DNA of 33,304 bases from Herbinix sp. (GTDB lineage: Bacteria > Bacillota > Clostridia > Lachnospirales > Lachnospiraceae), in contig JAQZBD010000014.1 in assembly GCA_029239235.1 (NCBI GenBank), forward strand, positions 1 to 33,304, in the 5' to 3' direction. Each line of letters starts with the position of its first letter. Position 1 is the stretch's first letter. Below the pieces are notes generated by a model, which saw only the letters and a list, made by a program, of their open reading frames with translations, ran no database searches and was not told the DNA's origin. Both the position numbers and the translations under genes were made by a program. Below are positions 1 to 33,304 of this stretch, piece after piece.

Positions 1-155
1 CTAATCGCTCTTTCAAAAGCAAAAGCAATGCGGTTATTAAAGCTTTTTACGGTGCCATTCTCATATAGGATTGATTTCAATTCCTCTAGGGACAGCCTTT
101 CTTTTGCTTTTGCAACCCTTTCTTTGGTGGACTGTGCTATTTTATCAAGTATCAT
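1..155 (-). CDS. trpC: Indole-3-glycerol-phosphate synthase, N-terminal part (cut by window edge)
   Basis: Only the first 51 codons are present; the gene continues beyond base 1. The N-terminus (MILDKIAQSTKERVAKAKE) has the pattern of the first helix of bacterial TrpC, which converts carboxyphenylaminodeoxyribulose phosphate to indole-glycerol phosphate in tryptophan synthesis. The ATG at 155-153 lies inside the end of trpD, so the two frames overlap by 11 bases, as expected for translational coupling. GAGG in the trpD tail, 6 bases upstream of the ATG, can serve as ribosome binding site. Identification rests on this short N-terminus plus its place after trpE-trpG-trpD; the catalytic residues lie outside the window. 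Confidence 0.85.
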   Translation of the reverse strand, partial: MILDKIAQSTKERVAKAKERLSLEELKSILYENGTVKSFNNRIAFAFERAI

Positions 156-1170
156 AAGCTAACCTCTCATTTGATAATTTTATAAATTTATTCAGCTGTT
201 CCAATGCCTTACCGCTATCAATAATATCTGCAGCCATTTTAACACACTCTCTTAGGGTCATATTGTTATAGGTCATATAAAGACAAACTGCTGAATTCAA
301 TAAGACGATATCACGTTTTGGACTCTTTTCTCCCTTTAGGATGTTTAAGGCAATCTCAGCATTAAAGGCCGGATCACCGCCAATTAGCTCCTCCGGTTTA
401 CAAAATTCAAACCCAAATTGGTGTGGATCCAGAAAAAAGCTGTTTACCTGTCCATTATTCACCTCGCAAACCGTGGTTTTGGCACATAATGTCACCTCAT
501 CCAAGCCGTCATGCCCATGAACTACCATTGCTCTCTTAACCCCAAGATTAGCTAATACCTGTGCCATTGGTTCCACCAGGTTCTCGTCATATACACCAAG
601 TAATTGCAGATTTGCATTGGCCGGACTGGAAAGAGGACCAAGTATATTAAAGATCGTACGTATCCCCAGCTGTTTTCTGACCGGAGCCGCATATCTCATG
701 GAGGAGTGGTAAATCGGTGCAAAAAGGAAGCAGATTCCGATTTTCTGTAAAATCTTTTCACTTTTTTCCACGGGAATATCAATCTTTACTCCCAGCGCTT
801 CCAGAACATCAGCGCTACCGCATTTACTCGATACGCTTCGGTTACCATGCTTTGCAACGGGAATTCCGGCAGCAGAGATTACCAGTGATGAAACTGTTGA
901 TATATTAAAGGTAAATGCCTCGTCTCCGCCGGTACCTACGATATCCAGCACATCACCCTCATGTTGAAGCTTCAAACCGATATTTCTCATACTTATGGCA
1001 CATGCTGTTATCTCATCAATTGTCTCACCCTTCATACGTATCGCAGTAATAAATGAGGCAATTTGAGCATCCGTTGCATTCCCGCTCATAATCTCATCCA
1101 TAACTGATTTTGTCATGTCAAAGGTTAAGTCTTCTTTATTCAAAACCATTTTGATCGCCTGTTGAATCAT
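145..1170 (-). CDS. trpD: Anthranilate phosphoribosyltransferase
   Basis: Transfers phosphoribose from PRPP to anthranilate, the second step of tryptophan synthesis. The product is 341 residues, the usual family length. It shows the PRPP-binding glycine loop GTGGD and, about 25 residues later, the anthranilate-site block KHGNRSVSSKCGSADVLEAL typical of the family. An in-frame ATG exists 13 codons upstream (1209), but the start at 1170 has a strong GGAGGA site at 1175-1180 at good spacing and matches the usual MIQQAI-type N-terminus, so I use it. The gap to trpG is 160 bases, wider than the other joints of the operon, and holds a small tandem repeat. The 3' end overlaps trpC by 11 bases. Confidence 0.96.
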   Translation of the reverse strand: MIQQAIKMVLNKEDLTFDMTKSVMDEIMSGNATDAQIASFITAIRMKGETIDEITACAISMRNIGLKLQHEGDVLDIVGTGGDEAFTFNISTVSSLVISAAGIPVAKHGNRSVSSKCGSADVLEALGVKIDIPVEKSEKILQKIGICFLFAPIYHSSMRYAAPVRKQLGIRTIFNILGPLSSPANANLQLLGVYDENLVEPMAQVLANLGVKRAMVVHGHDGLDEVTLCAKTTVCEVNNGQVNSFFLDPHQFGFEFCKPEELIGGDPAFNAEIALNILKGEKSPKRDIVLLNSAVCLYMTYNNMTLRECVKMAADIIDSGKALEQLNKFIKLSNERLAYDT

Positions 1171-1229
1171 ATTATCCTCCATTCTAACATTCTTAAAATT
1201 TTTAGACATTAGATTACTTCATAATATAA

Positions 1230-1265
1230 CTTGATTATTATGACTTGATTAATATAGCTTGATTA
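1230..1265. repeat. Three copies of CTTGATTA at exact 14-base period between trpG and trpD
   Basis: CTTGATTA occurs at 1230-1237, 1244-1251 and 1258-1265, each 14 bases apart, with AT-rich spacers. It sits in the untranslated stretch between trpG and trpD. No function is evident; it may be replication slippage. Confidence 0.7.
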
Positions 1266-1330
1266 AATTTCATGATTTTAGTTTTGTTTGCTTCTTTCTT
1301 TACTGCTTTGAAAATAATCTCTTTATTTAA

Positions 1331-1906
1331 TTACATAACTCTTATTTTTAAAAAGTTTCTAACAATCTTCCCCCCTAGAGGTGTCAGGATTGATTCCGGA
1401 TGGAATTGTACTCCATAGATTTCATATGTTCTATGCTGAACTGCCATAATCTCACCGTCATCATCTTCTGCAATGACCAATAGCTCATCGGGTAGTGTAT
1501 TCTTCTCAGCAATCAAAGAGTGATATCTCGCTGCCTGTATCATCGGCGGCAGACCATGGAATATCGTTGCTCCATTGGCTATGTGAATATTACTTTGCTT
1601 TCCATGCATCAGCCGTTTCGCCAAAGTAATTCTTGTTCCAAATACTTCACATATCCCCTGATGTCCCAAGCATACTCCAAGGATTGGCACCTCCTCCTTC
1701 AGCTGGGCAACTACCTGTTCTAAAACGCCTGCATCCTTTGGATATCCTGGCCCCGGGGAAAGTATAATGTGGGTCGCCTTCAGTGCTCTGATCTCCTCCA
1801 CCGTCAGTTCATCGTTGCGAATAACCATAATATCACTGCCGATACTTCCCACCAATTGCACTAAATTATAGGAAAAGCTGTCATAATTATCAATTAATAG
1901 TACCAT
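1331..1906 (-). CDS. trpG: Anthranilate synthase component II (glutamine amidotransferase)
   Basis: Class I glutamine amidotransferase that supplies ammonia to TrpE for anthranilate formation. All 191 residues match the stand-alone family. Visible marks are the N-terminal LLIDNYDSFSYNL block, the oxyanion strand SPGPGYP, the nucleophile Cys79 in GVCLGHQ, and His169/Glu171 in FHPES completing the triad. The start codon shares one base with the trpE stop (TAATG), a classic coupled joint. In many Firmicutes the same subunit also serves PabB for folate synthesis; the trp operon position makes anthranilate synthase the main role here. The gene is a separate amidotransferase, not fused to trpD. Confidence 0.96.
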   Translation of the reverse strand: MVLLIDNYDSFSYNLVQLVGSIGSDIMVIRNDELTVEEIRALKATHIILSPGPGYPKDAGVLEQVVAQLKEEVPILGVCLGHQGICEVFGTRITLAKRLMHGKQSNIHIANGATIFHGLPPMIQAARYHSLIAEKNTLPDELLVIAEDDDGEIMAVQHRTYEIYGVQFHPESILTPLGGKIVRNFLKIRVM

Positions 1907-3363
1907 TATTCCTCCACCTCACTTGCCTTCATAATAGCTTCCATTACAGCCTTTGCCTTATTTTCCGATTCCTCATATTCTTTTTCCGGAATACTATCCG
2001 CTACAATACCACCGCCGGCTTGAACATACACTTTATTATTCTTTTTAACAGCCATCCGGATTGCAATACAGGTATCCATATTACCGGTAAAGTCGATGTA
2101 TCCTATGGCTCCACCATAGATTCCTCTCGGAACCTTCTCCTGCTCCTCTATAATTTCACAGGCTCTTATCTTAGGTGCACCGGACAAGGTACCAGCGGGA
2201 AGAATAGCTTCAATGGCATCTAGAGCATCCTTTGGGGGCCGAATCTTGCTATTAACCTCTGAGGTTATGTGCATAATTCTGGAATAACGTTGTATCTTCA
2301 TATAATCCGATACCTTAACACTTCCGTATTCAGAGATTTTACCCAGATCATTTCTTCCCAGATCCACCAGCATATTATGTTCTGATAACTCCTTCTCATC
2401 TGCGAGTAACTCTGACTCTAACGCAATATCCTCCTCCTGATCCTTACCCCTTGGTCTGGAGCCGGCGATTGGAAACGTCGATAGAGTTCCATCCTTTAAT
2501 CTGACTAAGGTTTCCGGAGAGGTACTAATAAGCTGTACATCCTTATTTTGCATAAATACCATATATGGCGATGGATTCGTGGTACGAAGTACTCGGTAAG
2601 CATTTAGCAAGCTATCCTTATACTCAGTGGTAAATCTTCTTGAAATTACTGCCTGGAAGATGTCACCGTTCACAATATATTCCTTTGTTCTCTCCACCAT
2701 CTTGCAATATTCTTCCTTGGTGACATTACAGGTAAAGGCCGGCTTACTGCTATAATATTGCTTTTGAACGGGTGCGGCCTCTGTGATAAATCGGGTTAGA
2801 TTTTCAATATCAGATACCGCTTTACCGTAGTTTTCTAATATTTTATCTGTCTTCATATTAATAACAATACTTATCTTCTGCTTAAGATGGTCGTAGGCAA
2901 TCACCTTGTCAAACAGCATTAAATCAAAATCATTAAATTCACTACTCTGAATTTTTAATACCGGCTCTGCGTAACCAATCATCTCATAGGAGAAATATCC
3001 GACCAGGCCTCCTGTGAAAGGAGGCAGTCCTTCAATCTTAGGTGATTTATAATCCTCTAATAGCTTTCTTAATTCCTCAAAGGGCTTATCGCATTGGATT
3101 ACCTTTGTTTCCTCAGCTTCAATGTGAACCTCCTTATTCTTACAGGTTACATGAACAATTGGATTAAATCCAAGAAAGGAATATCTTCCCCACTTCTCGC
3201 CGCCTTCCACACTTTCTAGCAGGTAATATTGCTGGCTAATTTGTGAAATCTTTCGCAGCAAGGTAATCGGTGTAATGATATCTGCGTAGATTTCCTTACA
3301 AATTGGAATGATGCTATAATCTTTTGCCAACGACTCAATCTCATTGCAGCTTGGTGTAATCAT
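1906..3363 (-). CDS. trpE: Anthranilate synthase component I
   Basis: Converts chorismate plus ammonia to anthranilate, together with TrpG. The 485-residue protein has the N-terminal regulatory domain with the LLES tryptophan-feedback motif at residues 48-51, and a C-terminal chorismate-binding domain with blocks such as IAGSRPRG, DLGRNDLG, LPAGTLSGAPK and GGAIGY. The LLES motif predicts allosteric inhibition by tryptophan and separates it from PabB. The ATG at 3363 is preceded by AAGGTGATG at suitable distance. It is the first gene of the operon, directly behind the T-box terminator, so its transcription should depend on uncharged tRNA-Trp. The 3' end overlaps the trpG start by one base. Confidence 0.97.
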   Translation of the reverse strand: MITPSCNEIESLAKDYSIIPICKEIYADIITPITLLRKISQISQQYYLLESVEGGEKWGRYSFLGFNPIVHVTCKNKEVHIEAEETKVIQCDKPFEELRKLLEDYKSPKIEGLPPFTGGLVGYFSYEMIGYAEPVLKIQSSEFNDFDLMLFDKVIAYDHLKQKISIVINMKTDKILENYGKAVSDIENLTRFITEAAPVQKQYYSSKPAFTCNVTKEEYCKMVERTKEYIVNGDIFQAVISRRFTTEYKDSLLNAYRVLRTTNPSPYMVFMQNKDVQLISTSPETLVRLKDGTLSTFPIAGSRPRGKDQEEDIALESELLADEKELSEHNMLVDLGRNDLGKISEYGSVKVSDYMKIQRYSRIMHITSEVNSKIRPPKDALDAIEAILPAGTLSGAPKIRACEIIEEQEKVPRGIYGGAIGYIDFTGNMDTCIAIRMAVKKNNKVYVQAGGGIVADSIPEKEYEESENKAKAVMEAIMKASEVEE

Positions 3364-3435
3364 GTTTCATCACCTTATTTTTCACTGATGGATGAAAAAT
3401 TCCTTTCTTTTCATTTAAACTAGATATTTTAGGAA

Positions 3436-3481
3436 ATAAAAAAAGACTCTCATCCCTGTATTTTACAGGGACAAAAGCCTT
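3436..3481 (-). terminator. Intrinsic terminator of the trp T-box leader
   Basis: On the minus strand the 18-base arm 3481-3464 pairs with 3460-3443 through G-C, A-U and several G-U pairs around a 3-base loop (core TCCCTGTA/TACAGGGA), followed by seven T and then ATTT. It lies immediately after the T-box sequence and before trpE, which is the layout of T-box attenuators. Confidence 0.9.
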
Positions 3482-3722
3482 AACTTCTGCGGTACCACCC
3501 GGTTTGATGTATAAACATCCTCTCATTTTGCATACCATCATATGCACCCTTATGATAACGGACAGGGTTCCCGTAAGCGCCTACTTTTCTTTAACTTCTA
3601 GAATTTCAGAACTTCCCTCGCAAGTCCATTCGGAATAATCCTTGTAACCGCATTCCCACCCACAGCGGCTCTCTGTATACAATCAACTAAACTTACTTCT
3701 CTTGCTCAACGGTTTTTATATT
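3436..3722 (-). promoter_or_regulatory. T-box leader, predicted tRNA-Trp responsive
   Basis: On the minus strand this untranslated leader carries the conserved T-box sequence CCGGGTGGTACCGC (3489-3502) in the antiterminator region, followed by an intrinsic terminator. The 5' half contains a long imperfect stem I with the GAGAGCCGCTG start. In its distal part GAATGGACTTG occurs, where UGG (3628-3626) is the best specifier codon candidate, followed by the usual A. UGG is the tryptophan codon and the downstream genes are trpEGDC, so the two lines agree. Uncharged tRNA-Trp would favour antitermination. The stem I boundaries were read by eye, not folded. Confidence 0.92.
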
Positions 3723-3728
3723 AATCGC

Positions 3729-3758
3729 ATTATAACAACGGACAAAGCTCTTTGTCAA
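3729..3758 (-). promoter_or_regulatory. Sigma-A promoter of the trp operon
   Basis: On the minus strand the sequence has consensus TTGACA (3758-3753) and TATAAT (3734-3729) with an 18-base spacer, a few bases ahead of the T-box leader. The spacer and -35 box contain the inverted repeat GACAAAG-CT-CTTTGTC (3741-3756), which could be an operator or chance. Confidence 0.85.
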
Positions 3759-4002
3759 GCAAATTCATTTAATATTACTATTTTTATATACAATTAGTTT
3801 GTCAAGCTAATACGCTAAACTGCATTGCATATAACTTATAATTATTCACCATAATAAATTAATTAATAATAATTTACTTTTTCTTTCAAAAAAATTGTAG
3901 TCCCCCCTTCAAATTTTAAATTTTTAAGTTTATATGGGGATTTTATTAAATCATCCATATTTACCCATTCCTATTCTTTCGCCAAAATGATGGTATTAAT
4001 AG

Positions 4003-4031
4003 TTGACACAGAACTCTAAATAAGTTATATT
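4003..4031 (+). promoter_or_regulatory. Sigma-A promoter for the MpsC/DUF2294 gene
   Basis: TTGACA (4003-4008), a 17-base spacer and TATATT (4026-4031) lie 47 bases before the ATG at 4079, which has its own GGAGG site at about 4065. The stretch 3760-4002 between this and the divergent trp promoter is AT-rich; I see only weak AT-rich inverted repeats in it and no gene. Confidence 0.75.
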
Positions 4032-4078
4032 TATAACAATTAGATAAAATTCCAAAGATATATATGGAGGCAAATTAA

Positions 4079-4444
4079 ATGACCAAAGGTCAGTTAGAAG
4101 CCAAAATTAGTGAAGCTGTAAGTAAATTTGAATTAGAATATATGGGTCGTGGTCCAAAATTAATTCGTTCTTATGTTATTAATGATATGATTTTAATTCG
4201 TTTATCCGGCATTTTAAGCCCCTCTGAACAGAAGTTAACTGATAATCCTCAGGGAATCGAGCTGTTCAAGAAAGTAAGGTCTTCCTTATTTGAGCTAGGG
4301 AGAGGATATTTGGAAACATTAATTACTGAAATCATTGATGTAGCCATCGTCAGCACCCACTCCGATATAAGTACTAAGACTGGTGAAAAGATAATTGTAG
4401 TTACTGCTGATAGAAACATAGAAGAGATGATTACAACCAAATAA
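4079..4444 (+). CDS. MpsC/DUF2294 family protein
   Basis: A small soluble protein of 121 residues matching the DUF2294 family (PF10057, renamed MpsC-like after a membrane-potential-generating system in Staphylococcus). Family marks visible are the N-terminal GQLEAKISEAVSKFE helix, the EYMGRGPK motif at about residues 20-27, the central IRLSGILSPSEQ strand-turn, and the C-terminal block with HSDISTKTGEKIIVVT. No signal peptide or membrane segment is seen. It appears to be monocistronic, with its own promoter and a hairpin terminator after the stop. The biochemical role of family members is not well defined, so I assign only the family. Confidence 0.8.
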   Translation: MTKGQLEAKISEAVSKFELEYMGRGPKLIRSYVINDMILIRLSGILSPSEQKLTDNPQGIELFKKVRSSLFELGRGYLETLITEIIDVAIVSTHSDISTKTGEKIIVVTADRNIEEMITTK

Positions 4445-4496
4445 TTCTGGATGACACCACAAATTAAGTCGCTGCATAGGATTTGCCCCTTGTAGC

Positions 4497-4519
4497 CAAA
4501 CTTCAATGAGGTTTGTTTT
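4497..4519 (+). terminator. Intrinsic terminator after the MpsC/DUF2294 gene
   Basis: CAAACTTC (4497-4504) pairs with GAGGTTTG (4508-4515), one G-U pair, around a 3-base loop, followed by TTTT. It is 52 bases after the stop codon. Confidence 0.65.
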
Positions 4520-4531
4520 AAGTTGTAAGTA

Positions 4532-4566
4532 AGCCGATATCTTGGAGGAATCTAAAGGTACCGGCT
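4532..4566 (+). other. Second hairpin upstream of purE
   Basis: AGCCGATATC (4532-4541) pairs with GGTACCGGCT (4557-4566) with one mismatch and one G-U, followed by ATTTTATT. It could be a second terminator or a leader element of purE. I found no purine-riboswitch core here. Confidence 0.4.
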
Positions 4567-4605
4567 ATTTTATTATAACACTACACGAGTAAGGAGAACG
4601 AATAT

Positions 4606-5103
4606 ATGTCTAAAAAAGTAGCAATTCTTATGGGAAGTGACAGTGATCTTCCTATCGTGAAGGGTGCCATACATACGTTACAGGGCTTTGGTATCCACGT
4701 TGAAGTACATGTCATGAGCGCTCACCGTACTCCGCAGCTTGCTTGCGATTTTTCCGCTAAAGCCAGAGAGAACGGCTTTGGAGCAATTATTTGTGCCGCT
4801 GGTAAAGCTGCACATCTCGCGGGTATTATTGCTGCTCACACTACGCTTCCTGTCATTGGAATTCCAATTAAATCATCAACCCTAGATGGTTTGGATGCCC
4901 TACTCGCTACTGTTCAGATGCCAAAAGGTATCCCCGTAGCTACCGTGGCAATTGATGGTGCTGATAATGCTGCTATTTTAGCGGCTCAGATGCTTGCAAT
5001 CACCGATGACGAGCTTAGTATAAAGTTGTCAGATATGAAAAAAGCTATGGTAGACGAAGTTGTTGCCAAAGACGAAAAGTTACAGGCAGAACTTAATAAA
5101 TAG
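4606..5103 (+). CDS. purE: 5-(carboxyamino)imidazole ribonucleotide mutase
   Basis: Class I PurE, which moves the carboxyl group of N5-CAIR to carbon 4 in purine synthesis. The 165-residue protein shows MGSDSD at residues 9-14, SAHRTP at 38-43 and the loop AAGKAAHLAG at 64-73. The last is a variant of the common GAGGAAHLPG. The block LLATVQMPKGIPVATVAI also fits class I. A GGAG site precedes the ATG. The gene is not followed by purK or other pur genes; 45 bases downstream starts the DUF4914 gene on the same strand, so the two are probably co-transcribed. Function assignment is secure at family level; the Gly-to-Lys change in the loop is unusual against the textbook sequence. Confidence 0.93.
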   Translation: MSKKVAILMGSDSDLPIVKGAIHTLQGFGIHVEVHVMSAHRTPQLACDFSAKARENGFGAIICAAGKAAHLAGIIAAHTTLPVIGIPIKSSTLDGLDALLATVQMPKGIPVATVAIDGADNAAILAAQMLAITDDELSIKLSDMKKAMVDEVVAKDEKLQAELNK

Positions 5104-5148
5104 TTTATTGTGCAGAAACAAAATAAGTATATAGAAATGGAGTAACGT

Positions 5149-7026
5149 ATGAAAGAACACTTGCAAAAAATGATTTTATCAGATGAAGTTAAGTCCATTC
5201 TGATGGGAAGTCCAAACGTATTATTTCCAAAAACTAAATCTGAGTTGATTGATCTCAGCTTTGGAGCAGCACACAATGACTTCTATGAAGTAGCCTATGA
5301 CGTTCCTGGCACCGGATCAGTTGTAGAAGCTACTGTAACACGATGTAAAAATGGTGTGGCAATTAATTATCTGGAAGATTATATGCGTCGTAGAGATCCA
5401 GACAGTCTTGTGATTGGTGATAACTTAGACACAGATAAGCCACGATATTCCGAAAAATACGGCAAGGAATTTGAACCACTGCGTCGTAGAACCTTCGACT
5501 GGTTAACAGCCCAAGAATTAATTGTACTCCCCTTCAAAGCAGGCGGTGACAAATATGGCTATGATGCTCTTTTAATTGCTCCTGCAAATGCTGGCTTCTT
5601 TGCTTGCGGACTTGCAGAGCTGCAGGGCTTCTTAAGTATCGATGAGATTTCTGACAATTTTACTCCGAAAGCTATCGTATACCTTGCACCACCTTTCCGT
5701 CACACAGACTTTAGTGGAAAACAGATTGTTGTTCATAACCGTCTTGAAGAGGTACATGAGGTATTTTCCTACAATCTTTATCCAGGTCCTAGTGCGAAAA
5801 AGGGTATCTATGGTGTTCTCTTGAATATCGGAGAACGCGAGAACTGGCTAACCGCTCACGCTTCTACTGTAAAGGTAATCACACCTTATGACAACGAAAT
5901 TGTCATTATGCACGAGGGTGCTTCCGGCGGCGGAAAAAGCGAGATGATTGAGCCTGCTCATAAGACTGCTGACGGCAGACTTGTACTCGGTGAGAACCTG
6001 AAAACAGGAGAAAAATTCTACATGGAGCTCTCTGAGTCCTGCGAGCTTCGTCCTGTAACTGATGATATGGCTCTTTGCCATCCACAGATGCAAAATGACA
6101 GTAAAAAGCTGGTAGTACAGGATGCAGAAAGCGGTTGGTTCCTACGCCTTGACCATATCACAGCATATGGTACCTCTCCTCAATATGAGAAGATCTTTAC
6201 CCAACCAACAGAGCCATTGGTATTCTTTAATATTCAGGCAATGCCAAATGCAACTTGTCTTGTTTGGGAACACACTTTAGACTCTAGCGGCAAGCCTTGC
6301 CCCAATCCAAGAGCTATTCTTCCCAGAAGAATGGTACCGGACATTGTCTCAGATCCGGTTGAGGTTGATGTTCGAAGCTTCGGTGTAAGAACTCCACCTA
6401 GTACCAGAGAAAATCCTTCTTATGGTATTCTTGGCTTACTTCATATCCTCCCTCCTGCTCTTGCTTGGTTGTGGAGACTGGTTGCACCAAGAGGCTTTAA
6501 CAATCCTAGTATCGTTAGCTCTCAGGGAATGGTTAGTGAAGGTGTTGGTTCTTATTGGCCTTTCGCTACCGGTAAAATGGTAAAACAGGCAAATCTGTTA
6601 TTGGATCAGATCATCAACTCCTCTAATACCAGGTATGTATTAATTCCTAATCAGCACATTGGCGGTTATAAAGTAAGCTTCAATCCTCAATGGGTTGCCA
6701 GAGAATATATTGCAAGACGTGGTGGTGCTAAATTTAATTTAGATCAGTTAAAGGAAGCACGTTGTACCATCTTAGGATACGGACTTGACTCCTTAAAGGT
6801 AGACGGCCAATATGTTCGCAAAGCTTTCCTTCAGCCGGAAAGACAGCAAGAACTTGGTGAAGATGGATATGATGCTGGTGCTGCTATCCTTCTTAAATTC
6901 TTTAAGGAAGAGGCAGTTAAATTCAATACTCCTGACCTTGATCCATTAGGTAAAAAGATTATTGAGTGTCTGCTTCGCGATGCACCATTACAGGATTACC
7001 TTGATTTAATTCCTATGAGATTTTAA
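5149..7026 (+). CDS. DUF4914 family protein with PEPCK-like P-loop
   Basis: A 625-residue protein that I place in the DUF4914 family of anaerobes. At residues 255-266 it has HEGASGGGKSEM, a P-loop (GASGGGKS, 257-264) of the kind found in phosphoenolpyruvate carboxykinases and HPr kinases. About 50 residues later ELRPVTDDMALCHP resembles the second, metal-binding kinase motif of PEPCK. The C-terminal half has a SEGVGSYWPFATG block. No signal peptide or obvious membrane helix is present. Nucleotide binding is a fair inference; the substrate is not known to me, and it should not be called a PEPCK. It follows purE by 45 bases and ends at a strong terminator, so the pair looks like a two-gene unit. 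Confidence 0.75.
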   Translation: MKEHLQKMILSDEVKSILMGSPNVLFPKTKSELIDLSFGAAHNDFYEVAYDVPGTGSVVEATVTRCKNGVAINYLEDYMRRRDPDSLVIGDNLDTDKPRYSEKYGKEFEPLRRRTFDWLTAQELIVLPFKAGGDKYGYDALLIAPANAGFFACGLAELQGFLSIDEISDNFTPKAIVYLAPPFRHTDFSGKQIVVHNRLEEVHEVFSYNLYPGPSAKKGIYGVLLNIGERENWLTAHASTVKVITPYDNEIVIMHEGASGGGKSEMIEPAHKTADGRLVLGENLKTGEKFYMELSESCELRPVTDDMALCHPQMQNDSKKLVVQDAESGWFLRLDHITAYGTSPQYEKIFTQPTEPLVFFNIQAMPNATCLVWEHTLDSSGKPCPNPRAILPRRMVPDIVSDPVEVDVRSFGVRTPPSTRENPSYGILGLLHILPPALAWLWRLVAPRGFNNPSIVSSQGMVSEGVGSYWPFATGKMVKQANLLLDQIINSSNTRYVLIPNQHIGGYKVSFNPQWVAREYIARRGGAKFNLDQLKEARCTILGYGLDSLKVDGQYVRKAFLQPERQQELGEDGYDAGAAILLKFFKEEAVKFNTPDLDPLGKKIIECLLRDAPLQDYLDLIPMRF

Positions 7027-7043
7027 TTGTATTAATAATAAGA

Positions 7044-7077
7044 AGGTGGAGATCTTTTGATCTCCACCTATTTTTTT
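7044..7077. terminator. Bidirectional intrinsic terminator
   Basis: AGGTGGAGATC (7044-7054) and GATCTCCACCT (7059-7069) form a perfect 11-base-pair stem with a TTTT loop, followed by seven T on the plus strand. The minus-strand flank is also A/T rich. It sits between the convergent DUF4914 and histidine kinase genes. Confidence 0.9.
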
Positions 7078-7090
7078 CTATGGGACATAT

Positions 7091-8557
7091 TCAATGAAGC
7101 TTCAGCGATATCCAAAATTCTACCCCATTCGCCTTATTTTCAACCCCGCATTTACCATGATGGGCATTCATGATAGAACGAACAATGTATAAGCCCAGTC
7201 CAATATTATTTTGCTCCGTTCTAGTTCTGGATTTATCCTCGCGATAGAAGCTGTTCCAAATCTTCTCCAAATGCTCCTCCGAGATCCTTCCTCCTTCATT
7301 AAATACAGAGATAACAACCTCCTCTTCACTTCTTTTTACGCTCATTTGAATCAGCTTATCTTTCTCCGTATACGTAATGGCATTAGAGATGTAGTTTGTA
7401 ATAGCTTCTTCCAGGTATAAAGGGTCTGCTATCACTGAGCCGCAAGGCTGCCCTACAAAGGAGGATATTTGCCCATTATTCTGAATTAATATCTCATTTT
7501 TCCGGAAAATACGTTCTGCAAACTCATAAATATCAATATTCACCAGCTTTAGATCATTCAAGCGGTTCTCCATATTAGAAAGATTAAGCAAGCTCTGAAT
7601 TAAGATATCCATTTTATGAGTCTCGTCAAGTATTGTCTCAAAATAAAAGGTCTTATCAATTCCTGGAACATCATTATTCAATAGCTCTGCATATCCAGAA
7701 AGTATGGCTAAGGGGGTCTTTAATTCATGAGAGATATTTGCGATAAATTCTTTCCTCTGCTCATCCACCTGATTCATTAATTCATTATCCAGCTCCAGCT
7801 TTCGGTTGGCCTCCTTCAGGTAATCAATATTACCCTTTAATCGATCCGCCATAATATTAATATTAACCGCTAAGCTTCCCAACTCATCCTTACGCCTTAC
7901 CTCCTTCGCCCTTATGGAAAAATCTAAATTAGATACATTAATTGCTACCTTGTTGATCTCCTCAATGGGCTTTGCAAGCTGTTTAGCCATAACATATACA
8001 ATAAGTCCTCCTATAATAATAGCGAAGGAGGATATATAAAAATTAAACTTATTTATAATCCTCGTCTCAAAGCCTATGGATTTTACGGATAACCGGATTA
8101 CCATATAATAGGTCATGCCATCCTTTTCAATTTTACCCAAAAGCCGAATCCGATCTCCATCCTGCATGTTAGTTTTAATTATTGTGGGATTCTCTTTTTT
8201 GTAATATCCCACCGGGTATTTCTTAAAATCAAACAAATCCAATCTCCCCGGCTCTTGACCAGGTCGCATTCTATCATCAAAAAAGCGGTTAGTATAGACG
8301 ATGTCCATATTTTCATCTGCCAGAGATACCTCTAAATTAAAATCCATAATCATACTTCCAATTATTTCTTCCAGTGAATCCTTAGAGCTTTCCGATTGCT
8401 CCTGTATCTGTTCATAAACCTGTTGCATCGTTCTTATCTTCTGCAATACATAAAATCCGTCAACAAAAAGAAGGTTCACTACCAGCTGAATCACAAATAT
8501 CGCCAATACAATACTAATCAGAATAACCGTGAATCTAACCTTTATTGAACGAAACAT
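7091..8557 (-). CDS. Membrane sensor histidine kinase
   Basis: Sensor of a two-component system; autophosphorylates and passes phosphate to the neighbouring regulator. Domain order in 488 residues: membrane helix about 8-32, extracellular sensor region of about 140 residues, second membrane helix about 172-192, HAMP linker, coiled coil, dimerisation domain with the phosphoacceptor His277 in ANISHELKTPLAIL, and a C-terminal ATPase domain with NYISNAITYTEK (N box), a short G1 region around VFNEGG and GLGLYIV (G2). The start lies 16 bases inside the response regulator gene, showing translational coupling. The sensor region does not match a ligand domain I recognise, so the signal is unknown. The product is complete. 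Confidence 0.93.
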   Translation of the reverse strand: MFRSIKVRFTVILISIVLAIFVIQLVVNLLFVDGFYVLQKIRTMQQVYEQIQEQSESSKDSLEEIIGSMIMDFNLEVSLADENMDIVYTNRFFDDRMRPGQEPGRLDLFDFKKYPVGYYKKENPTIIKTNMQDGDRIRLLGKIEKDGMTYYMVIRLSVKSIGFETRIINKFNFYISSFAIIIGGLIVYVMAKQLAKPIEEINKVAINVSNLDFSIRAKEVRRKDELGSLAVNINIMADRLKGNIDYLKEANRKLELDNELMNQVDEQRKEFIANISHELKTPLAILSGYAELLNNDVPGIDKTFYFETILDETHKMDILIQSLLNLSNMENRLNDLKLVNIDIYEFAERIFRKNEILIQNNGQISSFVGQPCGSVIADPLYLEEAITNYISNAITYTEKDKLIQMSVKRSEEEVVISVFNEGGRISEEHLEKIWNSFYREDKSRTRTEQNNIGLGLYIVRSIMNAHHGKCGVENKANGVEFWISLKLH

Positions 8558-9225
8558 TTGCTCACCTCAAATCGGTAACCCCGACCATGGATTGTTTGAA
8601 TATAATCATTCCCGATCTTTGAACGCAGCTGCTTGATATGAGTGTCCACTGTTCTGCTGTCGCCCAGATAGTCATAATTCCATACTTTATTTAATATTTG
8701 TTCTCGGGATAAAACAATATCAATATTATCTGTCATATAGATTAATAGGTCATATTCCTTTGGTGTAAGATAAATCCGATGATCCTCTACCTTCACAATC
8801 ATACCCACCTTATCAATAGTGATATTTCCAACGGTTAAGGTCTCTTCTTTCAAATTCTTACAGCGCTTCAGCACGGCTTCCACATGGGCTAAAAGAATAA
8901 CAGGAGAAAAAGGTTTCATCACATAATCATCCGCACCATATTTAAAGCCATAAAGCTGATCATACTCCTGGCTTTTCGCTGTCAGCATGATAATGGGAAC
9001 GGAGGATATCTCCCTAATCTCCTGTAACACCTCAAATCCATCCCTATTCGGCATCATAACATCCAATAAAATCAAATCTATCTTACTATTAGCATAAAAG
9101 ACCTCTAGCGCCTTCTCTCCGTCCTCAGCCTCAATTACCGCATAATGACAGCTAACCAGATAGTCCTTCAGCATTCTACGAATCCTGCTCTCATCCTCTG
9201 CAATTAATATTGTTCCATTGTTCAT
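8542..9225 (-). CDS. OmpR/PhoB-type response regulator
   Basis: DNA-binding regulator paired with the overlapping kinase. The receiver domain (about 1-118) has the acidic pair Glu10-Asp11, phosphoacceptor Asp55 in LILLDVMMP, and the MLTAKS strand carrying the conserved Thr and Lys. The C-terminal winged-helix domain shows LTPKEYDLLIYM and VDTHIKQLRSKIG, standard for the OmpR family. A TTG 14 codons upstream is an alternative start, but the ATG at 9225 begins directly with the usual MNNGTILIAEDE receiver N-terminus and has AAAGTGAG upstream, and a putative promoter overlaps the longer version. The target genes are not evident from the sequence. Confidence 0.93.
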   Translation of the reverse strand: MNNGTILIAEDESRIRRMLKDYLVSCHYAVIEAEDGEKALEVFYANSKIDLILLDVMMPNRDGFEVLQEIREISSVPIIMLTAKSQEYDQLYGFKYGADDYVMKPFSPVILLAHVEAVLKRCKNLKEETLTVGNITIDKVGMIVKVEDHRIYLTPKEYDLLIYMTDNIDIVLSREQILNKVWNYDYLGDSRTVDTHIKQLRSKIGNDYIQTIHGRGYRFEVSKCFVQ

Positions 9226-9255
9226 ACAACAACACTCACTTTCTTCCGAATTTAT

Positions 9256-9284
9256 ATTCCACTTCAAACAAATTCAAATGTCAA
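9256..9284 (-). promoter_or_regulatory. Possible promoter of the two-component operon
   Basis: Minus-strand TTGACA (9284-9279), a 17-base spacer and TGGAAT (9261-9256). The -35 is perfect and the -10 is poor, so this is tentative. It lies just inside the large hairpin element. Confidence 0.35.
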
Positions 9285-9304
9285 AAGCATCTTTACACTA
9301 CAGC

Positions 9305-9424
9305 GATGAATATGTATGTATCTATATTCAGATGGCGCAGACCGGCATCTTGTGATTGCCCGCACTTGGCAATCGCAAGATGGTAAGGCAAGTCCAGATG
9401 AATATAGATGCATACATATTCATC
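9305..9424. repeat. 120-base near-perfect hairpin element flanked by CACTAC direct repeats
   Basis: The outer arms 9305-9330 and 9399-9424 are 26 bases and complementary except for one G-T position. The inner arms 9346-9360 and 9368-9382 are 15 bases with one G-T position around a 7-base loop (CGCACTT). Between outer and inner arms lie unpaired segments of about 15 bases on each side. CACTAC stands on both sides (9296-9301 and 9426-9431). No reading frame is evident in it. It could be a small non-autonomous mobile or REP-like element or a structured RNA. The rest of the 520-base gap (9432-9637) holds a 12-base direct repeat CTCTTGCATTCG (9440-9451 and 9585-9596) and nothing else I recognise. 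Confidence 0.75.
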
Positions 9425-9637
9425 TCACTACGTAAATTACTCTTGCATTCGAATCACAACTTACCAAAATATTACCTGATACATGTGATGAAAATGTGAT
9501 GCCTGAAAGGCTCTCGTCCAGATAAATTTTCCAGATTATATTAGTCTTCTTGACCTATTTTCAACAACGCAATTCTTCTTAATCCTCTTGCATTCGTCAT
9601 ATTTAACAAATAATTGATAAAATTGGCAATTTTCCAA

Positions 9638-9666
9638 TTGTAAATCCCTCACAATCGTAATATAAT
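9638..9666 (+). promoter_or_regulatory. Possible sigma-A promoter of the chemoreceptor gene
   Basis: TTGTAA (9638-9643), a 17-base spacer and a consensus TATAAT (9661-9666). It stands just upstream of the sigma-28-like site. Confidence 0.5.
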
Positions 9667-9671
9667 TAATT

Positions 9672-9698
9672 TAAAGTATTGCAGTTTAGTGTCGATAA
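9672..9698 (+). promoter_or_regulatory. Sigma-28 (SigD/FliA) type promoter
   Basis: TAAA (9672-9675), exactly 15 bases, then GTCGATAA (9691-9698). The flagellar sigma consensus is TAAA-N15-GCCGATAA, so only one position differs. It ends 48 bases before the ATG of a chemoreceptor gene, the class of gene usually controlled by this sigma factor. Confidence 0.75.
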
Positions 9699-9746
9699 AA
9701 AACCGATGCTGTACTACTTATACATTCATAGCAAAGAGGTGTAGAT

Positions 9747-11684
9747 ATGAAATTTAATTTTTTGAGCAAGAGGCGGGATTTGATCGTTATTGATAAGATG
9801 CTGGAATGGGATTTTTCCAACGACTTAGCAGCAACTAGCAGCGTTATTGACGACACACAGCTAACCCTACACAAGAACTACAAGAAGTATTTTGAAAAGT
9901 TTAATGCAGATTTTGAAGAAATTAAACTTGTATCCGATCAATTAGAGGGTGTTGTAGATGGTTTGGTGGATTCCTCAAACAATGTTAAAATGGCTGCAGA
10001 ATTTATTGCGGATGGCGCTCAAAGCCAAACCGAAGAGATTGCAACCTGCCAGTCAATTGCTGATATCATAGCCAATGATATCAACATCATGAGTGACCGC
10101 TCCAAAGAATTGATTGAGTCCGCTCTCGAGATGGGTACAATTAGTAAAAACGGAAAGGTAGCCGTTGAGAATCTATCCGAGAACCAGAACAAAAATCTAG
10201 AAGCAAACAATGCTATCACCAACGAAATCTATGCATTATTAAGTAAAACCCAGGCTATTAACGAAATCACAAAGGTATTATATGATATTGCAAGTCAAAC
10301 AAATCTACTCTCCCTGAACGCTTCCATCGAAGCTGCACGAGCAGGGGAAGCAGGCAAAGGCTTCGCAGTCGTGGCAAATGAGGTTCGTAATCTTGCGGAA
10401 CGAAGCCGCTCTGCCAGTATTACAATTAACGAGAATATCGAAGCTATCAATCAACAGCTGGGAAATTTAAAAACTGTTGCTGATGGATCCAAAGAAATCT
10501 TTAACAATCAGGCAGATGCCGTGAACAAGGTAATTGAGGCCTTTGAAGTAATTAACACTTATGTAGACGGCTTTGTTGCCTGCCAAAAGGAATTCAATTC
10601 TGAATTCCAGGGCTTATCCACAGAAAAAGATCGCCTTATTGATTCCTTCTGCAGTATTGCCTCCGTTATTGAAGAATCCTCTGCAACAACGGAAGAGGTT
10701 GCCTCTTTGACCATTGGTCAAAGCAGTACCGCAAACATCATATTTAAAATGGCACAGGATTTACATACTAAGGTTGATGAGATTGTATCCGACTCTGCAA
10801 ACATAAAAACAAATCATGTTAAATCAGCACAGAAAAAGGTAGCCGCAATCTTTGATATTGATGATCCTTTCTGGATTCCTGCTAGAAAAGAAGGCATTAA
10901 GACAGCAAAGGCACTGAACTATTACATCGAGTTCTTTGCTCCAAAGGATAGGGAAAACGGCGTCAGAGACATGCATGCGGCACTTAAGGATTTTGTGGCA
11001 CGAGATTTTAATGCTATTGTAATTAGTCCGATTGATGCACCTGAGATACAGGCCGCTTTAAAAGAAGCTGCAGATAAAGGCATTAAAATTATCTTTATAA
11101 ATTCAGTATTCGATAATATACCCTATGCTTCCCTGATCGAAACGAATAGCATTGAGCTAGGAAAAAATGCAGCTAAGACCATTAAGCAGCTCATGAATAA
11201 CCAAGGTGAGGTATTCGTAAATCAATGGACGGATGTTAAGATTGCCTCCATTGAAAAACGTGCCGATGGGTTCATGGAGGAACTTAAAAAGAATTCTAGC
11301 ATTGCGGTTCATCCCGTTAAGGTTCTCAGCACTCCTACCGAAGCACAGCTGTCAAAGATGTTTGAATCATTAAAGAAAGAACATCCGGGAGCTAAGACGT
11401 TCTACTGTACCAATGGTGCCTGGGGTGTAGCCCTTGGTGAATATGTAGGAAAGCATCATCTTGATTTCGATGTTATTACTACTGATCTGCGTGCAGATGT
11501 TGCAGATCTCATTAAGAAGGGCAGGATTAAAGCTGCTATCTCCCAGAGACCTTTCACCTGGGTTACTATGGCTCTTGAGATCCTCACCGATGTATTCAAT
11601 AATAAGCCTGTTGTTAAATATACCGATACCGGAACTTACGAAGTCAACAAATCAAATATCTCCATTTACGAAAAGAGAATTTAG
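9747..11684 (+). CDS. Soluble chemoreceptor with C-terminal sugar-binding-protein domain
   Basis: A 645-residue protein combining a methyl-accepting chemotaxis signalling domain with a ribose-binding-protein-like domain. Residues about 50-350 are long helices with the CheA/CheW-binding tip around residues 181-220 ([20 protein letters not shown], then [16 protein letters not shown]). From about 362 to the end follows a type I periplasmic-binding fold: [14 protein letters not shown] at the start, [17 protein letters not shown], and a C-terminal half from [17 protein letters not shown]. No signal peptide or membrane helix is visible, so the sensor domain should be cytoplasmic and placed after the signalling domain, the reverse of classical receptors. 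GAGGTG lies before the ATG. The gene stands alone between a sigma-28 promoter and a terminator. The ligand is unknown; an intracellular sugar is the obvious guess. Confidence 0.88.
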
Positions 11685-11698
11685 CTTATCTTAAAGCT

Positions 11699-11749
11699 AA
11701 AACAGGAGGAGTCAAGCCAACATGCTGATTCCTCCTGTTTTAATATTTT
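11699..11749. terminator. Bidirectional intrinsic terminator
   Basis: AAAACAGGAGGA (11699-11710) pairs perfectly with TCCTCCTGTTTT (11730-11741), with further pairs inside the loop (GTCA with TGAT). A T-rich stretch follows. It separates the convergent chemoreceptor and tocopherol-cyclase-like genes. Confidence 0.88.
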
Positions 11750-11755
11750 GTTGTT

Positions 11756-12703
11756 CTATTCTGTTATCTCTACCCCGCCATTCTTACCAAGCCCTTCATA
11801 ATATACGTTACCGGAACGATCAGAAAACCTTACCTTAACAATGGCGTTCATGCTCTCTACGATTGTTCTGCTCATGTTTCCATCTACTGGGGCTAATAGC
11901 TTACCGCCTTGCCCATAGTAAGCCGTTATGTCCAGTCGGAATCTGCAATCAACTAAGGTAAGATACAATTTATTGTCACTGGTGTAGAGTGTTTTGATCT
12001 TCGCACCGGTATATGTGGTAAACATAAAGATACGATCCTGAAATCGGAACATCCCCACGAATCCAACAAAGCTGCCTAGCATGTAAGGAATATCACCAAT
12101 ATTAATGGATAAGGACACGTCATCATCTCCAAAATGGTTCGACTGAATCCAAACCCAGGATTTTGGCATAGAGCGTCCCCAGTTCTTCTCCAGATACCCT
12201 TTTCCATCCGTGTAATTAATCTTTTTCCCCGAAGCCTTAAGATGTCCAACAATTTTATGCTGTATATTGATAATGTCCATATAGCATTCCATACAGGGAT
12301 TATAAAGAAACGGTCCCATAACTCCTGGTTTTAAGCAGGTCGTAGGGTACTCCAGAATATCACAAAAATACAAGTCTCCCTGCAGGCTAAAATCCTCACC
12401 AACAAGGTTTAATCGAATTCTAGACTTTGAAAAATAATTGTCACCAATCATTATTTCAAATTTCTTCGAATTAAACTGAAACTCACTAATCTCGAAATTA
12501 AACTGAGTTACTTTATGATTCTGATGAAGAACTTGAATAAAAGCATGTGAAGTCCATTTTCCCATCGCGATTCCTGGTATGATGGCATATGAATTTTTAC
12601 CTTTTTTGTCTGTAATTTTATAATACCAGCCCTCAAAGTAACGTTGGTTTTTATATTTCCCTTGAAACATCGCCGGTTTCTTTATTTTACATAACCTATA
12701 CAT
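11756..12703 (-). CDS. Tocopherol cyclase-like protein
   Basis: A 315-residue protein of the tocopherol cyclase-like family (PF14249). Visible family blocks are FEGWYYKITD near residue 23, PGVMGPFLYNPCMECY near 127, GYLEKNWGRSMPKSWVWIQ near 169 and QSNHF right after it. In plants and cyanobacteria the family includes the enzyme closing the chromanol ring of vitamin E; an anaerobic Firmicute would not be expected to make tocopherol, so the actual substrate is unknown. No signal peptide or membrane helix is seen. The ATG at 12703 has GAGGAT 9 bases upstream. It is downstream of the O-antigen-ligase-like gene on the same strand with a gap of about 100 bases, possibly one transcript. Confidence 0.82.
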   Translation of the reverse strand: MYRLCKIKKPAMFQGKYKNQRYFEGWYYKITDKKGKNSYAIIPGIAMGKWTSHAFIQVLHQNHKVTQFNFEISEFQFNSKKFEIMIGDNYFSKSRIRLNLVGEDFSLQGDLYFCDILEYPTTCLKPGVMGPFLYNPCMECYMDIINIQHKIVGHLKASGKKINYTDGKGYLEKNWGRSMPKSWVWIQSNHFGDDDVSLSINIGDIPYMLGSFVGFVGMFRFQDRIFMFTTYTGAKIKTLYTSDNKLYLTLVDCRFRLDITAYYGQGGKLLAPVDGNMSRTIVESMNAIVKVRFSDRSGNVYYEGLGKNGGVEITE

Positions 12704-12804
12704 ATTCTAATATCCTCTTTGCATGTTATTTTGGTATATAATTACCTTTTAATGAAATTTGGATTAGGATATGTTATTTTTTACATTTTATTCGTCCAAG
12801 GTTA

Positions 12805-13980
12805 TTACTTTGCCTTTATCTCCTTGTAGCCTTGACCCGAAAGTATAATCAGGAATAAGGGAAGAGTCTGAATCCAAAGCAAGGTCAGATCCGTTGCTCC
12901 ATGCACCAAATTTGCTGCAGTAATCGCCAGAATAAGCGCAACTGACACATTTTTCTTGTCTGTTACCCAGGCAATAATAACCGATAGATAGTACCGTACA
13001 AAATAGATTAGGAATAATCCAGAACCTACCAGTCCAAAATTCAGTAACATATCTAAGTAAATGTTATGAGCATGAGCAACCTGTTTGCTTCGAATCGTTG
13101 TATCAAAAAGATAATTAAAGGACATAAAGCCATGACCGAATAGCGGATTTGCTTTAATCTGTTCAATGGCTAATCTCCAGATATTCTGACGAAGACGAAC
13201 AGTTATTTCCACATCAGAAAGACGGGGGATCAAGCCTACTCTAAAAATAAATATCATTGCCCCTAAGATCGCGGCAGCTGATAACCAAAGAGCTAAAAGT
13301 TTCTTCTTTTTCAGGACTGCTAGTAATACCAGAATGCCTATAAAAACCTCGATAAATGCAAACATACTTTTACACAGGTATAAACTTAGGATATTTGCTG
13401 CTGCTACAAAGCAAAAATAAACCTTATTTTCATGACTTGTGAGCACCTTATAAGCGCAAATTACGATCACTGTTGCTGCTACTGATCCAAAATAATTTGG
13501 ATGTGAAAAAACAGCAGAAATTCGATGAATATGACCATCACGGCTTACATAGCCCATAAAGGCTTCAAATAATGCATAACCCGCGCTTGTAAGACTTAAT
13601 GCACAAATCCGTGTTAGTGTCGTCTCATATCGACCTTTTGTCATAACACTTCTTAAATATAATCCCAGAACCAGCGCAAGAACAAAGCCGATACCGGTTG
13701 CCATTCCTCTCCAATTGCCATAGAAAAATGGAATTGAGATTGCATACAGAAAAAACAGTTTTAATGCATTACTGCCAGCATGAACAAAGACAGATTCTCT
13801 CGTCTGTTTGTTAATCAAGATGTATGCTGCTAAAAACATCAGTATCGTCGCAGTTAATACATATGGTAAAAAAATTGATACTGCCGAATATGTAATAATA
13901 TTTTCACTCGTAAGAGCCGTATCCATCCGGCGTTTGATAGCTACGTTTTGTATTATGGTTCCCTCCTTTTTTCTTTCCAC
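12805..13980 (-). CDS. O-antigen ligase/polymerase family membrane protein
   Basis: A polytopic membrane protein of about 391 residues with roughly ten hydrophobic helices, fitting the Wzy_C/WaaL superfamily (PF04932). The diagnostic region is the large outside loop: FSHPNYFG near residue 160, then R.NIW...IEQIKANPLFGHG near 270-285 and AHNIYLDMLLNFGLVG near 305-320. Family members join or polymerise glycans at the outer membrane face; in a Gram-positive a cell-wall or capsular polysaccharide is likelier than an O-antigen. The start is uncertain. The first usual start codon is GTG at 13980 with no clear ribosome site, whereas a perfect AAGGAGG lies inside the frame just before two ATA codons, and the first in-frame ATG is codon 19. 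Confidence 0.85.
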   Translation of the reverse strand: MERKKEGTIIQNVAIKRRMDTALTSENIITYSAVSIFLPYVLTATILMFLAAYILINKQTRESVFVHAGSNALKLFFLYAISIPFFYGNWRGMATGIGFVLALVLGLYLRSVMTKGRYETTLTRICALSLTSAGYALFEAFMGYVSRDGHIHRISAVFSHPNYFGSVAATVIVICAYKVLTSHENKVYFCFVAAANILSLYLCKSMFAFIEVFIGILVLLAVLKKKKLLALWLSAAAILGAMIFIFRVGLIPRLSDVEITVRLRQNIWRLAIEQIKANPLFGHGFMSFNYLFDTTIRSKQVAHAHNIYLDMLLNFGLVGSGLFLIYFVRYYLSVIIAWVTDKKNVSVALILAITAANLVHGATDLTLLWIQTLPLFLIILSGQGYKEIKAK

Positions 13981-14012
13981 ACCAGGTGGCAGAATCTGAA
14001 AAAGACTTATAA

Positions 14013-14055
14013 CCTCTTTCTCATTTTCTCTTTCTCCTCTTTTTCTCCTCTTTTT
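14013..14055. repeat. Homopyrimidine/homopurine tract with 11-base repeat
   Basis: 43 bases of C and T on the plus strand with one purine (14023), including two copies of CTCCTCTTTTT. On the minus strand it is a purine run 33 or more bases upstream of the ligase-like gene. It lies in the 580-base gap 13981-14560, which otherwise holds the hairpin at 14081-14112, a TCTCATTTTA doublet (14231-14250) and no gene I can support. Confidence 0.7.
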
Positions 14056-14080
14056 GTATCTTTATCCTTTTATATTAATT

Positions 14081-14112
14081 GGCAACTAGAAATTCCCCAA
14101 TTTCTAATTGCC
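14081..14112. other. 14-base-pair hairpin in the divergent intergenic region
   Basis: GGCAACTAGAAATT (14081-14094) and AATTTCTAATTGCC (14099-14112) are complementary except at one position, with a CCCC loop. There is no following T run on either strand, so it is not a typical terminator. Confidence 0.6.
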
Positions 14113-14560
14113 GGATATCATATTAACCGATTCAAAACGTGATTTCTAGTTTAATTATTACTAAAATATTTAGCGAAAACGGATAGATATTATCCAAATC
14201 ATAAAAAATGAACATATTTTCCCCATTATTTCTCATTTTATCTCATTTTATCCCATTCACTTTAACCTGCTACTTCACTGCATTTACCAATAAATTCTTT
14301 CGATTACACCAATGATTTTCCATCATTATCTGATAATAATGTTAAAAGCACCTTATTTTAGGTCTACCAAAATCAATTAAGCCGCTTTTCTATTACCTGT
14401 AGGGATCAAACGATTTAGGATTATGCTACTAGCAGAAAATAGATGAAATTATGATATGGACCTGTTATACTGTTTGTGTACGCATGTACTGCACTACTTT
14501 AAACAACGAATCTATTTATATACTTTTCCATTAATTGTGACGAATGGAGGGTCTGACGAA

Positions 14561-16207
14561 ATGTATGAACGCCATCAGAAAATAAGTAATCTCCTATTTT
14601 ATATATTGATCATTTTTGAAATCTTGCTCATTATGTTATTGTTTTTTAAGCCCCATATTAACATTTCCTTTCAACAGGATCCGCTCTATACCCTCAACAA
14701 GGATTGGATTTACACAAGGCATAACGGAACTACCATGCAGGTTGATTTGCCTTCATCCTTAGAAGCGGGAAATGATGATTCTGTTAGCATCAGCCATACG
14801 CTCCCTAAGGATGAGCTTGTTATATCCCACCTTAGTATTCTCAGTACTCACCAAAATCTAGAGGCCTATATAGATGACCAGTTAATCTACTCCAGAATAA
14901 ATCCCACCTCAAATGGACTATTCGATCTCCCAACCTCCAGCATCTGGGATGTTATAGAACTGCCAGGTAATTCTGAGGGAAAGACGATAACCTTGATTAT
15001 ATCATCGGATTATAATAATTATGCGGGAAAGGTCAGCGAGGTATATGCCGGTACCAGAACAGGATTATTTCTTCAAATCATAGAATCCTCCGGCTTAAGT
15101 CTGGTGCTATCTTTGGTGACTCTTCTGCTTGGAGTCGTACTGTTAATCGTATACCATTTTATAAAACATTTACTTAACGTCAATAAAGCCATGCTGCATC
15201 TTTCCTGGTTCACAGTTTTATGCTCCACCTGGATGTTAGCCGAAAGTGATTTGACACAGCTTTTTATATCAAATGAATATGTAATATCGGGTATTTTGTA
15301 TTTATCTTTAATGACCTTCCCTATTCCTATGATTTTATACATAACCGGTATTGATAGCTTCTTCTATAAAAATTTACTATATAAGGTTGGATATATCTTT
15401 TTCGCAATCGCTTTCCTATTAATTATACTGCAGATCTTTAATGTAATGGATTTTCTTCAAAGTAGTACTATTGTGCGCTTAGAGATATTTTTCCTGCTAG
15501 CCTTGGTGCTCATCCTTTTACTTATGGAATTATTTAAGCGTAAGAACCTGGAACTCAAATCCTTCACCATTGCAACTACCATTCTGTTCACTTTTGAGAG
15601 TATCGAATTGCTAACTTATCAACGAAGAGTTAGTAATAATGGAATTATATTTCAAATAGGATTTTTGATCTTCATTGGCATGCTCATAAGAGATGCTCTA
15701 AGAAATATTGCGGGTATTATTAAGCTTAGCGAATCTGCAAAACATTATAAATTCCTCGCTACAAGGGATCTCCTAACTAATTGCAGAAATCGAATTGCCT
15801 ATACAAGAGATCTGGACCGTCTCCAGCTTGACCAAAATATTACGATCTTTATCGCTGATTTAAACAATCTAAAGCTTATTAATGATAACTACGGACATAT
15901 GATGGGTGATGAGATACTCGTACTGAGCAGTCAATGCCTCCTAAATACCTTCGGTCGCAGAGTGTATCGGATTGGCGGCGATGAATTTGTCAGCCTCCAG
16001 TTTGATCTTACCTCTGAGATGCAGGAGCAATTATTAAAGGATTTTGAGACAGAATGTAAAAAAGCCAATTTAGACAGCCCACACCCCATTTCTGTGTCAA
16101 TCGGGTATGCGGCTTATGATAAAGATAATGATAGCTCCATTTATGATACCATAAACAGAGCTGATAAGGATATGTATGAAAGGAAGGAACAAATGAAAAA
16201 ATCATGA
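14561..16207 (+). CDS. Membrane diguanylate cyclase (GGDEF) with extracellular sensor
   Basis: Makes cyclic di-GMP from GTP. Domains in about 548 residues: one N-terminal membrane helix (NLLFYILIIFEILLIMLLFF), an outside region of about 150 residues with a jelly-roll-like pattern, then about seven hydrophobic helices, and a C-terminal GGDEF domain with RDLLTNCRNR at its start and an intact RIGGDEF active site. The layout is like 7TM-DISM receptors. No RxxD inhibitory site is seen five residues before GGDEF, so product inhibition is probably absent. I start at the ATG at 14561, behind GGAGG at 14546-14550; an in-frame ATG 35 codons upstream lacks a clear site. The input signal is unknown. Its product may link to motility, given the sigma-28 promoter nearby, but that is inference. 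Confidence 0.88.
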   Translation: MYERHQKISNLLFYILIIFEILLIMLLFFKPHINISFQQDPLYTLNKDWIYTRHNGTTMQVDLPSSLEAGNDDSVSISHTLPKDELVISHLSILSTHQNLEAYIDDQLIYSRINPTSNGLFDLPTSSIWDVIELPGNSEGKTITLIISSDYNNYAGKVSEVYAGTRTGLFLQIIESSGLSLVLSLVTLLLGVVLLIVYHFIKHLLNVNKAMLHLSWFTVLCSTWMLAESDLTQLFISNEYVISGILYLSLMTFPIPMILYITGIDSFFYKNLLYKVGYIFFAIAFLLIILQIFNVMDFLQSSTIVRLEIFFLLALVLILLLMELFKRKNLELKSFTIATTILFTFESIELLTYQRRVSNNGIIFQIGFLIFIGMLIRDALRNIAGIIKLSESAKHYKFLATRDLLTNCRNRIAYTRDLDRLQLDQNITIFIADLNNLKLINDNYGHMMGDEILVLSSQCLLNTFGRRVYRIGGDEFVSLQFDLTSEMQEQLLKDFETECKKANLDSPHPISVSIGYAAYDKDNDSSIYDTINRADKDMYERKEQMKKS

Positions 16208-16222
16208 TCGCTCTGATTTTTT
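16196..16222. terminator. AT-rich bidirectional terminator overlapping the cyclase stop
   Basis: AAAAAATCA (16196-16204) pairs perfectly with TGATTTTTT (16214-16222); the 9-base loop contains the TGA stop of the diguanylate cyclase gene. The A and T runs give a U tail in both directions between convergent genes. The stem has only two G-C pairs. Confidence 0.5.
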
Positions 16223-16239
16223 CATTCTATTCCTGATTG

Positions 16240-16938
16240 CTAGGAGGTCTTCTTCCCATTCAATTCTTGCTTAATCTGTCTCCATCCTGGTAGAAAATGA
16301 TCCAGATAAGCTTTAAAGACATGATTATGACTTCGCTCCAGCAGATGGACTAATTCATGCACGACAACGTATTCCAGGCACTTGGGATGCTTTTTGGCCA
16401 GTTGAAGGCTAAGGCATATTTTTTTTGTTCGTACATTGCAGGTTCCCCATCTGGTCTTCATATCCCGAATGGAGAATCCGGTGGATTTAACCCCAATTGT
16501 ACTTTCCCATCTTGCCATCAGTCTGGGTATTTCATGATTTAAGTTCTCTTTGTATAATGAGTCAATCATTTTCTTACGCTGTTCTTTGGTGGCCTCCGGC
16601 CTAATTGTTAATTTTAGCAGACCTTCTTCTACGACCAGCTTGGATCGTCCGTTTTTCTCCTGTATTTGAAGTGTATAATCTTCTCCCCAGAAAGGGATTG
16701 CATCTCCGTCTACATAATTAATATCTTCCTCTAGGTGCCGGTCAATGACAGCCTGCTGCTGCGTGTGAATCCAATCCAGCTTTGAGAGGACAAATTTTCT
16801 TATCTCCTCCTCACTCATTCGAAGGGGAGCCGTAATACGAACCTGACCCTTTGGCGGAAGTATTCTTAAGTACATATTTTTAATTTTCTTACGTTCCAAT
16901 TCGATTGGTATATTCCCGATTATGATGTTCTTTGTCAT
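16240..16938 (-). CDS. YgjP-type metallopeptidase family protein (DUF45)
   Basis: A 232-residue soluble protein of the YgjP/DUF45 family of zinc-dependent hydrolases. The zinc site is clear: HELVH at 194-198 with a further His204 in RSHNHVF. Upstream, MKTRWGTCN and ICLSLQLAK are family hallmarks. The N-terminal half is a beta-rich domain with RITAPLRMSEEEIRKFV. The gene begins one base after the stop of the upstream HAD gene, so they are co-transcribed. The physiological substrate of this family is poorly defined; E. coli YgjP has been reported to act on nucleotides, so peptidase activity should not be assumed. Confidence 0.87.
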   Translation of the reverse strand: MTKNIIIGNIPIELERKKIKNMYLRILPPKGQVRITAPLRMSEEEIRKFVLSKLDWIHTQQQAVIDRHLEEDINYVDGDAIPFWGEDYTLQIQEKNGRSKLVVEEGLLKLTIRPEATKEQRKKMIDSLYKENLNHEIPRLMARWESTIGVKSTGFSIRDMKTRWGTCNVRTKKICLSLQLAKKHPKCLEYVVVHELVHLLERSHNHVFKAYLDHFLPGWRQIKQELNGKKTS

Positions 16939-16939
16939 T

Positions 16940-17653
16940 TTAGATCACCGGCAGCTCTTGTATCCATTTTAGCAGATCTTCAAAGTCTCCCTGCCGTAGA
17001 TGGCTCGTATCCGTATCTTCGGGGCAGATGATACAGTCCTTCAGCAGATAAGTTCCCATCCCTAAATCAGCCACACACATATCCTCTTTCACATCATTCC
17101 CGATCATAATACATTCATCCGGCTGCTTCTTTATCCTTGCCAGAATTTCTTTATAATAGTTCAAATTCGGTTTACAATAAGAACTGTTTTCATAGGTTGT
17201 GATTAATGCAAAATCCTCAGGATCAAGACCCGCCCACTGCATCCTGGTAATAGTAGCTATTCTGGGGAATAGGGGATTCGTAGCCAGAATCACCTGATAT
17301 CCCTTGCTTTTTAAAATCTTGATGCATTCCCTGGCATGTGGGTGCAAGGACGTGGTTTCCTTTACAACTGCGAATTCATTCTGATAAAAATGCTCGAACA
17401 CAGGCTCCAGCTCTCTTGCCGATTCGCCTTGAAGCTTACAAAATTCTTTCCAGAATCTTTGCTCATTTGTCATAGTACCATCATTTTTTATCACTGCTGC
17501 TGTGGCAGCTCCCACAGCACCGATGAAATCCTTGGACTGCATTCCATGTGCAGTAAGCTTTTTTGCTAATGCCATAAAATAAGTCTCTACAAATAACTCC
17601 TGGCTGGGCATGGGTAATAGCGTACCATCCAGGTCAAATATAACTGTATTCAT
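16940..17653 (-). CDS. HAD superfamily hydrolase
   Basis: A 237-residue haloacid-dehalogenase-type phosphatase. Motif I is FDLDGTL with nucleophile Asp7 and Asp9; motif II is the Thr in ILATNP; motif III the Lys in CKPNLNYY; motif IV IGNDVKEDM. A helical cap of about 80 residues lies between motifs I and II, as in subclass C1. The substrate cannot be told; members act on small phosphorylated metabolites. It is tightly joined to the downstream metallopeptidase gene (one base apart) and 73 bases behind the P-loop kinase-like gene, suggesting a three-gene transcript with unrelated-looking products. Confidence 0.9.
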   Translation of the reverse strand: MNTVIFDLDGTLLPMPSQELFVETYFMALAKKLTAHGMQSKDFIGAVGAATAAVIKNDGTMTNEQRFWKEFCKLQGESARELEPVFEHFYQNEFAVVKETTSLHPHARECIKILKSKGYQVILATNPLFPRIATITRMQWAGLDPEDFALITTYENSSYCKPNLNYYKEILARIKKQPDECIMIGNDVKEDMCVADLGMGTYLLKDCIICPEDTDTSHLRQGDFEDLLKWIQELPVI

Positions 17654-17726
17654 TTTGTCCTCCCTATATAAAATCCTCAGGATTATAAAATCCCGGAATT
17701 CCTTTGTTCTTTATTCACCCATAAAA

Positions 17727-18314
17727 TTAGGGTGCCTCCAGTATGCCTACAATTCTCTCCATGGATTCCTTATACTCATCATCAGAAGAATTCTTAAAGA
17801 TTAACAAATCATCAATCACCTTAGGATCATCCAACGTCGTTGGTATATTAAAATTACATCCTGCAATATATTCATCCCAATGAGCCAGCTTCCAGGTATC
17901 ACGATCAGAATTTCTGGCAATCATTCTTTGCTTGCATACTTCAATTGAGGTCTCCACCCATACAACCACCAATCTGGCATTCTTTTCTTTTAAAGCTGCC
18001 TTTAGATTATTAATATAGTTCAAATCCCTGATTTCTTCTGTAAATGGTGCGTTGATTAATACAATATCGTCATAATCCAAGGCCTCCATTGCTAAAGCAA
18101 CCACGGTCTCATATTCATAATCCCGAATATTATTTTCAAAGAACTCTGAGCTTCGATCATAGGGTTGACCTGCAACCTGAAATATCTGCTTGGATAAAAG
18201 AATCAGCGTATCCTTATCCAAATACACCACATGCTTTAATGTTTTGGCCAGCTGCTTTGAAATAAAGGTTTTACCGCATGCTGGTGGTGAGGTAACTAAA
18301 ATTAACTTTTTCAT
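17727..18314 (-). CDS. P-loop NTPase, small-molecule kinase-like
   Basis: A 195-residue cytosolic protein of the AAA/zeta-toxin/chloramphenicol-phosphotransferase-like kinase group. The Walker A region is SPPACGKT (residues 9-16), lacking the usual first glycine but keeping GKT. VYLDKDTL near residue 36 is the substrate-side acidic motif, and LVVVWVETSIEVCKQRMIARNSDRD near 130 has the lid arginines typical of the fold. I start at the ATG at 18314, preceded by GGGAGA at good spacing, rather than 7 codons further up. No antitoxin gene is beside it, so a toxin role is not suggested. The substrate is unknown. Confidence 0.75.
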   Translation of the reverse strand: MKKLILVTSPPACGKTFISKQLAKTLKHVVYLDKDTLILLSKQIFQVAGQPYDRSSEFFENNIRDYEYETVVALAMEALDYDDIVLINAPFTEEIRDLNYINNLKAALKEKNARLVVVWVETSIEVCKQRMIARNSDRDTWKLAHWDEYIAGCNFNIPTTLDDPKVIDDLLIFKNSSDDEYKESMERIVGILEAP

Positions 18315-18353
18315 TGTGTCTCCCTTCCGTCTCATAGGTATTGATAGCTTTCC

Positions 18354-19472
18354 TTACTTCCCAATTGCCTGTCTCATCGGCCTACGTAATTTTATGGACT
18401 TTTTCATATGAGTATGCTGGTGATGCACATCCGGGGTATGGCTATGTATGTGCTCTAGCATCGCATGATCATGCATATGAGAGTGTTCCCCCAAAAATTC
18501 ATTCTCATGCTGGTGTGAATGATGTCCGTCCCCATGATTGTGCTTATGTTCATGAGTCATTGGTTCATGGATATGAAGATGGCGATGCAGCTCTGTTACA
18601 GCAAAGTAAGTTCCTAGCAGCATAATCCCGAGTGCTATAATAAAATTAATGGTGATTTGTTCTCGAAACAATAACCAAGAAATGAAAACTCCGATAAAGG
18701 GAGCCGCCGCATAGTAAGAACTGGTCCTGGCTGCTCCTAGCTGTCTTTGGGCTAATAGATAAAAATAGATGCTCAATCCATAAGCCACAAAACCAAGTAC
18801 TAGAGTTATGAGAATGTATGTAACATTGTAGCTTACTTGTTTCATGATAATTGAAACAACTAAAGCCCCTGCTCCTGACCCCAAGCCTTTATAAACTACA
18901 ATTTGTCTGGGATCTTTCATTGAAAGCATTCTGGTGCAATTGTTTTCAAAGCCCCAGCAAACACAGGCCATTAATACAAAGACAGAACCAACGGAGAAAT
19001 GGAAGCTGCTGGCGTTATTCACCGATAGAACAAAGCTGGAGGCTGTGATCAGCAGTATTGCCACCCACATTCGTTTTCCAACTGCTTCTTTAAAAATAAG
19101 CAGTGCAATCAGTGAGGTAGTGACAATCTCGAAATTATTCAGTAAGGAGGCATTGGCAGCCGTTGTCAGGCTTAGACCAAACATCAACAATACCGGTGCC
19201 GCAATATCTAAAGCAATCATACCAAAAATATATGGTATTTCCTTTATTGTCATTTTTGCTTCCTGCTGTTGCTTTTGTAAGATACGCTGTATCATGTTAA
19301 CCAACAGCATACCAATACCTGCACCCAGGTACAGCAAAGCTGCCATAAGGGTTGGCGGAACCTCCTTTAAAAGAATCTTCGAAAAGGGCGAGCTGATCCC
19401 ATATAAAGCAGCCGCCAAAATGGCACAGGCAATGGCGTTGACATTATACTTTTCTTTAATACCTAGTTTCAT
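18354..19472 (-). CDS. EamA/DMT family transporter with histidine-rich C-terminal tail
   Basis: A 372-residue drug/metabolite transporter superfamily protein with ten predicted membrane helices in two EamA repeats (first repeat from about residue 10, second from about 150 with VFVLMACVCWGFENN). The core ends near residue 290. A tail of about 80 residues follows, in which 23 of about 63 residues are histidine (HEHKHNHGDGHHSHQH and similar). Such tails bind Zn, Ni or Co in other transporters; for an EamA protein this suggests metal regulation or metal transport, as inference. I start at 19472, behind GGAGATGAGG, rather than 6 codons upstream. It lies 39 bases before the P-loop kinase-like gene. 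Confidence 0.88.
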   Translation of the reverse strand: MKLGIKEKYNVNAIACAILAAALYGISSPFSKILLKEVPPTLMAALLYLGAGIGMLLVNMIQRILQKQQQEAKMTIKEIPYIFGMIALDIAAPVLLMFGLSLTTAANASLLNNFEIVTTSLIALLIFKEAVGKRMWVAILLITASSFVLSVNNASSFHFSVGSVFVLMACVCWGFENNCTRMLSMKDPRQIVVYKGLGSGAGALVVSIIMKQVSYNVTYILITLVLGFVAYGLSIYFYLLAQRQLGAARTSSYYAAAPFIGVFISWLLFREQITINFIIALGIMLLGTYFAVTELHRHLHIHEPMTHEHKHNHGDGHHSHQHENEFLGEHSHMHDHAMLEHIHSHTPDVHHQHTHMKKSIKLRRPMRQAIGK

Positions 19473-19566
19473 ATGCAACCTCATCTCCATTTTTTTGATT
19501 ATTAAACTTTCTTTTTAAAGCATAGATTGATCATAAGTCGCAAGCTGATTGTCATAATATAAATTC

Positions 19567-19591
19567 AAAAAAGAGACAGGTATTACCTGCC
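19567..19591 (-). terminator. Intrinsic terminator after the DUF1905/YdeI gene
   Basis: Minus-strand GGCAGGT (19591-19585) pairs with ACCTGTC (19581-19575), one G-U, around AAT, followed by TCTCTTTTTT-type sequence. It separates this gene from the EamA operon. Confidence 0.7.
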
Positions 19592-19615
19592 GCTTTTCAT
19601 GGAGTCCAACTATAT

Positions 19616-20074
19616 TTATCTTAATTTTTTACCCTGCTTTAATTGATCTAATGCTTTTGCAAGGCGACTTTGTCTGGTTTCTGCTTTTTTGGCTGAGGTA
19701 ATCCAGGTCACATATTCCTTCTTAGCAGTAAAGGAGAGCTTCTCATAATTTGCCAAGGCTTCCGGACTTTCTTTCATAACTTCCATAAAATCCTCGGGAA
19801 TTTCCACTACTCTTTCTTCCTCATCCTTCTCCAGTGTAACATGCACTGTATCACCGAAATCCTTACCAATCTTCTTACGTAGCTCCTGAGTCATACCAAC
19901 CATATAGCAGCCACCCATATTAACCAGGGATCCTCGATATTCAATACCATCAAAAACTGCACGTACCTTAACTCTTTTTGCGCCAAATACTTCTTCAACA
20001 TTAAAAGGAGGTTCTATATAGGCTCCGTTAATTTCTCCATGCTTTTGAATTACTGCATCAAACTCCTGTTTCAT
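19616..20074 (-). CDS. DUF1905 / YdeI-OmdA family protein
   Basis: A 152-residue cytosolic protein with two family parts. Residues about 3-90 are the beta-barrel-like DUF1905 domain (FNVEEVFGAKRVKVRAVFDG, then GGCYMVGMTQELRKKIGK). The C-terminal 60 residues have the YdeI/OmdA pattern of EIPEDFMEVMKESPEAL, YEKLSFTAKKEYVTWI and KAETRQSRL. The family has been linked to bacteriocin protection in E. coli, but function in Firmicutes is not established. It appears monocistronic, with its own terminator. The start has a GGAGGC-type site upstream. Confidence 0.85.
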   Translation of the reverse strand: MKQEFDAVIQKHGEINGAYIEPPFNVEEVFGAKRVKVRAVFDGIEYRGSLVNMGGCYMVGMTQELRKKIGKDFGDTVHVTLEKDEEERVVEIPEDFMEVMKESPEALANYEKLSFTAKKEYVTWITSAKKAETRQSRLAKALDQLKQGKKLR

Positions 20075-20139
20075 ATCAGCCTCCTTCTATAAAGCTATGT
20101 GCATTAGGCATTTTCTATTCTTCCATTCCTTAAAACACT

Positions 20140-20955
20140 CTATAACAAGTTCTGCTCGGATAATAAATTCATAACAGAAGCGTTATAATTAATGTCGGTA
20201 TTCAAATAATTATTATTATTCTCTTCTACTTTTTCTGCCTCTTGCTCCTCCTGATTATCCATGAACATATCAATGAATTTCATATAATCATCGTAGGAAA
20301 AGAACGAATACAAATCGTCAATACCAACAGAACTTTCCTCACTATCGGTACTGCTGGTCAAGATTAAGGTCAAATTCCTCTGTAGCGGAGTTGTATTCAC
20401 AGGAGCCATTCGATTTGTTGAAATACTTCCTGTGCTGCTGTTTTGTGAACTTGCACCGGACGCAATTTCAATATTACCTTCTCCAAAATAATTCATTACT
20501 TTTTTAACATAATTCCTGGTCTCTTCAAAGGGCGGAATACCATTATACTTTCTTACATTTCCGCTGCCAGCATTGTAAGCGGCCAAAGCCAGCTTTGTAT
20601 CTCCATCATACTTATTTAGCAAAGAGGAAATATATTTTGCTCCCCCCATAATATTTTGTTCCGCATCAAAGGAGTCATTAACACCGAGTTCTCTTGCCGT
20701 TGCAGGCATTAACTGCATGATGCCCTGGGCGCCACATCGGGAAACGGCAGACGCATTAAAATTAGATTCTGCTTTTCCAACCGCCTTTAAGAGCTCCGTA
20801 GGGACGTTATATTTTTCAGCTGCTGCATCAAATATCTCATCCAGGCTCTTCGTTTCTCCCAAGTAGGAAGAAAAGTCACTGCTTGTACTCTTTCTTACTG
20901 CGTTCGAACTATATGAGTTTTTATCGACATTTGAAATTCCTGTTATCTCTGGCAT
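20140..20955 (-). CDS. Lytic transglycosylase (SLT domain) without signal peptide
   Basis: Peptidoglycan lytic transglycosylase of the Slt/MltC-like type, 271 residues. The SLT domain covers about 40-160: catalytic Glu63 in KAESNFN, GAQGIMQLMPATA near 79-91, LALAAYNAGSGNV near 123 and the YVKKV end. The remaining 100 residues are low-complexity and acidic, without a known cell-wall-binding domain. The ATG at 20955 has GGGAGG five bases upstream, so the start is firm. There is no hydrophobic signal sequence before the catalytic domain; the N-terminus is Ser/Asn rich. Export by the flagellar secretion system, or by a nonclassical route, would be needed to reach its substrate. Confidence 0.88.
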   Translation of the reverse strand: MPEITGISNVDKNSYSSNAVRKSTSSDFSSYLGETKSLDEIFDAAAEKYNVPTELLKAVGKAESNFNASAVSRCGAQGIMQLMPATARELGVNDSFDAEQNIMGGAKYISSLLNKYDGDTKLALAAYNAGSGNVRKYNGIPPFEETRNYVKKVMNYFGEGNIEIASGASSQNSSTGSISTNRMAPVNTTPLQRNLTLILTSSTDSEESSVGIDDLYSFFSYDDYMKFIDMFMDNQEEQEAEKVEENNNNYLNTDINYNASVMNLLSEQNLL

Positions 20956-21140
20956 ACTAACCTCCCTAAATTACCTTTGCGGTAACCTTACTAACACTGC
21001 TTATATTTTAGACAATTTTTTTATTTCTTACAATAGTTTTATGTAATAATATCTATTTTCCTTGCTTTCATAGAAAATATACCTGTAAAAAATCTATCGA
21101 CATATATTGCCGCATTCTTAATAGGCAGAACCATATATTC

Positions 21141-22079
21141 CTAACAAACTAGCTCCTTTTCGAGAAATAACCGATTTACTGCTTCCTCATAATCCTTTAG
21201 CTTCTCTGATTTTCTAATTTTCTTTGCATACTTCTCAGAATCATGAAATAACAAAACCATATAAAACCATAATTCCTTCATCTTAAACAGCACATTTCGA
21301 TCACCGGATAATATGCTCTGATATTCCGCCAAAATGGTATCATGAAAGGTTCTAAACTTTTCTTTGTCAATTCTAAGATTATCTCTTAGCTCATCGATTA
21401 ATCCAGGATTCGTAATAAGTCCTCGTCCCACCATAATAGTTTCAATCATCGGATAATGATCAACAAATTCCTGATAGTCCTTGAGGGAACAGATATCGCC
21501 GTTATAACAGAGCGGATTCTTACTTAATTGAATCGCTTCTTCAAAAACAGCTAAATTCGGCTTATTCTTGTAGAAATCCTTTTGAATTCTCGGATGGATA
21601 ATAAGCTCCTCCAACGGATACTTGTTATATATTTCAATTAGACGTAAGAATTCCTCCGGTGAATCCTTTCCAATTCTAGTCTTAATAGAGATTTTCATCT
21701 CCTTCTCTGCAAATATCTCCTCTAAAAATCGGTCAAGGGCTTCTGGTTTTGCTAAAAATCCGGAGCCTTTGCCTTTGGCTACTACCGTCCCGGAGGGACA
21801 GCCGAGGTTAAGATTAATTTCCTCATATCCCAACTGCTTCATCTTCTTTGCAGTTTGAATGAAATCTTGGGAATTGTTTGTCAGCAGCTGGGGAATTAAA
21901 TTAATTCCATTATTATTTTCCGAGAGAACGTCCTTAATCTCTTTGGTCTTATAATTACCGTACTGGTTTGCAACAATAAAGGGTGAAAAATATTTATCAA
22001 CAGATTGAAAAAGGGCTGAATGGACATTCCGATAGATATAACCGGTAATACCTTCCATTGGTGCGAAATAAAACTGCAT
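21141..22079 (-). CDS. tRNA-dihydrouridine synthase family protein
   Basis: FMN-dependent reductase that makes dihydrouridine in tRNA D-loops. The 312-residue TIM barrel begins directly with YFAPMEGIT, the FMN phosphate-side motif, and has the catalytic Cys94 in NLGCPSG, then KTRIG, the His of IIHPR and YNGDI, and the C-terminal VGRGLITNPGL FMN loop. About 70 helical residues follow as the RNA-binding end. It stands alone, with 61 bases between its stop and the window's next feature on the left side being intergenic. Which uridine is modified cannot be told from sequence. Confidence 0.92.
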   Translation of the reverse strand: MQFYFAPMEGITGYIYRNVHSALFQSVDKYFSPFIVANQYGNYKTKEIKDVLSENNNGINLIPQLLTNNSQDFIQTAKKMKQLGYEEINLNLGCPSGTVVAKGKGSGFLAKPEALDRFLEEIFAEKEMKISIKTRIGKDSPEEFLRLIEIYNKYPLEELIIHPRIQKDFYKNKPNLAVFEEAIQLSKNPLCYNGDICSLKDYQEFVDHYPMIETIMVGRGLITNPGLIDELRDNLRIDKEKFRTFHDTILAEYQSILSGDRNVLFKMKELWFYMVLLFHDSEKYAKKIRKSEKLKDYEEAVNRLFLEKELVC

Positions 22080-22167
22080 GCTTTTCGGTACTCCTTTAAA
22101 TTAGATAGTTCAAGCTAGAAATCATTATACATCCAGTACGGTAACGAGGCAAGAACTAGTTAAAATT

Positions 22168-22212
22168 GAAGCTGTTTCTACTCAATCCTTTCGGCGAATA
22201 CGAAACAGCTTC
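22168..22212 (-). terminator. Hairpin after the sugar-binding lipoprotein gene
   Basis: GAAGCTGTTTC (22168-22178) and GAAACAGCTTC (22202-22212) form a perfect 11-base-pair stem with a 23-base loop. On the minus strand it follows the stop of the lipoprotein gene by 24 bases and is followed by AATTTTA, a weak U tail. Confidence 0.6.
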
Positions 22213-22235
22213 CATGAAAACAACTCTGATTTTAA

Positions 22236-23279
22236 TTATTTCAAATATTGATCAACATTATCCTTCGTGATAAGTACGAAAGGAATCATATATGATTTTT
22301 CAACTGCCTGCCCCTGTGCTGCTGCCACACCTGTTTCAATTCCTTTTACTACCTGACTTGCGCCGTCCTGATATACTGTCGCCAGTAATTCCCCATTCTG
22401 AACCATTGTCATCGGACCAACATTACCGTCTACACCGATACATACAATGTCGGATCTTCCTGCTGCATTCATTGCGGTCTGCACTGCTGAGGACATATCA
22501 TCATTATCACAGATAATTGCATTTAACTTATCGCCATACTTTGCAAGCCAGTCTTCTGCGAACTTAACTGCTTTTTCAGCCTGCCATTCCGCTGTTTGCT
22601 CAGCGCCATCTAATAAAGCCCATTTCGAATCTCCATCCAGAACATTATGGATTCCTTCACCACGCTGAATTTGAGCAGAATTACCAATGATACCTTGTAG
22701 ATGTCCGTAACCACCGCCGCCTGGAATCTGCTTTTGAACAAATTCAGCCATCATTTCACCGGCTTGAACGTCATCAGAACCAACAAAGGCAGTAGCCAGC
22801 TCATCCGTGTTATCCGTCTTTGAGTTTACTACAATAATAGGAACTCCCTCTTCCGCACATCTTTCCAGAATCGGTGAACATCCTGCTGATTCTGCCGGTA
22901 GTAAAACAATGAGGTTGCAACCCATATTTAAAGCATCTTCCAATAAATTGCATTGTGTTACCGGATCCGTTAACCCATCTAATAGCTTCCAATCCTTAAT
23001 CGTACCGTTTGCTTTTAACTCATCTAATTTTTCAGAAGCTGCCTTGTTCAGTGTTGAATGGAAAGCATCCACTGTATTCTTCGCGATGTAACCTACTACG
23101 ATATCTTTTTGAGCTGGTTCTGCCTGCTCTGTTGTATCCGTGGTAGCTGTGGTTGGTTGTGTAGCATCATCCTTTGTCGGTGTATTCGTTGTAGTTTCTG
23201 AAGTCTTTCCCCCACATCCTGTAAGCACTACCATGCATACAACTAATACGAGTACCATAAGCTTTCTGATTTGTTTCAT
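22236..23279 (-). CDS. Sugar ABC transporter substrate-binding lipoprotein
   Basis: Ribose/galactose-type binding lipoprotein, 347 residues, that would capture the sugar of the locus. The N-terminus has a signal peptide with lipobox LTGC (acylated Cys22), then a Thr-rich linker to about residue 57. The type I binding fold begins at KDIVVGYIAKNTVDAFHSTL and continues with CNLIVLLPAESAGCSPILERC, VGSDDVQAGEMMAEF, AIICDNDDMSSAVQTAM and IGVDGNVGPMTMV. It is the last gene of the ABC operon, 85 bases after the permease, with a stem-loop in between. The sugar is unknown; binding-pocket residues would have to be compared with characterised proteins. Confidence 0.93.
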   Translation of the reverse strand: MKQIRKLMVLVLVVCMVVLTGCGGKTSETTTNTPTKDDATQPTTATTDTTEQAEPAQKDIVVGYIAKNTVDAFHSTLNKAASEKLDELKANGTIKDWKLLDGLTDPVTQCNLLEDALNMGCNLIVLLPAESAGCSPILERCAEEGVPIIVVNSKTDNTDELATAFVGSDDVQAGEMMAEFVQKQIPGGGGYGHLQGIIGNSAQIQRGEGIHNVLDGDSKWALLDGAEQTAEWQAEKAVKFAEDWLAKYGDKLNAIICDNDDMSSAVQTAMNAAGRSDIVCIGVDGNVGPMTMVQNGELLATVYQDGASQVVKGIETGVAAAQGQAVEKSYMIPFVLITKDNVDQYLK

Positions 23280-23311
23280 ACCCTAACCTCCTATTATTAT
23301 TACTCTATCTC

Positions 23312-23330
23312 TAATTCGCTTAGCGAATTA
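23312..23330 (-). other. Palindromic stem-loop between permease and binding-protein genes
   Basis: TAATTCGCT (23312-23320), one T, then AGCGAATTA (23322-23330), a perfect 9-base inverted repeat. It lies in the 85-base gap upstream of the binding-protein ribosome site. It could be an RNA processing/stabilising stem-loop or an operator. Confidence 0.65.
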
Positions 23331-23364
23331 AATACTATAATGTAAAACCTATATCTCATTTGGT

Positions 23365-24357
23365 CTACTTCCTTTTATTCATCACCATATCCAGCATAAC
23401 TGCACCAATGATCAATAAGCCCTTGGTTATTGTTTGCCAATAAGAGTTGATTCCAACCAAATTCATACCGTTATAAATCAGACCTATAATTACAATACCC
23501 ATTACCGTACCGGGGATGGTGGAAACACCGCCCGCAAAGGAGGTTCCGCCGATCACACAAGCTGCAATAGCATCTGTTTCATACCCTACACCGATATTTG
23601 GCTGAGCTGCGCTGATCCGGCTGGTCATGATGATCCCTGCGATACCGCAGCAAAAGCCGGATATGATATAGGTACCTGCCGTTGTCCAGAATACATTAAC
23701 ACCGGAAGCGATTGCTGCATTCTTATTTCCGCCCACAGCATACACATAACGTCCAAACTTGGTCCAATGAAGTATCACATAGGCAAGGATCGCTACAACA
23801 GTAAGAATTATGACCGGGTAAGGTATGACTCCGAATAGCTTTCCTGCTCCAATCTCTTTAAACTCCGCATTTGCCAAGGATTGAGAGTAACCGCCGGAAA
23901 TGATATAGGCCGTACCACGGATCACCAATTGTGTTGCAAGGGTAACCACAAAGGGGAACATTTTAAACTTTGCAATGAGAATACCATTTAATAAACCAAA
24001 CACTGTAGTAGCCGCGACTGATACAACACAAGCCAGAACAATACTTCCAGTCGCATTCAGCATTGCCCCTATTATTACGCTGGTCAGAGCAAGCAAGGAA
24101 CCGATGGACAAATCGATACCTCCGCCTGTGATTACAAATACCATACCAAGGGCAAGGATACCATTGAGAGAAACCTGTAATAGAATACTGATTACATTGC
24201 CGCTGGTGCGGAAGGTGGGAGAAACAATAGCCAGAATAACCGCCATTATTACCATAACCATGCCAATACCATAGCGTCTCATAAATAGATTAAATTCAAT
24301 TTCAGACATACCAAATCTAATACTTTCGGATGCGGCATTCGCTGATTTCCTGCTCAT
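23365..24357 (-). CDS. Sugar ABC transporter permease (RbsC-like)
   Basis: Membrane subunit of the importer, 330 residues, BPD_transp_2 family, with about eight to ten helices. The family motif LALGMVFVITGGGIDLSIGSLLAL is near residue 75, and AYIISGGYSQSLANAEF near 155 and VIGGTSFAGGVSTIPGT near 262 are the outer loop and coupling-helix regions. The ATG at 24357 lies four bases after the ATPase stop, with GGAGG inside the ATPase end; a TTG 14 codons upstream is less likely. No truncation is seen. It works with the ATPase and the downstream lipoprotein. Confidence 0.92.
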   Translation of the reverse strand: MSRKSANAASESIRFGMSEIEFNLFMRRYGIGMVMVIMAVILAIVSPTFRTSGNVISILLQVSLNGILALGMVFVITGGGIDLSIGSLLALTSVIIGAMLNATGSIVLACVVSVAATTVFGLLNGILIAKFKMFPFVVTLATQLVIRGTAYIISGGYSQSLANAEFKEIGAGKLFGVIPYPVIILTVVAILAYVILHWTKFGRYVYAVGGNKNAAIASGVNVFWTTAGTYIISGFCCGIAGIIMTSRISAAQPNIGVGYETDAIAACVIGGTSFAGGVSTIPGTVMGIVIIGLIYNGMNLVGINSYWQTITKGLLIIGAVMLDMVMNKRK

Positions 24358-24361
24358 TTCA

Positions 24362-25891
24362 CTACTTTCCTCCTTCTTTTTGCCCAAACTCTTTCGCAAG
24401 TATATCTTCTTGTGTCACTTTTGCAGTTGTAATATCCTCACGGAATATTTCTCCATTGATTCTTCCCTCATGATAAATCAGGATTCGATCACTGGTGCCC
24501 ATAATCTCCGGCAGTTCAGAGGAAATCATTATAATTGCCATTCCCTGGGCTGCAAACTGGCACATGAGTGTATGGATTTCTGATTTCGCTCCCACATCCA
24601 CACCCCTTGTAGGCTCATCAAGAATTAACACCTTTGGCTTTGCCATCACCCATTTGGAAAGCACCACTTTCTGCTGGTTACCACCGCTGAGGGAATAAGC
24701 CTCCGATTCAATACTTGCGGCTTTTACCGTTAACACCTTCGCTACCTCTTCCGCTTCCTTCTTCTCTCTCCTTTGGTTGATTAAGATACCCTTTTGACGA
24801 GATGGAAGGTTAGGCAGAGAGATATTCTCTCTGATTGATCGATACAGACATAATCCGAAATTCTGGCGATCTTCATTTACCATGCAGATTCCTTTTGAGA
24901 TGGCATCCTTAGGACTTTTTATCGCTATTTCTTTGCCGCCTAGAAAGATCTTACCGCCGGTCTTCGGATCCAATCCAAAGATAACTCTCATGGTCTCACT
25001 CCTGCCTGAGCCAACCAGACCGCTGATTCCAAGTATTTCTCCCTCATGGACCTCAAAGCTGATATTTTGAAAGCCCTTGCCCGATAAATTTTCTACCTTC
25101 AGAACAGTTTCACCGATCTCACACTCGATTTTAGGGAATATGCTTTTCACCTGTCTTCCCACCATCATCGCGATTAATTCCTCATTTGTAACTCCTTCCA
25201 GCGGACAGGAATTCACATATTCGCCGTCACGGAATACGGACACTCTATCACAAATTTCAAAGATCTCTTCCATTCGATGGGAGATATAGATAATGGATAC
25301 TCCTTTTTCCTTCAGCTCCCTTATCGTATGAAACAAATGCTGTGTTTCTTCACTATCCAGTGAGGACGTAGGTTCATCCATGATTATGATTCTGGCATCG
25401 CAGGAAACTGCTCGGATGATCTCTATCATTTGCACCTCAGCCAGAGTTAGCTCTTCCATTAAGGTTCTGGGATCTTTCTCGATTCCAAAACGCTTTAATA
25501 TGATTCCTGCCTGCCGGTTCGTCTCCTTTTTATTAAGAAAGGGTAAGCCTTTCATGGTATGTTCTCTGTTTAGGAAGATACTCTCTGCGATTGATAAATG
25601 GGGCTCCGGATTTAATTCCTGATGTACCATGGAGATACCCTTGCGCAAGGCATCCGCCGGTCCGTTGGCAGCGTAGCGCTGTCCTTCAAACACCATTTCC
25701 CCCTCATCCGGTTTATGTAAGCCAATCACAATCTTCATTAAGGTAGATTTCCCGGCGCCGTTTTCACCGAGCAATGCGTGTACCTCACCCTTTTTAATCT
25801 GCAGCTGAACATTTTTCAGAGCCTGTGTGCCACCAAAGGCTTTACTGATTCCAGTGCATTCTAATATGTAATCCTTATTTTGCTCTTCCAA
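24362..25891 (-). CDS. Sugar ABC transporter ATPase (RbsA/MglA-like, two domains)
   Basis: Double-domain ATPase of about 509 residues driving the importer. The first domain has Walker A GENGAGKST, a degenerate signature (LTLAEVQMIEI) and Walker B IIIMDEPTSSLD. The second has GLVGSGRSE in place of a full Walker A, the intact signature YSLSGGNQQKV, and VLILDEPTRGVDVG. This arrangement, one degenerate site each, is normal for the RbsA class. The start is uncertain: GTG at 25900 overlaps the GGAGGTGAG site, so TTG at 25891, eight bases after GGAGG, is preferred. The 338 bases upstream, to the kinase gene, may hold its own promoter. Confidence 0.92.
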   Translation of the reverse strand: MEEQNKDYILECTGISKAFGGTQALKNVQLQIKKGEVHALLGENGAGKSTLMKIVIGLHKPDEGEMVFEGQRYAANGPADALRKGISMVHQELNPEPHLSIAESIFLNREHTMKGLPFLNKKETNRQAGIILKRFGIEKDPRTLMEELTLAEVQMIEIIRAVSCDARIIIMDEPTSSLDSEETQHLFHTIRELKEKGVSIIYISHRMEEIFEICDRVSVFRDGEYVNSCPLEGVTNEELIAMMVGRQVKSIFPKIECEIGETVLKVENLSGKGFQNISFEVHEGEILGISGLVGSGRSETMRVIFGLDPKTGGKIFLGGKEIAIKSPKDAISKGICMVNEDRQNFGLCLYRSIRENISLPNLPSRQKGILINQRREKKEAEEVAKVLTVKAASIESEAYSLSGGNQQKVVLSKWVMAKPKVLILDEPTRGVDVGAKSEIHTLMCQFAAQGMAIIMISSELPEIMGTSDRILIYHEGRINGEIFREDITTAKVTQEDILAKEFGQKEGGK

Positions 25892-26010
25892 AAATCTCAC
25901 CTCCGGTTTTGCTTGCGTTCTCCCTGCCTAGTTCCGTCACATGCTGTAGTATTTCTTCATTGCTTTGGTAGGGCATGAAAAACAGCCGCAGTTCTGAGTT
26001 TCACAACCAC

Positions 26011-26193
26011 CTAATCAATCATGATTTTAGTCATAGGTTCTTTTATTCCAGTTATATTAATACTCCCCTCACCGGAGTTATGTAAATATTTTACTGTTAG
26101 TGACAAAAATAAAAAATGATATCCAACAGCAAAGGCAGATGCAATTATTTTTATCTGCTTACGTTTTGCCAGTAGAGCAATCATTTCTATCAT
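26011..26193 (-). CDS. Possible small membrane protein of 60 residues
   Basis: An open frame in the gap between the kinase and ABC genes. It has AAGGA just upstream of the ATG (or at better spacing before a second ATG at codon 4) and one hydrophobic segment (IIASAFAVGYHFLFLSLTV). I recognise no family. A possible minus-strand promoter lies inside it, which argues against it. Low confidence. Confidence 0.2.
   Translation of the reverse strand: MIEMIALLAKRKQIKIIASAFAVGYHFLFLSLTVKYLHNSGEGSINITGIKEPMTKIMID
26116..26144 (-). promoter_or_regulatory. Possible promoter of the ABC transporter genes
   Basis: Minus-strand TTGCAT (26144-26139), a 17-base spacer and TATCAT (26121-26116), in the 338-base gap before the ATPase gene. 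Two mismatches in the -35 and one in the -10. If real, importer genes can be expressed apart from the upstream aldolase-regulator-kinase genes. Confidence 0.35.
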
Positions 26194-26229
26194 TATCCTT
26201 CATCCTTTTGTAATTACGGATATTTCCGC

Positions 26230-27675
26230 TTAATGCAGAAATCCTAATTGCATTCCTGCAACAAAGGTATCCCCAAGACCGATGGTATCCACAGGGTGCT
26301 CCATGTATCTTGATGGAACCAAACAGACAAATTGATTCCCATTATCGGTCATTCTGCCGCTAGGCAGCTTAATATCTGATGTGAAATTATTTTCCATTCC
26401 CATACTAACGATCTTTCGGCCGTGAGGTCGTTCAAAGTCGGATGTGGAAACTCTTTTTGTTTCCACCGTTAGCTCCTCCAACTCCTGAGCTAACTTCATT
26501 CCAACAGGGCTTAAGGGGAGTTCCAGACTCTCTTCACAATCCTGATAGCTGCCATATCTCCCAATTCTCGCTTTGGTTCCTGACATGAGATTTCCTAGGG
26601 TTAAGCCTTTTTCAATATTAGCCTTCTCCACCTTTTCACCATAGTACATGGAGTAATCCTTGGTGTGCATTACAATTCCCTTGACCGGATAGGCGCTTCT
26701 CACCAATTCCAGTCCCGAAAGTACGGATTCCAGATTATCCTCATTCACCATCCTGCCCTGTTCCTTACACAGATCCACCAGTTCTTCCCCATTCATGCCC
26801 AGAATATCGATACATTCTGAAAGAGCCAGGAACACATAATCCTTACAGGCTGAGTTCAAATAATGAGCACCCTCGAAATATATTCTGCAATCCGGATTCC
26901 TCCCCTTGAACTTAAAGTAATGCGCTTTCAGCTCTGCCACTCTTTTCTTTAAAACCTCTAAATCCGTTATAGCATTAAATCCTGATATATTATAAGAATA
27001 AAACTTATCTGCATTTTGCTCACAATAGATTAGAAACTCGGGATCAACGGGCAAATGGGAATGAATATGGTCATAATCCAGAATCAATCGGTTCGATACC
27101 GGTATTACATATTTTTCTCCGCCTATCAGCACGATATCTCCCTTGTTGTATTGCAGAATCATATGGCAAACTGGGGCCTCTTTTGATGCAGCCCTGCTTG
27201 CAGGAAGTAATTCACCTTTGGAGAATATGGAGAGCTTTGGATAATTCATAAATTCGCATACTGCATTGCTCCTGTCAGTAATATGTGCCACCAACGGAAC
27301 CCCCAGGGCACCTAGAGCTGCTGCCCCCTGGGCACAAGTCCCTCCCAGAGCCGGATAGGTCTCAAACAAACTCTGCAGATATTCACAGACCCGAATATCC
27401 GTAACATTGATTTCTCCACCTAAGCCATGAATCACATAATAACTGACGATACGCGCGAAGCTTCTTACATCACAAATATAGTCATGTTCCTGCGTTCGTG
27501 GTTGATCCACCAAATAGTCAGCTATCATTTGATTAAATTTATGTATATCCCATTTCATCAGTATATCCAGATCACTCGTATAACCAAAGACCGTGTAATG
27601 ACCTGTTTTATCCGCTGTATCCAGACATTGGGGCAAATCCTCTAAATATAGTTTGTATTTGTCCAGATAGGGCAT
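26230..27675 (-). CDS. ADP-dependent glucokinase/phosphofructokinase family kinase
   Basis: A 481-residue protein that I place in the ADP-dependent sugar kinase family (PF04587), a ribokinase-fold group best known from archaea and animals. Supporting blocks are GGTCAQGAAALGALGVP near 111-127, CHMILQYNKGD near 170, NRLILDYDHIHSHLP, the SGFNAI strand near 234 and, at the C-terminus, DTIGLGDTFVAG at 463-474 with the catalytic-type Asp469 in GLGD. The length is right for the family (about 450-500). The ATG at 27675 has GGGAGG five bases upstream. It would phosphorylate an imported sugar or sugar phosphate with ADP as donor. Sugar specificity is unknown, and some bacterial members may have changed donor. 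Confidence 0.75.
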   Translation of the reverse strand: MPYLDKYKLYLEDLPQCLDTADKTGHYTVFGYTSDLDILMKWDIHKFNQMIADYLVDQPRTQEHDYICDVRSFARIVSYYVIHGLGGEINVTDIRVCEYLQSLFETYPALGGTCAQGAAALGALGVPLVAHITDRSNAVCEFMNYPKLSIFSKGELLPASRAASKEAPVCHMILQYNKGDIVLIGGEKYVIPVSNRLILDYDHIHSHLPVDPEFLIYCEQNADKFYSYNISGFNAITDLEVLKKRVAELKAHYFKFKGRNPDCRIYFEGAHYLNSACKDYVFLALSECIDILGMNGEELVDLCKEQGRMVNEDNLESVLSGLELVRSAYPVKGIVMHTKDYSMYYGEKVEKANIEKGLTLGNLMSGTKARIGRYGSYQDCEESLELPLSPVGMKLAQELEELTVETKRVSTSDFERPHGRKIVSMGMENNFTSDIKLPSGRMTDNGNQFVCLVPSRYMEHPVDTIGLGDTFVAGMQLGFLH

Positions 27676-27690
27676 AACTACCTCCCTGCT

Positions 27691-28533
27691 CTAAAGTTTA
27701 TATTCTGCAAGCATAACCTCCGGTGCATCAATATCTGCATCTGTATGAAAATTTCCATTTGATACATAGTATAGCAGTGCATCAATAACAGCCATCTCAT
27801 TCAGATGAGAATTCTTTCCATAATCTTCAAATAGAGGTTTGTTTTCCTTTGAAAGCAATAAATAATCTGCTAACTTTGAAACCGGTGAATATTCAGCGCC
27901 TGTGATTGCTATAATCTTTAATTTCTTTTCTTTCGCAAGCTCCATGGCCTGAACCACCTGCTTTGATGTGCCGGAGTGGGAAACTGCGATGACAATATCA
28001 TCTTCTTTTGCAAGATTAATATGATTAAAAAAATACTCTGATATTGTATTATAAGTGGCATGAATGCCCGAACGTCCTAAACGAAAGCCCAGATCCATGA
28101 TCAGGGGACTTGTATTGCCTACGGCAACCAGATGAACGATATTGCAATGATTAATTAAGTCAGCACATGCCTGTAAATTTTCTATGTTAAGGTGATCCAA
28201 TAATCCTAAAACATTGCCTGCAATCCTGCTGAATAAGTCTTTCAAGGTTCCTGTGGCTTCCTCCTGTGACATATCACCCGTATCTGCCTGCTTTCTGCCT
28301 AAGTCATGGGACAGAAAGATTCTCATTTGGTAATAGCCCTGATATCCGATATGCTTACACATTCGAATAATGGTTGCGTCACTTACCTGGCTGAAATTAG
28401 CTAGTTCTGATACATTGGCATTCACTGCCTTTTCCGGATTTTGCAGGATAAAATCTGCAACTTTCTTCTCCGCAGCGAACATCTGATCATAATTTTCCTT
28501 AATTGTCTCAATTACAGATTTCTTTTCGCTCAT
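27691..28533 (-). CDS. RpiR/MurR family transcriptional regulator
   Basis: Sugar-phosphate-responsive regulator of about 280 residues. The N-terminal 80 residues are an HTH_6 domain (FAAEKKVADFILQNPEKAV, then LANFSQVSDATIIRMCKHIG). The C-terminal half is a SIS domain with VAVGNTSPLIMDLGFRL near 140 and AVSHSGTSKQVVQAMELAK near 187, the usual phosphosugar-binding loops. An ATG four codons upstream is also possible but has the purine run directly against it. The gene sits between aldolase and kinase in the minus arm, so its ligand is probably an intermediate of this pathway. The palindromes in the divergent promoter region are its likely targets. Confidence 0.92.
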   Translation of the reverse strand: MSEKKSVIETIKENYDQMFAAEKKVADFILQNPEKAVNANVSELANFSQVSDATIIRMCKHIGYQGYYQMRIFLSHDLGRKQADTGDMSQEEATGTLKDLFSRIAGNVLGLLDHLNIENLQACADLINHCNIVHLVAVGNTSPLIMDLGFRLGRSGIHATYNTISEYFFNHINLAKEDDIVIAVSHSGTSKQVVQAMELAKEKKLKIIAITGAEYSPVSKLADYLLLSKENKPLFEDYGKNSHLNEMAVIDALLYYVSNGNFHTDADIDAPEVMLAEYKL

Positions 28534-28565
28534 GATGTATTTCATCCCTTTCGTACTGGCAATTT

Positions 28566-29435
28566 TTACAAACTATAATATCTCATTTTATCGAAATCAT
28601 TAAATAAGTCAATCTTTTGATTAATAACTTGTTTCATCACATCGATACTTTCGAGATAAAGTTCAAAGGGTTCTCTCACTTTCTTATCCCTGCCTAAGGT
28701 GATTCTTAATTGCTGATAAAAAGCGTCCTTAATATCCGAGGAGATATTAATCTTATTCACACCGCGTTTTACACTTTCAGCAATCTCCTCATCCGGATTT
28801 GCGGAGCCGCCATGCAATACCAAGGGGATGCTTACCTTTGATTTAATCTCCGATAAAAGATCTAATTTCAGCTCCGGTTTAAAATCTTTCGGATAGATAC
28901 CATGGGCGGTTCCGATTGCAATTGCCAGGGTATCAACGCCGGTCTCTTCTACAAAACGAACTGCATCATCGGGCTTTGTATAGATGATCTCCTCTGTACC
29001 ACCCTCTGCATCATTTCCTGTAGTGCCAATCGTACCAAGTTCTCCTTCAACAGAAATACCAAGGGGATGGGCTAACTCTACCACCTTTTTTGTGATTGCT
29101 ACATTTTCTTCAAAGGAGTAATGGGACGCATCGATCATTACGGATGTAAAGCCTGTATGTACTGCTTTTAAAATCTGCTCCAGTTTACTGCCATGGTCTA
29201 AATGAATTGCCATTGGCACCTTAGAGGCGTGAGCTGCAGCCAAACAGCCGGCAACAAAATGGTCTCCCTGAAAGTTAAGTTCCGACGGATGGATCGCCAG
29301 GATAACCGGAGCCTTTCGTTCTTCACAGCATTCAATGACTGCTTTTAGAATCTGCCCCGTCCCTATATTAAAAGCAGGAACCGCAAAATAATTCTTATTC
29401 GCCACATCCAGTAATTCCTTCATGTTCATTAGCAT
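28566..29435 (-). CDS. Class II ketose-bisphosphate aldolase
   Basis: Zinc-dependent aldolase of the fructose/tagatose-bisphosphate family, 289 residues, which cleaves a ketose 1,6-bisphosphate to DHAP and an aldehyde (phosphate). Active-site marks are AIHLDHG near residue 80 (catalytic Asp and zinc His), SVEGELG, the zinc His of IGTAHGIY near 175 and LHGGSA near 206. The C-terminal KINISSDIKDAF is the DHAP phosphate loop. The ATG at 29435 is chosen because AAGGAGG lies eight bases upstream; a promoter -10 box covers the longer alternative start. It heads the minus arm. GatY/KbaY-like substrate preference or another ketose cannot be told by eye. Confidence 0.92.
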   Translation of the reverse strand: MLMNMKELLDVANKNYFAVPAFNIGTGQILKAVIECCEERKAPVILAIHPSELNFQGDHFVAGCLAAAHASKVPMAIHLDHGSKLEQILKAVHTGFTSVMIDASHYSFEENVAITKKVVELAHPLGISVEGELGTIGTTGNDAEGGTEEIIYTKPDDAVRFVEETGVDTLAIAIGTAHGIYPKDFKPELKLDLLSEIKSKVSIPLVLHGGSANPDEEIAESVKRGVNKINISSDIKDAFYQQLRITLGRDKKVREPFELYLESIDVMKQVINQKIDLFNDFDKMRYYSL

Positions 29436-29475
29436 AATGAAATCCTCCTTGCCTCGTTTGAGATTTGATAAACTA

Positions 29476-29504
29476 AGCATATATTAATTTCCTAATATTG
29501 TCAA
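29476..29504 (-). promoter_or_regulatory. Sigma-A promoter of the aldolase-regulator-kinase arm
   Basis: Minus-strand TTGACA (29504-29499), a 17-base spacer and TATGCT (29481-29476). It gives a leader of about 30-35 bases to the aldolase ATG at 29435. An operator-like half site abuts it upstream at 29511. Confidence 0.8.
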
Positions 29505-29510
29505 TCCCTT

Positions 29511-29527
29511 ATGAAATAAAATTTTTT
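29511..29527. promoter_or_regulatory. Operator-like half site ATGAAATAA next to the minus promoter
   Basis: The nine bases ATGAAATAA repeat the left arm of the perfect palindrome at 29638, followed by an imperfect right half (AATTTTTT). It lies six bases upstream of the minus-strand -35 box. A second binding site for the RpiR regulator is the natural guess. Confidence 0.45.
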
Positions 29528-29637
29528 TACATGTCGTTTTCTTCACTTTAATATCATATTATTGGTTATATTCTATAATTTTATCTTACTGTTTATCTTG
29601 TCTTTTGTTCAAATGCTATGCTAATATGTTGGCATAC

Positions 29638-29654
29638 ATGAAATAATATTTCAT
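29638..29654. promoter_or_regulatory. Operator candidate ATGAAATAATATTTCAT
   Basis: A perfect palindrome with 8-base arms around one central base, in the 280-base divergent region and 62 bases before the cupin ATG. TGAAA...TTTCA symmetry is common among RpiR-type operators. A weak plus-strand promoter (TTGGCA at 29629-29634, TACAAT at 29654-29659, 19-base spacer) would overlap it, which fits repression. Confidence 0.65.
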
Positions 29655-29715
29655 ACAATACTAATGACAACTAACAACTCGTTAATTATATATCAGAAAA
29701 AAATGGAGGTTTCAT

Positions 29716-30918
29716 ATGACAAAAACAATTCAGGAACTATTTGAACAAGGAAAAGGCGTATTACAGCTAACCCCCACCTGGGTACCGAGAGGCTTTAATG
29801 AGCCTGGCCACAGACTTCGCTTACATCCTGACGACTACTATGCCCTTGGAATGGAACGGGGAGGTATCTGCGAACGCTGGCTAGGCTCGGTCACAGTTGC
29901 CTTAAACGGCCCAAAAACCGGACCAACAGAGGGCATGAGTTTTGTACTTGCAGATCCTAAGACCAAGGAAAAAATATTATTTGCTGATGCTGTAAAGGAG
30001 CTTGGCGAAAAGCTAATCGGAAAAAGTCTTCAGGATAACTACGGTACCTGGCCTACCTTTGCAAAGCTATATGACTATGACAAACCCTTATTTCATCATC
30101 TTCATCTAACAGAAGAAAAAGCAAATAAGATCGGCAAGCATGGAAAACCGGAGGCTTACTACTTCCCAATCCAATACAATTCCTATCTGGGCAGATTCCC
30201 ATTGACCTATTTTGGCTTCGACCCCTCAACAGACCCGGAGGAGGTTAAGAACTGTATCCGAAACTATGACAAATCAGATACCCGGATCACCGAATTATCC
30301 AGAGCCTATAGAATCCAGCTAGGTACCGGCTGGTATACCCCCGCCGGTGTAATTCATGCTCCTGCGTCTGTTGTTACATATGAACCACAATGGAATAGTG
30401 ATGTTAACACAATTATGGAGAATGTTACCATGGGCGAAGTTAATGCCCACCATCTCTTAACAGACTGCCAGGCACCGGAAGAAAGGGACGATGTAGAAGC
30501 ACTATTCTCCCAGATCGATTGGGAAGAAAGCGCACGCCCGGATTATAAGGAGGTATACTTTCGTGCACCAAGAGAGCTGAACCACACCCAGGATGGCTTG
30601 CTCGAAAAATGGGTGGCCTATGCTAATGACTGGGTAGCTGCGAAGGAGGTTACAGTTGCGCCTAACTCCCAGGTTATATTAAGAGATGGTGCTTGCTACT
30701 GCGCTCTTGTTGTTCAGGGTTATGGTAAATTTGGTGAATTCGATTGTGAAGCCCCTGGATTACTACGCTTTGAAGACCTCTCCGGAGATGAATTCTTTGT
30801 ATCGGAAGCTGCAGCGCAGGAGGGAATTAGGATTACAAATCACAGCAATTATGAGCCTTTAATTATTTTACAGAATTTCGCCAATAACAATCCCGAGGTT
30901 CCTACCTCTGTAAGATAA
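29716..30918 (+). CDS. Phosphomannose-isomerase-like cupin protein
   Basis: A 400-residue protein resembling type I mannose-6-phosphate isomerases: two cupin-like halves with a metal site. Probable ligands are His128 and His130 in FHHLHLTEE, Glu146 in HGKPEAYYFP, and His214 in YTPAGVIHAP, in the order seen in PMI (QxH, E, H). It would interconvert an aldose and a ketose, free or phosphorylated. GGAGG precedes the ATG. It is the first gene of the plus arm, 37 bases before the epimerase gene. It is clearly not the standard ManA by sequence feel, and its neighbours suggest a dedicated rare-sugar isomerase. No signal peptide is seen. Confidence 0.72.
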   Translation: MTKTIQELFEQGKGVLQLTPTWVPRGFNEPGHRLRLHPDDYYALGMERGGICERWLGSVTVALNGPKTGPTEGMSFVLADPKTKEKILFADAVKELGEKLIGKSLQDNYGTWPTFAKLYDYDKPLFHHLHLTEEKANKIGKHGKPEAYYFPIQYNSYLGRFPLTYFGFDPSTDPEEVKNCIRNYDKSDTRITELSRAYRIQLGTGWYTPAGVIHAPASVVTYEPQWNSDVNTIMENVTMGEVNAHHLLTDCQAPEERDDVEALFSQIDWEESARPDYKEVYFRAPRELNHTQDGLLEKWVAYANDWVAAKEVTVAPNSQVILRDGACYCALVVQGYGKFGEFDCEAPGLLRFEDLSGDEFFVSEAAAQEGIRITNHSNYEPLIILQNFANNNPEVPTSVR

Positions 30919-30954
30919 GGCTTAAGAGAAAATAATGATAACAGGAGGTTTCCT

Positions 30955-31812
30955 ATGAATAATAAATTTGGTGTTGATTCCTTTATCTGGACTGAGAATT
31001 TCTCATCCCAGGATTTATGGATTATAGAAAAGGCAAAGAACCTTGGCTTTCAAGTAATCGATTTTGCTATTTCGAATCCCTTTACTTTTCCTACAGAGGT
31101 AGTAAAGGCTGAATTAGAACGGGTTGGTATCGACTGCGTATGCACCACCACCCTAACCTTAGAGACTAATCCCATCTCCCCTGATCCTCAAATTAGAAAG
31201 CAGGCTGTCACTGCTATGAAAAAAGCTGTTGACATCTGCAATTCCCTTCAGTCACCCATACTTGGCGGAGTTAATTATGCTGCCTGGGGTTACCTAACAA
31301 AACAGCCTAGAACACAGCAGGAATGGCAATGGGCTGTGGAATGTATGCAGGAAGCCGCAGATTACGCAAAGGAAACAGGAACCGTAAAAATCTGTGTGGA
31401 ATGCATCAATCGCTTTGAAACTCATTTCCTAAACATCGCGGAGGATGCTGTAGCCTTCTGTAAAGACGTTGGAACCGATAACATGATGGTGCATTTGGAC
31501 TGCTTTCATATGAACATGGAGGAAAGTAACTTCACCGCTGCTGTAGAGGTCTGCGGTAAAGAGTATTTAGGTTACGTTCATGTAAATGAAAATAACCGCG
31601 GTATTCCAGGCACCGGCTTAGTTCCCTTTCAGGAATTCTTTACCGCACTAAAAAATATCGGCTATGATGGTCCCTTAGTAATTGAATCCTTCGATCCTAA
31701 CTTTAAAGAACTTGCTGGTAATTGTGCAATCTGGCGTAAGCTTGCTGATACCGGAGAAGAACTTGCTGTTAAGGGGCTTGCAAATCTATTAGCTATTGCC
31801 GGCACGATCTGA
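30955..31812 (+). CDS. Ketose 3-epimerase family TIM-barrel protein
   Basis: A 285-residue member of the AP-endonuclease-2-type sugar isomerase/epimerase family, most like D-tagatose/D-allulose 3-epimerases. The four metal ligands of that family are all present at matching spacing: Glu149 in VECINRFETHFLN, Asp182 in HLDCFHMN, His209 in YVHVNENNRG and Glu244 in IESFD. The GIPGTG loop after the His is also typical. The enzyme would invert carbon 3 of a ketose. AGGAGG lies seven bases before the ATG. On a tetrulose the same reaction would interconvert D- and L-erythrulose, so chain length cannot be assumed from the family. Confidence 0.85.
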   Translation: MNNKFGVDSFIWTENFSSQDLWIIEKAKNLGFQVIDFAISNPFTFPTEVVKAELERVGIDCVCTTTLTLETNPISPDPQIRKQAVTAMKKAVDICNSLQSPILGGVNYAAWGYLTKQPRTQQEWQWAVECMQEAADYAKETGTVKICVECINRFETHFLNIAEDAVAFCKDVGTDNMMVHLDCFHMNMEESNFTAAVEVCGKEYLGYVHVNENNRGIPGTGLVPFQEFFTALKNIGYDGPLVIESFDPNFKELAGNCAIWRKLADTGEELAVKGLANLLAIAGTI

Positions 31813-31820
31813 TTAACCTT

Positions 31821-31845
31821 AATTTTAATAGACTGAATTTTAATA
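31821..31845. repeat. Short direct repeat AATTTTAATA, 15-base period
   Basis: AATTTTAATA at 31821-31830 and 31836-31845, each followed within a base or two by GACT, in the 78-base gap between the epimerase and RpiB-like genes. No function is evident. Confidence 0.5.
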
Positions 31846-31890
31846 AGACTTGTTTTTATAGACCATTATAAAATATGGAGGAATGATAAT

Positions 31891-32346
31891 ATGAAAATAG
31901 CGATCGGCTGTGATGAAGCCGGATATGGATTAAAACAGATTCTTATAAAATCGCTCCAAAACAGGGATATTGAACTAACAGACTTTGGATGCTACGACGA
32001 AAGTCCCGTACTATATCCGGAAGTCGGGCACGATGTTGCCCGAGCTGTAGCTGACGGAACGTTTGAGCGGGGTATCCTCATCTGCGGCACCGGAATCGGA
32101 ATGAGCATTACCGCCAATAAAATTCCCGGAATACGTGCCGCAGTCTGCCACGATTCCTTCTCCGCTAACAGATCCCGCAGCTCCAATAATGCTCAGATCC
32201 TATGTTTGGGTGCCAGAGTGATTGGGTCAGAGCTGGCAAAGGACATTGTAAACATTTGGATGTCACATGATTTTAGCGGAGGTCTCAGCACCGCAAAAGT
32301 TGATAAAATCAAAGAAATTGAAGAAATTTATATCAATCGCTGTTAA
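31891..32346 (+). CDS. RpiB/LacAB family sugar-phosphate isomerase, atypical active site
   Basis: A 151-residue aldose-ketose phosphate isomerase of the RpiB/LacAB family. The catalytic loop is intact: Cys65 in ICGTGIGMS with Thr67, and NKIPGIRAA after it. Two positions differ from ribose-5-phosphate isomerase B. The N-terminal DH.G motif is DEAG here (Glu9 for His), and the ring-opening His of the SR.HN motif is Ser98 (SRSSNN). This suggests a substrate other than ribose 5-phosphate. Homologues such as EryI act on D-erythrulose 4-phosphate, a linear sugar phosphate needing no ring opening. GGAGG precedes the ATG. It lies between the epimerase and DhaK-like genes on the same strand. Confidence 0.88.
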   Translation: MKIAIGCDEAGYGLKQILIKSLQNRDIELTDFGCYDESPVLYPEVGHDVARAVADGTFERGILICGTGIGMSITANKIPGIRAAVCHDSFSANRSRSSNNAQILCLGARVIGSELAKDIVNIWMSHDFSGGLSTAKVDKIKEIEEIYINRC

Positions 32347-32388
32347 AGGTCGTATCCCTAGCATCCAAAGTCACGAAAGGAGTTTTCT

Positions 32389-33304
32389 ATGAATCGATTT
32401 GTAAATGATCCAAACTTTGTTGTTGAAGATATGCTGCATGGTTTTGTTAAGGCACATAACAGTTTTATCGATGTCACTGACAATCCCAGAGTATTAAAAT
32501 ATAAGCCTGCTCCCATCGCCGGAAAAGTGGGCGTGGTAACCGGCGGCGGCTCCGGCCACAAGCCAGCATTTATCGGATACATAGGTAAAAACATGTGTGA
32601 CGCCGCAGCCGTAGGAGAAATCTTCTCCTCTCCAACCGCCCAGGCGTTCTACGATGCCTTTAAGGTAAGCGACTCCGGTCAGGGTGTTGCCTGCCTGTAC
32701 GGCAATTACGCCGGCGATAATATGAATGTTAAAATGGCAATTCGTATGGCGAAAAAGGACGGCATTACCGTGAAAACCGTTGTTGCAAACGATGATGTTG
32801 CCTCCGCTTCTAAGGAGGAGCAGGAAAAACGACGTGGTGTAGCCGGCGAAGTATTTCTTTGGAAAATCGGTGGAGCGAAGGCTTCCAAAGGTGCATCCCT
32901 GGATGAGGTAATTGCCGCAGCACAAAAAGCGATTAATCATACCAGAAGTGTTGGTATTGGTACCGCCCCCTGCACCATTCCTGCCGTGGGACACCCCAAT
33001 TTTGAGATTAAGGATGGTACCATGGAGGTGGGCATCGGCCATCACGGAGAACCGGGCATCAGCGTTCAGCCCCTGAAAACTGCAAATGAAGTTGCAGAGC
33101 AAATGCTGGATATCATACTGCCCGACCTACCCTTTGAAGCCGGGGATGAAGTAGCTGTCTTATTATCCGGATTAGGTGCCACACCGGTTATGGAGCAATA
33201 CATCATCTATAATCATGTTGAAGAACTTCTTAGGGAAAAGGGCATTCATATTTATCGCTCCTATGTTGGCAACTATTTCACCTCTTTGGAGATGATGGGT
33301 GCAA
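32389..33304 (+). CDS. Dihydroxyacetone kinase family, DhaK-type subunit (cut by window edge)
   Basis: The first 305 codons of a DhaK-type ketose kinase; the end is outside the window. Seen are GGGSGHKPAF near residue 47-56 (phosphate loop with His), NYAGDNMNV near 107, VANDDVA and KRRGVAGE near 125-145, the GIGHHGEPGI motif near 219 whose second His aligns with the one that binds the ketose covalently as a hemiaminal, and GLGATP, YRSYVGNYFTSLEM at the end. AAAGGAG precedes the ATG at 32389. If the gene ends at about 330 codons it is a stand-alone DhaK needing DhaL; if about 570, an ATP-dependent fused kinase. In tetritol pathways such kinases act on erythrulose, so dihydroxyacetone need not be the substrate. 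Confidence 0.88.
   Translation, partial: MNRFVNDPNFVVEDMLHGFVKAHNSFIDVTDNPRVLKYKPAPIAGKVGVVTGGGSGHKPAFIGYIGKNMCDAAAVGEIFSSPTAQAFYDAFKVSDSGQGVACLYGNYAGDNMNVKMAIRMAKKDGITVKTVVANDDVASASKEEQEKRRGVAGEVFLWKIGGAKASKGASLDEVIAAAQKAINHTRSVGIGTAPCTIPAVGHPNFEIKDGTMEVGIGHHGEPGISVQPLKTANEVAEQMLDIILPDLPFEAGDEVAVLLSGLGATPVMEQYIIYNHVEELLREKGIHIYRSYVGNYFTSLEMMGA

Follow-up and report, generated by a model that had tools for sequence, protein, structure and literature searches.

A divergent sugar-catabolic locus of Herbinix sp. with a possible two-module pathway of ketose-1-phosphate cleavage and tetrose salvage

The window analysed here is a 33,304-nucleotide stretch of DNA from Herbinix sp. (contig JAQZBD010000014.1). 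The host is described as a gut-type bacterium and its genome is 93% complete. The locus consists of ten genes in two divergent arms, arm 1 on the minus strand and arm 2 on the plus strand. Gene calls and family profiles found all ten at the positions given by an earlier, sequence-only reading. The contig terminates within dhaK, so the locus is seen incomplete on the side of arm 2.

22236..23279, minus strand: sugar-binding lipoprotein of a ribose-type (CUT2) importer (PF13407)
23365..24399, minus strand: importer permease (PF02653)
24362..25900, minus strand: importer ATPase with two ABC domains (PF00005)
26230..27675, minus strand: member of the ADP-dependent sugar kinase family, proposed to phosphorylate a ketose at C1 (PF04587)
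27691..28545, minus strand: RpiR-type regulator (PF01418 and PF01380)
28566..29480, minus strand: class II aldolase of the NF006042 subfamily, proposed to release DHAP from a ketose-1-phosphate (PF01116, NF006042)
29512..29526, no strand: palindrome copy 2, imperfect (2 mismatches), near the aldolase start
29639..29653, no strand: palindrome TGAAATAATATTTCA in the gap separating the two arms, a proposed operator for RpiR, sole exact TGAAATNNNATTTCA match in the window
29716..30918, plus strand: cupin with a predicted PMI fold, proposed to isomerise an aldose to a ketose (tetrose to erythrulose), from structure model, hhalign and invariant residues
30955..31812, plus strand: ketose 3-epimerase, proposed L-/D-erythrulose 3-epimerase (PF01261; best PDB matches are ketose 3-epimerases)
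31891..32346, plus strand: RpiB-like isomerase, proposed D-erythrulose-4-phosphate isomerase (PF02502; lacks H10, H99 and H134)
32389..33304, plus strand: DhaK (PF02733), truncated where the contig stops; a DhaL gene would be expected to follow

The cupin has 400 residues. A structure model built on an alignment of 69 sequences reached a mean pLDDT of 72, with a poor middle region; L077 and L081, with an internal stop, and the partial L089 were omitted from the alignments. An earlier model from 31 sequences was too poor and matched mostly short cupins, including a small archaeal phosphomannose isomerase. The 17 best PDB matches of the final model were all chains of type I phosphomannose isomerase, with E values from 3e-13 to 2e-9 and TM-scores of 0.5-0.6 relative to the query length. 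These chains come from four proteins, and most are mutant forms of a single one. With E. coli ManA, hhalign aligned 53 columns at the metal motif at E 6.5e-4 and a probability of only 27%; QxH in ManA corresponds to HxH in the cupin. The residues H128, H130, E146 and H214 are invariant across the 69 sequences. Against the PF07385 lyxose isomerase and the bicupin of locus L143, hhalign gave nothing. With a model of moderate quality, the predicted fold is that of type I mannose-6-phosphate isomerase, in line with the "PMI-like cupin" of the sequence-only reading; the cupin differs from that enzyme in that no Pfam or NCBIfam family model matches it.

The second gene of arm 2 encodes the epimerase, which scored 189.2 on the D-psicose/allulose 3-epimerase model NF051856. 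Since this is far under the curated score of 300, allulose, an earlier candidate, was rejected as the substrate. The RpiB-like protein lacks the three histidines of true RpiB; like 5ifz, whose score of 255.9 lies above the cutoff of 240 for D-erythrulose-4-phosphate isomerase, it has lost H10 and carries serine for H99 and H134. Its best-scoring model was the broad subfamily NF004051, followed by the D-erythrulose-4-phosphate isomerase model NF051858, whose curated score of 240 was not reached. It obtained 167.5 bits with NF051858 vs 158.9 with rpiB, whereas the true RpiB 3he8 obtained 133.2 vs 210.4. The 158.9 bits exceed the cutoff of TIGR01120 (ribose-5-phosphate isomerase B, 138.65), yet the conserved histidines are missing. 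A score under the erythrulose cutoff and over the RpiB cutoff counts against the four-carbon scheme proposed below. Another operon of the host genome (L048) encodes a GolD/DthD dehydrogenase, assigned by its NCBIfam name (349.3, cutoff 286), together with DhaK (71% identical to the DhaK of the locus), DhaL and RpiB (63%), and appears by sequence to be of the D-threitol type. With these related proteins and the histidine losses shared with 5ifz, arm 2 looks like four-carbon chemistry, and the tetrulose chemistry suggested earlier is likely.

In arm 1, the importer ATPase has copies of 67-75% identity in relatives with the ADP-kinase. The best PDB sequence matches of the binding protein, 4yo7, 4rs3, 5hko and 4rsm, are sugar-binding proteins of ABC importers, but this comparison gave low-identity relatives only and indicated no ligand. 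Three of the four are presumably M. smegmatis proteins with polyol ligands. The kinase matched PF04587 (ADP-dependent PFK/GK) with 102.9 bits (cutoff 27) and scored 114.6 on the ADP-dependent glucokinase model NF010642, below its curated score of 387. ADP-dependent phosphofructokinases are marked by K179, N181 and R212 in AncMsPFK numbering (PMC7948494). In the alignment, read by hand, the kinase of the locus keeps E90 and has V169, H171 and D202 at these three positions, so that its signature by this rule would be that of a free-sugar kinase and not of a phosphofructokinase. A sedoheptulose-bisphosphate bypass, with the ADP-kinase as an S7P kinase substituting for transaldolase, was dropped early, since the residues with which ADP-PFKs bind phosphate are missing from the kinase. 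The aldolase scored 431.1 bits with NF006042 (cutoff 405). GatY cleaves a bisphosphate. Inspection by eye showed that the aldolase retains the lysine (SSDIK) like GatY, which counts against cleavage of a ketose-1-phosphate, though at another site the Ser/Thr of FbaA/GatY is replaced by His.

The palindrome between the arms was also found before aldolases elsewhere. For aldolases unlinked to the cupin, upstream regions were fetched from 8 of the 9 loci of the epimerase-bearing group, and all 8 contained it with no more than 2 mismatches (shuffled upstreams, 12%). Among the unlinked RpiR-kinase operons, 8 of 9 were scanned and only 4 of these had the palindrome (shuffled, 19%), and upstream of the unlinked cupin operons it was found within 2 mismatches in none of 9.

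The sequence-only reading had called for a comparison of gene neighbourhoods. With the window excluded and gene identity thresholds set by the analyst, the best 80 of 204 confirmed cupin loci were analysed, 42 at 72-82% identity and the other 38 at 50-56%. The close relatives among those listed include Diplocloster agilis, Kineothrix alysoides, Muricomes intestini, Extibacter muris and Flexilinea flocculi; among these five, Diplocloster has arm 1 and arm 2 together, the epimerase included. Among the 42 close loci, 15 combined one or more genes of arm 1 with one or more of arm 2, 9 had arm 1 genes only and 18 arm 2 genes only, and many contigs were short. The search for the other arm covered the genomes of 17 of these 18 loci with arm 2 alone (all but L089). 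All ten genomes whose loci bear the epimerase hold the ADP-kinase and an aldolase of 60-64% identity elsewhere; their kinases are 77-100% identical in nine cases and 34% in one, measured against a kinase from one of these very genomes. None of the seven genomes searched without the epimerase holds the ADP-kinase (E 1e-40). The ten genomes are related and therefore not independent. Every clade A locus with a close DhaK (20 of 20) also had DhaL. None of the 42 close loci had both the epimerase and an alternative DhaK/TIM set, which are mutually exclusive (p=3e-4) and would each fit L-erythrulose as the input. Among 299 family genomes, the kinase was found in 20 (E 0.001; 14 at 1e-40), several of these matches being weak with 22-27% identity, and the aldolase in 20 (E 1e-95); both occurred jointly in 18 of 20 genomes (p=1e-24). 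We conclude from the neighbourhood and co-occurrence counts that the gene arrangement is not due to chance. The sugar-catabolic gene set is common to distant anaerobes. The 15 mixed loci and the ten of ten vs none of seven genomes uphold the earlier view that the two arms form one pathway.

From gene families, genomic linkage and residue signatures we infer every reaction of the pathway that we tentatively propose, at somewhat less than an even chance: phosphorylation of a ketose at C1, cleavage to DHAP and a tetrose, and salvage of the tetrose to D-erythrose-4-phosphate. The CUT2 importer would bring the sugar into the cell, the ADP-dependent kinase would phosphorylate the free ketose at C1 and the class II aldolase would split the ketose-1-phosphate into DHAP and the free aldehyde. 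The cupin, as an aldose-ketose isomerase, would then convert the tetrose to L-erythrulose, the 3-epimerase would form D-erythrulose, the DhaK-type kinase D-erythrulose-4-phosphate, and the RpiB-like isomerase D-erythrose-4-phosphate, which would enter normal metabolism. Most likely, the substrate of the free-sugar enzymes cupin, epimerase and DhaK is the aldehyde that aldolase cleavage sets free rather than the imported sugar. This order is based on locus L143 of one relative, where aldolase, another cupin, epimerase, RpiB, DhaK and DhaL come after a regulator that carries a PTS EIIA domain, and where an ORF resembling PTS EIIA (by eye) flanks the set on the far side; a sugar taken up by a PTS would already be phosphorylated on entry. 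The order probably differs from that of the earlier scheme, in which the imported sugar is isomerised and epimerised as a free ketose. If the fragment has four carbons and the other product is DHAP, the substrate would be a seven-carbon ketose or matching aldose, and the imported sugar is perhaps a heptose or heptulose; no gene among the locus genes marks heptulose as the substrate. There is a small chance that it belongs to the series of L-glycero-D-manno-heptose (the LPS core heptose) and L-galacto-heptulose (perseulose). The heptulose would then be phosphorylated by the ADP-dependent kinase to heptulose-1-phosphate and cleaved to DHAP and L-threose, which would proceed through L-erythrulose, D-erythrulose and D-erythrulose-4-phosphate to D-erythrose-4-phosphate. 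Worked out by hand, this stereochemistry would use each enzyme of the window once and explain the need for an L- to D-erythrulose epimerase.

A pentose pathway is rather unlikely. The cupin would be a D-lyxose-type isomerase yielding D-xylulose, XylB, where present, would form D-xylulose-5-phosphate, the epimerase D-ribulose, DhaK-DhaL would phosphorylate D-ribulose and RpiB would lead to ribose-5-phosphate, while the ADP-kinase and aldolase would handle a pentulose-1-phosphate (DHAP and glycolaldehyde). It would account for the XylB-type FGGY kinase with a QMHG motif, which the four-carbon scheme does not need and which occurs in 14 of the 42 loci, in every case alongside the ADP-kinase (one representative scored 504.7 bits, XylB cutoff 380). 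Also counting against that scheme, the related clade B cupins adjoin pentulose enzymes (UlaE/AraD/FGGY). FucI-like isomerases are natural for D-arabinose; they occur in 5 of the 42 loci, 4 of these without the epimerase, and elsewhere beside the same DhaK type, and operon L139 joins a D-lyxose isomerase (PF07385) with ADP-kinase and aldolase. However, one ketose would have three parallel fates within one gene set, we know of no DhaK-type pentulose kinase, and the RpiB-like protein lacks the three histidines. XylB is absent from the window, the best FGGY kinase of the host genome is only 39% identical to the linked XylB type, and the free-sugar enzymes of L143 would have no substrate if the sugar arrives by PTS.

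Direct uptake of a tetrose, of erythrulose or of a product formed from a tetritol is unlikely. Arm 2 would lead to erythrose-4-phosphate and the ADP-kinase and aldolase would split a part via erythrulose-1-phosphate to DHAP and formaldehyde. The C4 signatures of arm 2, the solved relatives of the binding protein named above and a distant Arthrobacter cupin (30%) adjoining a DhaKL-RpiB-TIM-ADH locus are consistent with it, but the kinase-aldolase pair also occurs together with different importers and in places that lack the cupin, and no formaldehyde-handling gene is among the genes annotated. For a rare hexose or hexulose, which is very unlikely, kinase and aldolase would give DHAP and glyceraldehyde, and DhaK-DhaL would salvage the triose, comparable to the mammalian fructose route. 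Another DhaK type adjoins the aldolase in L053 and L059, and DhaK and TIM occur in L076; triose salvage was nevertheless rejected because it leaves the 3-epimerase and RpiB without a role, and the gene order of L143 also argues against it. That two unrelated pathways are divergent neighbours by chance is highly improbable: the one-armed loci (9 and 18 of 42, many on short contigs) would allow it, whereas the presence of arm 1 elsewhere in the ten epimerase-bearing genomes, vs none of seven others searched, disfavours it.

With the proposed two-module pathway, candidate enzymes can be named for tetrose isomerisation, for epimerisation of free erythrulose and for phosphorylation by a kinase of the DhaK type, and the bacterial ADP-dependent kinase gains a predicted partner in a strongly co-occurring DHAP aldolase. 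If the sugar is a heptose, the locus would reveal how anaerobes recycle C7 sugars of envelopes or plants and, to our knowledge, a new kind of heptose catabolism including the first tetrose isomerase. No description of this gene set was found in the open-licence papers searched, which lends weak support to the earlier claim of an undescribed pathway.

Several known systems resemble the locus in part. Apiose kinase is an FGGY kinase. Apiose, named as a candidate by the sequence-only reading, was rejected, as the window, which ends in dhaK, contains neither a transketolase nor an FGGY kinase. The D-apiose pathway likewise uses an isomerase and then a kinase for an uncommon plant sugar, but has another gene set in the part of PMC13001218 consulted: apsI isomerase, aplK kinase and aptA/aptB transketolase. 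The Brucella erythritol pathway, EryA-B-C-H-I in the sections of PMC5992420 consulted, has a tetrulose racemase/epimerase and an RpiB-type isomerase as in the locus. There, phosphorylation and oxidation come first, whereas the locus would epimerise a free ketose, and genes of the EryA/EryB type are absent from the window. E. coli YdjH/YdjI, by annotation an octuluronate kinase and a 1-phosphate aldolase, likewise combine a sugar kinase with a class II aldolase acting on a 1-phosphate; the kinase of the locus is instead of the ADP-dependent family and its aldolase is 36% identical. In threitol/erythritol catabolism by DthD/DerK/DerI, the tetrulose kinase is of the DhaK family; the DhaK of the locus belongs to this family, is 71% identical to that of the DthD-type operon and may act on a tetrulose. 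A polyol dehydrogenase is absent among the ten locus genes, where the contig ends in dhaK, and is present in L048. Compared with the DthD-type system, the locus adds a cupin isomerase, a free-sugar epimerase, an ADP-kinase and an aldolase, each by its predicted function.

The ten genes named in the sequence-only reading, and the families assigned to them, were borne out by gene calls and family searches. The window is one entire contig of genome G000 (G000:C39:1-33304), and the contig end falls within dhaK. Arm 1 comprises a CUT2-type importer, an ADP-kinase, an RpiR regulator and a class II aldolase; arm 2 comprises a 400-residue cupin, a ketose 3-epimerase-like protein, an RpiB-like protein and DhaK. 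The cupin matched no NCBIfam model, nor any Pfam model with the threshold relaxed to E 10. Its structure, predicted from an alignment of 69 sequences, had a mean pLDDT of 72, with the middle of the protein poorly modelled. The 17 best PDB matches of this model were type I phosphomannose isomerases (PMI; 17 chains from four proteins), and hhalign aligned the cupin's HLH motif with QVH in E. coli ManA (E 6.5e-4, probability 27%). From these matches the protein is, as modelled, a PMI-fold cupin, with a set of three His and one Glu that is invariant across the 69 sequences. Three other genes of the window are:

5149-7026, plus strand, full-length DUF4914 protein (family match)
9747-11684, plus strand, 645 aa protein with MCP signalling and Peripla_BP_4 domains (domain matches)
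11756-12703, minus strand, Tocopherol_cycl (PF14249) protein in the genome of an anaerobe family (family match)

The 645 aa protein has an unusual domain order, the MCP signalling domain (153-305) preceding a sugar-binding Peripla_BP_4 domain at the C-terminus (371-620), and it is only weakly similar to the binding protein of the locus.

Of 204 cupin relatives confirmed by a genome scan, the best 80 were used: clade A, with 42 loci whose cupins share 72-82% identity, and clade B, with 38 loci at 50-56%. Neighbouring genes were counted by tblastn with thresholds set by us. Among the 42 clade A loci we found the aldolase in 24, the ADP-kinase in 20, the epimerase in 19, a close DhaK in 20 and another DhaK type in 10, a close RpiB in 17 and another RpiB type in 4, a XylB-type kinase in 14, TIM in 6 and a FucI-like isomerase in 5. 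In the 38 clade B loci each of these gene types was counted 0 times; FGGY was present in 28, L-fucose mutarotase in 25, UlaE in 18 and AraD in 15, the families being checked on one representative each. The earlier proposal that the two arms belong together is supported by this comparison: both arms were represented, by one gene or more each, in 15 of the 42 clade A loci; 9 had arm 1 only and 18 arm 2 only, many contigs being short.

Seventeen genomes with arm 2 only were then searched for the kinase and the aldolase elsewhere. When the epimerase was present, the genome had an unlinked ADP-kinase (E 1e-40) and an aldolase at 60-64% identity (10/10). When it was absent, no ADP-kinase was detected at E 1e-40 (0/7) and the best aldolases reached at most 43%. 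Nine of the ten unlinked kinases match the reference, itself drawn from one of these genomes, at 77-100% identity, so the ten genomes are related. Among 299 genomes of the family, the kinase (E 0.001, some matches being weak at 22-27% identity) occurred in 20 and the aldolase (E 1e-95) in 20, jointly in 18 (Fisher p=1e-24). Close cupins (at least 68%) were found in 7 of the 299, and 6 of these 7 had kinase and aldolase, one of the six through a weak kinase match. The co-occurrence of the arms is strong, with p values made too small by relatedness.

The divergent promoter between the arms contains TGAAATAATATTTCA at 29639-29653. This is the sole exact match in the window to TGAAATNNNATTTCA, which has three matches at up to 1 mismatch against 0.38 expected. 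Regions of 300 bases upstream were scanned for TGAAAT/ATTTCA arms with spacers of 2-5 and up to 2 mismatches, using 20 mononucleotide shuffles each. The palindrome was present upstream of all unlinked aldolases (8/8; shuffled 12%) and of 14/18 aldolases adjoining the cupin (shuffled 23%). A post hoc split of the latter gave 14/14 for those divergent from the cupin and 0/4 for the others (L050, L052, L054 and L063). It preceded unlinked RpiR-kinase operons in 4/8 cases (shuffled 19%), cupins with FucI or other DhaK sets in 1/8 and clade B cupins in 3/37; upstream of unlinked cupin operons it was seen in 0/9 within 2 mismatches (shuffled 14%). These counts point to one regulator for the aldolase and probably also the kinase operon; judged from the same upstream regions, in the unlinked genomes some other control acts on the cupin operon.

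The order of the steps is suggested by locus L143 (G170:C110). Encoded there one after another are a PTS EIIA-domain regulator, a class II aldolase, a different cupin of 305 aa, the epimerase (74%), RpiB, DhaK and DhaL, then an ORF which on visual inspection looks like the EIIA of a cluster in genome G155. In that cluster, a cupin at 86% identity and an aldolase (71%) lie on either side of five ORFs that resemble by eye a PTS of the fructose type, with EI and HPr of its own; among the PTS parts of both loci, the family search confirmed the EIIA domain of the regulator only. Since a sugar imported by a PTS arrives phosphorylated, a need for free-sugar enzymes would arise only with the aldehyde from the aldolase. 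The aldolase would then act first, and cupin, epimerase and DhaK would process the freed aldehyde, which should have at least 4 carbons given the need for a 3-epimerase.

In the ADP-kinase, an alignment read by hand showed E90 and D36 kept, H at the N181 position, and K179 and R212 absent. PMC7948494 reports conservation of K179, N181 and R212 among PFK and bifunctional enzymes, and of E90 among glucokinases and, again, the bifunctional type. By this rule the kinase probably acts on a free sugar. Where FbaA has Ser and GatY has Thr, the aldolase has, by eye, a His, and it shares a Lys with GatY; on this basis the substrate may be a monophosphate or a bisphosphate. The kinase-aldolase pair is also found at loci lacking the cupin: L134-L136 combine it with XylB and the importer type of the window, L137-L140 with different importers. 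In L139 (G104) a D-lyxose isomerase (PF07385) shares one operon with ADP-kinase, aldolase and RpiR.

In arm 2, the RpiB-like protein differs from true RpiB at the histidines 10, 99 and 134 (E. coli numbering), which presumably have roles in ring opening and at the phosphate site. All three are present in the true RpiB 3he8; the 2vvr chain as printed has N at 99, and we take it to be a mutant at this position. H10 and H99 are absent in 20/20 RpiB-like rows aligned (window included, two rows being one gene), and position 134 is Ser in 6/6 family proteins shown and in 5ifz. The latter is without all three His and scores 255.9 on the curated D-erythrulose-4-phosphate isomerase model (cutoff 240). 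On this model and on rpiB, the window protein scores 167.5 and 158.9, and true RpiB 133.2 and 210.4.

Twenty-three clade A loci lack the epimerase, and 11 of these have another DhaK type and/or a TIM; this set occurs together with the epimerase in 0/42, so that the two solutions are mutually exclusive (p=3e-4). LerI is presumably a TIM-family protein. In the known tetritol pathways described in PMC10733421 (see also PMC5992420), L-erythrulose receives a phosphate at C1 from LerK, and erythrose-4-phosphate is reached through LerI and DerI. Both solutions would fit this route if the cupin yields L-erythrulose. Relatives of the window-type DhaK also lie beside a zinc dehydrogenase or a FucI-like isomerase, and from these varied neighbours more than two routes seem to lead to a single common ketose.

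We tentatively propose that the aldolase cuts a ketose-1-phosphate to DHAP and a tetrose, which would pass via L- and D-erythrulose to D-erythrose-4-phosphate. A pentose substrate, including a scheme with DhaK acting on D-ribulose, is less likely in our estimate; the clade B cupins and the FucI-like genes point towards pentoses, and the XylB-type kinase has no necessary role in the tetrose proposal. Among the best 80 of 204 cupin loci, this kinase always accompanies the ADP-kinase in clade A (14/14); none is encoded in the window, and the closest in its genome is 39% identical. The clade B cupins (L091-L128, 50-56%) lie with FGGY kinase, L-ribulose-5-phosphate 3-epimerase, AraD and L-fucose mutarotase, and are perhaps a separate L-xylulose-type pentose isomerase. 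At L062 and L081 the cupin lies close to proteins of the GH127, GH38 and DUF6259 types (tested on one representative per type), which suggests that some species obtain its sugar from glycosides.

A search of open-licence literature for the gene set returned work on tetritols, apiose and ADP-kinases and no description of this combination; an excerpt of PMC12780249 terms tetrose catabolism unsolved. The window genome has three further DhaK loci on contigs C105 (L048, L155) and C19 (L147), one with a GolD/DthD dehydrogenase, one with a zinc dehydrogenase and one with DhaL and RpiB. By gene content, this organism seems rich in tetrulose-type routes. On C105 the GolD/DthD-family dehydrogenase adjoins DhaK, DhaL and RpiB, the layout of D-threitol catabolism, with DhaK 71% and RpiB 63% identical to those of the window. 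The constituent protein families are known, and what would be new, if the tetrose proposal is true, is their combination and the reactions of the cupin and the epimerase on tetroses.
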